A stretch of 64,000 nt of DNA, taken from Paracoccus yibinensis (lineage in GTDB: Bacteria; Pseudomonadota; Alphaproteobacteria; Rhodobacterales; Rhodobacteraceae). Each line of letters begins with the position of its first letter. Positions within the stretch are counted from its first letter, which is position 1. The notes under the pieces were generated by a model that ran no database searches, was not told the origin of the DNA, and worked only from the letters and a program-made list of their open reading frames with translations. This document shows positions 1 through 64,000 of this stretch, piece by piece. Location of the stretch: the NCBI RefSeq assembly GCF_030846195.1, contig NZ_JAVCWH010000004.1:186001-250000 (forward strand), written 5' to 3'. Made by a program: the position numbers and the translations under genes.

Positions 1-2
1 CT

Positions 3-287
3 GCCGGGGGCGAGGGAATTGCCAAGGACGGATCCCACATGCCGCTGGAGGATGCCTCGGGCCAGCAGGCGGGGGTCGCCATGTCGGGCGCCGATGCGCA
101 GGCCCAGCAGGAAGGCCAGCCGACCGCGGCCGAACAGGCCATGGGCGAACAGGCTTCCACCGGGCATTCGGCCGGCGCCGGAGACCATTCCACCCGTGAC
201 GCGCATATCCAGGCCGCGCGCGACGCGCTTGCCGCCGGCGACGAAGAAGCCTGCATGAAGGCCGTGCAGGCAGCACAATCGATGTGA
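3..287 (+). CDS. C-terminal part of an unrecognised protein (cut by left edge)
   Basis: This is an open frame without a start that enters from the left edge and ends at a TGA at 285-287; 94 residues are visible. The visible part is hydrophilic and rich in Ala, Gly, Glu and Gln, ending in a short amphipathic segment with one Cys six codons after a run of acidic residues. I see no membrane segment and do not recognise the family. Composition suits a natural gene of this genome, and a perfect hairpin follows 10 bases after the stop, which supports a real gene end. The product and full length cannot be judged from here. Confidence 0.55.
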   Translation, partial: AGGEGIAKDGSHMPLEDASGQQAGVAMSGADAQAQQEGQPTAAEQAMGEQASTGHSAGAGDHSTRDAHIQAARDALAAGDEEACMKAVQAAQSM

Positions 288-297
288 TGAACGCCCA

Positions 298-319
298 GGC
301 GGGGGCCGATGCCCCCGCC
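298..319. terminator. Perfect 9-bp hairpin after the first gene
   Basis: Arms 298-306 and 311-319 are perfectly complementary and all but two pairs are G-C, with a four-base loop. There is no T-run on either side, so it may work as a stability or Rho-linked end rather than a classical intrinsic terminator. It separates the partial gene from ribonuclease D. Confidence 0.45.
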
Positions 320-421
320 ATACTTGCCGATCATGGCCGTTCGGGCAAATAAGGCTGGAATGACGCGCCGCTTTCTGATGAGAGGGGCGCGATCACAGCC
401 TTGGCCCGGACGGACGATGCG

Positions 422-1036
422 ATGAGCATACATCTTTACCCCAACGACCTTCCCGAAGACCTCAACCTTGGCCCGGTGGTGGCCATCGACACGGAAACCA
501 TGGGCCTTGACCCGCGCCGCGACCGGCTATGCCTGGTGCAGCTGTCCTCGGGCGACGGGAACGCGCATCTGGTCCAGATCGAGCGCGGCCAGACCGAGGC
601 GCCGAACCTGTGCCGGCTGCTGACCGATCCGAAGGTTCTGAAGCTGTTCCATTTCGGCCGCTTCGACATCGCCGCCCTGGAAAACGCCTTTGGCGTCGTC
701 ACCGCGCCGGTGTGGTGCACGAAGATCGCTTCGAAGCTGGTGCGCACATTCACCGACCGGCACGGGCTGAAATACCTGCTGAGCGAACTGGTGAATGTCG
801 ATGTCAGCAAGCAGCAGCAGACCAGCGACTGGGGCGCGGCGGATCTGACGGATGCGCAACTGGAATACGCGGCTTCCGATGTGCTTCACCTGCACAGGCT
901 GAAGGAAGCGCTGGAAGAACGGCTGCGCCGCGAAAACCGCATTGGCCTGGCGCAGGCCTGTTTCGATTTCCTGCCCGCCCGCGCCCACCTGGACCTGCTG
1001 GGCTGGGGGGATGAAAACGACATCTTCAAGCACTAG
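422..1036 (+). CDS. rnd: Ribonuclease D-like 3'-5' exonuclease
   Basis: This is a 204-residue single-domain DEDD exonuclease, the short form common in alphaproteobacteria that lacks the HRDC domains of E. coli RNase D (about 375 residues). Visible motifs are Exo I (AIDTETMGL, about residue 22), Exo II with FHFGRFDIAAL, and Exo III near the C-terminus with YAASDVLHL, where the Tyr and Asp mark the DEDDy type. The expected role is trimming of structured RNA 3' ends in the cytoplasm. An in-frame TTG lies at 401, but ATG 422 matches the family N-terminus better. A repeat element follows the stop before kdsD. Family assignment is firm; the exact substrate is not. Confidence 0.88.
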   Translation: MSIHLYPNDLPEDLNLGPVVAIDTETMGLDPRRDRLCLVQLSSGDGNAHLVQIERGQTEAPNLCRLLTDPKVLKLFHFGRFDIAALENAFGVVTAPVWCTKIASKLVRTFTDRHGLKYLLSELVNVDVSKQQQTSDWGAADLTDAQLEYAASDVLHLHRLKEALEERLRRENRIGLAQACFDFLPARAHLDLLGWGDENDIFKH

Positions 1037-1050
1037 ATGTCCGGCCAAGG

Positions 1051-1093
1051 CCGGGGGCGCTTCGCCCCCCGGACCCCCAGAGGATATTTGGAC
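1051..1093 (+). repeat. 43-bp GC-hairpin repeat, copy 1
   Basis: A hairpin (GGGGGCG / CGCCCCC around CTT) is followed by a GGACCCCC block and a conserved GAGGATATTTGGAC tail. A second copy at 24494-24536 differs at one of 43 positions. Both copies sit directly between the stop of one gene and the start of the next on the same strand, here between rnd and kdsD. Similar intergenic hairpin-plus-tail elements are, from memory, widespread in Rhodobacterales genomes. Confidence 0.8.
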
Positions 1094-1112
1094 CAAGGCA
1101 AAGGCAGGCGGT

Positions 1113-2057
1113 TTGAGCGATTATCTGGACACGGCGCGGCGGGTGATCCGTTGCGAGATGACCGGGCTGGAGGCTTTGGCCCAGGGGCTGAATGGCGATT
1201 TCGCGCGTGCGGTCGATCTGATCCTGAAGGCGCAAGGGCGCGTCATCGTGTCGGGCATGGGCAAGTCGGGCCATGTCGGGCGCAAGATCGCGGCCACGCT
1301 GGCCTCCACCGGGACGCCCGCGCAGTTCGTCCATCCGGCCGAGGCGAGCCATGGCGACCTGGGCATGGTCACGCCCGCCGATGTGGCCCTGGTGCTGTCC
1401 AACAGCGGCGAGACGCCGGAACTGGCCGACCTGATCGCCCATACCCGCCGTTTCGAGATCCCGCTGATCGGCATCGCCTCGCGGTCCCAATCGACCCTGC
1501 TGCGGCAGGCGGATGTGGCGCTTGTGCTGCCCACGGCGCCCGAGGCCTGCGGCAGCGGCATCGTGCCCACCACCTCGACGACCATGACGCTGGCCCTGGG
1601 GGATGCGCTGGCCGTCGCGCTGATGGAGCACCGGCAGTTCACGCCCGAACATTTCCGCACTTTTCATCCTGGCGGCAAGCTGGGCGCGCGGCTGGCCAAG
1701 GTGGGTGACCTGATGCATCGTGACATGCCTCTGGTGTCCGAGGATACGCCGATGACCGACGCGCTGCTGGTCATCAGTCAGAAGGGTTACGGCGTGACGG
1801 GCGTGACCGATGCGGCGGGACGGCTGACCGGCATCATCACCGATGGCGACTTGCGGCGGCACATGCAGGGCCTGCTGGATCACCGCGCGTCCGAGGTGAT
1901 GACCCCCAGTCCCCGCGTGATCGCGCCCGATGCCTTGGCCGAATCGGCCCTGGCACAGATGCAGGACCGCAAGATCACCTGCCTGTTCGCGGTGGCCGAC
2001 GACATGCCGCAGGGCATCCTTCATATCCACGACTGCCTGCGCGCCGGGATCGTCTAG
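1113..2057 (+). CDS. kdsD: D-arabinose 5-phosphate isomerase (KpsF/GutQ family)
   Basis: The enzyme converts ribulose 5-phosphate to arabinose 5-phosphate, the first committed step of Kdo synthesis for the lipopolysaccharide inner core. At 314 residues it has the family length. An N-terminal SIS domain (about residues 40-170) carries GMGKSGHVGRKIAATL and the GSGIVPTTSTTM stretch, and two CBS domains fill the C-terminal third, ending in ITDGDLRRHM and a final regulatory loop. The chosen start is TTG 1113, just after the repeat element; the frame is open further upstream but that part overlaps rnd and is not conserved. lptC begins three bases after the stop, so it leads an LPS operon. Confidence 0.93.
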   Translation: MSDYLDTARRVIRCEMTGLEALAQGLNGDFARAVDLILKAQGRVIVSGMGKSGHVGRKIAATLASTGTPAQFVHPAEASHGDLGMVTPADVALVLSNSGETPELADLIAHTRRFEIPLIGIASRSQSTLLRQADVALVLPTAPEACGSGIVPTTSTTMTLALGDALAVALMEHRQFTPEHFRTFHPGGKLGARLAKVGDLMHRDMPLVSEDTPMTDALLVISQKGYGVTGVTDAAGRLTGIITDGDLRRHMQGLLDHRASEVMTPSPRVIAPDALAESALAQMQDRKITCLFAVADDMPQGILHIHDCLRAGIV

Positions 2058-2060
2058 GCG

Positions 2061-2630
2061 ATGAACCGCACCCGCACCGTCCGCTGGCTGCGCGTGCTGC
2101 TGCCCTTGGCGGCGCTTGCGATGCTGTCGACGCTGTTCCTGTTCTCGCGCGGGGGGGACAGCCCGTCGCGGATCCCCTATGCCGACGTGGATGCCGAGGC
2201 AATGGCCCGCGATCCGCGTCTGGTCGCCCCGGAATATGCGGGCGTGACCGATGACGGGGCGCAGCTGACCCTGCGCGCGACCGAGGCCGCGCCGGGGCAG
2301 GGCGGCGGGTCCGCCCGCGACCTGCGGCTGGACTGGCAACGCCCTGACGGCTTGCGCGCGGATGTGACCGCGCCGCAGGGGGGGCTTGCGGATGGGGCGA
2401 TCCGGCTGGACGGCGGGGTGCGGATCACGACCTCCACCGGCTGGACGCTGGACGCCCAAAGCGTGGAAGCCGCGACCGACCGGTCCCGCATCGCCGCCGA
2501 GGCGGGGGTGAAGGCCGAGGCGCCCTTCGGCACGCTTTCGGCGCAGCGGATGGAGCTTGCGCCCGGCGCGGACGAGGATGCTTCGATCTTGAATTTCTCG
2601 GGCGATGTCCGTCTGATATACCAGCCCTGA
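2061..2630 (+). CDS. lptC: LPS export protein LptC
   Basis: This 189-residue bitopic inner-membrane protein links LptB2FG to the periplasmic LptA bridge. One transmembrane helix is visible at about residues 9-28, followed by a periplasmic beta-jellyroll of weakly conserved alternating hydrophobic residues. The assignment depends largely on position: it follows kdsD by three bases and precedes lptA and lptB, the standard order. The ABC membrane subunits LptF and LptG are not in the window. Length matches E. coli LptC (191). Confidence 0.85.
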   Translation: MNRTRTVRWLRVLLPLAALAMLSTLFLFSRGGDSPSRIPYADVDAEAMARDPRLVAPEYAGVTDDGAQLTLRATEAAPGQGGGSARDLRLDWQRPDGLRADVTAPQGGLADGAIRLDGGVRITTSTGWTLDAQSVEAATDRSRIAAEAGVKAEAPFGTLSAQRMELAPGADEDASILNFSGDVRLIYQP

Positions 2631-2650
2631 TCCATCGAAGGACAATTCCG

Positions 2651-3127
2651 ATGCTGCGCCCTCTGCTGACAGCCCTGATCCTTGCCGCCCCGCCGGCTGT
2701 CGCGCAGGACGTGGCCTTCGGGGGAATGCGCGCCGATATCCAGGCCCCGGTCGAGGTTGCGGCGGACAACCTGTCCGTGAACCAGGCCGACGGCAGCGCG
2801 GTCTTCACCGGCAATGTCGTGATCGGCCAGGGCGAGATGCGCCTGTCCGCCGACCAGGTGACGGTGATCTATGCCGAGGGCGGGCAAAGCCGCATCCGGT
2901 CGCTGGACGCCAAGGGCAACGTGACGCTGGTGTCCGGCCCCGACGCGGCCGAGGCAGAGGCCGCGACCTATGACGTGGAAACCGGGAATGTCACGCTGAC
3001 CGGCGACGTGGTGCTGACCCAGGGGCAGAACGTTCTGACCGGCGACACCATGCAGGTGAACCTGGCATCGGGCACCGCGCAGGTGCAGGGCCGGGTGCGG
3101 TCGGTCCTGCAGCCGGGCGGCAACTGA
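2651..3127 (+). CDS. lptA: LPS transport periplasmic protein LptA
   Basis: This 158-residue OstA-like protein starts with a signal peptide cleaved after about residue 18 (PPAVAQD). The mature part has the OstA pattern of repeated beta strands, with [23 protein letters not shown] and the repeated 'GNVTL' units near residues 95-125. It is expected to assemble head-to-tail as the periplasmic bridge carrying lipopolysaccharide to the outer membrane. The TGA stop shares one base with the lptB ATG, so the two are translationally coupled. Confidence 0.9.
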
Positions 3128-3876
3128 TGCGGGGTGCGGCGGCACGCACCGGGGACGGCCTGAAGGTCCGGGGGTTGCGCAAGTCCTATCGCAACCGGCC
3201 GGTGATCTGTGATGTTTCGGTCGATCTTGCGCGCGGAGAGGTCGTGGCCCTTCTGGGTCCGAACGGGTCTGGCAAGACCACCTGCTTTTATTGCATCGCG
3301 GGGCTTGTGCCGCCCGATGCGGGGCAGGTGCTGATCGACGGCCGCGACGCGACCCGCCTGCCGATGTTCCGCCGCGCGCGGATGGGCATCGGCTATCTGC
3401 CGCAGGAGATGTCGATTTTTCGCGGCCTGACCGTGGAACAGAACATCATGGCCGTCCTTGAGGTCGTCCACGAGGATCCCCGCCACCGCCGCGACCGGCT
3501 AGAGGAGTTGCTGGGCGATTTCTCCATCGAACACCTGCGCGCCGCACCCGCCCTGGCCCTTTCCGGGGGCGAGCGGCGCCGGGCCGAGATCGCGCGCTGC
3601 CTGGCGTCCGATCCCAGCTTCCTGCTGCTGGACGAACCCTTCGCGGGCGTCGATCCGATCGCCGTGGGCGAGATCCGGGGCCTGGTCCATGACCTGAAAT
3701 CGCGCGGCATCGGCGTGCTGATCACCGACCACAACGTGCGCGAGACGCTGGGCATCGTCGACCGCGCCTATATCCTGCACGATGGACATGTCCTGATGTC
3801 GGGTTCGACCGAGGAGATCGTGGCCGACCCCCGCGTCCGCGAGGTTTATCTGGGCGAGGGGTTCCGCATGGCCTGA
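3127..3876 (+). CDS. lptB: LPS export ABC transporter ATPase LptB
   Basis: This 249-residue cytoplasmic ATPase powers LPS extraction from the inner membrane with LptF and LptG. Walker A is GPNGSGKTT (about residue 42), the signature is [16 protein letters not shown], Walker B is [13 protein letters not shown] and the switch His is in [10 protein letters not shown]; all are intact. A charged extension of about 15 residues precedes the ABC fold. The ATG overlaps the lptA stop by one base (TGATG). It is the last gene before a 177-base gap and hpf. Confidence 0.95.
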
Positions 3877-3918
3877 GGGCCGCGCATGTGAATCTGCGTT
3901 CCCTCTGCAAGCGCCCCG

Positions 3919-3949
3919 TTGACAGACGGCTTTGGCTATCACCAGATTA
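3919..3949 (+). promoter_or_regulatory. Possible promoter upstream of hpf
   Basis: A perfect TTGACA occurs at 3919-3924 in the gap between lptB and hpf, with an AT-rich AGATTA/GATTAA about 19-20 bases later. The spacing is long, so it is a weak candidate, but it would let hpf-ptsN be transcribed apart from the lpt genes. Confidence 0.3.
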
Positions 3950-4053
3950 ACATATGCGGGACGCGCAGGAACCGTATCCCGCCACCCCCGTTTCCGCCCT
4001 GTGCCGGCAGACGGGCCGGCGCATTGGAAGACGGGCAACCGAGAGGAATGACG

Positions 4054-4629
4054 ATGCGCTATACCATCAGCGGAAAACAGATCGACATCGGCGATGCGCT
4101 TTCGACGCATGTGAAGACGGAACTGGGCGAAACGGTCGGCAAGTACTCGCAGCGCCCGACGGATGCGACCGTCACTTTTTCCAAGGATGCCCACCAGTTC
4201 ATGTGCGACGCCGTGGTGCACCTGTCCACCGGACTGAACGTGACGGCCCGGGGCGCCGCCACCGAGATCTATGCCGCATTCGAGGCTTGCCGCGAAAAGA
4301 TGGACAAGCAGCTTCGCCGCTACAAGCGCCGCCTGAAGGACCATCATAAGGACAGGTCCGAGCCGGTTGAATTCGGCCAGGCAGGCATGTATGTGCTGGC
4401 CGCTGACGAGGATGAATGGGAAGCGCAGGACAGCGGCCTGCAACCGATCATCATCGCGGAAATGGAAACCCGCGTCCCGACCCTGTCGGTGGGCGATGCG
4501 GTGATGCAGATGGAGTTGTCGGGGACGCCGCTTCTGGTGTTTCGGAATGAAAAACACGGGGGCGTCAATGTGGTCCATCGCCGCGAAGACGGCAATGTGG
4601 GCTGGATCGACCCGCGCGGCAACGGATAG
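4054..4629 (+). CDS. hpf: Ribosome hibernation promoting factor, long form
   Basis: A 191-residue long-form HPF is expected to dimerise 70S ribosomes into inactive 100S particles in stationary phase. The N-terminal S30AE domain (about residues 1-105) begins MRYTISGKQIDIGDAL and holds the basic helix REKMDKQLRRYKRRLKDHH. The C-terminal dimerisation domain ends with the conserved VNVVHRREDGNVGWIDPR. ATG 4054 is preferred over ATG 4048 because an AGAGGA ribosome site lies seven bases before it and would be too close to 4048. ptsN follows by 81 bases, the usual neighbour. Confidence 0.93.
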   Translation: MRYTISGKQIDIGDALSTHVKTELGETVGKYSQRPTDATVTFSKDAHQFMCDAVVHLSTGLNVTARGAATEIYAAFEACREKMDKQLRRYKRRLKDHHKDRSEPVEFGQAGMYVLAADEDEWEAQDSGLQPIIIAEMETRVPTLSVGDAVMQMELSGTPLLVFRNEKHGGVNVVHRREDGNVGWIDPRGNG

Positions 4630-4710
4630 GGCCGCGCGCGGCATCCCTGACTGAATCGACGCGCCCCTGCCGTTGCGGGGGCGCTTGAGCCTTGGGAAAG
4701 ACGCAAAGCC

Positions 4711-5172
4711 ATGCAGTTGACCGAAATCCTCAGACCGGGCGCCGTGCGGTCCCTGGGCCAGGTTACGTCGAAAAAGCGCCTGTTTCAGGAATTGGCCGAC
4801 CTGGCCCATGCCGAATACGGCCTGAACGCGACCGAGGTTCTGGATGCACTGCAGGAACGCGAAAGCCTGGGACCAACCGGCGTGGGGCAGGGCGTGGCAT
4901 TGCCGCACGCGCGCCTGCATGGGCTGGACCGCGTGGTCGGGCTGTTCGTGCGGCTGGACAAGCCGCTGGATTTCGACGCGGTGGATCGCCAGCCGGTTGA
5001 TCTGATCTTCTGCCTGCTGGCGCCCGAGACCAGCGGCGTCGATCACCTCAAGGCGCTTGCGCTGGTGTCCCGCACGCTGCGCGACACAGACCTGCGCGCG
5101 AAGCTGCGCGCCAACGACGATCCGGTGGCCCTGCACGCGGTTCTGGCCGCCCAGGGGGTCAAGGCCGCATAA
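4711..5172 (+). CDS. ptsN: Nitrogen PTS EIIA protein
   Basis: This 153-residue EIIA-Ntr belongs to the regulatory PTS branch with EI-Ntr and NPr, linking nitrogen and carbon state to potassium transport and other targets. The phosphorylated His is H66 in GVALPHARL, preceded by the family motif ERESLGPTGVGQG. Length is normal. In many proteobacteria hpf and ptsN follow rpoN; rpoN is not between lptB and hpf here, as is usual for Rhodobacterales. Confidence 0.93.
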   Translation: MQLTEILRPGAVRSLGQVTSKKRLFQELADLAHAEYGLNATEVLDALQERESLGPTGVGQGVALPHARLHGLDRVVGLFVRLDKPLDFDAVDRQPVDLIFCLLAPETSGVDHLKALALVSRTLRDTDLRAKLRANDDPVALHAVLAAQGVKAA

Positions 5173-5176
5173 GGCT

Positions 5177-5205
5177 TTGGATCGGGGCCGATTCGGTCCT
5201 ATACA
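5177..5205 (+). promoter_or_regulatory. Candidate sigma-70 promoter for the small gene at 5236
   Basis: TTGGAT (5177-5182) and TATACA (5200-5205) are separated by exactly 17 bases, just after the ptsN stop and 31 bases before the small gene. The fit to the consensus is good for this GC-rich genome. Confidence 0.45.
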
Positions 5206-5235
5206 GGGCCTCCACCTTTAAAACAGGAGGCGAAG

Positions 5236-5424
5236 ATGACCAAGCCGATCAGCGACAAGCCCGAGGACCGTGGAAACAGCCGTCTGCGCGCGTTCACCCG
5301 GCAGGAGCGCGAAGCAGGCACCCATCCGGCCATCGAGGTGCTGCGGACCCGCCCGCAGACGCGGAGCGAGGAGAACCGCAGAGCCATGGAATACACCCGA
5401 ATCGAACGCGGACGGGTGAGTTAA
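5236..5424 (+). CDS. Small basic hypothetical protein
   Basis: The 62-residue product is very hydrophilic, with about a quarter Arg/Lys and many Glu, no Cys, and no membrane segment or signal peptide. A strong AGGAGG ribosome site sits five bases before the ATG, and a good promoter-like pair lies upstream, so I judge it a real gene even though I do not recognise a family. It may be an intrinsically disordered nucleic-acid or ribosome-associated protein, but that is only a guess from composition. It lies between ptsN and the RNA ligase relic. Confidence 0.6.
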   Translation: MTKPISDKPEDRGNSRLRAFTRQEREAGTHPAIEVLRTRPQTRSEENRRAMEYTRIERGRVS

Positions 5425-5538
5425 GGGTTGAAGACCTGGGGCCGTTCGGCAAGGGCGGCCTTCTTGTTCAAGCCGGCCGTTGTATTGAGTCTCGGCTGCT
5501 GTTCTGGCTGTTCCAAGGACCCGTGCTATCGCTTCCCT

Positions 5539-6134
5539 TTGAGGAAATACGGTCGCACATTTCATCTGCCGATCTCACCCGGTGCCACCAGCGACGACAA
5601 GATCATGTCTTCGCTGGATGGACTGATGGTGGAAGACCTTGTCGTTACTGAAAAGATGGACGGTGAGACTACGACCATTCATGCTGGCGGCTCTCATGCG
5701 CGCAGTCCTGACATCCCGAGACTGGCTCAAGGGGTTTGCCGCAGGGATTTCACCCTATCTGGCAGAGGGCGAACGCATTGTTGGTGAGAACCTTTATGCA
5801 CGTCATTCGGTCGCCTATGATGCACTGCCTTCATATTTTCTTGGCTTCGCCTGGATCGTCGGCGATGAAGTGCAATCGTGGGATCTGATGCAGTCACGTT
5901 TCAAAGAGTTGCGCATCCAGCCTGTTCCGACGCTGTATCGAGGCCCTTACCGCCGATCTGACGCAGTCGCTTGATTGGGGGCGGCAGGAAGGTTTCGTAG
6001 CAAGGGTCGCTGACTCATTCCATGAAGCCGACATGCCGAGGCGAGTAGGGAAACATGTCCGCCAAGGACATGTTCGGTCTGAAACCCACTGGATGAAGGC
6101 TGAACTCATCCCAAATCGCTTGGCCACAGTTTAA
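5539..6134 (+). pseudogene. Broken RNA ligase gene (T4 RnlA/DRB0094-type superfamily)
   Basis: Three pieces in three frames together read as one RNA ligase. Frame 1 (from a TTG at 5539) has RKYGRTFHLPISPGATSDDK and the nucleotidyl motif VVTEKMDGETTTIHAGG, whose Lys would be the AMP-accepting residue. After a shift near 5705-5720 frame 2 gives GENLYARHSVAYDALPSYFLGF and the PVPTLYRG segment. After a second shift near 5945 frame 3 gives EGFVARVADSF and HWMKAELIPN to a TAA at 6132-6134. In intact members the first junction spans a few more residues, so a small deletion is likely. Base composition is clearly less GC-rich than its neighbours, suggesting transfer. Two shifts make a sequencing error unlikely. 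Confidence 0.8.
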
Positions 6135-6148
6135 CGACAGCAGCAAGC

Positions 6149-6213
6149 GTAGGGTGCGTGCTTGCACGCACCACATCAGGCAGGATCATGGTGCGTGCAA
6201 GCACGCACCCTAC
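6149..6213. repeat. 65-bp inverted repeat (REP-like palindrome)
   Basis: Two 25-base arms (6149-6173 and 6189-6213) are perfect reverse complements around a 15-base spacer. Each arm is itself partly palindromic (GGGTGCGTGC / GCACGCACC). It lies between the RNA ligase relic and the 3' end of ilvE, so it could end transcription from either side. Sequences beginning GTAGGGTGCGTGC are known as REP-type repeats in several bacteria; I see no RAYT transposase in this window. Confidence 0.75.
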
Positions 6214-6244
6214 GGGTGGGGGCCGCCCGGGGCAGCCCTTTCCC

Positions 6245-7114
6245 TTACGCCCGCACCAGCCGCTCGTAATCCTCGGCCACCTTTCGCGTCATCTGGCCGA
6301 CCTGGAAGTGCCAGTCGCCGATCTGCCCCACGGGCGTCACTTCGGCCGCCGTTCCCGTCAGGAAGCATTCCTGGAAATCCTCCAGCTCCTCGGGCTTGAT
6401 GCGGCGTTCGTGGACCGTCGTGCCGTTGTCGCGCAGCATCTGGATGATCGTCTGGCGGGTGATGCCGTTCAGGAAGCGGTCTGCCTGGGGGGTGTGGACC
6501 TCTCCGTCGCGGATGAAGAAGATGTTGGCGCCGGTCGCCTCGGCCACATAGCCTTCCCAGTCCATGAACAGCGCGTCGGAACAGCCCTTCGCCTCGGCCG
6601 CGTGCTTGGACATGGTGCAGATCATGTAAAGGCCGGCGGCCTTGGCTGCGGTGGGAATGGTTTCGGGCGACGGGCGCTTCCATTTCGCCACGTCCAGTTT
6701 CGCGCCCTGCCATTTGGCATCGCCGTAATAGCTGCCCCATTCCCAGACCGCGATGGCCATGCGGATCGGGTTGCGCGCGGCCGACACGCCCATGTCCGGG
6801 CCCGAACCGCGCCACATCACCGCGCGGACATAGGCGTTGGTCAGCCCGTTGGCCTTCAGCACCGCCTCTTTCGCGGCGTCGATTTCGTCCGCCGTATAGG
6901 GGGATTCCATGTCCAGCAGACGCGCCGATTCGATCAGGCGCAGCGAATGTTCGTGGCCTTTGAAGATCTTGCCGTCATAGCACCGCTCGCCCTCGAAGAC
7001 CGAACTTGCATAATGCAGCGCATGGGTCAGGATATGCACATTCGCTTGGCGCCAATCGACCAGTTCGCCGTCCATCCAGATCTTGCCGTCGCGATCGTCA
7101 TAGGCCGCCGTCAT
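6245..7114 (-). CDS. ilvE: Branched-chain amino acid aminotransferase
   Basis: This 289-residue class IV PLP enzyme carries out the last step of Leu, Ile and Val synthesis and the first of their breakdown. Visible features are the N-terminal KIWMDGELVDWRQANVH, the HALHYASSVFEGERCYDG active-site segment, the PLP Lys in the mid-part, and EATGANIFFI and LNGITRQTII near the phosphate-binding end. The frame continues far upstream, but the start at 7114 gives the family N-terminus. It is divergent from petP, with 153 bases between them containing face-to-face TTGAC elements. Confidence 0.93.
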   Translation of the reverse strand: MTAAYDDRDGKIWMDGELVDWRQANVHILTHALHYASSVFEGERCYDGKIFKGHEHSLRLIESARLLDMESPYTADEIDAAKEAVLKANGLTNAYVRAVMWRGSGPDMGVSAARNPIRMAIAVWEWGSYYGDAKWQGAKLDVAKWKRPSPETIPTAAKAAGLYMICTMSKHAAEAKGCSDALFMDWEGYVAEATGANIFFIRDGEVHTPQADRFLNGITRQTIIQMLRDNGTTVHERRIKPEELEDFQECFLTGTAAEVTPVGQIGDWHFQVGQMTRKVAEDYERLVRA

Positions 7115-7267
7115 CTTTCTCTCCAATCCCGCCGGGCTTTGCGATTCTTGCGCCAGCTTGCCCGGAACCAAACAGTTTGTTGCGCGAAGTGCTTGACGCC
7201 TAGCAATCGAATCTTGGAAAGTCAACAAGACTGCCCTATCAAGGCGGCGTTCGGGAAAGGGAAGGCC

Positions 7268-7780
7268 ATGGCCGAGACGATGCGCGTGCATACCCTGGGG
7301 GGCGAGGATCTGCTGTTCCTGACGGACGAGCAGATCCGGCGCGGGATCGAGGCGATGTTTTTCGCCTATCGTGCCTTCACCGCCGACCCGGACCTGATCC
7401 TGGCGGGAATGGACTATGGCCGGGCGCATCACCGTGCGCTGCATTTCATCCATCGTGATCCGGGCCTGACCGTCACCTCCCTGCTGGCGGTGCTGGGGGT
7501 GACGAAGCAATCGCTGAACCGCGTGCTGCGCACCCTGATCGAGGATGGCCTGGTCGAAAGCCGCGTCGGCCGCCGCGACCGGCGCGAACGCCACCTCCAT
7601 CTGACCGCCGAGGGCGCGGCCCTGGAACGCCGCCTGTCCGAGGCGCAGCGGGCGCGGATGCGCCAGGCCTATCGCGCGGCGGGACCGCAGGCGGTGGCGG
7701 GGTTTCGTCAGGTGCTGGAAGCGATGATGGACCCCGATACGCGGGCGCAGTATCAGTCGATGAAGGATCTGCCCCTATAA
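7268..7780 (+). CDS. petP: MarR-family regulator, PetP-like
   Basis: The 170-residue winged-helix protein has the MarR core at about residues 45-125, with the recognition region LLAVLGVTKQSLNRVLRTLIEDGLVESRVGRRDRRER. It is followed nine bases later by an OmpR-type response regulator. That pairing is the petP-petR operon described in Rhodobacter capsulatus, where both genes are needed for cytochrome bc1 expression. The bc1 genes petABC are not in this window. The start at ATG 7268 follows a purine-rich GGGAAAGGGAAGG stretch. The family call is firm; the name rests on the gene pair. Confidence 0.82.
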   Translation: MAETMRVHTLGGEDLLFLTDEQIRRGIEAMFFAYRAFTADPDLILAGMDYGRAHHRALHFIHRDPGLTVTSLLAVLGVTKQSLNRVLRTLIEDGLVESRVGRRDRRERHLHLTAEGAALERRLSEAQRARMRQAYRAAGPQAVAGFRQVLEAMMDPDTRAQYQSMKDLPL

Positions 7781-7789
7781 AGGCCCGCC

Positions 7790-8494
7790 ATGAGCCAGAA
7801 CGATGCCCATCTGCTGATCGTCGATGACGACGAACGCATCCGCGCGCTGCTGGGCCGGTTTCTGCGCAAGAACGGCTTTCTGGTGACGCTGGCCCGCGAT
7901 GCGGCGCAGGCCCGCCGCTTGCTGGCGGGGCTGGAATTCGACCTGATCGTCATGGACGTGATGATGCCGGGCGAGGACGGCTTTGCCCTGACCCGATCCT
8001 TGCGCGAACGGCTGACGACGCCGATCCTGCTGCTGACCGCTCGCGGCGATACCGAGGATCGCATCACCGGGCTGGAAGTGGGCGCGGACGATTACCTGCC
8101 CAAGCCCTTCGAGCCGCGCGAACTGCTGCTGCGCATCGGCGCGATCCTGCGCCGCATTCCCGCCCCAGAAATGCACCAGCCCAAGTTTCTGACGCTGGGC
8201 GCGCTGCGATACGACATCGACAAGGGCGAATTGTGGCAGGGCGAGAATCACCTGCGCCTGACCGGCACGGAACAGGCGCTGCTGCGCCGTCTGGCCGCCA
8301 GCCGGGGCGAACCCGTCAGCCGGGCCGACCTGATCGAGGATCTGGGCCGGGGCGGCGCGGACGAGGCCGAGAACAGCGAACGCGCCATCGACGTGCAGAT
8401 CACCCGCCTGCGCCGCAAGATCGAACCCGACCCGCGTGAGCCGCGCTTTCTGCAAACCGTGCGCGGCACAGGCTATATGCTGGTGGTGGACTAG
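7790..8494 (+). CDS. petR: OmpR-family response regulator, PetR-like
   Basis: The 234-residue protein has an N-terminal receiver (about 1-120) with the acidic DDD triad near residue 12, the phosphorylated Asp in [13 protein letters not shown] and the KPF switch Lys, then a C-terminal winged helix ending [14 protein letters not shown]. No histidine kinase gene lies nearby; in R. capsulatus PetR is likewise encoded with petP rather than a kinase. The next gene starts at a GTG that shares one base with its stop, so the glycosylase is co-translated. Confidence 0.85.
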
Positions 8495-9312
8495 TGGACC
8501 ATCCGACCTGGCACGGGATCGAGCTTGACGCGGAAACGGCGCTTGCCCTGCTGGAATGGCAGGCCGAGATGGGCGCGGACGAGCCCCTGCTGGACGCGCC
8601 CCTGGATCGCTTCGACCTGCCGGCCCCCCCCGCAGCACCGCAGATCCCGCTGGCCGCGCCCGTGGCGCCGGCGCTGTCGCTGACCCCGGACGATGAGGAT
8701 CTGCCCGCCCGCGTGGCCCAGGCCGAGGCCTTGGCGGCGCAGGCCGGGACGCTGGATGCCCTTGCCGCCGCGCAGGAAGCCTTTGACGGGATCGAACTGA
8801 AGAAGGGCGCGCGCAATTTCGTCTTTGCCGACGGCAACCCGGCGGCACGCGTGCTGATCCTGGGCGAGGCGCCGGGGGATGAGGAAGACCGGCAGGGCCG
8901 CCCCTTCGTGGGCCGGTCGGGGCAGTTGCTGGACCGGATGTTCGACGCCATCGGCCTGTCGCGCCAGGCGGTGGACGCGGAACGGGCGATCTATATCACC
9001 AATGTCCTGACCTGGCGGCCGCCCGGCAACCGCGACCCCCAGCCGGACGAGATCGCCGTCAGCATGCCCTTCGTGCGCCGCCACATCGAATTGGCCGCGC
9101 CCGACCTGATCGTGCTGATGGGCAACATCGCCTGCGAGGTGGGTCTGGGACGGCGCGGCATCCTGCGGCTTCGCGGAACCTGGGACCAGGCTTTCGGCCG
9201 TCCCGCCCTGCCGATGACGCATCCCGCCTATCTGCTGCGCAACCCCCCTGCCAAGCGGGAAGCCTGGGCGGATCTGCTGTCCCTGTCGGCGCGGCTTGAC
9301 GGGCGGGCCTAG
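8494..9312 (+). CDS. Uracil-DNA glycosylase, family 4-like
   Basis: The 272-residue protein belongs to the uracil-DNA glycosylase superfamily and should remove uracil from DNA. An Ala/Pro-rich N-terminal segment of about 90 residues precedes the catalytic domain. Motif 1 is [19 protein letters not shown], followed by [20 protein letters not shown] and the C-terminal [19 protein letters not shown]. Family 4 enzymes use four Cys to hold a 4Fe-4S cluster; only one Cys (NIACEVG) is present here, and the usual 'FDGC' is FDGI. It starts at GTG 8494, overlapping petR. Its stop overlaps that of the gene on the other strand by four bases. Confidence 0.85.
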
Positions 9313-10079
9313 CCTGCGCATCCCCGCATCTCGACCGCGCCGTCATCGTCGATCACGGTAAAGACCAGCCGGTCCCGGGACAGATCGAAAGGCGCGGCTT
9401 CGGGGGGCACGAAATCGGTGACCATCGTGGTCTTGTCCGGGGTGACCTGCATTTCGGTCCCCGAGGTCCAGACATCGCTGTCCGCCAGTTCGATCGCCGC
9501 CAGCGTGACCGGACCGGGCAGGGTGGCGGTCACGCGCATTCCGTCGTCGATCGCCTTCACCGTGCAATCGGGCTGGCCGGGGGCGGGGCCGGGAACGGCC
9601 TCCATCGCGGACAGGATGGCGGGATCGGGCGCAGCGGCAGGCGGTCCCGCCGTCAGCGTGACATGGGCTGGAACGCAGATGTCCTTGCACAAGCCGAAAT
9701 CGACGCTGACCGCCAGATCGACCGGCTGGCCGGGATCGGCAGGCCGGGCGGTAAAGGGCAGAACCAGCCGGTCGTGATACCCAAGCGCCACGCCATCGCC
9801 GGACGGGATTGCCTCGGGGGCGGGCCAGTGCAGGGTCAGGCCGGCAAGGTTGGCCGATCCCGACCAGTCGAAGGTGGGGGGAAGGCCGGTGTCGCCCGGA
9901 TTCCGCCAATAGGTCTTCCAGCCGGGGTGCAGCCGGAACTCGATGGCACCGATGCGGCTTCCGTCAGACAGGGTCCAGCCTGGCAGGATGCGGGCATCCG
10001 CCAGGCCGGGCGACGGGCTTTCCGCGGCCAGGGCCGTGGCCGACAGGAACAGGCAGGTGAAGGACAGATATCGGATCAT
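9309..10079 (-). CDS. Periplasmic DsbD N-terminal-domain protein
   Basis: The 256-residue protein has a signal peptide (about 1-19, [10 protein letters not shown]) and a DsbD-alpha-like immunoglobulin fold with [11 protein letters not shown] near residue 58 and the redox pair CKDIC near residue 135. It would receive electrons in the periplasm and pass them to thiol substrates, but the membrane and thioredoxin parts of DsbD are absent, so a separate CcdA-like partner must be elsewhere. An additional Cys lies near the C-terminus. Its TAG overlaps the glycosylase TAG in a shared CTAG. Confidence 0.82.
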
Positions 10080-10181
10080 GGCCCAGCGATAACGGTTGGC
10101 GGAACAGGGATGAAGTCACAATCGCGCGCAGCCCTTGCAACGAAACGGCCCAGAACCGATCTTGAACAGGAAGGAGAACCG

Positions 10182-10793
10182 ATGAGCAGTCCCGACATTC
10201 ATGGCAGCCGACCCATCGGCGTCCCCAGCCGGACCAACCTGACCGGCAAGATCCTGATCGCCATGCCCGGCATGGCCGATCCTCGGTTCGAACGGTCGGT
10301 CGTGCTGATCTGCGCCCATACCGACGAAGGTGCGATGGGTCTGGTCCTGAACCGGCCCATGCCGGAAATCGACTTCGGCGACCTGCTGGAACAGCTTGGA
10401 ATCGCCACCGACGCCTCGGCCAGGCGGATCGAGGTGCGGTTCGGCGGCCCCGTCGAACCGGGGCGGGGTTTCGTGCTGCACAACGTCCCCGAATATGGCG
10501 ACGACCCGGAAGGGCGGCTGCGCATCGGCCAGACATTGGCCATGACCACGACGCGCGACATTCTGGAGGAACTGGCCCATGGGCACGGTCCTGCTTCCGC
10601 CGTGCTGGCGCTTGGCTATGCCGGTTGGGGTCCGGGGCAATTGGAACAGGAAATGTTGCAGAACGGCTGGCTGACGGGCGAGGGTGCCGATGAGCTGGTC
10701 TTCGGCACTGCCCATTCCGACAAGTGGCAGGCTGCCCTGCGCGCCCAGGGCATCGACCCGTCGCTGCTCTCCGCTGCGGCGGGTCGCGCCTGA
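10182..10793 (+). CDS. YqgE/AlgH family protein
   Basis: This 203-residue member of UPF0301 shows the family hallmarks: NLTGKILIAMPGMADPRFE near the N-terminus, VVLICAHTDEGAMGLVLNRP, a central FGGPVEPGRGFVLH, and GYAGWGPGQLEQE. The biochemical function is not established; AlgH-type members have been linked to transcriptional control. ATG 10182 follows AAGGAG by seven bases. A terminator hairpin begins two bases after the stop and overlaps the end of msrA on the other strand. Confidence 0.9.
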   Translation: MSSPDIHGSRPIGVPSRTNLTGKILIAMPGMADPRFERSVVLICAHTDEGAMGLVLNRPMPEIDFGDLLEQLGIATDASARRIEVRFGGPVEPGRGFVLHNVPEYGDDPEGRLRIGQTLAMTTTRDILEELAHGHGPASAVLALGYAGWGPGQLEQEMLQNGWLTGEGADELVFGTAHSDKWQAALRAQGIDPSLLSAAAGRA

Positions 10794-10794
10794 C

Positions 10795-10820
10795 GCGCCG
10801 CCTTATTCGGCGGCGCTTTT
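10795..10820 (+). terminator. Intrinsic terminator of yqgE, overlapping the msrA 3' end
   Basis: GCGCCGCC (10795-10802) pairs perfectly with GGCGGCGC (10809-10816) around a six-base loop and is followed by TTTT on the plus strand. The loop holds the msrA stop codon, and the right arm encodes the last msrA codons on the minus strand. Confidence 0.8.
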
Positions 10821-11309
10821 GCGGGGCAGCACCCAGTTCGGGCGCGGGAAATGGCAGGTATAGCCATTGGGGAACCGTTCCAGGTAGTCCTGGTGCTCGG
10901 GTTCCGCCTCCCAGAAATCGCCCACAGGCTCCACCTCGGTCACGACCCGCCCCGGCCACAGGCCGGACGCGTTGACATCGGCGATGGTGTCTTCGGCCAT
11001 CTGCTTCTGGTCATCGTCCGCGTAATAGATGGCCGAACGATAGCTGGGGCCGATGTCGTTGCCCTGCCGGTTCGGCGTGGTGGGATCGTGGATCTGGAAA
11101 AACACTTCCAGCAGCTTGCGATAGCTGATGATGCTGGGGTCGAAGATCACCTCGATCCCCTCGGCATGGGTGCCGTGGTTGCGATAGGTGGCGTTCGGAA
11201 CGTCGCCCCCGGTATAGCCCACGCGCGTCGTGATGACGCCCGGCAGGCGGCGGATCAGATCCTGCATTCCCCAGAAGCAGCCTCCGGCAAGAACGGCGCG
11301 TTCGGTCAT
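10803..11309 (-). CDS. msrA: Peptide methionine sulfoxide reductase A
   Basis: This 168-residue enzyme reduces the S-epimer of methionine sulfoxide. The catalytic GCFWGMQD occurs at residues 10-17, followed by [22 protein letters not shown] and the [14 protein letters not shown] motif. No resolving Cys pair is seen near the C-terminus, so recycling may depend on an external thiol. The ATG overlaps the msrB stop as ATGA, giving a coupled msrB-msrA operon. The last codons lie inside the yqgE terminator. Confidence 0.94.
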
Positions 11310-11752
11310 CGTGCCGCCTCCTCGACCTGGGACAGATAGGCGCCATAACCCTCGGCCTCCATCCGGTCCCTGGGCACGAAGCGCAGCGCGGCGGAGTTGA
11401 TGCAATAGCGCAGGCCGCCTGCCTCGCGCGGGCCATCGGGGAAGACGTGGCCCAAGTGGCTGTCGCCGTGCTTCGACCGGACCTCGACCCGGATCATTCC
11501 ATGGGACGTGTCACGCAATTCTGTGATGTTGTCGTCGATGGGCTTGGTGAAGGCGGGCCAGCCGCAGCCGGAATTGTATTTCGTGGAACTCGCGAACAGC
11601 GGCTCGCCCGACACCACGTCCACATAGATCCCCGGTTCGAAATGGTGGTCGTATTCGCCGGTAAAGGGGCGTTCGGTGCCGCTTTCCTGGGTGACGCGAT
11701 ACTGCTCGGGCGTCAGCCGGGCCACGGCTTCCGGCGTTTTCTGATAGGCCAT
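11306..11752 (-). CDS. msrB: Peptide methionine sulfoxide reductase B
   Basis: This 148-residue enzyme reduces the R-epimer of methionine sulfoxide and complements MsrA. The catalytic Cys is in [12 protein letters not shown] and a second Cys in NSGCGWPAF. The zinc-binding CxxC pairs of many MsrB proteins are missing: the place usually holding 'CDAHLGHVF' reads GDSHLGHVF. Such zinc-free forms are known and thought active. It is the first gene of the msrBA pair, divergent from nothing nearby and 61 bases after the monooxygenase end. Confidence 0.93.
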
Positions 11753-11813
11753 GCTTATCCTCCGCTGGTCCTGTTTGGCCCCAATATGGGAAGGCCAGGC
11801 GGAATCGCAAAGG

Positions 11814-12779
11814 TCAGCCGCAGATTGCAGCCCTTGCCGCCGCATATTCGGCGGCCAGCCGGTCGATGCGCGTGACGGCCGGCACGATGTCGCGCACCGC
11901 GCCGATTCCCTGGCCGGATCCCCAGATCTGGCTCCATGCCTTTGCCTTGGACGAGCCGCTGCCGAAGTTCATGGCCGAGGCATCGGCGGTTTCCAGATTG
12001 TCGGGATCCATTCCCGCCGCCCGGATCGAGGGGGCAAGGTAATTTCCCGACACCCCCGTGAACAGCGACGAGGTGACGATGTCCATGGCCCCGCTTTCGG
12101 TGATCATCCGCTTGTAGTCGCCGGGCGCATTGGCTTCCTCGGTCGCGATGAAAGGGCTGCCGATATAGGCCAGATCGGCCCCCATGGCCTGCGCCGCCAG
12201 CACTGCGCGCCCCGTGGCGATGGCGCCCGACAGCAGCAGCGGGCCGTCGAACCAGTCGCGGATTTCCTGGACCAGGGCAAAGGGCGACTGCGGCCCGGCG
12301 TGCCCGCCCGCGCCCGCCGCCACCGCGATCAGCCCGTCCGCGCCCTTCTCGATGGCCTTTTTCGCGAAGACGTTGTTGATCACGTCATGCAGGGCGATGC
12401 CGCCGCAGTCATGGGCGGCCTGGTTCACCTCGGCCCGTGCCCCCAGGGAGGTGATCCAGATCGGCACGCGGTGGCGGTGGCAGATCTCGATGTCGCGTTC
12501 CAGCCGGGCATTGCTGCGATGCACGATCTGGTTCACCGCAAAGGGCGCGGCGGGATGGTCGGGATTGGCCTGGTTGTGGCGGTCCAGTTCCGTGGCGATG
12601 CGGGTCAACCAGGCATCCAGCAGGGGCGGCTCGCCATCCTTTTCGCGGGCGTTCAGCGCCGGAAAGCTTCCGACGATGCCCGCCTTGCATTGCGCGATCA
12701 CCAGGTCCGGCCCCGAAACGATGAACATGGGCGAGGCGACGACGGGAATGCGCAGGTTGGACAGGATGGGCGGCAGCAT
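11814..12779 (-). CDS. Nitronate monooxygenase family flavoprotein
   Basis: This 321-residue FMN-dependent TIM barrel resembles 2-nitropropane dioxygenase. Visible are the start [45 protein letters not shown] at the flavin phosphate site, [13 protein letters not shown] and the [15 protein letters not shown] strand-helix. Members oxidise nitronates or act as enoyl reductases, so the true substrate is open. It reads in the same direction as msrBA and is divergent from otsB; the start at 12779 has the usual short N-terminus. Confidence 0.85.
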
Positions 12780-12923
12780 GGGATCCTCCGGGTTTGCGCG
12801 ACGATGGCCTGCGTGTCGGGATCGGGCAAGCCTGACGCGGCGGAAAAACCGGGGACGCCAGTGAACCAGAACCACGTCCGGGGGTTGGGTCATGACATTC
12901 GTTGCAAAGGAGAATGCGCGCCG

Positions 12924-13670
12924 ATGCAGCCGCTGGCCCTGTCACTTCCCGTCCTGACCCCAGACACCGCCCTGTTCCTGGACTTCGACGGTTGTCTCGT
13001 GGACATCGCCCCCCGCCCGGACGCGGTGGTGATTCCCCTGGGCCTGCCAGAACGGCTGGCGCGCCTGCATGATGTGCTGGACGGGGCGGTGGCGCTGATC
13101 TCGGGGCGGGACGTGGCCGATCTGCGCCGTCACCTGCCTGGCTTCCCCGGCGCCATCGCGGGCAGCCACGGGGCGGAACTGTCGCTGGCGGGGCATGTGA
13201 TCGAAACCACGCATCAGGCCGATCTGGATCCCGCCGCGCTGCACCGCGCGGCGGCCGATGCGGTGGCGGATCATCCCGCGATCCTGGTCGAACGCAAGCC
13301 GCATGGGGTCGCGCTGCATTACCGCGCTGATCCGTCCCTGCGCCCGGTGGTCGAAGAGGTTATGGCCCGGCTGGCCGATGCGCACCCGGACATGGTCTTG
13401 CAACCAGCCAAGATGGCGATGGAACTGCGTCCCGCGGGCACCGGCAAGGACGGCGCCTTGGACAGGCTGTTGGCGACGGCCCCCTTTGCGGGCCGGGTTC
13501 CCGTCTATGCGGGCGACGACCTGACGGACGAGGTGGCGATGGCCCGCGCCCAGGCCCTGGGCGGGCATGGCATCAAGATCGGCGCCGGTGAAACCGTCGC
13601 CCGCCATCGCCTGCCCGATCCCGCCGCCCTTGCCCGCTGGCTGGACGACGCGCTGGAGGAGTTGCGCTGA
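12924..13670 (+). CDS. otsB: Trehalose-6-phosphate phosphatase
   Basis: This 248-residue HAD-superfamily phosphatase performs the second step of trehalose synthesis. Motif I is LFLDFDGCLVDIAPRPD with the nucleophilic first Asp; ALISGRDV, GSHGAEL and the GDDLTDEVAM motif III complete the site. An AAGGAG lies 11 bases before ATG 12924. Its TGA shares one base with the otsA ATG. Trehalose accumulates as an osmolyte, so the operon is expected to answer to salt or desiccation, although no specific operator is visible. Confidence 0.93.
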   Translation: MQPLALSLPVLTPDTALFLDFDGCLVDIAPRPDAVVIPLGLPERLARLHDVLDGAVALISGRDVADLRRHLPGFPGAIAGSHGAELSLAGHVIETTHQADLDPAALHRAAADAVADHPAILVERKPHGVALHYRADPSLRPVVEEVMARLADAHPDMVLQPAKMAMELRPAGTGKDGALDRLLATAPFAGRVPVYAGDDLTDEVAMARAQALGGHGIKIGAGETVARHRLPDPAALARWLDDALEELR

Positions 13671-15025
13671 TGTCGCGTCTGGTCGCCGTTTCGAACCGTA
13701 TTCCGCTGGGGGACAGCCCGTCCGGCGGGCTTGTCGTGGCCCTGGAGGACGCCTTGCGCAGTTCAGGCGGGCTGTGGGTCGGTTTCTCGGGCGAGACGGT
13801 GGAGGAACCTTCCGAAGACCTGGCCTTTCATGAAGGGGCGGCCTTTCAGCGCGCTTCGTTCGACCTGACGGTGCAGGATCACGACGACTATTATCTGGGC
13901 TATTCCAATTCCGTCCTGTGGCCGGTCTGTCATGGCCGGGCTGACCTGATGCGGATCCTGCCGGAATACCTGGAAGGCTATCGCCGGGTGAACGAACGCA
14001 TCGCCCGGCTGCTGGTGCCGCATCTGCGCCCGGACGATCGCATCTGGGTTCAGGATTATCAGTTGTTCCCGCTGGCCCAGGAACTGCGCAGGCTGGGGGT
14101 GCAGGGACCGATCGGGCATTTCCTGCACATTCCCTTTCCCGGCCCCACCGACTGCGCCACCTTGCCCAACCCGGCCGAACTGTTCGAATGGTTGTCCCAC
14201 TACGATCTGGTGGGCTTTCAGGCGCAGCGTGACCTGGATCATTTTGCCGCAAGCGCCCGCAGCCTCGCGGATGCCGAACAGGTGTCGGACACGGATTTCC
14301 GCATCGCGGGCCGTCCCCTTCGCGCGGGTGTCTTTCCCATCGGCATAGATGCGGCGGCCTTCGTGGCCGAGGCAGGCGGGGCACGAGAGGAAGACCGGAT
14401 GCGCAGCCTGACCGGGGCCCTGTCCATGATCGGCGTGGACCGGCTGGATTATTCCAAGGGCATCCCGCAGCGGTTCCGGGCCTTTCAGTATCTGCTGGAA
14501 AACAACCCCTCGCTGACGGAAAAGGTGATGCTGCTGCAGATCGCGCCGCCGACACGTGAATCGGTGGATGCCTATCAGCAGATCCGCGAGGAAACGGAAC
14601 ATCTGGCGGGCCGCATCAACGGCCAGTTCGCCACCGTCAACTGGACGCCGATCCGCTTCATCCACCGCCCGATCCCGCGAAACGAACTGGCGGGCCTTTA
14701 CCGCCAGGCGCGGGTGGGCCTGGTCACGCCCCTGGCCGACGGGATGAACCTGGTCGCCAAGGAATATGTCGCGGCCCAGGATCCCGCCGATCCCGGCGTC
14801 CTGATCCTGTCGCGCTTTGCTGGCGCGGCCGAGGCGATGACGGATGCCCTGATCATCAACCCCCACGATCCCGACGAACTGGCCCAGGCGATGCAGCAGG
14901 CGCTGGACATGCCGCTGGACGAACGCCGTGCCCGCCATTCGGCCCTGCTGCAAGGGGTGATGGAACAGGATGTCGGCTGGTGGTCGGCGGCCTATCTGGA
15001 CGCCCTTTCACAGGTCCGCGGCTGA
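13670..15025 (+). CDS. otsA: Trehalose-6-phosphate synthase
   Basis: This 451-residue GT20 glycosyltransferase joins UDP-glucose and glucose 6-phosphate. Clear family segments are VAVSNRIPLGDSPSGGL at the N-terminus, VWVQDYQLFPLA, GHFLHIPFPGP, the VDRLDYSKGIPQRF acceptor/nucleotide region and PLADGMNLVAKEYVA. It is somewhat shorter than E. coli OtsA (474). Translation is coupled to otsB by a one-base overlap. A 51-base gap separates it from the DUF2062 gene ending on the opposite strand. Confidence 0.95.
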   Translation: MSRLVAVSNRIPLGDSPSGGLVVALEDALRSSGGLWVGFSGETVEEPSEDLAFHEGAAFQRASFDLTVQDHDDYYLGYSNSVLWPVCHGRADLMRILPEYLEGYRRVNERIARLLVPHLRPDDRIWVQDYQLFPLAQELRRLGVQGPIGHFLHIPFPGPTDCATLPNPAELFEWLSHYDLVGFQAQRDLDHFAASARSLADAEQVSDTDFRIAGRPLRAGVFPIGIDAAAFVAEAGGAREEDRMRSLTGALSMIGVDRLDYSKGIPQRFRAFQYLLENNPSLTEKVMLLQIAPPTRESVDAYQQIREETEHLAGRINGQFATVNWTPIRFIHRPIPRNELAGLYRQARVGLVTPLADGMNLVAKEYVAAQDPADPGVLILSRFAGAAEAMTDALIINPHDPDELAQAMQQALDMPLDERRARHSALLQGVMEQDVGWWSAAYLDALSQVRG

Positions 15026-15076
15026 TTTCCCGCCTTGCCCCGAATGTCATGGGGCCCCGTCTGTCACAGGGCGCGA

Positions 15077-15715
15077 TCAGCCGATGCCGCGATCCTGATC
15101 CCTTGCCTTGCGCACCTTGGCGATGCGCGCGGCCATCGCCTGCGCCTTGCGCCGGTGATAGCGGCGCACGATGGGGATCGTCAGGTAATAGGTCGCGACG
15201 GCGGCGATTCCGCCCAGGACCGCGCCGCCCGCCGCATAGGGCAGAAAGATCTCTTGCCAGAACTCGGAAAGCCCGCTCCAACTGGTCGGGCCGGGACCCA
15301 GGACGGACATGACGTTGTGCCAGGTTTCCGCCGTGGCATGGGCGAATTCGCGAAAGATCACCTGCGGCGACATGTCGCCCGGAAGGCCCAGCAGCGTCCG
15401 CCCCAGCCCCACCGCGCCAAGCGCGATAAAGGGCGTGGTCAGCGGATTTCCCGCGAATGTGCCCACGAAGGCCGCCAGAACGTTGCCGCGGATCGCCAGC
15501 GACAGAAGCGCGGCGACAATGAAATGAAACCCATGCAGCGGCGTGAAGGACAGGAATACCCCCGCCGCCATGCCGCGCGCGATGCGATGCGGCTGATCCG
15601 GCAGACGCCGCAACCGGTACCAGAGATAGGTGGTGGACCGGCGAAACCCGCCCGGCGGATAGACGAATTCGCTGGCCAGTTGCCCGTATGTGCGCGGCTT
15701 GCTGCGCTTGAACAC
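15077..15715 (-). CDS. DUF2062 membrane protein
   Basis: The 212-residue protein has a basic N-terminus and the DUF2062 domain with HRIARGMAAGVFLSFTP, TFAGNPLTTPFI and a C-terminal hydrophobic helix, giving about three membrane segments and a basic cytoplasmic tail. The function is unknown. It is the last gene of folK-rpoZ-rsh-DUF2062. In related genomes, as I recall, this cluster continues into pdxJ and acpS; here it ends against otsA. Confidence 0.85.
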   Translation of the reverse strand: MFKRSKPRTYGQLASEFVYPPGGFRRSTTYLWYRLRRLPDQPHRIARGMAAGVFLSFTPLHGFHFIVAALLSLAIRGNVLAAFVGTFAGNPLTTPFIALGAVGLGRTLLGLPGDMSPQVIFREFAHATAETWHNVMSVLGPGPTSWSGLSEFWQEIFLPYAAGGAVLGGIAAVATYYLTIPIVRRYHRRKAQAMAARIAKVRKARDQDRGIG

Positions 15716-15750
15716 GGTTTCCGTTCCCTTATTCCCTGGGCAATATCCGT

Positions 15751-17865
15751 TCAGGGCTTCTTCGCGATATCGCGGATGCGCGCAACCTGCGCGACATCGC
15801 TTTCGGCTTCAAGCGCGGTCAGCAGGTTATGCAGATGTTCCTGGTCCCGCAATTCCACCTCGACCTCGATGCGATAGAAGTCGGGCTTGCGGTCCTTGAA
15901 TTCAAGGTTCGAGATGTTGGCCCCCTGCGCGCCGATCAGGCTGCAGATGCGGCCCAGAACGCCTGCATCGTGGCGGATCGTCAGAGACAGGATCGTGGAA
16001 TAGACCGCCGGGTGCCTGCCCGCACGCCATTGCACATCGACCCAGCGGTCGGGGCTGTCCTCGTATTCGGCCAGCACCGGGCAGTCGATGGCATGGATCA
16101 CCACCCCCTTGCCGCGATAGGTGATGCCGACGATGCGTTCGCCCGGCAGCGGACGGCAGCAGGGCGCGCGCTTGAAGTCGGCATCGGCCTCGACCCCCGC
16201 GAAGGGGCGGGTGCCGTCGATCTCGTCCTGGTGGGCGGCGAGGTCGGGATACAGGACCTGCAGCACCTCCTTGGCCGAATTCTCGGCGCTGCCGATCCGG
16301 GCCAGCAATTCGTCGCCGTCGGCCAGACCCATCTGCTTGGCGGCGGTGCGCAGGGCCTTGTCCGTAACCTTGCGGCCGACATGTTCGAAGCTGACGCGGA
16401 CCAGTTCGCGGCCCAGCCGGATGAAGCGGTCGCGGTCTTCCTCGCGCAGGGACCGGCGGATCGCGGACTTGGCGCGTCCGGTGGCGACGATGTCCAGCCA
16501 GGTCGATTGCGGGCGCTGGCCCGATGCGGCGATGATGTCCACCGCCTGGCCGTTCTTCAGCCGCGTCCACAAGGGCACGCGGATCCCGTCCACCTTGGCG
16601 CCGACGCAGGAGTTGCCCAGCCGGGTGTGGATCGCATAGGCGAAGTCGATGGGCGTGGCCCCCTTGGGCAACTGAATCACGTCGCCCTTGGGCGTGAAGC
16701 AGAAGACCTGGTCCTGATACATCTCCAGCTTGACGGCTTCCAGGAACTCGTTGTGGTCCTCGCCCTCCAGCCGGTCGGTCAGGGCGTCGATCCATTCGGC
16801 GGGATCGACCGCAAAGGGGTTCTTGGTGCGAACGCCGTCGCGATAGGCCCAGTGGGCTGCCACCCCCGCCTCGGCCACCTCGTGCATCTGGCGGGTGCGG
16901 ATCTGCACCTCGACCCGCTTGCCGTCGCGGCCCGACACGGTGGTGTGGATCGACCGATAGCCGTTCGACTTGGGCTGGCTGATATAGTCCTTGAACCGCC
17001 CCGGCACCGCGCGCCAGCGTTGGTGGATCACGCCAAGCGCGCGATAGCAGTCCATCTCGGACCGGGTGATAATGCGGAAGCCATAAATGTCGGACAGCCG
17101 CGAAAAAGCCAGCTGCTTTTCCTGCATCTTGCGCCAGACGGAAAAGGGCTTCTTGGCGCGGCCGAACACGTCGGCCTCGATCCCCTCGCGTTCCAGTTCC
17201 GCGCGGATGTCGGCGGTGATCTGGCCGATGATGTCGCCGCTGTCCTTTTGCAGGCTGACAAAGCGGCGGATGATGGAGTTGCGCGCCTCGGGGTTGATGA
17301 CCTTGAAGGCAAGGTCTTCCAGTTCCTCGCGCATCCACTGCATCCCCATGCGCCCGGCCAGGGGCGCGAAGATGTCCATCGTCTCGCGCGCCTTCTTGAC
17401 CTGCTTTTCGGGACGCATGGACCGGATGGTGCGCATGTTGTGCAGCCGGTCGGCCAGCTTGACCAGGATCACGCGCAGGTCGCGCGACATGGCCATAAAC
17501 AGCTTGCGGAAATTCTCGGCCTGCTTGGACTGCGCGGAGGACAGCTCCAGGTTGGTCAGCTTGGTGACGCCATCGACCAGATCGGCGATCTCGGCCCCGA
17601 AGGCGGCGGCAAGGTCGTCCTTGGTGGACCGGGTATCCTCGACCGTGTCGTGCAGAAGGGCGGTGACGATAGTCGCATCGTCCAGCCGCATTTCCGTCAG
17701 GATGGCGGCGACGGCGATGGGATGGGTGAAATAGGGTTCGCCAGAATGGCGGAACTGCCCCTCGTGCATCCGCATCCCGTATTCATAGGCGTCGCGGATC
17801 AGGCGGGCATTGCTGCGAGGGTTATAGTTGCGGACAAGCGCGATAAGGTCTTCGACGTCGATCAT
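15751..17865 (-). CDS. rsh: Bifunctional (p)ppGpp synthetase/hydrolase (RSH)
   Basis: This 704-residue protein makes and degrades the stringent-response alarmone. The N-terminal hydrolase has the HD pair in TALLHDTVEDT (residues 72-73). The synthetase region contains FRIITRSEMDCYRALG and PKSNGYRSIHTTV. Then come the TGS domain (VFCFTPKGDVIQLPKGATPIDFAYAIHT), a zinc-finger-like helical region and a C-terminal ACT domain. Alphaproteobacteria usually have this single RSH. It follows rpoZ by 31 bases in the same operon, as in many proteobacteria. Confidence 0.95.
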   Translation of the reverse strand: MIDVEDLIALVRNYNPRSNARLIRDAYEYGMRMHEGQFRHSGEPYFTHPIAVAAILTEMRLDDATIVTALLHDTVEDTRSTKDDLAAAFGAEIADLVDGVTKLTNLELSSAQSKQAENFRKLFMAMSRDLRVILVKLADRLHNMRTIRSMRPEKQVKKARETMDIFAPLAGRMGMQWMREELEDLAFKVINPEARNSIIRRFVSLQKDSGDIIGQITADIRAELEREGIEADVFGRAKKPFSVWRKMQEKQLAFSRLSDIYGFRIITRSEMDCYRALGVIHQRWRAVPGRFKDYISQPKSNGYRSIHTTVSGRDGKRVEVQIRTRQMHEVAEAGVAAHWAYRDGVRTKNPFAVDPAEWIDALTDRLEGEDHNEFLEAVKLEMYQDQVFCFTPKGDVIQLPKGATPIDFAYAIHTRLGNSCVGAKVDGIRVPLWTRLKNGQAVDIIAASGQRPQSTWLDIVATGRAKSAIRRSLREEDRDRFIRLGRELVRVSFEHVGRKVTDKALRTAAKQMGLADGDELLARIGSAENSAKEVLQVLYPDLAAHQDEIDGTRPFAGVEADADFKRAPCCRPLPGERIVGITYRGKGVVIHAIDCPVLAEYEDSPDRWVDVQWRAGRHPAVYSTILSLTIRHDAGVLGRICSLIGAQGANISNLEFKDRKPDFYRIEVEVELRDQEHLHNLLTALEAESDVAQVARIRDIAKKP

Positions 17866-17896
17866 GTCTTGTGCCGAAGACCCTGTTTCGTGGCCG

Positions 17897-18250
17897 TTAA
17901 CGCTGGTTCGCTTCCAGCATCATGCGCAGCATCCGTTCCTCGGATTCCTCGTCGGCGGGCTTGGGACGATCCACCTCGGCCCCCAGCAGCAGGGCCATCG
18001 CGTCCTCCTCCGGCTCATCCACCTCGATCTGGGTCTGGGTGGATTCGATCATGCGTTCGCGCAGGTCGTCGACAGGCTGCGTTTCCTCGGCGATCTCACG
18101 CAGGGCGACGACCGGGTTCTTGTCGTTGTCGCGGTCCACCGTGGCCGGGCTGCCGGCGGCGATTTCGCGCGCGCGATGCGAGGCAAGCATCACCAGATCA
18201 AAGCGGTTCGGGACTTTGTCAACGCAGTCTTCAACCGTTACGCGGGCCAT
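17897..18250 (-). CDS. rpoZ: RNA polymerase omega subunit
   Basis: The 117-residue omega subunit assists RNA polymerase assembly and forms part of the ppGpp site. It begins [22 protein letters not shown] with the conserved ARVTVEDC and NRFDLV core; the C-terminal half is an acidic tail typical of alphaproteobacteria. It sits between folK and rsh, so polymerase and alarmone genes are linked. Confidence 0.95.
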
Positions 18251-18322
18251 GTCTCACCTGTGCAGTTGCGAATCAGATATCCTGGGCGGAAACCGAGGTT
18301 CTGAACGTCGTGGCTGGAAATG

Positions 18323-18922
18323 TCAAGAACACGCCAACCCGCCGCCCGGTGGCAGCGGTGTCATCCCCGACAGGGCATCGGGTCCAAGCGCCGCCAGCAT
18401 CTGCGACACGTCTTGCCCCGTCAAGGGGTGGCGCCAGCCGGGTGCGATTTCCGCCAAGGGCGCCAGGACGAAGCCGCGGTCCTGCATTCGGGGATGGGGC
18501 AGGATCAACCTGTCGGGCGCCAAGGTCCGCTGATCGGCGGCGCCAAGGTCCATCCAGTGCCGCACCGTTTCCGGATCGGGCAGGATCAGTCCGTCCAGGG
18601 CGATCAGGTCCAGATCAAGCACCCGCGCCGACCAGCGGCCCGTGCTGCGGTCGCGTCCGAACCGTGCCTCGATCCCGTGCAGGCGGTCCAGAAGGGCGGC
18701 TGCATCCAGTTCCGTGCGGATGGCGGCCACGGCATTGGCGTAATCGGGTCCAGACCCCGCAGGAACCGCGGGCGTCCGCCAGATGCGGCTGACGGCCGCT
18801 ATTGAAATGTTTGGTTCGGCATGCAGAATCGCCATGGCATCGCAGAGGCTTTGGGTCACGGCGCCTGCGGCGGACGGCAGGTTGGCACCCAGGGCAACGA
18901 TACCGAAAGACAAGTTTTCCAT
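18323..18922 (-). CDS. folK: HPPK, folate biosynthesis pyrophosphokinase
   Basis: This 199-residue enzyme transfers pyrophosphate from ATP to 6-hydroxymethyl-dihydropterin. Motifs are IVALGANLPS near the N-terminus, the R(x)RxxRxLDLDLI region (GRWSARVLDLDLIAL) and LPHPRMQDRGFVLAPLAEIAP. It leads the folK-rpoZ-rsh-DUF2062 group and is divergent from the NYN-domain gene with 85 bases between. Confidence 0.92.
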   Translation of the reverse strand: MENLSFGIVALGANLPSAAGAVTQSLCDAMAILHAEPNISIAAVSRIWRTPAVPAGSGPDYANAVAAIRTELDAAALLDRLHGIEARFGRDRSTGRWSARVLDLDLIALDGLILPDPETVRHWMDLGAADQRTLAPDRLILPHPRMQDRGFVLAPLAEIAPGWRHPLTGQDVSQMLAALGPDALSGMTPLPPGGGLACS

Positions 18923-19007
18923 AGGCCCCTGTTCGTTCTATGAAGTCTTGCGGCCGGGCCATCGGCGTCCCGCCCTGGAACGAGCAGTCTCATTGAAGGC
19001 AACAGGA

Positions 19008-19559
19008 ATGTTTTACAAGGACGATCGCCTGGCGATCTTCATCGACGGAGCCAACCTTTACGCCTCGGCGAAGGCTTTGGGCTTCGACATCGACTACAAG
19101 CTGTTGCGGCAGGAATTTGATCGTCGCGGCAAGCTGATGCGCGCCTACTACTATACCGCCCTGATGGAGGGCGAGGATTATTCCCCCATCCGCCCGCTGG
19201 TGGATTGGCTGCATTACAACGGCTATTGCGTGGTGACGAAGCCGGCCAAGGAATATACCGACACGATGGGCCGCCGGAAGGTCAAGGGCAACATGGACAT
19301 CGAACTGACCATCGACGCCATGCAGCTTGCCCCCCGGCTGGACCATGCGGTGCTGTTTTCCGGTGACGGCGACTTCAAGCCGCTGATCGAGGCCTTGCAG
19401 CGCCAGGGGGTGCGCGTGTCCGTGGTGTCCACCATCCGCAGCCAACCGCCGATGATCGCCGACGACCTGCGCAGGCAGGCCGACAACTTCATCGAACTGG
19501 ACGCGCTGCGCGACATCGTGGGCCGGCCCCCGCGGGATCAGCAGGCGGGCGAAAGCTGA
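19008..19559 (+). CDS. NYN-domain (LabA/DUF88-type) putative ribonuclease
   Basis: The 183-residue PIN-like protein has conserved Asp residues in LAIFIDGANLYASAKALG and VLFSGDGDFKPLIEALQRQG, with a third acidic site in GNMDIELTIDAM; these should bind a divalent metal. NYN proteins are predicted RNases of RNA processing. ATG 19008 follows an ACAGGA by one base, so the ribosome site is tight; the frame is open upstream but overlaps folK's start region. It ends 41 bases before pyrG on the other strand. Confidence 0.88.
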   Translation: MFYKDDRLAIFIDGANLYASAKALGFDIDYKLLRQEFDRRGKLMRAYYYTALMEGEDYSPIRPLVDWLHYNGYCVVTKPAKEYTDTMGRRKVKGNMDIELTIDAMQLAPRLDHAVLFSGDGDFKPLIEALQRQGVRVSVVSTIRSQPPMIADDLRRQADNFIELDALRDIVGRPPRDQQAGES

Positions 19560-19599
19560 GCGTTCCGCCCGGCCCCCGATAGGACCGGGTTCCCGCGGC

Positions 19600-21243
19600 T
19601 CAGACCAATCGCCCTTCTTCCATCGCTGCCCGCACAAAGCCCGCAAACAGCGGGGCGGGCTCGAAAGGCTTCGATTTCAGTTCCGGGTGGGACTGGACGC
19701 CGATGAACCACGGGTGGTCGGGATATTCGATCACCTCGGGCAGCTTGCCATCGGGCGACATGCCTGAAAAGCACAGGCCCGCCTGTTCCAGCGCCTCGCG
19801 ATAGGTCGCGTCCACCTCGTAGCGGTGGCGGTGGCGGTCCTCGATTTCGGTCGCGCCGCCATAAACTTCGCTGATCTTCGAGTCGGGCGTCAGCACGGCA
19901 GTATAGGCGCCAAGCCGCATGGTGCCGCCCTTGTCGTCCGTCACCTTGCGCTGCACGGTGTAATTGCCCTGCACCCATTCCTTGAGGTGATAGACAACCG
20001 GCGTGAAGCGCGTCTTGCCCGCCTCGTGGTCGAACTCCTCGGATCCGGCGTCGGGCATCCCGGCCAGGTTGCGCGCGGCCTCGATCACGGCCATCTGCAT
20101 CCCCAGGCAGATGCCCAGATAGGGCACCTTCTTTTCCCGCGCGTATTTCGCGGCGGCCAGCATCCCCTCGGTGCCGCGCTCGCCAAAGCCGCCGGGCACG
20201 ATGATGCCGTGATAGCCGTCCAGCAGATGCGCGCCTTCGCCTTCCAGCTTCTCGCTGTCCACCCAGTCGGCCTTGACGCGCACCCGGTTGGCCATGCCGC
20301 CATGGGTCAGCGCCTCGGCGATGGATTTGTAGGCGTCTTCCAGCTGGGTGTATTTGCCCACCACGGCGATGTTCACCTGGCCTTCGGCATTCTCCAGCCG
20401 GTCCATCACGTCTTCCCACTTGGACAGGTCGGGACGCGGGGCGGGGCTGATCTGGAACGCATCCAGCACGGCGCGGTCCAGGCCCGCGCGGTGATAGGCC
20501 AGCGGCGCCTCGTAGATGGTCTTCAGGTCATAGGCGGGGATCACGGCGTCGGGGCGCACGTTGCAGAACAGCGCGATCTTGGCGCGTTCCTTTTCCGGGA
20601 TCGGGTGTTCGGACCGGCAGACCAGCACGTCGGGGGCCAGGCCGATGGATTGCAGTTCCTTGACGGAATGCTGGGTGGGCTTGGTCTTCAGTTCGCCGCT
20701 GGCCGCCAGATAAGGCAGCAGCGTCAGGTGCATCAGGATGCACTGGCCGCGTGGGCGTTCGTGGATGAACTGGCGGATTGCCTCGAAGAAGGGCAGGCCC
20801 TCGATGTCGCCGACGGTGCCGCCGATCTCGCACAGCATGAAATCGACCTCCGTGTCGCCGACGGCCAGGAAGTCCTTGATCTCATTCGTGACGTGGGGGA
20901 TCACCTGGATCGTCTTGCCCAGGTATTCGCCCCGGCGTTCCTTTTCCAGCACGTTGGAATAGATGCGGCCCGACGACACGCTGTCGGTGCGCCGCGCGGC
21001 CACGCCGGTAAATCGTTCGTAATGGCCCAGATCCAGGTCGGTTTCCGCGCCGTCATCGGTCACGAAGACCTCGCCATGTTCAAAGGGCGACATGGTGCCG
21101 GGATCGACGTTCAGATAGGGGTCCAGCTTGCGCAGGCGCACCGTGAAGCCACGGGCCTGCAGCAGCGCGCCCAGTGCCGCCGAAGCCAGGCCCTTGCCGA
21201 GCGAGGACACGACGCCGCCGGTGATGAAGATGTAACGCGCCAT
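19600..21243 (-). CDS. pyrG: CTP synthase
   Basis: At 547 residues it has the exact family length and makes CTP from UTP, ATP and glutamine. The N-terminal synthetase begins [19 protein letters not shown]; the glutaminase half carries [16 protein letters not shown] with the catalytic Cys and the His/Glu pair near SHPELKSKP. The frame is open further upstream but the usual N-terminus fixes the start at 21243. An imperfect dyad (21294-21323, CGGGTCC / GGACCCG) lies in its leader and could be a regulatory hairpin. secG lies upstream in the same direction. Confidence 0.97.
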
Positions 21244-21407
21244 GAGGCCCCCGTGATTCCTGAAAGCGTGATTTCGCAAGTTCAAAATGGTTGCGGGTCC
21301 TGCGACCTGCATCACGGGACCCGAGATATAGCCGATTCGCCCCGTGGTCGCAAGGAACCGCAAGTTGATGTGGGGGCAAGAAGTCCCGCCCCTAGTTGTG
21401 GTATGAC

Positions 21408-21971
21408 TTAGTTTGCCGGGGCTTCGGCCGGGGCGGCGGGCGCCGCTGCGGCAGGGGCCTCGGGCTGAGCCGGGGCGGTGGCCTGCGGTTCGGCAGGCTG
21501 GGTCGCTGCAGGCTGTGCGGGTGCCGGGGTCGCGGGTTCCGCGGCAGGCGGGGCCACGGGTTCGACAGCGGGTGCCGCTGCCTCGGGTGCGGCGGTGCCT
21601 GCCGCGGGCGCATCAGGCGCGGGCGGGGTCAGCGGATCGCCCGCGGTGCCGGTCGAAGGCGGCGGAACATAGGCCGGCGCCGCCGGCAGCGTCGATTCCT
21701 GGCGGCCGGCGGGCACGCCCAACTGATCCATGATCGAGCTGTTGGACACCTGCCGCGCGGCAATGATGGTCAGCGCGATCGAGGTCACGAACAGCGCGAT
21801 GCCGAAGATCCAGGTCAGCCGGGTCAGGGCGTTCGCGGCCTGCCGGCCGGTCATCACGCCGCCACCGCCGCCGCCCATGCCAAGCCCGCCACCCTCGGAT
21901 CGTTGCAGCAGCACCACGCCGGTGAGCAGCACGGCAAGGATCAGATGGATGGTCAGGACGACGTTTTCCAC
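21408..21971 (-). CDS. secG: Preprotein translocase subunit SecG with long Ala/Pro tail
   Basis: This 187-residue protein has the two SecG transmembrane helices (about residues 4-22 and 53-73) separated by the conserved glycine-rich loop [18 protein letters not shown]. Residues after about 95 form an extended tail of Ala, Pro, Glu and Thr with no fold visible. E. coli SecG has 110 residues, so the tail adds about 80. Similar tails occur in Rhodobacteraceae. It supports SecYEG translocation at the inner membrane. Confidence 0.92.
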
Positions 21972-22043
21972 GGCTTTCGGCCTTTCGCTTTCGGACGCGC
22001 CTATCTAGTCATCCGGGCAGATGTTGGCAAGCAGAGTAAACCC

Positions 22044-23477
22044 ATGCCCGCGCTGATGATCCAGGGCACCGGATCAAATGTCGGAAAGTCCCTGCTGGTG
22101 GCGGGCCTGTGTCGCGCCGCGCGCAACCGGGGCCTGTCGGTCGCGCCCTTCAAGCCGCAGAACATGTCGAACAACGCAGCCGTCACCGCCGACGGCGGAG
22201 AAATCGGCCGGGCGCAGGCCTTGCAGGCGCGGGCCTGCGGAATCGAACCGCTGGCCGACATGAACCCGGTGCTGCTGAAGCCCGAAACGGATACCGGCGC
22301 GCAGGTGATCCTGCAGGGCCGCGCCATCGCGCGCGCCGAGGCGCGTGATTATGCAACGCTGCGTCCCCGGTTGCTGGCGGGCGTGATGGACAGCTTCGCC
22401 CGGCTGTCCGCCGCCCATGACCTTGTGATCGTCGAAGGGGCGGGCAGCCCGGCCGAGGTGAACCTGCGCCCCCGCGACATCGCCAACATGGGCTTTGCCC
22501 GTGCGGCGGGCGTGCCGGTAGTGCTGGCAGGCGATATCGACCGGGGCGGGGTGATCGCGCAGATCGTGGGCACGAAGGCGGTGATCGATCCGGCAGACGC
22601 CGCGATGATCCGCGGTTTCCTGGTCAACAAGTTCCGCGGCGATTTGCGGCTGTTCGACGACGGCTACCAGATGATCGAGCAGGCGACCGGCTGGTCCGGC
22701 CTTGGCGTCCTGCCCTGGTTCGCCAGCGCGCACCGCCTGCCGTCCGAGGATGCGGTGGATCTGCGGGCGTCACAAGGGCAGGGGCTGCATGTGGTCTGCC
22801 TGTGCCTGTCGCGGATCGCCAATTTCGACGACCTGGACCCGCTGGCGGCGGAACCGGGGCTGCGGCTGACCATGCTGGGTCCCGGCCGGGCGATACCCGG
22901 CGATGCCGACGTGGTGGTGATCCCCGGCACGAAATCCACCCTTGGCGATCTGGCCTTCCTGCGGGCGCAGGGCTGGGACATCGACCTTGCCGCCCATGTC
23001 CGGCGGGGCGGGCATGTGCTGGGCCTCTGCGGCGGTTTCCAGATGCTTGGCCGGGTGGTCCGCGATCCCCTAGGCAGCGACGGACTGGCCGGAGAGGTCG
23101 CGGGCCTTGGCCTGCTGGACGTGGAAACGGTGATGGCGCCCAAAAAACGGCTGGAGCGCGTGACGGGCACGGCGCTTGGGCAGAGGGTCACTGGCTACGA
23201 GATCCACATGGGCCGCACCACCGGGCCTGACTGTGCGCGGCCCTTTGCCCACCTGTCCGGCCCCGACGGCGCGATCAGCCGCGACGGCCGGATCGCGGGC
23301 ACCTATCTGCACGGGCTGTTTTCCGACGACGGCTTCCGCGCCGCCTGGCTGGCGCAGTTCGGCGCACCGTCGCGGCCCGGATACGAGGCGGGGGTGGATC
23401 AGGTGCTGGATGACCTGGCGGGCCACCTCGAGGCGCATCTGGACGTGGCGGGACTGCTGACACTGGCCGGTTTGTGA
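22044..23477 (+). CDS. cobQ: Adenosylcobyric acid synthase
   Basis: This 477-residue amidotransferase adds amide groups to the corrin ring in cobalamin synthesis. The N-terminal ATP-binding half begins [20 protein letters not shown]; the glutaminase half has [16 protein letters not shown] with its catalytic Cys, and GYEIHMGRT contains the conserved His. No cobalamin riboswitch is visible in the 72-base gap from secG. ispH follows closely on the same strand. Confidence 0.95.
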
Positions 23478-23524
23478 CGGGCTTGCCGCTGGACGAAGCG
23501 GTCCGGGCGCGCTACCTCGGGGGC

Positions 23525-24481
23525 ATGGAACACGCGAAGCCCCCCCTGATGCTGTATCTTGCCGCGCCGCGCGGCTTTTGCGCGGGCGTGGACCGTGCGA
23601 TCAAGATCGTGGAACTGGCGCTGCAGAAATGGGGCGCCCCCGTCTATGTCCGTCACGAGATCGTCCACAACAAGTTCGTGGTGGACGGGCTGCGCGACCA
23701 GGGCGCGGTCTTTGTCGAGGAACTGGACGACGTTCCCGACGATCGCCCGGTGGTCTTTTCCGCCCATGGCGTGCCCAAGGCGGTGCCCGCCGAGGCGCGG
23801 CGGCGCAACCTGATCCATGTGGACGCGACCTGTCCGCTGGTCACCAAGGTCCATAACGAGGCCGCGCGCCATCACGCCGAGGGGCTGCAGATGGTGATGA
23901 TCGGCCATGCCGGCCACCCCGAGGTGCTGGGCACGATGGGCCAGTTGCCCGAGGGCGAGGTGATCCTGGTCGAGACGGTCGAGGATGTGGCGATCATTGC
24001 CCCCCGCGATCCTGACCGGCTGGCCTTCATCACCCAGACCACCTTGTCGGTCGATGACACGGCGGAAATCGTGGCGGCCTTGCAGGCGCGGTTTCCGGCC
24101 ATCGCGGGCCCGGCCAAGGAAGACATCTGCTATGCCACCACCAATCGTCAGGCGGCGGTCAAGGCGATTGCGCACAAGATCGACGCGCTTCTGGTGATCG
24201 GGGCGCCGAATTCCTCGAACTCCAAGCGCCTGGTCGAGGTCGGGCGGGCTGCTGGCTGCGCCTATTCGCAGCTTGTGATGCGCGCCGACCAGATCGACTG
24301 GCGCGCCATCGATGGGGCGACCGCCGTGGGCGTCACCGCAGGCGCAAGCGCGCCCGAGGTGCTGGTGAACGAGGTGATCGACGCCTTCCGCGCCCGCTAT
24401 GACGTGACGGTCGAGATCGTCGAGACCGCGCAGGAGAATGTGGAATTCAAGGTGCCGAAGGTCCTGCGGGAAACCGCCTGA
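23525..24481 (+). CDS. ispH: 4-hydroxy-3-methylbut-2-enyl diphosphate reductase
   Basis: This 318-residue enzyme completes the MEP isoprenoid route. Three Cys hold the 4Fe-4S cluster: [21 protein letters not shown] and [12 protein letters not shown], in the usual order, with [13 protein letters not shown] and [11 protein letters not shown] between. An in-frame GTG at 23474 overlaps the cobQ stop but lacks a ribosome site, so ATG 23525 is preferred. The stop is followed by the second copy of the 43-base repeat. Confidence 0.95.
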
Positions 24482-24493
24482 GGCACGCATGCG

Positions 24494-24536
24494 CCGGGGG
24501 CGCTTCGCCCCCCGGACCCCCCGAGGATATTTGGAC
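24494..24536 (+). repeat. 43-bp GC-hairpin repeat, copy 2
   Basis: This copy matches 1051-1093 at 42 of 43 positions, including the hairpin and the GAGGATATTTGGAC tail. It lies between the ispH stop and the glutathione transferase start, ending seven bases before ATG 24544, so its GAGGA could even act as a ribosome site. Confidence 0.8.
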
Positions 24537-24543
24537 ACAAGAG

Positions 24544-25158
24544 ATGCCAGGGATGCGGCTTTATTCCATGCCTTCGTCGGGCAACAGCTACAAGGTGCGG
24601 CTGCTGCTGGCGCTGCTGGGGCGTTCGGTGGGCGTGGTCGATGTGGAATACATGACCGAGGCGCTGGAGGGGGCCAAGGCCTCGGGGCGGCTGCCCTTTG
24701 GCAAGGCCCCGGTGCTGGAACTGGATGACGGGAGGCTGCTGCCGGAATCGAACGCGATCCTGTGCTGGCTGGGGGAAGGAACGGGCTTCGTGCCGGCCGA
24801 TCCTTTCGCGCGGGCCGAGATGCTGTCATGGATGTTCTGGGAACAGAACCAGCATGAGGGCGTGATCGCCGTCCGGGCCGCCTTGCTGACCTATCCGCAT
24901 CGGCGTGCGCAGGCGACGCCTGACCGGCTGGCCGCGCTGCTGGACAGCGGCCATGCCCTGTTGCAGGTCATGGAGGATCGGCTGACGGGTCGCGAATGGC
25001 TGGTGGGCGAGGGCGCGACCTTGGCCGATATCTGCCTTTACGCCTATACCCATACGGCAGGCGGGCGGGGCGGGTTCGAGATGGCGCGCTTTCCCGCCGT
25101 CAACGCTTGGCTGGCCCGCGTTGCGGCGCTTCCGGGATATGTGGGGCTGGATGGCTGA
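24544..25158 (+). CDS. Glutathione S-transferase family protein
   Basis: The 204-residue protein has the thioredoxin-like N-terminal domain, with [42 protein letters not shown] as the glutathione-binding cis-Pro and ESN segment, then an all-helical domain with [13 protein letters not shown]. It likely conjugates or reduces electrophiles; the class is not clear. A nearer ATG at 24553 would remove only three residues. The last eight bases overlap the start of rnhA. Confidence 0.87.
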
Positions 25159-25618
25159 ACTATTCGCCTGGACCGACGGCGCCTGCAGCGGCAATCCCGG
25201 CCCCGGGGGTTGGGGTGTTCTGATGCGCGCCATGGATGGCGGTACGGTTGTCAAGGAACGCGAGTTGGCGGGCGGCGAGGCGCTGACCACCAACAACCGG
25301 ATGGAGCTGATGGCCGCGATTTCCGCGCTCGAGGTGCTGGCGCGGCCGTCGGCGATCACCATCACCACCGACAGCGCCTATGTGAAGAACGGCGTGACCC
25401 AGTGGATCCACGGCTGGAAGCGCAACGGCTGGAAGACCGCCGACCGCAAGCCCGTCAAGAACGCCGAACTGTGGCAGCGCCTGGACGAGGCGCAGCGCCG
25501 CCACACCGTCACCTGGGCCTGGATCAAGGGCCATGCGGGCCATCCCGAAAACGAACGCGCAGACGAACTGGCGCGGGGCGGCATGGCGCCCTTCAAGCCC
25601 GCGAAGGTCGCGGGGTGA
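25151..25618 (+). CDS. rnhA: Ribonuclease HI
   Basis: This 155-residue enzyme cleaves RNA in RNA-DNA hybrids. The catalytic DEDD residues are visible in [35 protein letters not shown] and NERADELA, and the basic handle [14 protein letters not shown] is present. Length equals the E. coli enzyme. It starts inside the end of the GST gene, and its TGA overlaps the next GTG, making a three-gene run. Confidence 0.96.
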
Positions 25619-26247
25619 CGCCCGGCCTGCTGGTTCCGCTGCTGGATTATGCGGCGGTGCTGGTCTTTGCGCTGACCGGCGCGCTTGTGGCCAGCCGGGC
25701 GCAACTGGATCTGGTGGGCTTCATCTTCTTCGCCACCCTGACTGGCATCGGCGGGGGCACGGTGCGCGACCTGATCCTGAACCGCGACGTGGTCTTCTGG
25801 GTGGGCCAGCCAGAGCTGATCCTGCTGACCTCGGGCGCGGCGGTGCTGGTGTTCTTTACCGCGCATCTGTTCGAAAGCCGCTATCGCCTGATCGTCTGGC
25901 TGGACGCGCTTGCCTTGGCAGTGGCCGTGCCTGCGGGGGCGGGGATTGCGCTGCAGGCGGGTGTCAGTCCGGTCGTCGTGGTCGCCATGGGAGTCGTGAC
26001 CGGCACTTTCGGCGGGCTGATCCGCGACGTGGTGGGCAACGAACTGCCCATGGTGCTGAAGCAGGGCGAGCTGTATGTCACCGCGGCCTTTGGCGGCGCG
26101 GTGGTGGCCGTGACGCTGATCGGGGTGGGGATGCCCCGGCCGATGGCGCTGATCTTCTGCGGGTTGGTGGTGATTGCCCTGCGCGCGGGCAGCCTGCTTC
26201 TGGGGTGGAGCCTGCCTACCTATCGGGCGCGGCCGCCGCGACGTTAG
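25615..26247 (+). CDS. TRIC/UPF0126 (YicG-type) membrane protein
   Basis: The 210-residue protein has about seven hydrophobic helices and two copies of the UPF0126 unit: [25 protein letters not shown] and [21 protein letters not shown], both with the GGGxxRD motif of trimeric intracellular cation channels. It likely forms a monovalent cation or small-solute channel of the inner membrane. The GTG at 25615 overlaps the rnhA stop (GTGA). Its TAG overlaps the TAA of the globin on the other strand. Confidence 0.87.
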
Positions 26248-26657
26248 CGCAGGATCGGCGGGCCGTCATGGGTGGGGCGGATGTCCTCGACCCCCATGCG
26301 CAGGCCCTGGCCGATCCGATGCGCCAGGGCCGACCAGGCGCGGGCGGCATCCGGGGACAGGGTGCGGCGCAGGGTTTCGTCGAAGAGCGCCAGCCAGATC
26401 GGGAAGTGGTCGGCCCGCACGTCGCCCGCCTGCATGTGGGCGCGCATTGGGCTGCCGTCATAGCTGCGTTCGTAAAGGATCGCGTTGCGCCAGAAGGCGG
26501 CGATCTTCGCCTCGTGCGCGGGCCAGTCGTTGATGTGGTTGGCAAAGACCGGGCCCAGCACCTCGTGCCGCCGGACGGCACGGTAGAAGACGGCGACGAC
26601 CTGGTCGATCTGGTCTGCGGTGACATCGAAGCGGGGCGGGATCATGGCAGGCACCAT
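26244..26657 (-). CDS. Group III truncated hemoglobin
   Basis: The 137-residue protein fits the truncated globin family: [23 protein letters not shown] (helices A-B), [20 protein letters not shown] (E helix and the heme pocket) and [13 protein letters not shown] around the proximal His. It probably binds oxygen or NO. The start at 26657 has GGAAGG four bases ahead; a Met three codons later is possible. It is divergent from queF and its stop overlaps that of the TRIC gene (TTAG). Confidence 0.83.
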
Positions 26658-26742
26658 GTGGCCTTCCTGCCGGTGTTTCGCAAGGCGCGGTTTGACGCAT
26701 CGGGCGGCGGCTGCTATCGCCATCCGCCGCCAAGGAGATCCC

Positions 26743-27204
26743 ATGACCCATTACACCGATGCGCTGATCCAGCTTGGCGCCAAGACTGACCTGCCTGCAA
26801 GTCCCGAGGAAGCCGTTCTTGAACGGGTGCCGAACCCGCAGGCGGGCGAGATCTATGTCGTGCGCTTCACCCAGCCGGAGTTCACCAGCCTGTGCCCGAT
26901 CACGGGCCAGCCGGATTTCGCGCATCTGGTGATCGACTATGTTCCCGGCGACTGGCTGGTCGAATCGAAGTCGCTGAAGCTTTACCTCGGCAGCTTCCGC
27001 AACCACGGCGCCTTCCACGAGGATTGCACGGTGGGCATCGGCAAGCGGCTAGTTGACACCATCGCGCCCCAATGGCTGCGGATCGGCGGTTACTGGTATC
27101 CGCGCGGGGGCATGCCCATCGACGTGTTCTGGCAGACCGGGGCGGCGCCTGCGGGGTTGTGGCTGCCCGACCAGGGTGTCGCGGGCTATCGCGGACGCGG
27201 CTAG
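26743..27204 (+). CDS. queF: NADPH-dependent preQ0 reductase
   Basis: This 153-residue T-fold enzyme reduces 7-cyano-7-deazaguanine to preQ1 for queuosine in tRNA. The catalytic Cys is in [14 protein letters not shown] and the QueF motif [22 protein letters not shown] is complete, with [15 protein letters not shown] near the C-terminus. It is the short unimodular type. CAAGGAG lies five bases before the ATG. No preQ1 riboswitch is evident in the short gap. Confidence 0.95.
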
Positions 27205-28025
27205 CGCAGGTTCCGCCAGATCATCATCGCGGCGTCCGACAGATCGCCCGCCCGTGCCAGCAGATGTTCGCGTTCCAGGCCCGGCCCTGGCTGGGCGCGG
27301 TCCAGCCGGTCCAGCAGGCGCAGGATGCGGCGGCGATGGGTGCCGGTCACGACCTGCACCGGATCGGCCACCAGTCCTGCGAAGGTCGTGACCAGCGATC
27401 CGATCACCGCAAGCGCCACCCCGGTCAGGATCACCTCCCACGGGGACAGCTCGACCGGGAAGGCCCAGTACCAGGCGCGGCCCAGCCAGTCGCCCAGCAG
27501 GAAGTCGCTGACGGCGGTCGAATGCGCGCGCATCTCGGCCAGCGGCCCGGCCAGCGAGATCACGCCGGGTGTGGCGCGGTTGAACAGCAGCCAGCCCGAG
27601 ACCAGAACGATGACCGAGGTCGTGATCTCGGACACGGCGTTGCGGGTCTCGGCCATGGCGGCGGCGGCCTGGCGGGTGAGGGCAAGCGGGGCAGTGGGGC
27701 CGATGCCCTGCGCGTCCAGGTCGGCCACCAGGGCCTCCAGGTCGGTCTGGATCACCCGGCCCATGTCCGAGGGCAGGAAGACCCGGCGCGCCGAAAGCCA
27801 GGCGCCCGCGCGGCGCAGGCCCAGCCGGGGCAGCGCCCAACCCACCAGCCGCGTCAGAAGAAAGACCGGCGACAGCATCACGTTGACCGGCGCGCGCAGC
27901 AGGTCCCACCCAAGCGCGGCGCGGTGCAGACGCAGCGTGCCGCGCGGCCCGTATCGGTCGCGGACAAAGCGCGACACGGCGGCGCGGCGCCGGGCCAGGG
28001 CATCGTCGGTCAGGGTTGCGGGCAC
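27201..28025 (-). CDS. Membrane protein of unknown function (possibly DUF6635)
   Basis: The 274-residue protein has a basic N-terminal helix, hydrophobic helices near residues 43-60, 135-152, 185-200 and 210-228, and a basic C-terminus. It begins with [32 protein letters not shown] do not recognise a defined function; the layout resembles Rhodobacteraceae DUF6635 proteins, but that is uncertain. Its TAG overlaps the queF TAG (CTAG). It is divergent from ileS. Confidence 0.72.
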
Positions 28026-28085
28026 GCGGGCGGCTTTCTATAGAGGGCGGCATGGAATTTCTGGCGTTCGGACCCCGAATTAGCA

Positions 28086-28117
28086 ACCCGGTGGCGTGAG
28101 GTTTCGCGCCGCCGGGT
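28086..28117. promoter_or_regulatory. Hairpin in the ileS leader
   Basis: Arms 28086-28096 and 28107-28117 form an 11-pair stem with one G-U pair and a ten-base loop. It lies 32 bases before the ileS start. It does not have T-box features (no T-box sequence or specifier arm), so its role, if any, is unknown. Confidence 0.4.
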
Positions 28118-28148
28118 CGCCGCTTGTCCGAACCCCCGACCGCCTCTC

Positions 28149-31100
28149 ATGCCCTCGAAGGATGCCCCGATGGCCGCCGATACCCCCGCTACGACCGATG
28201 CCCCCGACTACCGCGACACCGTTTTCCTGCCGCAGACCGAGTTTCCGATGCGCGCCGGCCTGCCGCAGCGCGAGCCCGAATGGCTGGCCCGCTGGGACCG
28301 CATCGGCATCTATGACCGCCTGCGCGAACGGGCTGAAGGCCGTGCGCCCTTCATCCTGCATGACGGGCCTCCCTATGCGAATGGCCACCTGCATATCGGT
28401 CACGCGCTGAACAAGACCATCAAGGACATCATCGTGCGCAGCCACCAGATGATGGGCCGCGATGCGCGATATGTTCCCGGCTGGGATTGCCACGGGTTGC
28501 CGATCGAATGGAAGATCGAGGAGAAATACCGGGCGGAGGGCCGCGACAAGGACGCCGTGGACGTGGTCGAGTTCCGCCAGGAGTGCCGCCGCTTTGCCGA
28601 TGAATGGATCGACATCCAGCGGCAGGAATTCAAGCGCCTTGGCATCACCGGCAAGTGGGACGATCCCTATCTGACGATGGATTTCCACGCCGAGGCCGTG
28701 ATCGCGGCCGAGTTCATGAAGCTGGTGATGAACGGCGCGCTGTATCAGGGGTCCAAGCCCGTGATGTGGTCGCCGGTGGAAAAGACCGCCTTGGCCGAGG
28801 CCGAGGTGGAATACAAAGACCACACCAGCCATACGATCTGGGTGCGGTTTGGAGTGACTTTCGGTGTTCAAGCGACCGATGTTGAGATTGCTCCACTCCA
28901 CTCTGGAGAGGCAAAAATTGGTGGCGTGCCATATGGTCTTGAAGCCCGTACTAGCGTGGTGATCTGGACCACGACGCCTTGGACCATCCCGCAGAACCGT
29001 GCCGTGGCCTATAACCCGGCGATTGCCTATGGCCTTTACGAGGTCGGGACCGTGGCCGAGAATGCGACGGCGCAGCCGGGCGAGAAGCTGGTGCTGGCCG
29101 ATGCCCTGGCGGAAAGCGTCATGAAAGCCGCGAAGGTCGAGGAGTTTGCCCGCCTGCGCGACGTGCCGGCTGACGAACTTGCAGGCGTGACCCTTGCGCA
29201 TCCGTTCCGTGGCATCGAAGGCGCCAATGGCGAATGGGACTATGACGTGCCCCTCCTCCCCGGCGATCACGTCACCGACGATGCCGGCACGGGCTTCGTC
29301 CACACCGCGCCCAGCCACGGCGACGACGACTATCAGCTTGGCCTGCGCTTCAAGCTGCCGATGACCTACAACGTCGAACCCGACGGCAGCTACCGCACCG
29401 ACCTGCCGCTGTTCGGGGGCCAGGCGATCATCGACGCGGATGGCAAGGACGGCCCGGCCAATGTCAGCGTCATCAAGCAGCTGGCCTATGCGGGCGCGCT
29501 GCTGGCCAAGGGGAAGATCAAGCACTCCTATCCGCACAGCTGGCGGTCCAAGGCGCCGCTGATCTATCGCAACACGCCGCAATGGTTTGCGGCCATCGAC
29601 AAGCCGCTGGCTGACGGCATGGGCGCGCATGGCGACACGATCCGCACGCGGGCGCTGAACAGCATCGACAAGCTGGTGAAATGGTGGCCGCAGACCGGGC
29701 GGAACCGGATCCATTCGATGGTGGAAAACCGCCCCGACTGGGTGCTGTCGCGCCAGAGGGCCTGGGGCGTGCCGCTGACCTGCTTCGTGCGGCGCGGCGC
29801 CAAGCCCACCGACGACGACTTCCTGCTGCGCGACCAGCGGGTCAACGACCGCATCATTGCCGCGTTTGAGGCCGAGGGCGCCGATGTCTGGTATCGCGAC
29901 GGCTTCAAGGCGCAGGTGCTGGACGGCATCGTGAACCCCGACGATTACGATCAGGTCATGGACGTGCTGGACGTGTGGTTCGATTCCGGCTCGACCCATG
30001 CTTTCGTGCTGCGCGACCGGGCGGATGGGGCGCCCGACGGGATCGCCGACGTGTACCTGGAAGGCACCGACCAGCATCGCGGCTGGTTCCAGTCCTCGCT
30101 GTTGCAGGGCTGCGCGACCAAGGGCCGCGCGCCCTATCGCAACGTGGTCACGCATGGCTTCACGCTCGACGAGAAGGGCATGAAGATGTCCAAGTCCCTG
30201 GGCAACACCATCGTCCCCGCCAAGGTGATCGAGCAATACGGCGCCGATATCCTGCGCCTGTGGGTGGCGCAGGCGGATTATACCGCCGACCAGAGGATCG
30301 GGCCGGAAATCCTGAAAGGGACCGCCGACAGCTATCGCCGGCTGCGCAACACGCTGCGCTTCCTGCTGGGGGCGCTGGATGGGTTCACGGATGCCGAGAA
30401 GGTCGAACCGGCGCAGATGCCCGAACTGGAACAGTGGATCCTGCACCGGCTCGCGCAGCTGGATCACGCGGTGCGCAAGGGCTATGACCAGTTCGATTTC
30501 CAGGGCGTGTTCCAGACGCTGTTCCAGTTCTGCACGGTCGATCTGTCGGCCTTCTATTTCGACATCCGCAAGGATTCGCTTTACTGCGATGCCCCCACCG
30601 ACCCGCGCCGCCGGGCCGCGCGGACGGTGCTGGACATCCTGTTCCACCGCCTTGTCACCTGGCTGGCCCCGATCCTGCCGTTTACGACCGAGGACGTGTG
30701 GCTGTCGCGCTTCCCGTCTTACGAGGACAGCGTGCATCTGCAAGACTTCCCGGTGACGCCTGCCGACTGGCTGAACGAACCGCTGGCGGTCAAGTGGGAC
30801 CATGTCCGCCGCGCCCGCCGCGTGGTCACCGCCGCGCTGGAGGTGAAGCGGACCGACAAGACCATCGGCGCCAGCCTGGAAGCTGCGCCGGTCATCCATG
30901 TCGAGGACCGCGAGATGCTGGCTGCGCTGAAATCGGTGGCCTTCGCGGATGTCTGCATCACCTCGGACCTGTCGCTGACCGCCGATCCGGCCCCGGCCGA
31001 GGCCTTCCGCATGGCCGAAACCCCCGGCATCGGCGTGGTCTTCGAGATTGCCGAGGGCGAGAAATGCCAGCGCTGCTGGAAGATCCTGCCGGACGTGGGC

Positions 31101-31151
31101 ACGCACAGGCATCCGGGCGTCTGCGCTCGCTGCGATGAGGTTCTGTCATGA
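28149..31151 (+). CDS. ileS: Isoleucyl-tRNA synthetase
   Basis: This 1000-residue class I synthetase charges tRNA-Ile. HIGH is in PPYANGHLHIGHALNK and KMSKS in GMKMSKSLGNT; the editing domain contains TTTPWTIPQNRAV and HTAPSHGDDDY, and a C-terminal zinc site has CQRCWK with CARCDEV. Start 28149 or ATG 28170 are both possible. Codons 235-268 (28851-28952) are much less GC-rich than the rest and hold about 25 residues more than I expect in this part of the editing domain. Its stop overlaps the next ATG. Confidence 0.96.
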   Translation: MPSKDAPMAADTPATTDAPDYRDTVFLPQTEFPMRAGLPQREPEWLARWDRIGIYDRLRERAEGRAPFILHDGPPYANGHLHIGHALNKTIKDIIVRSHQMMGRDARYVPGWDCHGLPIEWKIEEKYRAEGRDKDAVDVVEFRQECRRFADEWIDIQRQEFKRLGITGKWDDPYLTMDFHAEAVIAAEFMKLVMNGALYQGSKPVMWSPVEKTALAEAEVEYKDHTSHTIWVRFGVTFGVQATDVEIAPLHSGEAKIGGVPYGLEARTSVVIWTTTPWTIPQNRAVAYNPAIAYGLYEVGTVAENATAQPGEKLVLADALAESVMKAAKVEEFARLRDVPADELAGVTLAHPFRGIEGANGEWDYDVPLLPGDHVTDDAGTGFVHTAPSHGDDDYQLGLRFKLPMTYNVEPDGSYRTDLPLFGGQAIIDADGKDGPANVSVIKQLAYAGALLAKGKIKHSYPHSWRSKAPLIYRNTPQWFAAIDKPLADGMGAHGDTIRTRALNSIDKLVKWWPQTGRNRIHSMVENRPDWVLSRQRAWGVPLTCFVRRGAKPTDDDFLLRDQRVNDRIIAAFEAEGADVWYRDGFKAQVLDGIVNPDDYDQVMDVLDVWFDSGSTHAFVLRDRADGAPDGIADVYLEGTDQHRGWFQSSLLQGCATKGRAPYRNVVTHGFTLDEKGMKMSKSLGNTIVPAKVIEQYGADILRLWVAQADYTADQRIGPEILKGTADSYRRLRNTLRFLLGALDGFTDAEKVEPAQMPELEQWILHRLAQLDHAVRKGYDQFDFQGVFQTLFQFCTVDLSAFYFDIRKDSLYCDAPTDPRRRAARTVLDILFHRLVTWLAPILPFTTEDVWLSRFPSYEDSVHLQDFPVTPADWLNEPLAVKWDHVRRARRVVTAALEVKRTDKTIGASLEAAPVIHVEDREMLAALKSVAFADVCITSDLSLTADPAPAEAFRMAETPGIGVVFEIAEGEKCQRCWKILPDVGTHRHPGVCARCDEVLS

Positions 31152-32191
31152 CTGATTACCGGCCCGCCGACACCCGTTACGATCGGATGCAATACCGCCG
31201 CTGCGGCCAGTCAGGGATGATGCTGCCGGCGATCAGCCTGGGCCTGTGGCACAATTTCGGCCATGACACGCCCCACGATACCAAGCGCGACATCTGCCGA
31301 ACCGCGTTCGACCTGGGGATCACGCATTTCGACCTGGCCAACAACTATGGCCCGCCCCCCGGCAGCGCCGAGGAAGCCTTTGGAGAGATCCTGCGCAGCG
31401 ATTTCGCGGGCCACCGGGACGAACTGGTCATCAGCAGCAAGGCGGGCTGGCGCATGTGGCCCGGCCCCTATGGCGAATTCGGCAGCCGCAAATACCTGAT
31501 TGCCTCGTGCGATCAATCCTTGAAGCGGATGGGCCTCGACTATGTCGATATCTTCTATTCGCACCGCTTCGACCCGGACACGCCCTTGGAGGAAACCATG
31601 GGCGCGCTGGACCACATCGTGCGGTCGGGCCGGGCCCTGTATGTCGGCATCAGCAGCTACAACAGCGCGCGGACCCGAGAGGCGGCGGAAATCCTGCGCG
31701 ACCTGGGCACGCCCTGCCTGATCCACCAGCCCTCCTACAACATGCTGAATCGCTGGATCGAGCGGGACGGGCTGCTGGACACGCTGGAACACGAAGGCAT
31801 GGGCAGCATCGTCTTCACGCCGCTGGCGCAAGGGATGTTGACCGGCAAATACCTCAAGGGCATTCCCGCCGACAGCCGGGCGGCGCAGGGCAAGTCGCTG
31901 GCGCCGGACTGGCTGACCGATGACCTGATCCAACGGCTGAACGGTCTGAACGACTTGGCGGCGGAACGCGGACAGACGCTGGCGCAAATGGCGGTGGCCT
32001 GGACGCTGCGCGACAGCCGCGTGACCAGTGCGCTGATCGGTGCATCGCGCGCGTCTCAGGTCGCAGATTGCGTGGGCGCATTGGACCGGCTGGACTTCAC
32101 CGCCGAGGAACTGGCGCGCATCGACGAGTTGTCGGCAGGCGGCGATGTGAACATCTGGCGCGGCTCGACCGAGGACGCGGGCGAGCGGTGA
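31148..32191 (+). CDS. Aldo/keto reductase, YghZ/Gpr type
   Basis: The 347-residue NADPH-dependent reductase has the catalytic Tyr in DLANNYGPPPGSAEEAFG, Lys in ISSKAGWRMWPGPYGEF, and the Asp and His of the tetrad. GPYGEFGSRKYL and QGMLTGKYLKGIP match the L-glyceraldehyde 3-phosphate reductase branch, which also reduces methylglyoxal. The ATG overlaps the ileS TGA by four bases, a coupling that is probably positional rather than functional. Confidence 0.88.
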   Translation: MTDYRPADTRYDRMQYRRCGQSGMMLPAISLGLWHNFGHDTPHDTKRDICRTAFDLGITHFDLANNYGPPPGSAEEAFGEILRSDFAGHRDELVISSKAGWRMWPGPYGEFGSRKYLIASCDQSLKRMGLDYVDIFYSHRFDPDTPLEETMGALDHIVRSGRALYVGISSYNSARTREAAEILRDLGTPCLIHQPSYNMLNRWIERDGLLDTLEHEGMGSIVFTPLAQGMLTGKYLKGIPADSRAAQGKSLAPDWLTDDLIQRLNGLNDLAAERGQTLAQMAVAWTLRDSRVTSALIGASRASQVADCVGALDRLDFTAEELARIDELSAGGDVNIWRGSTEDAGER

Positions 32192-32245
32192 CAGACAGCG
32201 CGTCCCGATCATGCTAGGCTGGCCTTGGACAGCAAGGGGATCGCC

Positions 32246-32659
32246 ATGCCCGTGGTCAGCGTCAGCCTGATGAACCTGCCGGGGACCGAGGCCGCCCTGG
32301 GCTGGGCCGGCAGCCATTGCATCATCGCCGACCGGCCCGAAGGCAAGGCGGGCGGCATGGGCCTTGGCTTCAACGGCGCGCAACTGCTGGCGCTGGCCAT
32401 CGGCGGCTGTTTCTGCAACGACCTGCGCTACATTGCGCACCGGCGCGGGGTGGCGATCGCCTCGGTCGCGGTGAAGGTGCATCTGGCGATGGAGGGCGAT
32501 CCGCTGATCGCCACAGGGGCCGAGATGGTGGTGCAATGCACCATGGAGGACGGTTCCGACCCGCAATCCCTGATCGACGAGGCCAGGGACAGCTCGATGG
32601 TCGGCTGTTCGCTGCCGCGCGGCATACCTGTTGCGGTGTCGGTGGGGCAGGGTGGCTAG
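32246..32659 (+). CDS. OsmC-family thiol peroxidase-like protein
   Basis: The 137-residue protein has the OsmC/Ohr fold, with GGMGLGFNGAQLLALAIGGCFCNDLRYIA containing the first Cys, and a second Cys in SSMVGCSLPRGIPV. That spacing fits reduction of hydroperoxides through paired Cys. ATG 32246 is preferred to TTG 32225 because AAGGGGA lies five bases upstream. Its TAG shares CTAG with the gene on the other strand. Confidence 0.8.
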   Translation: MPVVSVSLMNLPGTEAALGWAGSHCIIADRPEGKAGGMGLGFNGAQLLALAIGGCFCNDLRYIAHRRGVAIASVAVKVHLAMEGDPLIATGAEMVVQCTMEDGSDPQSLIDEARDSSMVGCSLPRGIPVAVSVGQGG

Positions 32660-33636
32660 TCCCACCACCAGCCGTTCTTCTTCAGCGCCTGCCGGATCGG
32701 CTTTTCCCTTGGCGGCAGCCCGCCCGCGAACAGCGGGCGCACCTTGTCGCGGCCCTTGCCCTGGTAGATTAGCTTCTTCGCCGGCTCCCAGTCCTTCAGC
32801 CGCCGCTTGATGCGATTGGGCGCGGCTGCAGCCTCCAGCACCTCCAGAACCGCGTCGGGTTCGCGCGCATAGAGCAGCGGCAGCTTGCGGTAATGGCAGG
32901 TGACGGCGCCATCAAGGCCCGCCAGCGCGGGGCCGGGACGCCCGCCGTCCAGGCTGTGGATCACCAAGGGCAGAATCACCTGGTCCAGCCAGGGATCGAG
33001 GCTCTGGCAGGCCAGTTCCTCGGGTGGGTCGCCTTGCACCGACAAGGCCCAGTCCAGGAAGCGTTGGCCAAAGACGGCCGGATCGGGACCGAAGAACCAG
33101 CCCGCGTTGAAATACAGGTATCGTTCCCAATGCTCGTCAGGCCGCAACAGGTCCAGCGAGGAGGCGAAATCCAGGCCGAAACGGTCGTAGAGCGATTTCC
33201 AGATGGCTCCATAGCCGGGTCCGTAAAGCGGCGGTTCGGGCCAGGTCCCCTCGCGCCGCATGGACGCGGCAGGGGGGCGGTCGAAAGGCACCTGGTCCAG
33301 CGGCCCCACAATCAGCGTGTCGGTGTCGAAAAAGGCGAAGGGCTGGTCCGGGGGCAGGACTGATAGCGCCTCGATCTTGTTGCCGTAAGGGTAGGCCGCG
33401 CCGAAATGGCGGGCGGTGAAGGGCAGGATCTGGGCACCCAGGCTTTCGAGAACGCCGCGCGTGTCATCGCCCATCAGCGTGTCGTGCCCCGCCCAGGCGC
33501 CATCAGGACGCGGCTCGGCCACGATCAGGCGGCCCGCGAAATCGGGTGCCGAATGGCGCAGGCTGGCGGCGAAGATAATCGCCTCGAATTCCAGCCGCCC
33601 GGCCTGGGCCACGATCAGCAGGTTCGGCGCGGCCAT
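32656..33636 (-). CDS. Putative glycosyltransferase-like protein
   Basis: The 326-residue protein has no signal peptide. It contains a DxD-like motif in FAFFDTDTLIVGPLDQVP, typical of nucleotide-sugar-dependent transferases that bind a metal, followed by YGAIWKSLYDRFGLDF and YLYFNAGWFFGPDPAVF. The C-terminal 60 residues are basic (RIKRRLKDWEPAKK). I take it as a GT-A-type enzyme of unknown acceptor. Translation is coupled to the upstream ArsC-like gene by a one-base overlap. Confidence 0.65.
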   Translation of the reverse strand: MAAPNLLIVAQAGRLEFEAIIFAASLRHSAPDFAGRLIVAEPRPDGAWAGHDTLMGDDTRGVLESLGAQILPFTARHFGAAYPYGNKIEALSVLPPDQPFAFFDTDTLIVGPLDQVPFDRPPAASMRREGTWPEPPLYGPGYGAIWKSLYDRFGLDFASSLDLLRPDEHWERYLYFNAGWFFGPDPAVFGQRFLDWALSVQGDPPEELACQSLDPWLDQVILPLVIHSLDGGRPGPALAGLDGAVTCHYRKLPLLYAREPDAVLEVLEAAAAPNRIKRRLKDWEPAKKLIYQGKGRDKVRPLFAGGLPPREKPIRQALKKNGWWWD

Positions 33637-33992
33637 CAGCCCGCCAGCAAGTCGAAGACGGTTTCCTTGGGGCGGCACAGCCGCGCGTCCTTCGGCCCGA
33701 AGACCACCGGGCGTTCGATCAGCGCCGGGTGTTTCGCCATGGCCGTGATCAGCGCATCGTCGGACAGCGCGGGATCGTCCAGGCCCAGGTCGTCATGGGG
33801 CGTGTTCCTGCGCCGCAGCAGGGCGCGCGGCGCGATCGCCAGCCGATCCAGCGCATCGCGCAGTTCGCTGGTCGAAGGCGGCTGGGCCAGATAGTCGCGC
33901 ACCTCCACATCCACCCCGGCCTCCTGCAAGGCTTGCAGGACGAAGCGCGAGGTCGAGCATTTCGGGTTGTGCCAGATGGTATAGTCAGCCAT
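33636..33992 (-). CDS. ArsC-family arsenate reductase-like protein
   Basis: The 118-residue thioredoxin-fold protein has the catalytic Cys in IWHNPKCSTSRFVLQAL and the Arg-containing FGPKDARLCRPKE near the C-terminus; the conserved Arg of IERPVVF contacts the oxyanion. It is of the glutaredoxin-dependent type. No arsenite pump or ArsR is nearby, so a role outside arsenic resistance, as for YfgD/Spx-like members, is possible. Confidence 0.85.
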   Translation of the reverse strand: MADYTIWHNPKCSTSRFVLQALQEAGVDVEVRDYLAQPPSTSELRDALDRLAIAPRALLRRRNTPHDDLGLDDPALSDDALITAMAKHPALIERPVVFGPKDARLCRPKETVFDLLAG

Positions 33993-34002
33993 GGACGCAG
34001 CC

Positions 34003-34518
34003 CTAGCGCGCGCTGTCGGGGATGGGAAGCGCGCTGGTCGCCTTGATTTCCTCCATCGACAGAAGGGCGGTGACGTTGTGGATCTTCACCTCGCCGATCA
34101 GCGACTGGTAGAAGCGGTCATAGGCGCGGGCGTTTCGCACCTGCACCTTCAGGATATAGTCGATGTCGCCTGCCAGCCGGTGCGCCTCGATCACCTCGGG
34201 GCGTTCCCGCAGGGCTTTCAGGAACCGCGCGGCCCAAGTCTTGTCATGTTCGCTGGTGCGGATCAGCACGAAGAAACAGGCTTCCAGCCCAAGCGCCTCG
34301 GGGTCCAGAATCGCCACCTGGCGGCGGATCACGCCGGCTTCGCGCAGTTTGCGGATCCGGTTCCAGACCGGGGTCTTGGACGCCCCCACGCGATCGGCGA
34401 TCTGGTCCAGCGACAGGCTTGCATCCTCTTGCAGCAGGGACAGGATTTTGCGATCCACCTCGTCCAGGCGGAAATTGGTTTTCGGCGAACCCGAAATCTG
34501 TGGAAGCTGTTCCGTCAT
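34003..34518 (-). CDS. Lrp/AsnC-family regulator
   Basis: The 171-residue protein has an N-terminal helix-turn-helix (DRKILSLLQEDASLSLDQIADRVGASKTPVWNRIRKL) and a C-terminal RAM ligand domain (LAGDIDYILKVQV, VTALLSMEEIKATSALP). It lies directly divergent to the sulfate-assimilation operon with 100 bases between and is likely its regulator, sensing a sulfur or amino acid ligand. A dyad at 34588-34602 is a candidate binding site. Confidence 0.9.
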   Translation of the reverse strand: MTEQLPQISGSPKTNFRLDEVDRKILSLLQEDASLSLDQIADRVGASKTPVWNRIRKLREAGVIRRQVAILDPEALGLEACFFVLIRTSEHDKTWAARFLKALRERPEVIEAHRLAGDIDYILKVQVRNARAYDRFYQSLIGEVKIHNVTALLSMEEIKATSALPIPDSAR

Positions 34519-34587
34519 GTTTGACCATAGGGGCTGAATGTCCTTATTTTCCCGACCCTATCGTAAAGATCCAGAACAAAATTCTAT

Positions 34588-34602
34588 ATTGGACAGACCA
34601 AT
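34588..34602. promoter_or_regulatory. Dyad ATTGG-N5-CCAAT in front of the sulfate operon
   Basis: A perfect ATTGG / CCAAT inverted repeat overlaps a TATATT -10-like box, 17 bases before the DUF2849 start. Its location between the divergent Lrp-type regulator and the operon makes it a candidate operator. Confidence 0.4.
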
Positions 34603-34618
34603 CCGAAAGGGTCCGATC

Positions 34619-34960
34619 ATGAGCAAAGCCTTCGTCCCGACGGCCGCGAAACCCGGCGTCATCACCGCAAACGATCTGCGCGAAGGCCATAACGTATGGA
34701 TGTGCGAGGACGGCTGGACCGCCGATCCCGCGCAGGCGATCCTGTTCGAGGACGAAGCCATCGCCGATCTGGCGCTGCTGAAGGCGGTGGGCCAATCGAA
34801 CATCGTCGTCGGCCCCTATCTGGTCGAGGCGCGGCGCGGTCCCAACGGCCCCGAGCCTACCCATTTCCGCGAGGCCTTCCGGCAGCGCGGGCCGTCCAAC
34901 TATTTCCACGGCATCCAGACCCTGAAGCAAGCCAAGCAGTCCGAGGCCAGCAATGTTTGA
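34619..34960 (+). CDS. DUF2849 protein of the sulfate assimilation operon
   Basis: The 113-residue protein belongs to DUF2849, which occurs beside sulfite reductase in alphaproteobacteria. It contains VITANDLREGHNVWMCEDGW and ends in a hydrophilic tail. The biochemical role is unknown. The stop overlaps the cysI start by eight bases. In relatives a siroheme synthase (cysG) often precedes it; none is seen here. Confidence 0.87.
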   Translation: MSKAFVPTAAKPGVITANDLREGHNVWMCEDGWTADPAQAILFEDEAIADLALLKAVGQSNIVVGPYLVEARRGPNGPEPTHFREAFRQRGPSNYFHGIQTLKQAKQSEASNV

Positions 34961-36611
34961 CGTCCGTCCCGTCGATACCGACTATGTGCGCCACCGTGCG
35001 GCCCAGTTCCGCGCCCAGGTCGAACGTCGCCTGGACGGAAGCCTGACCGAGGACGAATTCCGGCCCCTGCGCCTGATGAACGGCGTCTATCTGCAACTGC
35101 ACGCCTATATGCTGCGGATCGCCATTCCCTATGGCACGATCAGCCCCGACCAGATGCGGATGCTGGCCCATCTGGCCGAAACCTATGACAAGGGCTACGG
35201 CCACTGGACCACCCGCCAGAACATCCAGTTCAACTGGCCCAAGCTGGTGGACATCCCCGACATGCTGGACAAGCTTGCATCCGTCGGGATGCACGCGATC
35301 CAGACGTCCGGCAACACGATCCGCAACGTCACGACCGACGCCTTCGCAGGCGCGGCTGCCGACGAATGGATGGACCCGCGCCCCTATGCGGAACTGCTGC
35401 GCAGCTGGTCCACCGACCATGCGGAATTCCAGTTCCTGCCGCGCAAGTTCAAGATCGCCATCACTGGCGCCGCGCGCGACCGCGCCCTGGTCGCGGCCCA
35501 TGACATCGGGCTTCGTCTGATCCAGCGTGACGGCCAGACCGGCTTCGAAGTCTGGGTCGGCGGCGGCCTTGGCCGCACGCCCATGCTGGGCAAGGTGATC
35601 CGCGACTTCCTGCCCGAAGGCGACCTGCTGGCCTATATCGAGGCGATCATCTCGACCTACAACCTGTCGGGACGGCGCGACAACAAGTACAAGGCCCGCA
35701 TCAAGATCACCGTGCACGAGCGCGGCCTGGATGTCTTCAAGGCCGAGGTCGAGGAGGAATTCCAGAACCGCCGCCGCGATTTCCACGGCGCCGACCGCGA
35801 GGCGCTGGCGATCTTCCGCGACCGCTTCGCCGCGCCCGCCTTCCGCAACGGCCCGACCGATGGCTATGAGGCAGAGAGGGCGAAGAACGGCGCGTTCCGC
35901 AGCTGGACCGACACCAACCTGCATGCCCACAAGGTGGATGGCTATGCCAGCGTGATCGTCACCTTCAAGACGCATGGCGAGACGCCGGGCGATGCCAGCG
36001 CTGAGCAGATGCGCCTGCTGGCCGAATTGGCGGAACAGTATGGACATGCCGACCTGCGCATCAGCCACGACCAGAACGTCGTGCTGCCCCATGTCCACAA
36101 GTCGGACCTGCCGGCCGTCTATGCGGCGTTGCAAAAGGCGGGGCTGGCCACTGCCAACGCGGGCCTGACCAGCGACATCATCGCCTGCCCGGGCATGGAC
36201 TATTGCACGCTGGCCACCGCCCGGTCGATCCCCATCGCCCAGGAAATCGCGACGCATTTCAAGGATGCGGGCCTTGAGGACGAGATCGGCAAGCTGAACA
36301 TCCGTATCTCGGGCTGCATCAACGCCTGCGGGCATCACCACCTCGGCCATATCGGCATCCTGGGCCTGGACCGGGCAGGGGTGGAAAACTATCAGATCAC
36401 CCTGGGCGGCGACGGATACGACATCCCGGCCATCGGTGAACGCGCGGGCGCGGGTTTCCCCTATGACCAGGTCGTGCCCGCCATCGACCGGCTGCTGCGC
36501 GCCTATCTGGAGGTGCGGCAGGACGCGTCCGAACGCTTCATCGACGCCTATCGCCGTCTTGGTCCTGCCCCCTTCAAGGCCGCGCTCTATCCCGAGCCTG
36601 CCGATGCTTGA
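34953..36611 (+). CDS. cysI: Sulfite reductase hemoprotein
   Basis: This 552-residue siroheme/4Fe-4S enzyme reduces sulfite to sulfide. The cluster Cys residues are in IACPGMDYCTLA and SGCINACGHHHLG. Two ferredoxin-like half-domains are visible, and the substrate-binding basic residues lie in HWTTRQNIQ and TSGNTIRNV. It lacks the flavoprotein partner CysJ; electrons may come from ferredoxin through the reductase three genes downstream. It overlaps cysH by eight bases. Confidence 0.95.
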   Translation: MFDVRPVDTDYVRHRAAQFRAQVERRLDGSLTEDEFRPLRLMNGVYLQLHAYMLRIAIPYGTISPDQMRMLAHLAETYDKGYGHWTTRQNIQFNWPKLVDIPDMLDKLASVGMHAIQTSGNTIRNVTTDAFAGAAADEWMDPRPYAELLRSWSTDHAEFQFLPRKFKIAITGAARDRALVAAHDIGLRLIQRDGQTGFEVWVGGGLGRTPMLGKVIRDFLPEGDLLAYIEAIISTYNLSGRRDNKYKARIKITVHERGLDVFKAEVEEEFQNRRRDFHGADREALAIFRDRFAAPAFRNGPTDGYEAERAKNGAFRSWTDTNLHAHKVDGYASVIVTFKTHGETPGDASAEQMRLLAELAEQYGHADLRISHDQNVVLPHVHKSDLPAVYAALQKAGLATANAGLTSDIIACPGMDYCTLATARSIPIAQEIATHFKDAGLEDEIGKLNIRISGCINACGHHHLGHIGILGLDRAGVENYQITLGGDGYDIPAIGERAGAGFPYDQVVPAIDRLLRAYLEVRQDASERFIDAYRRLGPAPFKAALYPEPADA

Positions 36612-37335
36612 CGGGAACCTCGACATGCGGGCGGGGCGGCTGAACGACCGCTATCGCCACCATGCCGCGACCGAGGTTCTGCGCCGTGCCGTGACCGACC
36701 CCGACCTGGGGCGGGTGGCGCTGGTGTCGTCCTTCGGCGCGGAATCGGTGGTGCTGCTGCACATGGTCAGCCGCGCGGCGCCGGGCCTGCCGGTGCTGTT
36801 CATCGACACGCAGATGCTGTTCCCCGAAACGCTGGACTATCAGCGCGAGGTTTCGGCCAGGCTGGGCCTGACCAACGTGCAGGTGATCCGGGCTGCCGAA
36901 ACGGATGTGGCCCGCCAGGATCCCGATGGCACGCTGCACCGCTTCGACGCCAATACCTGCTGCGACCTGCGCAAGACGGTGCCGCTGGAACGCGCGCTTT
37001 CGGGCTATGACGCCTGGATCACGGGCCGCAAGCGGTTCCAGAACAACGACCGCGCCGCGCTCGAGTTCTTCGAGCCCGAGCCTCCCTCGCGCCTGCGCAT
37101 CAACCCGCTGGCCCATTGGCGGGCCGAGGATGTGCAGGAATACATGGTCGAGAACAATCTGCCGCGTCATCCGTTGGTCGCGCGCGGCTATCCGTCCATC
37201 GGCTGCGCGCCCTGCACATCCCCCGTCAAGCCGGGCGAGGATCCCCGTGCGGGGCGCTGGCGGGGCAGCGACAAGACCGAATGCGGCATCCACTTCATTG
37301 GCGGCAAGATCGTCCGCGGAAAGGTTCCGGCATGA
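36604..37335 (+). CDS. cysH: APS/PAPS reductase
   Basis: This 243-residue enzyme makes sulfite from activated sulfate. The four Cys of the 4Fe-4S APS-reductase type are visible: the CC pair in ANTCCDLRK and the CxxC in IGCAPCTSP, and the catalytic Cys near the C-terminus in KTECGIHF. SSFGAESVVLLH is the nucleotide P-loop. Presence of the cluster Cys predicts use of APS. Both ends overlap neighbours. Confidence 0.95.
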   Translation: MLDGNLDMRAGRLNDRYRHHAATEVLRRAVTDPDLGRVALVSSFGAESVVLLHMVSRAAPGLPVLFIDTQMLFPETLDYQREVSARLGLTNVQVIRAAETDVARQDPDGTLHRFDANTCCDLRKTVPLERALSGYDAWITGRKRFQNNDRAALEFFEPEPPSRLRINPLAHWRAEDVQEYMVENNLPRHPLVARGYPSIGCAPCTSPVKPGEDPRAGRWRGSDKTECGIHFIGGKIVRGKVPA

Positions 37336-37718
37336 GCGAAAGACTGAACAGCGAACGCGTCATCGCGCGCGACGACGGCTTTCATCCCCTGACCGAGGAA
37401 GCGCGCGTCGTGCTGGCCCCCGACACGCCGTTAGAGGAACTGACCGATCATCTGCATCGCGACCTGATCGCCATCGACTTTCCGGCCTTCAACGATGGGC
37501 GCGGCTTTTCCCTGGCCCGCCGGTTGCGCGAACTGGGCTATACCGGCCGGTTGCGCGCGGCGGGGCGCCTGATCGCCGACCAATATGCCATGGCCCGCCG
37601 CGTGGGCTTTGACGAAGTCGAGGTCGCCCCCGACATCGCCGCCCGCCAGCCCGCCGAACAATGGGTCGCGCGCGCCGATTGGCGGGACTTCGATCATCGC
37701 GCCAAGCTGGCAGGCTAG
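37332..37718 (+). CDS. DUF934 protein of the sulfate assimilation operon
   Basis: The 128-residue protein belongs to DUF934, which accompanies cysI and cysH in proteobacteria. IDFPAFNDGRGFSLARRLRELGY and IADQYAMARRVGFDEVE are the family signatures. Its function is unknown; a role in sulfite reductase maturation or electron transfer has been suggested only by gene order. The ATG overlaps the cysH TGA. Confidence 0.9.
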   Translation: MSERLNSERVIARDDGFHPLTEEARVVLAPDTPLEELTDHLHRDLIAIDFPAFNDGRGFSLARRLRELGYTGRLRAAGRLIADQYAMARRVGFDEVEVAPDIAARQPAEQWVARADWRDFDHRAKLAG

Positions 37719-37764
37719 GGGTTTCGCCCCGCTGCCCCATAGACTAGAACACGCAGGACTTCCC

Positions 37765-38607
37765 ATGACCCTGGACATTCCCGTGGCCGACGCCGCCCCC
37801 CAGCCCACCCCCAAGACGCTGCCCGACGCGCAGACCGTCACCGCAGTCAAGCACTGGACCGACAGTTTGTTTTCGTTCCGCGTGACGCGCCCCGCGTCGC
37901 TGCGTTTCCGGTCGGGCGAATTCGTGATGATCGGCCTTCTGGGCGACAACGGCAAGCCCCTGCTGCGCGCCTATTCCATCGCAAGCCCCAACTGGGACGA
38001 GGAACTGGAATTCTATTCCATCAAGGTGCCGGACGGCCCGCTGACCTCGAAGCTGCAGCACATCCAGCCGGGGGATCAGATCATCCTGCGCCCGAAGCCC
38101 GTGGGCACGCTGGTGCTGGACGCGCTACTGCCGGGCAAGCGGCTGTGGTTCCTGGCGACGGGCACCGGCATTGCGCCCTTCGCGTCGCTGATGCGCGACC
38201 CGGAAACCTATGAACGCTACGAGCAGGTCGTGATGATGCACACCTGCCGCACGGCCGACGAACTGGCCTATGGCCGCGAACTGGTCGAGAACCTGAAGCA
38301 CGATCCCCTGCTGGGCGAGATCTATGGCGAGGATTTCGCCAACCGGCTGGTCTATTACCCCACCACCACGCGCGAGGAATCGCCGCGGATGGGCCGGATC
38401 ACGGACAACATGACCTCGGGCAAGGTGTTCACGGATCTGGGCCTGCCGCCGATCAGCCCGGAAACCGACCGCGCGATGGTCTGCGGCAGCCTGGCCTTCA
38501 ACATCGACGTTAAGGCGGTGCTGGAAGGATTTGGCCTGCGCGAAGGGGCGAATTCGGATCCGAAGGAATTCGTGGTCGAGAAGGCTTTCGTGGGCGACGG
38601 CGTCTGA
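37765..38607 (+). CDS. fpr: Ferredoxin-NADP reductase
   Basis: The 280-residue FAD enzyme moves electrons between NADPH and ferredoxin. LLRAYSIASPNWDEELEFYSIKV is the flavin site, GTGIAPFASLMRDP the NADP-binding GTGxAP motif and MVCGSLAFN the nicotinamide region; the C-terminal VEKAFVGDGV is typical of bacterial Fpr. It ends the sulfate operon and probably feeds CysI. A strong terminator follows. Confidence 0.93.
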   Translation: MTLDIPVADAAPQPTPKTLPDAQTVTAVKHWTDSLFSFRVTRPASLRFRSGEFVMIGLLGDNGKPLLRAYSIASPNWDEELEFYSIKVPDGPLTSKLQHIQPGDQIILRPKPVGTLVLDALLPGKRLWFLATGTGIAPFASLMRDPETYERYEQVVMMHTCRTADELAYGRELVENLKHDPLLGEIYGEDFANRLVYYPTTTREESPRMGRITDNMTSGKVFTDLGLPPISPETDRAMVCGSLAFNIDVKAVLEGFGLREGANSDPKEFVVEKAFVGDGV

Positions 38608-38628
38608 AGGAAGGCTGGCAAGACAGGG

Positions 38629-38658
38629 AAAGGGCGCGGCAGGACCGCGCCCTTTCTT
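38629..38658 (+). terminator. Intrinsic terminator after fpr
   Basis: AAAGGGCGCGG (38629-38639) and CCGCGCCCTTT (38645-38655) form a perfect 11-pair stem with a five-base loop, followed by CTTGTT. It closes the sulfate operon. Confidence 0.88.
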
Positions 38659-38768
38659 GTTGGGACATTCCGCCGATCACGCCCTGGTCACGCGCATGTT
38701 TGGAACCGGGATCTTGGCCTGCCGGTTATTCCGGCAACAGATGATCCGTTCGAGGGAGAGGAGTCCCC

Positions 38769-40892
38769 ATGCGCCGCATGATCAACAACACCACCGCCAT
38801 CGCCGCCTGTCTGTCGCTGCTGGTGCCGCATGCCGCACTGGCACAAGGCGCGCCTGCCGGTGGCGAACAGCCGCCGGTGCCGCCGGTCCAGGAACAGCCC
38901 GCGCCGCAAGCCGCCGATCCGGCCGCCGAACCGCAACAGCCCCCTGCGGCTGCCCAGGCGGAACCCACGGCAGAGCCTGCCGCCCGGGCCGAACCACAGC
39001 CGGAACCTGCACCGGAAGCCGCTGCCCCCGCGGCAGAACCGCAACCCGAACCCGCACCGGCCGAGGCACCCGCCGAAGCGGCCCCTGAATCGGCCGAACA
39101 GGCCGTCCCCGAACCCGCACCTGCCGAAGTCCCGGAAGCCGCGCAGGCCCCTGAACCGGCAGCCGAGCCTCAGCCTGAACCCCAGGCAGCCGAAGCCCCG
39201 GCCGAGCCGGAGGAACGGCCCGAGCCTGCCCAGCGGGAACAGCAGCAAGAACGTCCTGCACAGGCCGAAAAGCGTCCTGCCGACCAGGAAGGCAAGCCGC
39301 AGCGCGCCCAGGAACGCGCCGCACGTCAGGCGGACCAGGAGGAGGCAACCCGTCAGGGTCAGGCCGAACGTCCTGCCGCCGCAGCCCGGCAGCAACAGCA
39401 GGAGCCGCCGGCACAAGCCGACACGGCACGGCAGCAGGAACAGCAACGCCCCGCCGCTGCCGCCCGCGACCAACAGGCCGAACGCCCGCAGACCGCCCCT
39501 GCAGAGGCCGATCCCCTGCGCGAGGCACTGGAGGCCGAACGGAACGACGGCCAACAGCCTGCCGCCCCCGCGAACGACCCGGCCCGGACCCAGGCCCAGA
39601 ATGCCCCTGCCGCCGCCGATGCCCCTGACGAAGACGAACTGCGCGATGCCCTGACCCGCGACCAGGCGTCCCCGCCCGCCGCGGCAGGCCAGGCAGCAGC
39701 CGAGGGTCAGGCCCAGCCTCCGGCCGCAGCCTCACAACCCGCAGAGGCCCCCCAGGCCAATGCTCCTGGATCCGGCGCCCCTGTGACCGACGCAGCCCGG
39801 CAGGCTGCGCAGGAAACCGCCGCCCCCACCGCAGCGGCCCTGAACGAGGATCGGCAGGGCGAGGTCGTCGAACAGCAGATCACCGAGGAAAACAGCCGCT
39901 CCTCGGACGAGGATTTCGCGACCAGCTTGCGCGAAGCCTTGGCCCCGCAGGCGGAACAGCCGGCTGCGCAAGCAAATGAGACTGCGCAAGGGAATGATGA
40001 TGACGATGACAACGACCTGGCTAAGGCGCTGCTGCTGGGCCTGGGCGCTGTCGCCGTGGGGACCTATCTGAACAACAATCGCCAGGTTGCGCTGTCCGCC
40101 CCAGACCGGGTGGTCGTGACCCATCCCGATGGCAGCCAGCAGCTGATCAAGGATGAGGTCGCGCTGCTGCGCCAGCCCGGATCGACCGTGACGACGGAAA
40201 ACTTCGACGACGGCTCGTCGCGCACGGTCGTGACCCGCAGCGACGGCAGCCGCGTCGTGACCATCCGTGACGCCGACTTGCGGGTGCTGCGGCGCACGCT
40301 GGTATCGGCCGACGGCACGCAGACCCGGCTTATCGACGACACCGCCCCGGTTGAGCCGGTGGATGTCGCGACCCTGCCCCAACCCGCGCCAGTCGCACCC
40401 ACCGGCGCCTTCCAGGACGAGGCCGCGCTCCGCGAAGCCTTGCAGAGCGAGGTCGATATCGACCGCCGCTTTACCCTGGGCCAGGTCCGCACCATTCCCG
40501 AAGTGCGCGCGCTGGTTCCGCCGGTGACGATCGACGCCATCACCTTCGACACGGGTTCGGCGGCGATTTCCCCGGATCAGGCACGGCAGCTTTCGACCCT
40601 GGGCAACGTCATCCAGGATGCGATCGCCCAGAACCCGCGCGAGATGTTTCTGATCGAAGGCCATACCGACACGGTCGGCGCGGATGCTGCCAACCTTGCC
40701 CTGTCGGACCGCCGGGCGGAGTCGGTCGCCCTGGCGCTGACCGAGTATTTCGACGTACCGCCGGAAAACATGGTCGTGCAGGGTTACGGCGAACAATTTC
40801 CGCAAGTCCGACAGGAAGGCGATGTCCGCGAAAACCGCCGCGCGGCGGTCAGGCGGATCACCGGCCTGTTGCAGACGGCGGAAGCGCAGTGA
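38769..40892 (+). CDS. Large OmpA-family protein with Ala/Pro/Glu/Gln-rich region
   Basis: The 707-residue exported protein has a signal peptide (about 1-25, ALAQ). Residues from about 27 to 395 are low-complexity Ala, Pro, Glu and Gln, without fold. A stretch DDDDDND precedes a short hydrophobic helix ALLLGLGAVAVGTYL near residue 425. A middle domain has repeated 'DGS' beta segments, and the C-terminal OmpA peptidoglycan-binding domain carries IEGHTDTVGADAANLALSDRRAESV. It is probably attached to peptidoglycan in the periplasm or outer membrane. Confidence 0.85.
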   Translation: MRRMINNTTAIAACLSLLVPHAALAQGAPAGGEQPPVPPVQEQPAPQAADPAAEPQQPPAAAQAEPTAEPAARAEPQPEPAPEAAAPAAEPQPEPAPAEAPAEAAPESAEQAVPEPAPAEVPEAAQAPEPAAEPQPEPQAAEAPAEPEERPEPAQREQQQERPAQAEKRPADQEGKPQRAQERAARQADQEEATRQGQAERPAAAARQQQQEPPAQADTARQQEQQRPAAAARDQQAERPQTAPAEADPLREALEAERNDGQQPAAPANDPARTQAQNAPAAADAPDEDELRDALTRDQASPPAAAGQAAAEGQAQPPAAASQPAEAPQANAPGSGAPVTDAARQAAQETAAPTAAALNEDRQGEVVEQQITEENSRSSDEDFATSLREALAPQAEQPAAQANETAQGNDDDDDNDLAKALLLGLGAVAVGTYLNNNRQVALSAPDRVVVTHPDGSQQLIKDEVALLRQPGSTVTTENFDDGSSRTVVTRSDGSRVVTIRDADLRVLRRTLVSADGTQTRLIDDTAPVEPVDVATLPQPAPVAPTGAFQDEAALREALQSEVDIDRRFTLGQVRTIPEVRALVPPVTIDAITFDTGSAAISPDQARQLSTLGNVIQDAIAQNPREMFLIEGHTDTVGADAANLALSDRRAESVALALTEYFDVPPENMVVQGYGEQFPQVRQEGDVRENRRAAVRRITGLLQTAEAQ

Positions 40893-40896
40893 CGAT

Positions 40897-40925
40897 AAAG
40901 GCCCCGGCGATTGCCGGGGCCTTTT
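40897..40925 (+). terminator. Intrinsic terminator after the OmpA-family gene
   Basis: AAAGGCCCCGGC (40897-40908) pairs with GCCGGGGCCTTT (40913-40924) around a four-base loop and is followed by further T. The convergent CoA-binding gene ends at 40928, so the hairpin serves the plus strand and sits next to its stop. Confidence 0.88.
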
Positions 40926-40927
40926 CG

Positions 40928-41359
40928 TTACAGATGGCGGGGAAACTCTATCTTGGGGCATCGGTCCTGGATGACCGTGATGCCCCTTGCCTGTGCCTTG
41001 GCGGCGGCGGCGTCATTACGGATGCCCAGTTGCAACCAGATCGACTTCAAGTCGGGAAGATGAGCCAGAGCATCATCCACGATGGGACCGACCGCTTCAG
41101 ACCGGCGGAAGATGTCAACCATTTCCACATGCGCCGATTTCGGAATATCCGCCAGGCTTGCATAGACGGTCTCGCCCAGGATCGTGCCGCCGGCGTGTCC
41201 GGGATTGACCGGGATGACCCGGAAGCCATTGGCTTGCAAATAGCGGGCCACGCCCCAGCTTGGCCGCAGCTCGTTGGGCGAGAGCCCGACGACCGCCACG
41301 ATCCTTACGGTGCGGGCAATGCGTGCAATATCCTCATCGTCCTTGAAATCGACTTCCAT
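40928..41359 (-). CDS. CoA-binding domain protein (YccU type)
   Basis: The 143-residue Rossmann-fold protein has VAVVGLSPNELRPSWGVARYLQ and VIPVNPGHAGGTILGE as the nucleotide-binding turns, and IWLQLGIRND near the C-terminus. The family is predicted to bind CoA or NAD; its function is unknown. ATG 41359 is supported by GGAGGGG nine bases upstream; a TTG 24 bases earlier is possible. Confidence 0.85.
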   Translation of the reverse strand: MEVDFKDDEDIARIARTVRIVAVVGLSPNELRPSWGVARYLQANGFRVIPVNPGHAGGTILGETVYASLADIPKSAHVEMVDIFRRSEAVGPIVDDALAHLPDLKSIWLQLGIRNDAAAAKAQARGITVIQDRCPKIEFPRHL

Positions 41360-41403
41360 GACGGGCCTCCCCTCCTCGTCCAAAAGTTGTAGAACCCTCG
41401 CAT

Positions 41404-41439
41404 AGAAAAGGCGCCCGGTCCAGAAGTCTGGCCGGGCGC
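41404..41439 (-). terminator. Intrinsic terminator downstream of the YHS-domain gene
   Basis: GCGCCCGG (41411-41418) and CCGGGCGC (41432-41439) pair perfectly, with four further pairs in the upper stem after a one-base bulge; on the minus strand it is followed by CCTTTTC. Confidence 0.7.
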
Positions 41440-41467
41440 AAGTCGCGGAACGAGGGACAGTGATCTG

Positions 41468-41530
41468 AACATGACGGTTCCGAGGTCATGTTCCAAATGG
41501 TAAATGGGCAACACCCTGGAAAAGTTCCAG
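41468..41530. promoter_or_regulatory. Two perfect dyads in the 186-base gap
   Basis: The gap between the YHS gene and the CoA-binding gene holds AACATGAC / GTCATGTT (41468-41475, 41485-41492, nine-base loop) and CTGGAA-AAG-TTCCAG (41516-41530). They may be operators or RNA hairpins. I see no coding potential here. Confidence 0.35.
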
Positions 41531-41569
41531 AGATATCGCAATTTCGTGATGGAAAGAGCGGCCCGGATC

Positions 41570-41977
41570 TTACCGGGTTTTCCAGCTTTCCTGCGCGCGT
41601 GCCAGGATGTCGTGGGGGGCTTGCTGCAGCTTGCGCGCGGACCCCTGCGACCCGACAAGATATAGTGTATCACCGATCACGACGAAGTGTCGAGCGTCAC
41701 CCTGCACACGCCGTCCTTCTGCAAGGGCGACAGGGCACAACCCGCCGAAAGCCGGGGCAAAGCTGCGGGGATCGGCTTCGAAGCGGTTGCGGTTCTCCTC
41801 GGACGCGAAATGCCAAAGCTGGCCTTTCCACAGCGTCGAAATGTCGCGCCTTCCGGGAACGGGCTGACCACTTTCCAGAAAGCCGACAGCATCGAATCCG
41901 TCAATGGCCCAGTCCTGGGCAAGGGCCGGCAGAACAGGCGCCGAAGTCAGGATCAGCGAGAGAAGCAGCGTTTTCAT
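41570..41977 (-). CDS. Exported YHS-domain protein
   Basis: The 135-residue protein has a signal peptide (about 1-20, PALAQD). The YHS-like segment FDAVGFLESGQPVPGRRDISTLWKGQLWHFASEENRNRFEADP is followed by FAPAFGGLCPVALAEG; YHS proteins are thought to bind metal, although only one Cys is seen here. It is likely a periplasmic protein. The function is not known. Confidence 0.85.
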   Translation of the reverse strand: MKTLLLSLILTSAPVLPALAQDWAIDGFDAVGFLESGQPVPGRRDISTLWKGQLWHFASEENRNRFEADPRSFAPAFGGLCPVALAEGRRVQGDARHFVVIGDTLYLVGSQGSARKLQQAPHDILARAQESWKTR

Positions 41978-42070
41978 GAGTCAGGCGTTTCTTGGCAGCA
42001 GGATGCCTAATTGGCACCGCTGGCCCTGATTCTCAACGCTGCGGCGAAAAATGTCGCAGCGATGTGATCC

Positions 42071-42874
42071 CTATGCCATGCTGGCCGCATACAGCGCGAC
42101 CGCCGCCGCGTTCGATACGTTGAGCGATCCGAAGTCGGCGGCAAAGGGGATGCGCGCGACATGGTCGCAGCTTTTCATGGTCAGCTCGCGCATTCCCGGT
42201 CCCTCGGCCCCCAGGACCAGGCACACGGCCCGGCCGGGCAGCCTGCCCAGCAGGTCGGGCAGGGCGGTCGTCCCGGTTCCGTCCAGGCCGATCAGGATGA
42301 AGCCCATGCCCTTCAGTTGCGACAAGGCCTCGGCCAGGTTCGGCACGCGCAGATAGGGCTGCCGTTCCAGGGCGCCCGATGCTGTCTTGGCCAGGGCGCC
42401 CGTTTCGGGTGCGGAATGGCGTGCGGGGGCGATGACCGCGCGTGCGCCGAACACCTCGGCCGATCGCAGGATGGCGCCGATGTTGTGGGGGTCGGTCACG
42501 CGGTCAAGCGCCACCAGCAGGGGCCGCCTTTCGCCCGCGGCCTCGCGCAGGACCACATCGCTGAGACCGCCCCATTTCAGGGGCTTCACCTCCAGCGCGG
42601 CGCCCTGGTGGACGCTGTCGGGGGCCAGCGGCACCGCCTTTCCGAAGACGCGGGGATCGGTGATCTCGGGCGTCAGGCCATGCAGGTCGCCCAGCCGGTC
42701 CACCGCATTGGGCGTCACCACCAGCCGCAGCTTTTCGCGCCGGGGATTGGCCAGGGCATCGCGCACCGCGTGCAGCCCGAACAACCACACGGTTTCCGCC
42801 GCAGCCGCGCGGCGGGCGCGTTCCTTGTCGATCACCCAGGTGGGTTTCTTGGATTTTCCCGGTCGCTCGGTCAT
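42071..42874 (-). CDS. rlmB: 23S rRNA 2'-O-methyltransferase, TrmH/RlmB family
   Basis: This 267-residue SPOUT methyltransferase has an N-terminal substrate-binding domain (WLFGLHAVRDALANPRR) and a knotted C-terminal domain with DRVTDPHNIGAILRSAEVFG (motif 1), LGAEGPGMRELT (motif 2) and GSLNVSNAAAVALY (motif 3). It should methylate a guanosine in 23S rRNA, equivalent to E. coli G2251. The basic N-terminal extension of about 30 residues is usual in alphaproteobacteria. tRNA-Tyr lies divergently upstream. Confidence 0.92.
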   Translation of the reverse strand: MTERPGKSKKPTWVIDKERARRAAAAETVWLFGLHAVRDALANPRREKLRLVVTPNAVDRLGDLHGLTPEITDPRVFGKAVPLAPDSVHQGAALEVKPLKWGGLSDVVLREAAGERRPLLVALDRVTDPHNIGAILRSAEVFGARAVIAPARHSAPETGALAKTASGALERQPYLRVPNLAEALSQLKGMGFILIGLDGTGTTALPDLLGRLPGRAVCLVLGAEGPGMRELTMKSCDHVARIPFAADFGSLNVSNAAAVALYAASMA

Positions 42875-42995
42875 GCGCGGATCCTTTCGGCTGGCCCCTT
42901 CATCGCGCGGGATGCGTACCGGGCGCAAGGCCCCGAAATCCGCTTGACGCCCCGTGTCCCGCCCGCTAATGACCCCCCACGCCGATTGGCTCGGC

Positions 42996-43079
42996 GGGCG
43001 ACGTGCTGCAAGGTGCGGCAGCGGACTGTAACTCCGCCGGGGAGACCCATGCCTGGTTCGATTCCAGGGTCGCCCACCA
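42996..43079 (+). tRNA. tyrT: tRNA-Tyr (GUA)
   Basis: Acceptor GGGCGAC (42996-43002) pairs with GTCGCCC (43069-43075), the anticodon stem GCGGA / TCCGC encloses CTGTAAC with anticodon GTA at 43028-43030, and the T arm is CCTGG-TTCGATT-CCAGG. A long variable arm marks it as class II, as expected for bacterial tRNA-Tyr. CCA is encoded at 43077-43079. The next genes on the other strand are accessory. Confidence 0.97.
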
Positions 43080-43121
43080 CTTCCCCTGGTAATTCATTTC
43101 ACGACCTGCCCAGCCTGCGGG

Positions 43122-43730
43122 TCAGGATCGAAGGCTGTCCAAAGGGATGGTCTTGCCGAAGCCTTCCTTCTTGGGGAACATCTGCCTGACATCGGCGTCC
43201 GAGGGTGACTTATCGGCCAGGGCCTTGCGCGCCTCGAAGATCGCGATTTCCTTCTTGATCGCCAGCACTCGGACCAAGATGCGGGGAATCTTCACCGCTT
43301 CCAGCGTGGCGACCACGGTAAACAGCAGCGCCAGCGATTGCAGGCCCCGCCGCGCCGCGTCGGGAATCTCGGTTGGGGCATAGGGCAGCCGCCAGCCGAT
43401 ATCGGGGACGACCGCAATCACCATCAGCAGCGCCACGACAACCGCGACAAGGCCCAGGATGGAAAACAGGGTATGGACAGCGCGCGTCAATTCCTGCGCC
43501 AGTTCATCGATCTTCATGACCGAACGCCCCGCCGACGACAGGCTGCCGATCACCAGGGAAACCGTCGGAAGGATGCTGGCCGACACCAGCCCCAGAAAGG
43601 TCACGAGCATCCGCGACGGATCGCCGATCAGAAGCGCCGGCGGCAGGATTGCGCCGGCTGCCAGGCCTGCGGTCAGTGCAACAACTCTTGGCCCTCGAAG
43701 CGGCAATCTATCTTCCCGGCAGCGGCCCAT
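43122..43730 (-). CDS. Four-helix membrane protein, possible RexB-like effector
   Basis: The 202-residue protein has four hydrophobic segments at about 16-35, 42-63, 87-109 and 129-150, then a charged cytoplasmic tail of 50 residues. It begins at ATG 43730, inside the end of the upstream soluble gene (overlap about 58 bases), so the two are expressed together. I do not recognise a named family from sequence. Pairing with a RexA-like gene, four helices and cassette position next to tRNA-Tyr suggest an ion-channel effector like RexB (144 residues, four helices). That is inference. Confidence 0.6.
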   Translation of the reverse strand: MGRCREDRLPLRGPRVVALTAGLAAGAILPPALLIGDPSRMLVTFLGLVSASILPTVSLVIGSLSSAGRSVMKIDELAQELTRAVHTLFSILGLVAVVVALLMVIAVVPDIGWRLPYAPTEIPDAARRGLQSLALLFTVVATLEAVKIPRILVRVLAIKKEIAIFEARKALADKSPSDADVRQMFPKKEGFGKTIPLDSLRS

Positions 43731-44677
43731 TCCCTCAGGGCCTCGACGATCCGAAGCATAGCATCGGTCGGATCAAGAAGCGATCCTTCCGTTGCGATGT
43801 CCTTCACCACCGAGAGCTTGACCATGCCGCCCTGTTCCCGTCCGTCGCCATGCAGGCCCAGATCGGCGGGATCGAGGTTCCGCAGCGCCTCCTCGACCGC
43901 CGCCCTGGGAATGCGGACCTTGTGGCGCCGGTCCTTGATGAAGACCTTCAGCAGCCCTTCGACCCGGCCTCCCTCTGGCACCTCGGCCTCGAGCCGGGCG
44001 AGCGCATCGTCCTGCCAGCCCATCATGCGCAGCATGTCGAAGACCGTCGCCCCTTCGTCGCGGGCCTCGCCCGCAAGGCGGGTGAACAGATCCCCGCACT
44101 GCGGGCTGCGATACCGCGGGCGGGCGGACAGGGTCAGGTCGCTGAACTCGGTAAGCCCCTTCTCCCCGGACGCCAGGAACCTTGCCAGAAGGATGATGCG
44201 TTCTTCCCCGCCCAGTTCGCCTGCCTGCCGAAGCAGGGCCGTAAGATAGCGTTCCAGCATGGCCGCCTTGACCGCCGTGCTTTCGATCAGGCCGACATGG
44301 TTCTGGTTGACCGCGAAATACAGCACCCCTTTGACAACCCGCGCGCCCCGCCCGATATCGACGTTCTGGACCAGGAATTCGTCTGTATCGTCGTCCAGCG
44401 ACTGCAACACCGCCTGGATATCCGCCCCGGCCTTGACATGGATGATCTGGCCGCAAAAGACCGGCCCGTCCCAGGTGGGGGGCGAGGATACCTTGTTCAG
44501 GACGACATGGCTGCCATCCCCGTCCAGGTCGATCGCCCTCAGCCGCGCGTTCTCTCCGATCAGGTGATTCTCGGCCCGGCGGCGCAGGACATCGACCAGC
44601 GTTGCCTTCAGGTCCATTCCCCGCAACGCGCCATCCGCCCTGGCTTCCCGGTATTGAATGGTCGCCCGTTTCAGCAA
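43673..44677 (-). CDS. RexA-like soluble protein (putative phage-exclusion sensor)
   Basis: The 334-residue protein starts at TTG 44677 with AGGAG seven bases ahead. No membrane segment is present. Its order of motifs resembles lambda RexA (279 residues): I..SL.DD near residues 87-97, LYFAVNQNHVGLIES (119-133) against the RexA segment FLFVEGDTIGFART, and FDMLRMMG with LKVFIKDRRHKVRIP (213-257) against FGDILKVLG and LDIVIKPKFKRDI. The match is by eye and weak per residue, but collinear. It would sense infection and open the membrane partner encoded downstream. A similar unnamed family is the alternative. Confidence 0.55.
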   Translation of the reverse strand: MLKRATIQYREARADGALRGMDLKATLVDVLRRRAENHLIGENARLRAIDLDGDGSHVVLNKVSSPPTWDGPVFCGQIIHVKAGADIQAVLQSLDDDTDEFLVQNVDIGRGARVVKGVLYFAVNQNHVGLIESTAVKAAMLERYLTALLRQAGELGGEERIILLARFLASGEKGLTEFSDLTLSARPRYRSPQCGDLFTRLAGEARDEGATVFDMLRMMGWQDDALARLEAEVPEGGRVEGLLKVFIKDRRHKVRIPRAAVEEALRNLDPADLGLHGDGREQGGMVKLSVVKDIATEGSLLDPTDAMLRIVEALREWAAAGKIDCRFEGQELLH

Positions 44678-44839
44678 TGCACTGCTCCTGGTTGTTCGAA
44701 GGACAGTATTGCACGTCGAGAAAGTGAACGAAACAAGAACATTTGCGAAGGGTGATCACTTTGTCACTCGTGCCGGATGCCAGGTGATACCTGGAAGGTC
44801 CGGCCCGGCCGTCCAGGCCGCCCGCCACCTGGAGAACGC

Positions 44840-44962
44840 ATGAAGCCCCCAGAAAAGCCCCATGTCCTGATCGCCTATCCCTTGCGCCCCCGTGTCATGG
44901 AGATGCTGGAGGCCTGCAATAGCCTGCACCGTCTTGACCAGGCCGCACCGCGATGGTGGTGA
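44840..44962 (+). pseudogene. N-terminal fragment of a 2-hydroxyacid dehydrogenase
   Basis: The first 30 codons, MKPPEKPHVLIAYPLRPRV and MEMLEACNSLHRLDQA, read as the start of a D-isomer-specific 2-hydroxyacid dehydrogenase (hydroxypyruvate reductase type, normally about 310 residues). The frame stops after 40 codons and no catalytic or NAD-binding part follows. A ribosome site GGAG precedes it. The following 245 bases to the amidohydrolase contain no gene and look like scar. Confidence 0.6.
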
Positions 44963-45207
44963 AACGGGCAGGTCGCGGTCGAGGCGTAGCCTGCCCGCGA
45001 TGAAGCTGGTCGAATGCGACACCTCGTCCGTTCGGGCGATTGGGCCGCAAGGGGATGTTCCCACGTCGATTGCGCGCAAGCGCGCGGGCCCGGATCTCCC
45101 GGATCGATTGTTTGGATTACTTCATTGATTTCTTTGAATAATGAATTTGCGGAAACAAACCCCTGCTCCCTATGCTGAACAAGGCAAACAGGATGAGATC
45201 AAGGGTC

Positions 45208-46518
45208 ATGCGGACTGCTGAACTTGAGCCACGTTTGGGACCTGCCGACAGACAAGGGGCTTTGGTGCTGGGTGGTGGCCAGATCGTCCGCGACGATGGC
45301 AGCGTCGTTCGGAACGATATCCTGATCGAAGGTAACGGACGCATCGCGGCGATCGGTCCCGACCTGCCGCTGCCGCCCGACGCAAACCGCTGGGACATGG
45401 CGGGAACGCTGATTTCGGCGGGTTTTGTGGACATGCACCAGCATCTGGACAAGACCGGGGTGCTGCGCTTCACGCCGAACCCGTCGGGCACATTGCAAGG
45501 GGCACGGGAAGCCTTTGCGAAATATGCCCGGACGGCCGGACCGGAAGACATCACCCGCCGCGCGACCCGGACGATGGGGCGCTGCCTGTCGCGGGGGACC
45601 ACCGCGATCCGCAGCCATGTCAACGTGGACAAGGACGCCCGCTTCAACGGGATCGAGGCCCTGGCACGGCTGCGCGACGAATGGGCCGACCGGCTGACGC
45701 TGCAACTGGTGGCCTTCATGACCCCGCATCCGGGGCAGGATTTCGACTGTCTGACCGAAAATATCGACGCGGCGCTGGCCATCGGGGATGTCGTCGGCGG
45801 AACGCCCGCGGTCAGCGAGGATCCGGCGCGCTATATCGACATCCTGTTCGCTGCGGCGGCGCGGGCGGACAAGCCGGTCGATCTGCATCTGGACGAACAT
45901 CTGGATCCCGCGCGGGTCCATTTCGATGCCGCGCTGGATTGCGTGGAACGCTATGGGATGCAGGGCAGGACGGTGTTCAGCCACATCTCGGTCCTCAGCG
46001 CGATGCCGCGCGCGGATGCAAGGCGCATCATGGACCGCATGATCGAACTGGATGTCGGCGCGGTCACGCTGCCTGCGGCGAACCTTTATCTGCAAGCCCG
46101 CGATCACGAGACGCTGCCGCCGCGCGGATTGACGCGGGTGGCCGAACTGATGCGCGAGGGCGTGGCGGTCGCCACCGCCTCGGACAATATCCAGGATCCC
46201 TTCGTGCCGACAGGATCGGGCGACATGCTGGAAATCGCCCGGTGGACCCTGCTGGCAGGCCACCTGATGGCGGACGAACTGGCCGACGCTTATCGGATGA
46301 TCACCTCGGTTCCCGCGCGGCTGATGGGGCTGGGTGGCGATCACGGGATCAAGGTCGGCGCCTGGGCCGACCTGGTGCTAACCGACTGTATCGACACGGA
46401 AACCCTGGTGGCCGGGGGCGCGGACCGGATGCGGGTCCTGTCGCGGGGCCGGCTGGTTTCCGAAACCTCGGCCCGGCTGGCCGATCCAGAACCCGCCCGG
46501 GTGGCCTGCGCGCCGTAA
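45208..46518 (+). CDS. Amidohydrolase, cytosine deaminase-like
   Basis: The 436-residue metal-dependent hydrolase has GFVDMHQHLDKTGVL (metal HxH), THQH-type second site CVERYGMQGRTVFSHISVLS, VDLHLDEHLD and the metal Asp in ATASDNIQDPF. It resembles cytosine deaminase/isoguanine deaminase in layout. ATG 45208 has AAGGG upstream; an ATG at 45172 lacks one. Its neighbours suggest nucleobase use, but most of the operon downstream is broken, so it may be losing its purpose. Confidence 0.83.
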   Translation: MRTAELEPRLGPADRQGALVLGGGQIVRDDGSVVRNDILIEGNGRIAAIGPDLPLPPDANRWDMAGTLISAGFVDMHQHLDKTGVLRFTPNPSGTLQGAREAFAKYARTAGPEDITRRATRTMGRCLSRGTTAIRSHVNVDKDARFNGIEALARLRDEWADRLTLQLVAFMTPHPGQDFDCLTENIDAALAIGDVVGGTPAVSEDPARYIDILFAAAARADKPVDLHLDEHLDPARVHFDAALDCVERYGMQGRTVFSHISVLSAMPRADARRIMDRMIELDVGAVTLPAANLYLQARDHETLPPRGLTRVAELMREGVAVATASDNIQDPFVPTGSGDMLEIARWTLLAGHLMADELADAYRMITSVPARLMGLGGDHGIKVGAWADLVLTDCIDTETLVAGGADRMRVLSRGRLVSETSARLADPEPARVACAP

Positions 46519-46572
46519 GGGGCGCCGGCCTGCATCACGACCGGGCATCACCCCGCTGACAGGAGTATGACG

Positions 46573-47560
46573 ATGGAAATGCGTGTATTTCGAAATACGG
46601 CGCTGAAAAGAGCCAGGCCTTTGGCCCTTGCCGGGATGCTTTCGGCAGGCGCGCCTGGGCCGAGGAATTCAAGATGGGGCTTCTGGTTCCCGGCAGCGTA
46701 TCCGAGGAAGGCTGGAACCGCATCGGCTACAACGCGCTGAAGGGCGTCGAGGAACAGCTTGGCGCGCAGATCAGCTATATCGAGCTTCAGCAGAACCCGG
46801 CCTCGTTCGAGAAGGCCTTCTATGACTATGCCAGCCAAGGCTATCAGGTGATCCTGGGCCACGGGTTCGAGTTCCAGGACGCGGCGCTGAGCGTGGCCGA
46901 GGATTACCCGGACACGATCTTCCTGATCTCGTCCAGCGACATCCACGAGGGCAATGTGATCGGGCTGAACACCGACGCCAGCCAGCCGTTCTACCTGATG
47001 GGCTTCGTCGCGGCGAAGATGGGCAAGAAGGCCGGGCTTGTCGGCGGCATGGAAATCCCGCCGATCCAGCAGGCTTTCGCGGGCTTCAAGGCGGGCGCCC
47101 GCAGCGTCGATCCCGATTTCCCGATCAGCGAGGCCTATATCGGCAACTTCACCGACACCACCGCCGCCAAGGAAGCCGCGCTCAGCATGATCGCGCAAGG
47201 GGCGGATTTCGTGGTGCCGAATGCCTCGGGCGCCACGGTGGGCGGATACCAGGCGATCGCGGAAGCGGGTCCTGACGTCAAGACCTTCAGCATCTTCAGC
47301 GACTTCACCCAAGTCGCGCCCCAAAACATCCTGGGCCTTTACGTGGCGGATTATGCGCAGGGCGTGGTGGATGTCGTTAGCGCGATCCGGGAAGGCACCA
47401 GCCGGAATCGAATGTCGTCTTCGGGCTGAAGGATCCGAACGTCATCAAGTTCAGCTTTCGCGAAGACGGTCCCGCGCCCGTTCCCGCCGAGCTGCAGGCC
47501 GAGGTGACCGAGGTCGCGGCCCGTATCGCCTCGGGCGAGATCCAGACCTATAGCCAGTAA
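46573..47560 (+). pseudogene. Frameshifted BMP-family substrate-binding protein
   Basis: A signal peptide in frame 1 (MEMRVFRNTALKRARPLALA) is followed, after a shift near 46650, by the mature protein in frame 0: EEFKMGLLVPGSVSEEGWN, YPDTIFLISSSDIHEGNVIGLN, LVGGMEIPPIQQAFAGFKAG and FSDFTQVAPQNILG. A second shift near 47405 moves to frame 2, with VVFGLKDPNVIKFSFRED and the natural end IQTYSQ at 47560. Intact, it would bind nucleosides or purines in the periplasm for an ABC importer. Two shifts show the gene is dead. Confidence 0.85.
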
Positions 47561-47616
47561 TGGGATCCCGCCGCGATCCCCGCGCAGGGGTCGCGGTGGA
47601 TCAGGGGAGAAGGTCC

Positions 47617-48701
47617 ATGAGCATGACACAGATCGAACGGGACGGAGAAGGCCTCGCCTCGACGCCCGCGTCCCGGCGGATCGGCCGGGCCTTGAGGGCC
47701 GCGGCCCTGGCCATCGCGCGGCCTGCCGCCGCCGTTGCCTCGGCGCTTGTCTTCGGCGCGGCGCTGCTGGCGCTGAGCGGGTTCAACGGTCGGATGTCTT
47801 CACCGTGATGATCCTGGGCGTCTTCCAGGACTTCCGTTCGGTGACCGAGATCCTGCTGAAGGCCGTGCCCCTGATCCTGATCGGCGCCGGGCTTTGCGTG
47901 GCCTTTCGCTGCTCGATGTGGAACATCGGGGCCGAAGGACAGCTTTATGTCGGTGCCATCGCCGCGACCCTGGTGGGCGTCAGCTTCGAAGGCCTGACAC
48001 CCTGGCTTTATGTCCCGGGGGTCCTGATCGCGGGTGCGGTCGGCGGCGCCTTCTGGGCCGGGATTGCAGGCTGGCTGAAGGTGCGCTTCCACGCCAGCGA
48101 GATCGTAACCACGATCATGCTGAACCTGCCGGTCGATTCCGGGCGGGTGATCCTGCGGGGAGAGGATGTTACAGGCATGGATCAGGCCCGGATCAACACA
48201 CGCGGTTTTGCCCATGTCCCCGAGGACCGGCACAAGATGGGCATCCTTCTGCCCCTGACCCTGGCCGAGAATGCCATCCTGCACACCCACGACCGGCCCC
48301 CCTTTGCCGCCCGCGGGATGCTGCAACGCCGCCGGATCGCCCGGCACACGCGCGACCTGATCGCGCGCTTCCGCATCAAGACCCCGGACGAGACGCAGGC
48401 GATCGGCAACCTGTCGGGGGGAAACCAGCAGAAGCTGGTCGCGGCCCGCGAATTGGCGCGCGACCCCGACTTCATCCTGGTCAGCCAGTTGACCCGCGGC
48501 ATCGACATCGGCGCGATCGAGTTCATTCTCCAGGAAATGCTCAGGCAGCGCGACAAGGGCAGGGCGATCCTGCTGATCTCGACCGAGTTCGAGGAACTGT
48601 TCGCCGTTTGCGACCGCATCCTGATGATGGCGGGCAAGAAGCAACCGCCCGGCGCAGCCGGGGCGGTGATGCACCATCCCGCCGGGGCGATGTCGGCTTG
48701 A
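47617..48701 (+). pseudogene. Chimera of an ABC permease N-terminal half and an ABC ATPase C-terminal half
   Basis: It begins as a permease at ATG 47617 (basic start, then a first helix), shifts frame near 47790, and continues from about 47805 with VPLILIGAGLCVAFRCSMWN and NIGAEGQLYVGAIAATLVG, helices of a BMP-system permease ending in FHASEIVTTIMLN. At about 48125 it joins without a stop to the second half of a sugar-type dual ABC ATPase, with FAHVPEDRHKMGI, the signature NLSGGNQQKLVAARELA and Walker B-like DFILVSQLTRGIDIGA. There is no Walker A, and half of the permease is missing. The open part alone, 47805-48701, encodes 298 residues. Confidence 0.85.
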
Positions 48702-48750
48702 CCGCGGAAATGGCACCAGACGGATCCTTCGGGCGTGGTCCGGGGCGATC

Positions 48751-49686
48751 ATGAACATCACCCTGCGCCAGGTCCGGGCTTTCATCGCGGTCGCCAATCT
48801 GGGGCGCTTCAACGTGGCGGCCAACAGCCTTGGTCTGACCCAGTCCGCCGTCAGCATCCTGATCCGCGAACTGGAAACGGAAATGGGCGTTCGGCTGTTC
48901 GACCGCCATACCCGCATGGCCAGCCTGACCAGCACGGGCCAGGAGTTCCTGCCCCAGGCCCGCAAGGTTCTGGAGGATCTGGACCGGGCCACGCGGGGCA
49001 TCCGCGACCGCGCCACGCTGAAATGCGGGCAGGTGACGGTCGCGGCGGCCATCGTGCTGGCGGCCACCATCGTGCCGCCGCTTCTGGCGCAATTCCTGGA
49101 ACAGCACCCCGGCATGACCGTGAAGCTGCACGACATGGCCGAGGAACGGATCCGCGTCGCCCTGAAGCGCAACGAGGTGGACATCGCCATCGGAACCCTG
49201 CTGGACGATGATCCAGAGATCATGACCACCCCCGTCGCCACCGACCGCCTGATGGTCACATGCCGCGCGGATCATTCCTTCGCGCAGCGCGAACAGGTCC
49301 GGTGGGAGGAATTGGCCGCAGAACGGTTGATCGTCCTGGCGCCCGAAAACCCCCTGCGCGACATCGTCGAACGCACCATGATCCGCGTCGCGCCGAATTT
49401 CCGCCCCAGCTACGAGGTGGGCTTTTCATCGACGGCGATCAGCATGATCTCGGCCGGGATGGGGATTTCCGTCCTGCCCGAGAATTCGCAGCAACTGGCC
49501 CCGGCCGTCCAGGTCCGCAAGGTCGAACTGGTAGAGCCGCGGGTCACGCGCGTGATTGCCGTCCTTCAGCACCGCTATCGCAGCCTGTCCCCCGCCGCGG
49601 AACGGCTGCGCGAGATGATCCTGGCGAATGCCGCGGCCATCCGTGCCTTCCACGCCGACGCCACGCCGCCACCCGCGCTTGCCTGA
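48751..49686 (+). CDS. LysR-family regulator
   Basis: The 311-residue protein has a LysR helix-turn-helix (RQVRAFIAVANLGRFNVAANSLGLTQSAVSILIRELETEMGVRLFDR) and a periplasmic-binding-like ligand domain with the ISAGMGISVLPE segment. It probably controlled the catabolic genes nearby, many of which are broken. Its stop and that of mobA lie in the two arms of a small palindrome. Confidence 0.9.
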   Translation: MNITLRQVRAFIAVANLGRFNVAANSLGLTQSAVSILIRELETEMGVRLFDRHTRMASLTSTGQEFLPQARKVLEDLDRATRGIRDRATLKCGQVTVAAAIVLAATIVPPLLAQFLEQHPGMTVKLHDMAEERIRVALKRNEVDIAIGTLLDDDPEIMTTPVATDRLMVTCRADHSFAQREQVRWEELAAERLIVLAPENPLRDIVERTMIRVAPNFRPSYEVGFSSTAISMISAGMGISVLPENSQQLAPAVQVRKVELVEPRVTRVIAVLQHRYRSLSPAAERLREMILANAAAIRAFHADATPPPALA

Positions 49687-49693
49687 CGCCGCA

Positions 49694-50245
49694 TCAGGCA
49701 GGACCCGACAGATCGCCGGGCCGGTCGATGTCATGGGCAGTCCGCGTATCGATGGGGATCAGCCGATCCCGGGGCAGCGTCGCCAGAAATTCCCGCGCGC
49801 CCTGGTCCCCCTCGAACCGGCCAAGGGCCTTGCCGAAATCACCCGCCGCGATATGGGCGGGCGGCATCCGCCTGTCGCCCTGCACGCAGGCGCAGCTTTC
49901 CCCTGACGTCAGCAGCCGCCGCAACAGCGCGGCCGAAACGTTGGGCATGTCGCCCAGGCAGATCAGCAGGCCATCCGCGCCTGCAACCCTGGCTTGGCGC
50001 AAGGCAAGGCCGAACGATGCCGACATCGGCAGGCCGGACGGCAGGGTATGCAACACGAAATCGTCCGGCAGGACGGCACCGACCGCTGGCGACGAGATCA
50101 CCGCGCCCAGCCTGTCGCAGCCCGATTGCATCAAGGCCTCGGCCGCCCAGGTGATCAGCGGCCGCCCCTGCCAAGGCGCAACCAGCTTGTCGTCTGCCCC
50201 GAAGCGCAGCGACTGGCCAGCCGCCAGGATCATGCCCAGGCGCAT
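49694..50245 (-). CDS. MobA/MocA-like nucleotidyltransferase
   Basis: This 183-residue protein resembles molybdenum cofactor cytidylyltransferase: the loop ILAAGQSLRFGADDKLVAPWQGRPL, a mid LPSGLPMSASFGLALRQA and LICLGDMPNVSAALLRRLL with the metal Asp. It should attach CMP to molybdopterin for xanthine dehydrogenase-type enzymes. It follows xdhC with a one-base overlap. The oxidoreductase large subunit is not in the window. Confidence 0.87.
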   Translation of the reverse strand: MRLGMILAAGQSLRFGADDKLVAPWQGRPLITWAAEALMQSGCDRLGAVISSPAVGAVLPDDFVLHTLPSGLPMSASFGLALRQARVAGADGLLICLGDMPNVSAALLRRLLTSGESCACVQGDRRMPPAHIAAGDFGKALGRFEGDQGAREFLATLPRDRLIPIDTRTAHDIDRPGDLSGPA

Positions 50246-51231
50246 CAGGGCGTCGGGGCCACGACCGGATCGCCGGCGGCCATCACCACCTCGGCCAGGA
50301 CCGAGATCGCCAGAAGCCGGGGGTCGCGCGACGACGGGATCAGCCCGATGGGGCCGCGCACCCGTTCCAGAAGATCGGGCGGCACGCCCATCCGGGCCAG
50401 ATGCTCCAACCGGGCGGTCTGGGTTGCGCGGCTGCCCTGGGCCCCGATGTAGAAGGCCGGGCGGTCCAGAAGCGCGCGCAGGATCTGGGGTTCGTAATCG
50501 TGGTCATGATAGAACAGCAGCGCCGCGCACCGGTCGTCAGGGACAAGTTCCTTGAAATCCGGCATCGGACCCAGGCGGCGGACGGTGCAGCCCATCGCCT
50601 GGGCTGCGTCCAGGTTGCGATCCTCGTGCGACAGAAGCACATGGTCATAGCCCATGGATTTCACCAGATCCGCAAAGACGGCCGCCTCGGCCCCCGCACC
50701 GAAGATCACGAATCGGATGGGCGCCTTGAAGGGGATGATGACACCGCCTGCTGCGCCCCTTTCTGCCGCATCAAGGGCCAGGCGGCCGTCTGGCGACAGC
50801 CTCAGCGACACGGGGCGCCGGTCGGCGCGGCTGCGGGACAGTTCTGCCAGCAGATCGAGGTCGTTGACCCGGAACAGCATCACCTCGATCGCGCCGCCGC
50901 AGGGCAGGCGCAGGTCGATGAAGGGCGATCCCTGGCCATAGCGCAGGTGCAGCGGCCTGCCGTCGGCGCGGACACGCTGGGCCTGCAGGATCAGGTCGGC
51001 CTCGATGCAGCCGGACGTGAGCGTGCCTGCGAAGCGGCCATCCGGCGCGATCGCCATGGCCGTCCCGGGATTGCGATACGCGGGACCATGGGTGGCGGTC
51101 AGGACCGCCATGACCGTGCCCGGCCCCGCCGCCAGGGCTGCCTCCCACGGATCCAGAAGGGCAGGATGGCTGCAGGCCTGCGAATCCGTCTGGGCAGGGC
51201 TGGGTTGCAGGTCCATGGCACGATCTTTCAT
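50245..51231 (-). CDS. xdhC: XdhC-family chaperone
   Basis: The 328-residue protein has the XdhC N-terminal domain (PGTVMAVLTATHGPAYRNPG, LTSGCIEADLI) and the C-terminal Rossmann domain (VIFGAGAEAAVFADLVKSMGYDHVL; YIGAQGSRATQTARLEHLA). XdhC delivers sulfurated molybdenum cofactor to xanthine dehydrogenase. It is divergent from a GntR gene with a twin operator between them. The client enzyme appears to be lost except for a truncated FAD subunit. Confidence 0.9.
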   Translation of the reverse strand: MKDRAMDLQPSPAQTDSQACSHPALLDPWEAALAAGPGTVMAVLTATHGPAYRNPGTAMAIAPDGRFAGTLTSGCIEADLILQAQRVRADGRPLHLRYGQGSPFIDLRLPCGGAIEVMLFRVNDLDLLAELSRSRADRRPVSLRLSPDGRLALDAAERGAAGGVIIPFKAPIRFVIFGAGAEAAVFADLVKSMGYDHVLLSHEDRNLDAAQAMGCTVRRLGPMPDFKELVPDDRCAALLFYHDHDYEPQILRALLDRPAFYIGAQGSRATQTARLEHLARMGVPPDLLERVRGPIGLIPSSRDPRLLAISVLAEVVMAAGDPVVAPTP

Positions 51232-51249
51232 TGTGGAGGACGCAAGAAC

Positions 51250-51263
51250 ATTGTTGACAATCT
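51250..51263. promoter_or_regulatory. GntR-type operator half of a twin site, copy 1
   Basis: ATTGTTGACAATCT contains the near-palindrome ATTGT-TG-ACAAT typical of FadR/GntR operators. An identical copy lies 37 bases further, in the 77-base divergent gap between xdhC and the GntR gene. Confidence 0.6.
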
Positions 51264-51286
51264 TTCGGCGCAATAGCAAGCTGAGA

Positions 51287-51300
51287 ATTGTTGACAATCT
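51287..51300. promoter_or_regulatory. GntR-type operator half of a twin site, copy 2
   Basis: The second identical ATTGTTGACAATCT lies nine bases before the GntR start at 51309. Two equal sites in a divergent region fit autoregulation plus control of xdhC. Confidence 0.6.
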
Positions 51301-51308
51301 GGCGTGAT

Positions 51309-52013
51309 ATGAACCAGGCACATTTTCCCATCACCGCCCACGGGGTTGAGGCTGACGAACCGCGCAAGAGCGGCGCCGAGGCCGAGGAGCGCGTCATGCG
51401 GCTGATCAATGACGCCATCCAGCAGCATCGTGTTCAGCCCGGCGACCGGCTGGTCGAACGCGAACTGTCGGCCGGTGCGCAGGCGAACCGGCAGGCGGTG
51501 CGCAATGCCTTGGCCCGGATGGCCCAGGCCGGTCTGGTGAACCTGACACCCAACCGGGGCGCGACCGTGGTGCAGTATTCGCCGGAAACCACGCGCCAGA
51601 TCATGCATGCGCGGATCGTCAACGAAGGCGCGGCCCTGGTCGCCCTGGCAGGACGTCTGGACGACGGGGGCCGCGACCGGCTGGAAGGCATCCTGCGCCA
51701 GGAAGCAGCGGCCTATGACGAAGGCCGCATCATCGAGGGGCGGCACCATTCGCGCGCGTTTCATGCGGCGTTCACCGAACTGGCCGGCAACGTCATGATG
51801 TCGCGCTTCGTGAGCGAACTGATCGCCTGCCAGCCGCTGCTGGGGATGCGCAATTCCGGGCGGCAGTCCAGCTTTTCGGGCGTCATCGCCCATACCAGAA
51901 CCCTTGCGGCCCTGCTGCGTGGCGACGGGCACGAGGCCGAATCCGTGAATACCCAGCTTCTTCTGGCGCTTGAGCGTGAATTCCTGCGCGAAAGCACGGC
52001 GGACCCCGCCTGA
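51309..52013 (+). CDS. GntR-family regulator (FCD subfamily)
   Basis: The 234-residue protein has a GntR winged helix (VMRLINDAIQQHRVQPGDRLVERELS, NRQAVRNALARMAQAGLVNLTPNRGATVV) and an all-helical FCD effector domain containing ARIVNEGAALVALAG and HHSRAFHAAFTELAGN. The ATG at 51309 lies just after the second operator; an upstream in-frame start at 51288 would overlap it. It probably represses the xdhC side and the FAD subunit side. Confidence 0.9.
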   Translation: MNQAHFPITAHGVEADEPRKSGAEAEERVMRLINDAIQQHRVQPGDRLVERELSAGAQANRQAVRNALARMAQAGLVNLTPNRGATVVQYSPETTRQIMHARIVNEGAALVALAGRLDDGGRDRLEGILRQEAAAYDEGRIIEGRHHSRAFHAAFTELAGNVMMSRFVSELIACQPLLGMRNSGRQSSFSGVIAHTRTLAALLRGDGHEAESVNTQLLLALEREFLRESTADPA

Positions 52014-52109
52014 GAAGAGGCTCGGAAACCAGATATCCCGGCGTAGCCCCCTGACGGAAAGCGGCCAGGCAACAAGACAGATGCTTGCGACCAGCCAGAG
52101 GAGGGCGAA

Positions 52110-52607
52110 TTGAGACGATTCGACTATCACGAACCCACAACGCTGGAGGAGGCCTCCCGGTTGATGACAACCTTGGGGGAAGGCGCTTTTCTGCTGGCCG
52201 GGGGCACCGACCTGTTCGTCGAAATCCGCGAACGGCTGCGCAGCATGTCGCACCTGATCAACATCAAGCGCGTGCCGGGTCTGGACCGCATCGACTGGTC
52301 GGAAGCCGAGGGGCTGCGCTTTGGCGCCCTTGTCACCGCCGGGCAACTTGAGGCTTCGCCCCATGTCGCCGCGCGCTATCCGAACCTGCAGACGGCGATG
52401 CGGGCCCTGGCCTCGATCCAGGTGCGCAACCGCGCCACGGTGATCGGCAATATATGCCGGGCCTCGCCTTCGGCGGATTCGATCCCGCCGCTGATCGCCG
52501 ACGGGGCCTCATCGGAATGCCCTGGGGCTGACAAAGCCCAGATCGCGATGCGGGTCGGTGCCGGCCTGTTCTGCTGCACAGTCCGGGCTTCGGAGGTGAT
52601 TGTTTAA
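52110..52607 (+). pseudogene. Truncated FAD-binding subunit of a xanthine dehydrogenase-type enzyme
   Basis: The first 132 residues are a normal CoxM/XdhB FAD domain: MRRFDYHEPTTLEEA, LLAGGTDLFVEIRERL, and IQVRNRATVIGNICRASPSADSIPPLIADGA. After about 52508 the frame leaves the family (SSECPGADKAQI...) and ends at 165 residues instead of about 280-290. The 2Fe-2S and molybdenum subunits do not follow. This is a truncation, probably by deletion or an insertion scar. Confidence 0.82.
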
Positions 52608-52738
52608 AGGTTTCGGGATTTGTTGCCCTGTGGTCCCAGCGGCATAAGGTGGATTTTGGGCTTCGGGCATTCAATGATATACGTGCGTTAGATTGAAAAA
52701 CATGGCGGCCATGAAGCCCAAGCACCTGTGCCGGGACG
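52508..52738. other. Scar of unassigned sequence between two truncated genes
   Basis: About 230 bases between the broken FAD subunit and the altered end of the RidA gene have no family assignment, are less GC-rich than the surroundings (AATGATATACGTGCGTTAGATTG), and fit no gene on either strand. They look like foreign or IS-derived filler. Confidence 0.45.
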
Positions 52739-53080
52739 ACGTGCTATTGCGATCATCTCGACCCTCGTGCCGGGTCGCGCAAGCGTCACGCCGCAGGTTG
52801 CTCGTGCCGGAGGATGCTTGCGATCAATCCAGGCGTCCCAGACTGCGTTCATGCCCGGAAAATCCGCCATGTCGCTGAGCCACACCTGAACGGATGCGAT
52901 GTCGGCCTTGCTGCCGCCCAGTTCCGCCATGACGGCGTCGATGCCTGTCAGGACCTCGGCGGTTTGAACCGCCATATCGCCTTCCAGCGTCGTCTGGATC
53001 TGGCCGGCCAGAAAAACGATATCGCCGACTGCAACGGCCTCGCTCATGCGCGGTCCGGGATTGAGGCGATCCAGCATCAT
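52688..53080 (-). CDS. RidA-family protein with altered C-terminus
   Basis: The first 113 residues match RidA/YjgF: LNPGPRMSEAVAVGDIVFLAGQI, VLTGIDAVMAELGG, MADFPGMNAVWDAWI and the Arg-containing PARATCGVTLARPGTRVEMIAIA. The natural end would come about there; the frame then continues with about 17 unrelated residues (PGTGAWASWPPCFSI). RidA hydrolyses reactive enamines. The catalytic Arg is retained, so it may still work. It overlaps the stop of the M19 fragment (ATGA). Confidence 0.75.
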   Translation of the reverse strand: MMLDRLNPGPRMSEAVAVGDIVFLAGQIQTTLEGDMAVQTAEVLTGIDAVMAELGGSKADIASVQVWLSDMADFPGMNAVWDAWIDRKHPPARATCGVTLARPGTRVEMIAIARRPGTGAWASWPPCFSI

Positions 53081-53202
53081 GGAATTACTTTCGGATCAGT
53101 CGTTGTCATTGCTGCTTGCCCCGGCACCCCGCGCATCTGCCGGAAGATGCCTTCCGACCAGTTCGCATATTGCAGCCCGTCGACCAGCGGCGCGCGGATC
53201 AT
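53077..53202 (-). pseudogene. M19 dipeptidase gene reduced to its first codons
   Basis: The frame begins MIRAPLVDGLQYANWSEGIF, the start of an M19 (membrane/renal) dipeptidase-like enzyme, and after about 24 residues jumps to an unrelated tail ending TTTDPKVIP at the RidA start. The catalytic zinc-binding body of about 300 residues is missing, so an internal deletion joined the gene start to the 3' end of the region. It remains coupled to genes on both sides by ATGA overlaps. Confidence 0.65.
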
Positions 53203-53661
53203 TCCGGCGCCCCCGCCGCGACATAGGCTGTTTTCACGGTGGTGTAGAATTCGGCGGCATAACGGCCCTGTTCGCGCGGGCCGAAGCTGGACGTCGCGGT
53301 CGCCGAAGGGGACGTGGTAATCGGTGCCCGCCGTGGGCAGGTTCACCATCACGCAGCCCGCCCGCATGTTGGCGCGGAGATGGCTGGCGCGCGCAAGGCT
53401 GCGGGTCATGATGCCCGCGTCAGCCCGAAGGCGTTGTCATTGGCGATGGCCAGCGCCTCGTCATAACTGCCGGCGCGGATGAAGCAGGTGATCGGCGCGA
53501 ACATTTCCTCGCGGTTGATGCGCATGTCGTTGCGGGTGCGGGCAAAGACGGCGGGTGCCATGCAAGGACCCGGCGTTTTCCGCTCCAGCCGCTCGCCCCT
53601 GCAAAGCAGTTCGGCCCCTTCCTCCTGGCCGATGCAGAGAGCTTGGGCCGCCCCGAGCTTC
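53199..53661 (-). pseudogene. C-terminal remnant of an aldehyde dehydrogenase
   Basis: A piece in one frame (MRINREEMFAPITCFIRAGS, YDEALAIANDNAFGLT) shifts near 53410 to SLARASHLRANMRAGCVMVN and LPTAGTDYHVPFG, and shifts again near 53310 to FGPREQGRYAAEFYTTVKTA, ending at a TGA overlapping the dipeptidase ATG. The catalytic Cys and Glu part (N-terminal 300 residues) is absent. It resembles the ketoglutaric semialdehyde dehydrogenase branch, as does the intact gene at 62703. Confidence 0.8.
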
Positions 53662-53857
53662 TAAGCCGCCAGACCTGTTTCGTTACGTGGATCTGTCTGC
53701 GAGTTCGTTCCTGGATGTGTAACCGAGGGCTGAGGATGGTTGCCAACGGCCATCCTGATTGTTGCCGTCCTGACCGATGAAGGCCAGGCCGGCAACGACT
53801 GGTGCGGGCTTCCAAGCCGGATCTGCCCATGGCTTCCCCAAGTGTCCGGCTTGCGGA
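53661..53857. other. Probable insertion-sequence remnant
   Basis: The 197-base stretch between the dehydrogenase remnant and the permease has short frames only. On the minus strand SSALGYTSRNELADRS resembles the tail of IS3-type transposases, and on the plus strand PPDLFRYVDLSA resembles the start of another type; neither is enough to name an element. No terminal repeats are seen. Confidence 0.3.
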
Positions 53858-55225
53858 TCAACTCTCGATCCCACCCTCAGGCGTCATGTCGGCCTGGCGG
53901 GAGGGGCGGTTCAGGACGGCATAGACTGCCGCTGCCGCGACGAACGTCACAGGGGCCGAGAAAGTGGCCATTCCGCCGCCCGCAAAATGCAGGGCAAGCC
54001 CGATCCCTGCGGCAAACAGCCAGGCGCCCAGGCCTGCGGGATCGATCGCGGGCGTGTCGCGCAGCCGGAAGCTGATCCGGTCATGGGCCGCGCCCTCCTT
54101 GCCCTCGGTCAGGATGTGGACCAGCGCGATGCCGACCCAGGCCACCACGAAGATGCCCTGGTAGGCCAGCGCCTGGAGGATATAGGCGAAGACATCGGCC
54201 AGCATCAGCAGATAGCAGATCACGCCCACCACGCAGGCCCAGAAGATCTTGGGCAGCTTCAGCCGGAACACCGTCTGGGCGAAGCTTTCCATGTTCACGG
54301 CGGCCAGGTAATAGTTGGCGGTGTTGATCCGCGTCTGGCTGATCCAGACAAAGGCCAGCCCCGCCAGGCCCATCAGCTGGATCAGCGCCAGCACGACCGA
54401 CACCTCGGTCACGCCGCCTTCGGTGGGCAGGCTTGCGGCCAGAAAGATGCCCGCAAGGCCGTTCAGCAGGAAGGCCACCAGATAGAAGGGCGCGCCGAAA
54501 TTGACTGCCGCGTGATAGGCCGCGTCCTCGGCCCTGCCGAAGCGGGCGTAATCATAGGTGAACATCATCAGGATCCAGATGCCCATGAAGGCCACGAAGC
54601 AGTCCCACCAGCCGGTCGCGGGCGCGCCGCCTTCCGGCCCCAGGTTCAGCCAGGCGTCGGAATAGCCGTATTCGGCAATGGCCAGGCCCACCGCGGCCAG
54701 CAACCCGAGCAGATAGAAGGGCAGCAGCAGGCCGTTCAGCTTGTCCAGCCAGTTCTGGATGGACCCGAAGATCAGCAGTACGGAATAGACAACCACCACC
54801 AGCGCGGCCAGGGGATAGGCCAGGCCCGACTGGCTCTGGATCGCCAGGGCGATGACCGATCCCTCGAAGACCGCGTAATAGATGGCGGTCGCAAAGAAGA
54901 TCAGCGTGGCGATGGCCGCGCCCGTGCGCCCCAGCAGGATGCGCGAGAACAGCGACACCGACAGGCCGGTGCGGATCGCGTGCCGCACCAGGACGGCATT
55001 GACGGCGGCATAGGCCGCGACCGACAGCACCAGGCCGATGATCGCGTTGACCGATCCATAGGCCAGCGCCAGCGTGGCCGCCACGACCAGATAGAACATC
55101 GCCGAACAGACCGACCACCAGGCCATCGTCAGCGGAAGACGGCCCATGCGCTGGTCGGCAGGCACCGGGCGGTCGGAAAACTCCAGCTCCTGCGCCTCGG
55201 AGGCGGTTTGCAGGGTTCCAGCCAT
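53858..55225 (-). CDS. NCS1-family nucleobase permease (cytosine permease-like)
   Basis: The 455-residue inner-membrane protein has about 12 hydrophobic helices. WWSVCSAMFYLVVAATLALAYG (first helices), TAIYYAVFEGSVIALA, FMGIWILMMFTYDYARFGR and NYYLAAVNMESFAQ are in keeping with CodB/purine-cytosine permeases, which import nucleobases or hydantoins with sodium or protons. It lies next to an AraC regulator and the hydantoinase genes, so hydantoin or allantoin is also possible. The start at 55225 gives a typical N-terminus. Confidence 0.86.
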   Translation of the reverse strand: MAGTLQTASEAQELEFSDRPVPADQRMGRLPLTMAWWSVCSAMFYLVVAATLALAYGSVNAIIGLVLSVAAYAAVNAVLVRHAIRTGLSVSLFSRILLGRTGAAIATLIFFATAIYYAVFEGSVIALAIQSQSGLAYPLAALVVVVYSVLLIFGSIQNWLDKLNGLLLPFYLLGLLAAVGLAIAEYGYSDAWLNLGPEGGAPATGWWDCFVAFMGIWILMMFTYDYARFGRAEDAAYHAAVNFGAPFYLVAFLLNGLAGIFLAASLPTEGGVTEVSVVLALIQLMGLAGLAFVWISQTRINTANYYLAAVNMESFAQTVFRLKLPKIFWACVVGVICYLLMLADVFAYILQALAYQGIFVVAWVGIALVHILTEGKEGAAHDRISFRLRDTPAIDPAGLGAWLFAAGIGLALHFAGGGMATFSAPVTFVAAAAVYAVLNRPSRQADMTPEGGIES

Positions 55226-55407
55226 TGATAAAACTCCCCGTATTTTGTTGGACTTTTGACCGAACGGGGATGGCGCGTGGCAGATTGCGGTCTCACGGGC
55301 GCCAGGACGTGATCGGCGCCCGCAGGTCGGCGTGATCCCCGTTTCAGTGCCGGTGATGGTGCGAAAGGGGCGCGGCCGCGTCTTGTGCGGCAACGCGCGA
55401 TTTCTTG

Positions 55408-56361
55408 TCAGGCGGCGCCGCAGGCCGTGCGGCGGCAGTCTGACGGCGTCATGCCGAACTGCGCCTTGAACAGCCGCGAAAACTGCGCCTGGTCGGAAAA
55501 GCCGAAGCGATAGGCGATTTCGGCCAAGGATAGCGTCTGCGACGAGGAAATCGCGTCGCGTGCCGCGAACAGCCGTTCTTCGCGGGTGAACTGCGCCACG
55601 GTCTTGTCCGTGTCGCTGAACAGCTCGTGCAGATAGCGTTTCGAGATGCCGCAGTGATCGGCCACGAAATCGGGCGACAGCGCGGGGTTCGACAGGTTCT
55701 GCCGGATCACCCGTTCAGCCCGGCGCAGATGGCCCGCCCGGACCGAGGACTTGACCCCCTGGTCGCGGTCCAGCCGTTCGTCAAGCGCGATGGCCAGAAC
55801 CTCGACGATCTGGCGGCCCAGGATGGCGGCGGCATGGGCTTCGGTCCCGGTCAGCGACTGCAATTCGGCCATCATGACGGTCATCAGCCGGGGCAGGCCG
55901 GACCGGGCGTCGATGACCTGGGCGCAGAAGCGGTCGGGGCTGCGCAGCCGTTCCGCCAGCATCCGCTTGGGGATCTTCAGCACGCACAGCTCGTTCGGCT
56001 CGGCATAGGAAAAGCGATAGGGTTCGTCGCCGCGTTCGACGATGAAGCCGCCGGGGTCGCAGCGGACATCGCGCCCAAGCTGGCGAAAGCCGACCGGGCC
56101 GCGCCGGGGCACGGTGATCAGGTATTCCTCGGGGTCGGCATGGGAAATGTGGCGGGCCTGGCGTTCGTATTGCATCGGACCGGTGGCCAGCCGCGACAGC
56201 GACACCTGCCCCATGCTGCGCCGTTCCAGCCTGCCGGAAAATGCCGCCGGTTCCCTGAAGGTCAGTTGCAGCGGGAAATAGGTGTCCGCGATCACCCGGC
56301 TCCATTCGGCGGCGCGGGCCGTGGGATCGAGCCCCGCAGTGCTGTATGCGGTCAGGTCCAT
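55408..56361 (-). CDS. AraC-family regulator
   Basis: The 317-residue protein has an N-terminal AraC-binding-2 ligand domain (residues about 25-185) and a C-terminal double helix-turn-helix, with SPDFVADHCGISKRYLHELFSDT and LSLAEIAYRFGFSDQAQFSRLFKAQFGMTPSD. It is encoded between the permease and the hydantoinase genes and probably activates them in response to the substrate. The frame is open far upstream on this strand, but the start at 56361 gives the family layout. Confidence 0.88.
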   Translation of the reverse strand: MDLTAYSTAGLDPTARAAEWSRVIADTYFPLQLTFREPAAFSGRLERRSMGQVSLSRLATGPMQYERQARHISHADPEEYLITVPRRGPVGFRQLGRDVRCDPGGFIVERGDEPYRFSYAEPNELCVLKIPKRMLAERLRSPDRFCAQVIDARSGLPRLMTVMMAELQSLTGTEAHAAAILGRQIVEVLAIALDERLDRDQGVKSSVRAGHLRRAERVIRQNLSNPALSPDFVADHCGISKRYLHELFSDTDKTVAQFTREERLFAARDAISSSQTLSLAEIAYRFGFSDQAQFSRLFKAQFGMTPSDCRRTACGAA

Positions 56362-56634
56362 GTGCCCTCCTTCCAGAAAGCCCCCTGCCATGGTAGTGGG
56401 CGAACCGCGCTGTCGCAAGAAACCGGATTCTGCCGCCCCTGCACGGGCTGACAAGATTTCCTGCGCCCGCCGGCAAGGGCCGCCCCGCCGCTGCACGCAT
56501 CGGCAACAGATCCTTCGCCCCGCTGCAAGAACGGGGGTCCGTTCGCAGCCATTCTCGACCGATGCCGGGCGGCGGATCAGGGGACGATGAAACCCCACGC
56601 CGCCGCCGCCGCCAACACGGGAGAAACCTGAGCA

Positions 56635-58383
56635 ATGAAGAAACGCAATGTCGATCCGATCACGCTGTCGGTGGTGCGCGGCGTGCTGGAAACGGCCCAG
56701 CGAGAGATGACGCTGACCCTGGAACAGACGGCGCGCAGTTCGGTCTTCAACCTGGCGCATGATTATTCCACGGCGCTGTTCAACCACACGCCCGAGATGA
56801 TCCTGCAAGGCCAGGACATTCCCATCCACCTTGGATCGCTGATCCCGGCGATGAAATCGGTCGCCCGCTACTTTGACGGCGACATCCACGAAGGCGACCT
56901 GATTTTGCACAACGATCCGGCCTATGGCGGGTCGCACATCATCGACACCTGCATGTACATGCCGGTCTTCTATCAGGGGGAACTGGTCTTCTGGACCGTC
57001 TGCAAGGGCCACCTGACCGATATCGGCGGCCCGGTCCCCGCCGGATACAACCCCAACGCCAAGGAGATCTTTGCCGAAGGGCTGCGCATCCCGCCCGTCA
57101 AGATCTGGGACCGGGGCAAGCCGCGCAAGGATGTCATGAACCTGCTGCTGACCAACATGCGGGCGCGTCGCGACCAGGAAGGTGACTTCAACGCGCTGAT
57201 CGGGGCCTGCCAGGTCGGCGCGCGGGCCTTGATCCGCATGATGGACAAATACGGCAGGCAGGTCGTGCAGGACTGTATCGCCGAACTGCTGGACATGGCC
57301 GAGGCGCATATGCGCAAGCTGATCGCCGGGGTGCCCGACGGCACCTATTCCGGCACCGCCATCCTGGAGGACGCGGGCCACGGCTTTGGCGATTTCGAGA
57401 TCACCGCCACCGTGACCATCGCGGGCGACAACTGCCATATCGCCGTCAACTCTCCGCCGCAGGTGCCCTATTTCATCAACAGTTATGAAGGCAACAGCCA
57501 TTCCGGGGTCTATCTGGGGTTGATGATGTTCGCCCAGCTTCCGCCCCCCTACAACGAGGGGCTGTATCGCTGCGTCACGACCGACATGGGGCCAAAGGGG
57601 ACGCTGTGCAACGCGCAGTCGCCCGCGCCGCACATGAACTGCACCACCACGCCGATGGAGACGCTGACGGATGCCGTGCGGCTGGCCTTCGAACAGGCGG
57701 CGCCCGCCAAGGTTTCGGCCAGCTGGGGCCATGCCAACGGCTGCAACATCGCCGGCTGGGACACCCGCCATGACGAGGAGTACGTGACCATGGTGCTGGC
57801 CTCGATCATCTCGGGGGCGGGGGCCACGGCGACGCAGGACGGCTGGCACGCCTGCGGGCCGGAATGCTGCTTCGGGGCGCTGACCAGCGGCGATATCGAG
57901 ATGCTGGAACACAGCTATCCCATCATCATCCACCGCTATTCCCTGATGGAGGATTCGGGCGGCGCCGGCAGGCATCGCGGCGGGTCGGGCACCTGCTGGG
58001 AGGTCGAGCCGCTGGACAGCCCCATGACGCTGATCACCTTTGGCGAAGGCCGCCGCATCCCCGCCATGGGCGCGGCGGGCGCGCGGTCCGAGATGGTGGA
58101 AACCAAGGTCGGCCGGCTGGAGGTCACGCGGGGCGGCGAAACCCGGATCATCACCGAAAACGTGATCGAGACCATCCGGCCCGGCGAACGCGCCGCCAAC
58201 AAGAACCCCGGCGGCGGCGGTTACGGCAACCCCTTTGAACGCGACATCGCCCGCGTTCTCCAGGATGTCCGCGACGGCCTTGTCAGCGTCGAGGGCGCGC
58301 GCCGCGACTATGGCGTGGTGATCGCAGACCCCGCATCCCTGACCGTGGACGAAGCCGAAACCGCGCGCCTGCGCGCCGCCTGA
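56635..58383 (+). CDS. hyuB: Hydantoinase B / oxoprolinase subunit
   Basis: The 582-residue protein is the B subunit of an ATP-dependent N-methylhydantoinase or 5-oxoprolinase. Clear blocks are NDPAYGGSHIIDTCMYMPVF, GHLTDIGGPVPAGYNP, NSPPQVPYFINSYEGNSHSG and SGGAGRHRGGSGT near the C-terminus. The hydantoinase A subunit follows 77 bases later. Together they hydrolyse cyclic amides with ATP; the exact substrate is uncertain. It is divergent from the AraC gene with 273 bases between, which hold no gene. Confidence 0.9.
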   Translation: MKKRNVDPITLSVVRGVLETAQREMTLTLEQTARSSVFNLAHDYSTALFNHTPEMILQGQDIPIHLGSLIPAMKSVARYFDGDIHEGDLILHNDPAYGGSHIIDTCMYMPVFYQGELVFWTVCKGHLTDIGGPVPAGYNPNAKEIFAEGLRIPPVKIWDRGKPRKDVMNLLLTNMRARRDQEGDFNALIGACQVGARALIRMMDKYGRQVVQDCIAELLDMAEAHMRKLIAGVPDGTYSGTAILEDAGHGFGDFEITATVTIAGDNCHIAVNSPPQVPYFINSYEGNSHSGVYLGLMMFAQLPPPYNEGLYRCVTTDMGPKGTLCNAQSPAPHMNCTTTPMETLTDAVRLAFEQAAPAKVSASWGHANGCNIAGWDTRHDEEYVTMVLASIISGAGATATQDGWHACGPECCFGALTSGDIEMLEHSYPIIIHRYSLMEDSGGAGRHRGGSGTCWEVEPLDSPMTLITFGEGRRIPAMGAAGARSEMVETKVGRLEVTRGGETRIITENVIETIRPGERAANKNPGGGGYGNPFERDIARVLQDVRDGLVSVEGARRDYGVVIADPASLTVDEAETARLRAA

Positions 58384-58459
58384 TCCCCGTTTCCCCATGA
58401 CGCCGGGGCCTGCACGGCCTGCCGCCTGTGCCCCCGGTTTCCCGCAAAGGACGCATCCC

Positions 58460-60583
58460 ATGCAGAACCAGTATCGCCTTGGCATCGACGCCGGCGGCAC
58501 CTTCACCGACTTCATCCTGGCCGACCGCAAGGGCGAGGTGCGCATCTTCAAGGCGCTGTCCACCCCCAACCGCCCGACCGAGGCCATCCGAAACGGCCTG
58601 AAGATCATCGAGGAGGAAACCGGCCTTTCGCCCGACACCATCGTGTCGAACGCGGATCTGTGCATCAATGGCACCACCGTCGGGCTGAACGCGCTGATCA
58701 CCCATACCGGCGCGAAAACCGGCCTGATCGCGACGAAGGGCCACGAGGACAGCATCGAGATCCGCCTGGGCCACAAGGAGGACGGCTATCGCTATGATCC
58801 CGAATACCCGCCCGCGACCATGCTGGTGCCGCGCTATCTGCGCCGCGGCGTGTCCGAACGGGTGCTGTCGAACGGCACCGTCCACACGCCCCTGGACGAA
58901 GACGATGTGCGCGAGGCCTGCTGCCATTTCCTGCGCGAAGGGGTGGAATCGGTCGCCATCTCCTTTGTCTGGTCGGTGCTGCATCCCGACCACGAGCTTC
59001 GCGCCGCCCAGATCGTGCGCGAGATGATGCCCGACGCGCGCCTGACCATCGGCAGCCAGCTTTACCCGCAGGTGCGCGAATACACCCGCACCTCGACGGC
59101 AATCGTGAACGCCTATCTGGCGCCGATCCTGCAACGCTATGTCCGGGCCGTGGACGGATACTTCCAGCGGCTCGGCGCGCGCCAGCCGGTGCGCTACTTC
59201 CAGTCGAACGGCGGGCTGGCCCTGGGCAAAGTCGTGGCCGACCAGTCGGTCTATGCGATCAATTCCGGCCCCGCATCCGCGCCCCAGGCCGCGATGTGGC
59301 TGGGCGAGCCCTGGGGGATGCGCGACATCATCACCGTGGACATGGGCGGCACGTCCTTCGACATCACCCTGACCCGCGACGGACGCGCCAATGTGTCGAA
59401 GAACATCGACTTCCTGCGTTATCGCATCGGCATCCCGATGATCCAGGTGGAAACCCTGGGCGCGGGCGGCGGCTCGATCGGCTGGATCGACGGCATGGGC
59501 CTGTTGCAGATGGGGCCGCAATCGGCTGGATCCGAACCGGGACCTGCCTGCTATGGCAAGGGCGGCGAAAAGCCCACCACCACCGATGCGAACCTGGTGT
59601 TGGGCTATCTGAACCCCGAAGGCCTGGTCGGCGGCCGCCTGCCGCTGGACGTGGAGAAGGCGCGCAGGGCCATCCGCACCCACCTGGCCGATCCGCTGGG
59701 CATCAGCGTCGAAAAGGCCGCCCATGGCATGTTCACCATCGTCAACAACACCATGGTGAACGCCATCCGCCGCGTGTCGGTCGAACGCGGCTATGACCCA
59801 CGCGACTTCGTGCTGAACTGCGCGGGCGGCGCGACGGGCGCGCATATCACCGCGCTGGCGCGCGAGATGGGCATCCGCAAGGTGCTGGTGTCGAAGCTGG
59901 CCTCGGGGCTGTGCGCCTTCGGGCAGATCCTGTCGGACGTGAAATACAACTACATGGCCCCCGCCCCCGTGCGGCTGGAGGGCGCCGAGGCAGCGTCGCG
60001 GCTGGACCGGCTGTTCACGGGGCTGGAGGCCCGGGGCCGCGAGGATCTGGCCCTGGACGGCTTTGCCGATGGCAAGATCAGCATCCGCCGCAGCCTGGAC
60101 ATGCGCTATGTCGGGCAGGTGCATGAATGCACCGTGGACGTGGACCCGTTCGAGATCACCGAATCCGCGCTGGACCGCCTGAAGGCCGCCTTCCACGCCC
60201 GGCACGAGGAGCTTTACACCTATTCCGAGCCGCAAAGCGCGGTCGAGGTCGTCAATGTCGAAAGCGCCATCACCGGCGCCGTGGACCGGCCCGGCCGCAC
60301 CACCCTGGCGCGGGGCAAGGGCGCCCATTCCGCGCTGCGCGGCACGCGCGAGATGATCTTCAACGCCGAAGGGATCCCGCACGAGACGCCGGTCTATGAC
60401 GGGGCCCTGCTGGGCGCCGGGGACCGCATCTCCGGCCCCGCCGTGATCCAGGAGGTGACGACGACCATCGTCATCGAACCCGGCTGGCTGGCGGAACTGC
60501 ACGAATCCGGCGTCTATGTCCTGACCCTGGGCGTGCAGGCCGGGATGGCGCAGCGCGCGGAACTGGCCGCCGAGGAGGCCTGA
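58460..60583 (+). CDS. hyuA: Hydantoinase A / oxoprolinase subunit
   Basis: The 707-residue ATP-binding A subunit has the phosphate-1 motif RLGIDAGGTFTDFILADRKGE, GLIATKGHEDSIEIRLG, FQSNGGLALGKVVADQSVYAINSGPASAP (actin-like ATPase fold), TVDMGGTSFDITL (phosphate-2) and GSIGWIDGMGLLQMGPQSAGSEPGPACYG. It pairs with the B subunit just upstream. ATG 58460 is chosen because it gives the typical N-terminus; the frame is open slightly upstream. Confidence 0.93.
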   Translation: MQNQYRLGIDAGGTFTDFILADRKGEVRIFKALSTPNRPTEAIRNGLKIIEEETGLSPDTIVSNADLCINGTTVGLNALITHTGAKTGLIATKGHEDSIEIRLGHKEDGYRYDPEYPPATMLVPRYLRRGVSERVLSNGTVHTPLDEDDVREACCHFLREGVESVAISFVWSVLHPDHELRAAQIVREMMPDARLTIGSQLYPQVREYTRTSTAIVNAYLAPILQRYVRAVDGYFQRLGARQPVRYFQSNGGLALGKVVADQSVYAINSGPASAPQAAMWLGEPWGMRDIITVDMGGTSFDITLTRDGRANVSKNIDFLRYRIGIPMIQVETLGAGGGSIGWIDGMGLLQMGPQSAGSEPGPACYGKGGEKPTTTDANLVLGYLNPEGLVGGRLPLDVEKARRAIRTHLADPLGISVEKAAHGMFTIVNNTMVNAIRRVSVERGYDPRDFVLNCAGGATGAHITALAREMGIRKVLVSKLASGLCAFGQILSDVKYNYMAPAPVRLEGAEAASRLDRLFTGLEARGREDLALDGFADGKISIRRSLDMRYVGQVHECTVDVDPFEITESALDRLKAAFHARHEELYTYSEPQSAVEVVNVESAITGAVDRPGRTTLARGKGAHSALRGTREMIFNAEGIPHETPVYDGALLGAGDRISGPAVIQEVTTTIVIEPGWLAELHESGVYVLTLGVQAGMAQRAELAAEEA

Positions 60584-60621
60584 GGGCCAGGGGCGCGGGG
60601 CCGCCCGTGGCCCCGCCCGTT

Positions 60622-61200
60622 TCACAGATAGGGGGGCGTGCAGGCCGACACCACCACCGCCTCGCGGTCGCCCAGGTTGCGGAACCGATGGGGCAGGGTG
60701 GAGTCGAACAGATAGCTGTCGCCCGCCTTCAGCACGGCGATGTCGCCGCCCACGGTCAGCTCGATCTCTCCGGCGATCACGACGCCGCCTTCATGCGAGG
60801 CGTGTTCCAGCATCTGTTCGCCCGTGTCCGCGCCCGGTTCATAGCGTTCGTGCAGGATTTGCAGGTTATGCGCCCGGGCATCGCCCACCTGCTTCAACGT
60901 GATCCGGCCCCGGGGATCGTCCAGGGTGGAATACAGCCGCGCCGTCAGGTCGCGCATGTCCTGCGGACGAAAGAACACCGCCTGCGTGACGGGCATGTCA
61001 GGCTCGAAGAATTCCGACATCGTCAGCCCCATTCCGCCCAGGATCCTGCGCAGAGACGCGACGGAAGGGTTGGAGCGGTTCATCTCGATCATCGAGATCT
61101 GGCCATGCGGCACGCCCGAGGCATCCGCCAGCTGCCGCTGGGACAGGCCCGCGACCCGGCGCAATTCCCGCAACCTTTCACCGACATCGAAATCCTGCAT
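60622..61200 (-). CDS. XRE-cupin regulator (PuuR-like)
   Basis: The 192-residue protein has an N-terminal XRE helix-turn-helix (LRELRRVAGLSQRQLADASGVPHGQISMIE) and a C-terminal cupin (EHASHEGGVVIAGEIELTVGGD, DSTLPHRFRNLGD) that binds a small ligand. It lies divergent from the aminotransferase with 143 bases between, as PuuR does for putrescine and GABA genes. ATG 61200 has AAAGGA eight bases upstream; starts nine bases earlier are possible. Confidence 0.88.
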   Translation of the reverse strand: MQDFDVGERLRELRRVAGLSQRQLADASGVPHGQISMIEMNRSNPSVASLRRILGGMGLTMSEFFEPDMPVTQAVFFRPQDMRDLTARLYSTLDDPRGRITLKQVGDARAHNLQILHERYEPGADTGEQMLEHASHEGGVVIAGEIELTVGGDIAVLKAGDSYLFDSTLPHRFRNLGDREAVVVSACTPPYL

Positions 61201-61343
61201 GGGGTCCATCCTTTCCGGGCGAACACGTCCGACCTGCGCCACAGCGCCCGATCTCTTGTCGCAGGGCGCGCAGGATCGGGAATGATCTTGCCCAGAATAT
61301 TGAGCAAACCCTAGACAGGATCAACCCGTCCGATGAGGTTCAG

Positions 61344-62639
61344 ATGACCAGCACCGCCGAACTGTCCGCCCGCAAGTCCCATTCCGTCGCGCGTGGCGTG
61401 GCGACCCGGGGCATCTATGCCGCCCGCGCCGAGAATGCCGAGATCTGGGACGCCGATGGCCGCCGCTTCATCGACTTCGCCGCCGGCATCGCGGTGAACA
61501 ACACCGGCCACCGCCACCCCCGCGTGATGGAGGCCGTGGCCCGGCAGGCGCAGGCCTTCACCCATACCTGTTTCCACGTCGCGCCCTACGAATCCTATAT
61601 GCGCCTGGCCGAACGCCTGAACGCCGCCACCCCCGGCGATTTCGCCAAGAAGACCATGCTTGCCACCACCAGGGCCGAGGCGGTCGAGAACGCCGTCAAG
61701 ATGGCGCGCGCCTTTACCGGACGGTCGGGGGTCATCTCGTTTTCGGGGGGCTTCCACGGGCGCACGCTGCTGGGCATGGCGCTGACCGGCAAGGTCGCCC
61801 CCTACAAGAAGGGCTTCGGGGCCATGCCGCCCGAAATTCTGCACGCCCCCTTTCCGAACGCCTTCCACGGGGTGACGGAAACCGAGGCCCTGGCGCAGCT
61901 GGAACGGCTGCTGGCATCGTCCATGGATCCCGACCGCGTGGCCGCGATCATCATAGAGCCGGTGCAGGGCGAGGGCGGCTTCACCATCGCGCCCGCGGGC
62001 TTCCTGCGCGCGCTGCGGGCGATCTGCGACCGCCATGGCATCGTGCTGATCGGGGACGAGGTGCAGGCCGGCATGGCGCGCACCGGGCGCATGTTCGGCT
62101 TCGACCATGCGGGCGTGGCGCCCGACCTGGTGACGATGGCCAAAGGCCTGGCGGGCGGCTTTCCCCTGTCGGCCGTGACGGGCCGGGCCGCCATCGTGGA
62201 CGCCCCCGACCCGGGCGGCATCGGCGGCACCTATGCGGGCAATCCGCTGGCGGTGGCTGCGGCCCATGCCGTTCTGGACGTGATCGCCGAGGAACGCCTG
62301 TGCGACCGCGCGGCGGAAATCGGCGAAGCGATCCGGTCCCGCCTGACGCAGATTGCCGCCCGGCAGGGGATGGAGTGCATCGGCGAGGTGCGCGGCCTGG
62401 GCGCGATGAACGCCTTCGAGCTTGTGACCGACCGCGCCACCAACGCCCCCGACGCCGCCCTGGCCAGCGCCATCGTGGCCGAGGCCGAGGCACGCGGCCT
62501 GATCCTTCTGTCCTGCGGCACCCGCTACAACGTGATCCGCCTGCTGCCGCCCTTGACCATCCCGATGGCGCAACTGGACGAGGCGCTGGACATCATCGAA
62601 GCCTCGGTCGAGGCGGCGACGATGCGGCAGGCCGCCTGA
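61344..62639 (+). CDS. gabT: 4-aminobutyrate aminotransferase-like, with altered PLP loop
   Basis: This 431-residue class III PLP aminotransferase moves an amino group from GABA or a related omega-amino acid. Visible are GVATRGIYAARAENAEIWDADGRRF, GFHGRTLLGMALTGK, IIEPVQGEGGF, the cofactor Asp in LIGDEVQAGMARTG and the Lys in TMAKGLAGGFPLSAV. Residue 110 is Arg in TTRAEAVENAVKMAR where the family has Gly (TTGSEAVENA/SGAEAVENA) at the PLP phosphate loop. An aldehyde dehydrogenase follows, as in gabTD. Confidence 0.9.
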   Translation: MTSTAELSARKSHSVARGVATRGIYAARAENAEIWDADGRRFIDFAAGIAVNNTGHRHPRVMEAVARQAQAFTHTCFHVAPYESYMRLAERLNAATPGDFAKKTMLATTRAEAVENAVKMARAFTGRSGVISFSGGFHGRTLLGMALTGKVAPYKKGFGAMPPEILHAPFPNAFHGVTETEALAQLERLLASSMDPDRVAAIIIEPVQGEGGFTIAPAGFLRALRAICDRHGIVLIGDEVQAGMARTGRMFGFDHAGVAPDLVTMAKGLAGGFPLSAVTGRAAIVDAPDPGGIGGTYAGNPLAVAAAHAVLDVIAEERLCDRAAEIGEAIRSRLTQIAARQGMECIGEVRGLGAMNAFELVTDRATNAPDAALASAIVAEAEARGLILLSCGTRYNVIRLLPPLTIPMAQLDEALDIIEASVEAATMRQAA

Positions 62640-62702
62640 TCCCCCGGAGGGCGCGCCTGCGGGCCTGCCGTCTTCCCATTCCCTCTGTCAAAGGCCAGGC
62701 CC

Positions 62703-64000
62703 GTGTCCGACATCCGTCCCCACCTGATCAACGGCCGCTGGGTTCACGGCGGCGAGGCGGTCGAAAACCGCAACCCCTCGGACCTGTCCGACCTGATCGG
62801 GCTTTACGCCGCGGGCACCGCCGATGACGTGGCGCAGGCCGCGTCGGCGGCGTCAGCGGCGCAACCCGCCTGGTTCGCCGCAGGCCCGCAGGCGCGCGCC
62901 GACCTGCTGGACCGCGTTGCCGCCGGGATCGAGGCGCGCGCGACCGAGATTGCCACCATGCTGGCGCGCGAGGAAGGCAAGATCCTGCCCGAGGCCCGGG
63001 CCGAGCTGCGCCGGTCGGCCCAGATCTTCCGCTTCTTCGCCGGAGAGGCGCTGCGCGTCACTGGCGAGGCGCTGGCATCGGTTCGCCCCGGCGTGGACAT
63101 CGAGGTCACGCGAGAGCCGGTGGGCGTCGTGGGCCTGATAACCCCCTGGAACTTTCCCGCCGCCATCCCCGCCTGGAAGGTCGCGCCCGCACTGGCCTTC
63201 GGCAACGCGGTCGTGCTGAAGCCCGCCGAGCTGGTGCCCGGCACCGCGCACCTGCTGGCGCAGGTCATCCAGGATGCGGGCTGCCCTGCGGGGGTGTTCA
63301 ACCTGGTCATGGGGTCGGGGCGCGTCGTCGGCCAGGCCATCGTCGAGGCGCCCGAGATCGCCGCCCTGTCCTTTACCGGATCGGTCCCCACCGGCCGCGC
63401 CATCGCCGCCACCGCCATCCAGCGCATGAAGAAGCTGCAACTGGAAATGGGCGGCAGGAACCCCATGCTGGTGATGGATGACGCCGACCTGGACCAGGCG
63501 GTCGAGGCCTGCCTGAACGGTGCCTTTTATTCCACGGGACAGCGTTGCACCGCGTCCTCGCGGCTGATCGTGCAGGCGGGCATCCATGACGCCTTCGTTG
63601 ACCGGCTGTTGCGCGCGATGCTGGCCTTGCGGGTCGGCCCCGCCCTGGATCCTGCCAGCCAGGTCGGGCCGGTGGTGTCGGGCGCGCAGCTGGAGGGCAA
63701 CCTGGGCTATGTCGCCCTGGCCCGCGCCGAGGGCTGCGAGGTGATCGGCGGCGAACGCCTGGACGGCCCGGCCGAGGGCTTTTACCAGCGCCCCGCCCTG
63801 TTCCTGGGCGCCCATAACGGGATGCGCTGCGCGCGCGAGGAAATCTTCGGCCCCTGCGCGGCGGTCATCCGCGTCGATGATTTCGACCAGGCGGTCACGG
63901 TGGCCAATGACAGCGACTTCGGCCTGTCGGCGGGCATCTGCACCACGTCGCTGCGCCAGGCGCGCGAATTTCGCAGGCGGGCGCGGGCGGGCATGATAAT
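62703..64000 (+). CDS. Aldehyde dehydrogenase (right end cut)
   Basis: The gene begins at GTG 62703 and runs open to the edge, giving 432 of about 480 residues. It has the NAD-binding LITPWNFPAAIPAWKVAPALAFGN, the general base in KKLQLEMGGRNPML, the catalytic Cys in YSTGQRCTASSRLI and EEIFGPCAAVIRV. It resembles alpha-ketoglutaric or succinic semialdehyde dehydrogenases. With the transaminase upstream it should oxidise the semialdehyde product. The C-terminal 50 or so residues are outside the window. Confidence 0.92.
   Translation, partial: MSDIRPHLINGRWVHGGEAVENRNPSDLSDLIGLYAAGTADDVAQAASAASAAQPAWFAAGPQARADLLDRVAAGIEARATEIATMLAREEGKILPEARAELRRSAQIFRFFAGEALRVTGEALASVRPGVDIEVTREPVGVVGLITPWNFPAAIPAWKVAPALAFGNAVVLKPAELVPGTAHLLAQVIQDAGCPAGVFNLVMGSGRVVGQAIVEAPEIAALSFTGSVPTGRAIAATAIQRMKKLQLEMGGRNPMLVMDDADLDQAVEACLNGAFYSTGQRCTASSRLIVQAGIHDAFVDRLLRAMLALRVGPALDPASQVGPVVSGAQLEGNLGYVALARAEGCEVIGGERLDGPAEGFYQRPALFLGAHNGMRCAREEIFGPCAAVIRVDDFDQAVTVANDSDFGLSAGICTTSLRQAREFRRRARAGMI

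Follow-up and report, generated by a model that had tools for sequence, protein, structure and literature searches.

A single frame with two transporter domains

The 64,000-nt stretch of Paracoccus yibinensis DNA analyzed here (the window) contains an open reading frame in which part of a permease is followed directly by part of an ATPase, and the question is whether this frame is a real fusion gene, a remnant or an error of assembly. The frame, its two parts and the point at which they meet are as follows.

47805..48701, + strand: fused open reading frame, a putative chimeric pseudogene; 298 aa, GTG start (ORF list, Pfam, translation)
47617..48125, + strand: N-terminal part of permease 1, with a 1-nt deletion near 47790; the fused frame runs from GTG 47805
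48126..48701, + strand: C-terminal part of the second ABC domain of the ATPase (PF00005, translations); LSGGNQQK kept, Walker A absent
48125..48126, no strand: putative deletion junction, where comparison with relatives indicates a loss of about 2,461-2,474 nt

An earlier note, made from the sequence alone, had described a frame of 298 codons open from 47805, in which the N-terminal part of a permease runs into the C-terminal ABC part of an ATPase. The ORF list contains this frame and the Pfam domains agree with its description, with BPD_transp_2 matching residues 14-109 (profile positions 3-94 of 269) and ABC_tran residues 100-225 (profile positions 27-131 of 137). The note had also put the fusion point at about 48125, right after an MLN; the translation places the junction at 48125|48126, with the codons ATG-CTG-AAC directly 5' of it and residue 107 as the last before it. 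LSGGNQQK, in the ATPase part, is presumably the signature motif.

The GC profile by codon position is normal and coding-like in the fused frame, because both parents are genes. Open reading frames of at least 298 aa number 60 in this window of 66% GC, and the profile is coding-like in 18 of the 60. This filter is crude, as real genes (the amidohydrolase and XdhC among them) also failed it; the number of chance frames is therefore at most the other 42. Moreover, a frame of 552 codons lies antisense to the fused one. With so many long frames, and one of 552 codons on the opposite strand, the length of an open frame says little about whether it is a gene here. The warning that the locus could be misannotated was justified, given two Pfam domains in one long frame: two Pfam matches within a frame do not prove a genuine fusion gene, and in a genome rich in GC a long frame that carries domains may be a chimeric remnant.

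Comparison with intact operons of relatives

The earlier note had proposed alignment to the intact genes of relatives as a way to define the ends of the deletion, and six related loci (L029, L030, L031, L032, L047 and L128) do define them: the two halves lie 2,461-2,474 nt apart at the positions matching the junction. By blastn, permease homology stops at 48125 in five relatives and at 48124 in L047, and ATPase homology restarts directly, at 48126, in two (L128 and L030) and later, at 48185-48208, in the other four. For the late-restarting relatives, the ATPase end was fixed by ungapped placement of the first 100 bases 3' of the junction, of which 50-64 are identical there (50-75 across all six). 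The missing length comes to 2,462 nt against L128 and L032, 2,463 nt against L030 and L029, 2,461 nt against L031, and 2,474 nt against L047, the weakest placement.

The gene order was read gene by gene in L032 and L128 alone; in the other relatives the separation of the two parent genes, joined here at one point, was established by position. L032 encodes an amidohydrolase (638-1948), a BMP protein (2015-3004), permease 1 (3038-4159), permease 2 (4170-5102), the ATPase (5089-6642) and a LysR regulator (6697-7617). L128 keeps the same order from BMP to LysR, with a different gene, not the amidohydrolase, upstream. From this order, the deletion would have taken permease 1 from its second half to its end, permease 2 in full, and some 314 ATPase codons, Walker A included. 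In the resulting frame the MLN codons of permease 1 are followed directly by the LPVDSG segment from the C-terminal domain of the ATPase, with both parts in their native frames, for which the chance is 1 in 3.

No flush repeat is found at the ends, which share 0-1 bp at the break in the six relatives. Within 60 bp of both ends no exact direct repeat exceeds 6-10 bp, depending on the relative, and the longest is never in register; in L032, for instance, a 7-mer ends at the permease break and recurs 26 nt into the ATPase part. This bears on the possibility that 2.46 kb was dropped by misassembly from an operon that is intact in the cell, to which we give very little chance. The assembly (4.33 Mb) is in 64 contigs, the window being in contig C44, which leaves some room for such an error, but with 0-1 bp shared at the break and the 6-10 bp repeats off register there is no repeat to collapse, and a collapse is unlikely. 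The deletion thus appears from the alignments to be really present in the cell, and it presumably occurred as one event.

In the intact ATPases of L032 and L128, GENGAGKS, which we take to be a canonical Walker A, lies in the N-terminal domain, and the C-terminal domain carries GVSGNGQTE and FILVSQLTRG, which we assume to be a non-canonical Walker A and a Walker B without its Glu, respectively. Both GENGAGKS and GVSGNGQTE fall in the stretch deleted from the window. Degeneration of the Walker B in the window was considered as a sign of damage and rejected: its residues, FILVSQLTRG, are the same in the intact L032 and L128 ATPases, which also have GVSGNGQTE, and neither segment is therefore damage.

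In gene content and order, the ancestral operon resembles the BMP/PnrA-type ABC importers, which combine a Bmp protein (PF02608), two BPD_transp_2 permeases (PF02653) and a two-domain ABC ATPase, and the domains of both fusion halves are of these types. The copy in the window differs from such importers in having no permease 2 and in lacking much of permease 1 and most of the ATPase. The nearest NCBIfam models are NF047927-NF047930 (putative B6 transporter); the L032 proteins score below their curated cut-offs, so we assign no substrate to the importer.

Distribution of the fusion

The earlier note had reasoned that conserved homologues with the same fusion would speak against a deletion remnant. 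None was found in the genus, family-draw or 79-locus searches. Among 125 genomes of the genus, the DNA query spanning the junction was matched over its full length in one, the genome itself, and in 0 of the 124 others; in G123 it was matched as two pieces, 2,462 nt apart. Similarly, a 100-aa junction query had a full-length match in 1 of 394 family-draw genomes, again the genome itself, and in 0 of the 393 others. Candidates were scored per genome, at most 6 in the genus search and at most 12 in the family draw.

In 79 related loci, no HSP had at least 50 aa on both sides of the junction. Thirteen HSPs in 12 loci extended at least 20 aa beyond both sides, and we take these as over-extensions in ordinary genes. 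Where both pieces lie on the plus strand (67 loci), the ATPase precedes the permease in 62 and the permease precedes the ATPase in 5, with 2,432-2,485 nt between them. Among the matches listed (61 genomes), some ATPase rows pass the junction, e.g. residues 44-288 in G026, with an open frame of 539 aa; the open frames of these rows have the normal length of an ATPase.

A plasmid search returned 211 records. The best 20 of the 211 all show 60-80% identity, and among these 20, five Ensifer rows (H2-H5 and H11) name the whole gene set. In those five the match spans about 6.7 kb for 4.1-4.2 kb of query, so no fusion is visible there. The junction 21-mer had 0 matches in viral contigs, and a literature search found no report of this fusion in the titles and abstract openings of the papers listed.

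Other lesions in the operon and its surroundings

The genes around the fused frame are as follows.

45172..46518, + strand: amidohydrolase, cytosine-deaminase-like; 448 aa, open over its whole aligned length (PF07969/PF01979)
46573..47560, + strand: remnant of the BMP (PnrA-like) substrate-binding protein gene (PF02608 on 46674-47426; alignments to relatives)
48751..49686, + strand: LysR-family regulator; 311 aa, uninterrupted (PF03466/PF00126)
52110..52508, + strand: N-terminal part of a xanthine-dehydrogenase-type FAD subunit (PF00941; XdhB-type NCBIfam models below cut-off)

The amidohydrolase is 78.9% identical to that of L032 over 421 residues and scores below the cut-off of the cytosine deaminase NCBIfam models; it lies 5' of the BMP gene in the window and in L032, and not in L128. 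The BMP gene has two 1-nt frameshifts, one at about 46650, in the poorly conserved signal-peptide region, and one near 47397. In alignments to five relatives (L032, L128, L030, L031 and L131), single bases are missing relative to all five near 47397 and, in permease 1, near 47790. Permease 1 natively starts at ATG 47617, and the base missing near 47790 puts that start in a different frame from the fused ORF. The ATPase part also lacks about 69 nt, lost in frame, near 48623|48624, where the window reads DRIL-MMAG and L128 has 23 residues in between; this loss was placed from translations, since DNA aligners spread the gap and gave no placement. CTG-type repeats flank this loss. The frameshift upstream of GTG 47805 would thus remove the native permease start, and the loss of about 69 nt would trim the end of the ATPase. 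The earlier picture of a fusion by deletion stands, but it had missed the loss of permease 2, the frameshifts and this second small deletion.

All three small frameshifts are 1-nt deletions, a common type of sequencing error, which would suit an error of assembly or sequencing; against this, the lesions are concentrated in the genes for transport and xanthine dehydrogenase, and the second ATPase loss and the truncated FAD subunit gene adjoin. The clustering is evident from the uninterrupted frames of LysR, the MobA-like protein, XdhC and GntR, to which the amidohydrolase can be added. Homology of the FAD subunit to L129, L131, L031 and L128 stops at 52508-52514 (blastn).

Judged from these comparisons, the fused frame is very probably a chimeric pseudogene that a deletion created in a BMP-type ABC import operon undergoing decay. 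The case is one of ordinary genome decay, and the locus illustrates cleanly how an accessory operon in decay can lose DNA by a deletion that has no flush repeat at its ends. A study on Rickettsia describes pseudogenes in which indels and stops break genes into short ORFs that are annotated as separate genes (PMC2374718); the fragments described there derive from one gene, whereas in the window two genes are joined by a deletion.

Of the 125 genus genomes, five have the operon's LysR gene at E values up to 1e-30, its own genome among them, and the gene occurs together with the operon in G115, G139, G018 and G123. This limited distribution indicates that the block is accessory.

Could the product work?

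An importer of this type requires an intact substrate-binding protein, two complete BPD_transp_2 permeases and a two-domain ATPase with Walker A, signature and Walker B. The BMP domain is present with two 1-nt frameshifts in its gene, all that is left of the permeases is one stretch covering profile positions 3-94 of 269, and the N-terminal ATPase domain and the Walker A of the C-terminal domain were in the deleted stretch. Any product would combine the start of a membrane domain with an ABC fragment that lacks Walker A. With no partner permease and with the binding-protein gene frameshifted, it should not transport. The earlier view that no usable transporter is left is therefore sound, Walker A being absent, permease 2 gone and the BMP gene frameshifted.

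Copies of the lost pieces elsewhere in the genome are distant (best 40-41% identity for permease 2 and at most 48% for the full ATPase). The closest related sets of two permeases and an ATPase are at C44:292093-296349 and C33:485071-488512, and they may make this operon dispensable. Their presence would also give a target to a functional new fusion protein, e.g. a membrane-anchored ABC fragment acting as a regulator or blocker of another ABC importer in the same cell. That the frame survives two deletions, that its codon-position GC is normal and that relaxed selection leaves no significant sign are in favor of such a protein, but a frameshift destroys the native start, the partner genes are broken or gone, Walker A is missing, and the searched sets hold no homologue, so that we consider the chance of a function very remote. 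A young fusion gene under selection, translated from GTG 47805 as a membrane-anchored, ATP-binding-deficient decoy against another such importer, is similarly hard to credit.

A branch test, which counts changes unique to one lineage, gave 15 nonsynonymous and 18 synonymous changes in the broken genes of the window versus 98 and 152 in relatives (odds ratio 1.29, p = 0.57). For the two fused halves alone, the counts were 7/5 versus 42/61 (odds ratio 2.03, p = 0.36). Both ratios, from few sites, lean to relaxation and neither is significant. The recomputed pool of intact genes gave 85/86 versus 359/341 (p = 0.73); the MobA-like row was left out of this pool because its two taxa leave changes unpolarized. 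The lack of a significant amino-acid excess means either that the decay is recent or that the test is too weak, and it would also fit a retained function. What speaks against the pseudogene reading is that both deletions preserved the frame, that the window lineage carries no clear sign of relaxed selection and that codon-position GC is normal, the last being expected from the parents. Nevertheless, we infer that no selection acts for the fused product and retain the reading as a deletion-derived pseudogene.

Further observations in the window

The tRNA-Tyr gene lies at 42996-43079. One contig of G114 matches 43000-44743 at 81%, a second matches short pieces of 44817-45088, and little more is matched until 52725; the region 42996-45088 is possibly the edge of the accessory block.

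The FAD subunit gene, at 52110-52607, is truncated at about 52508. Full-length matches in the genome to the L128 molybdenum subunit reach at best 31% identity, with pieces of up to 35%. Farther along, the DNA matching 52725-53131 and that matching 53131-53638 are separated by about 4.93 kb in G114 and G118, and 53131 is thus probably a further deletion junction. The minus-strand part beyond 53131 resembles, by eye only, the end of an aldehyde dehydrogenase. A RidA-type (Endoribonuclease L-PSP) frame of 130 aa lies between the broken genes on the minus strand (52688-53080). Hydantoinase B and A type genes at 56635-60583 are uninterrupted, and the B subunit exceeds the NCBIfam cut-off for caprolactamase subunit beta (1112.3 versus 1000 bits).
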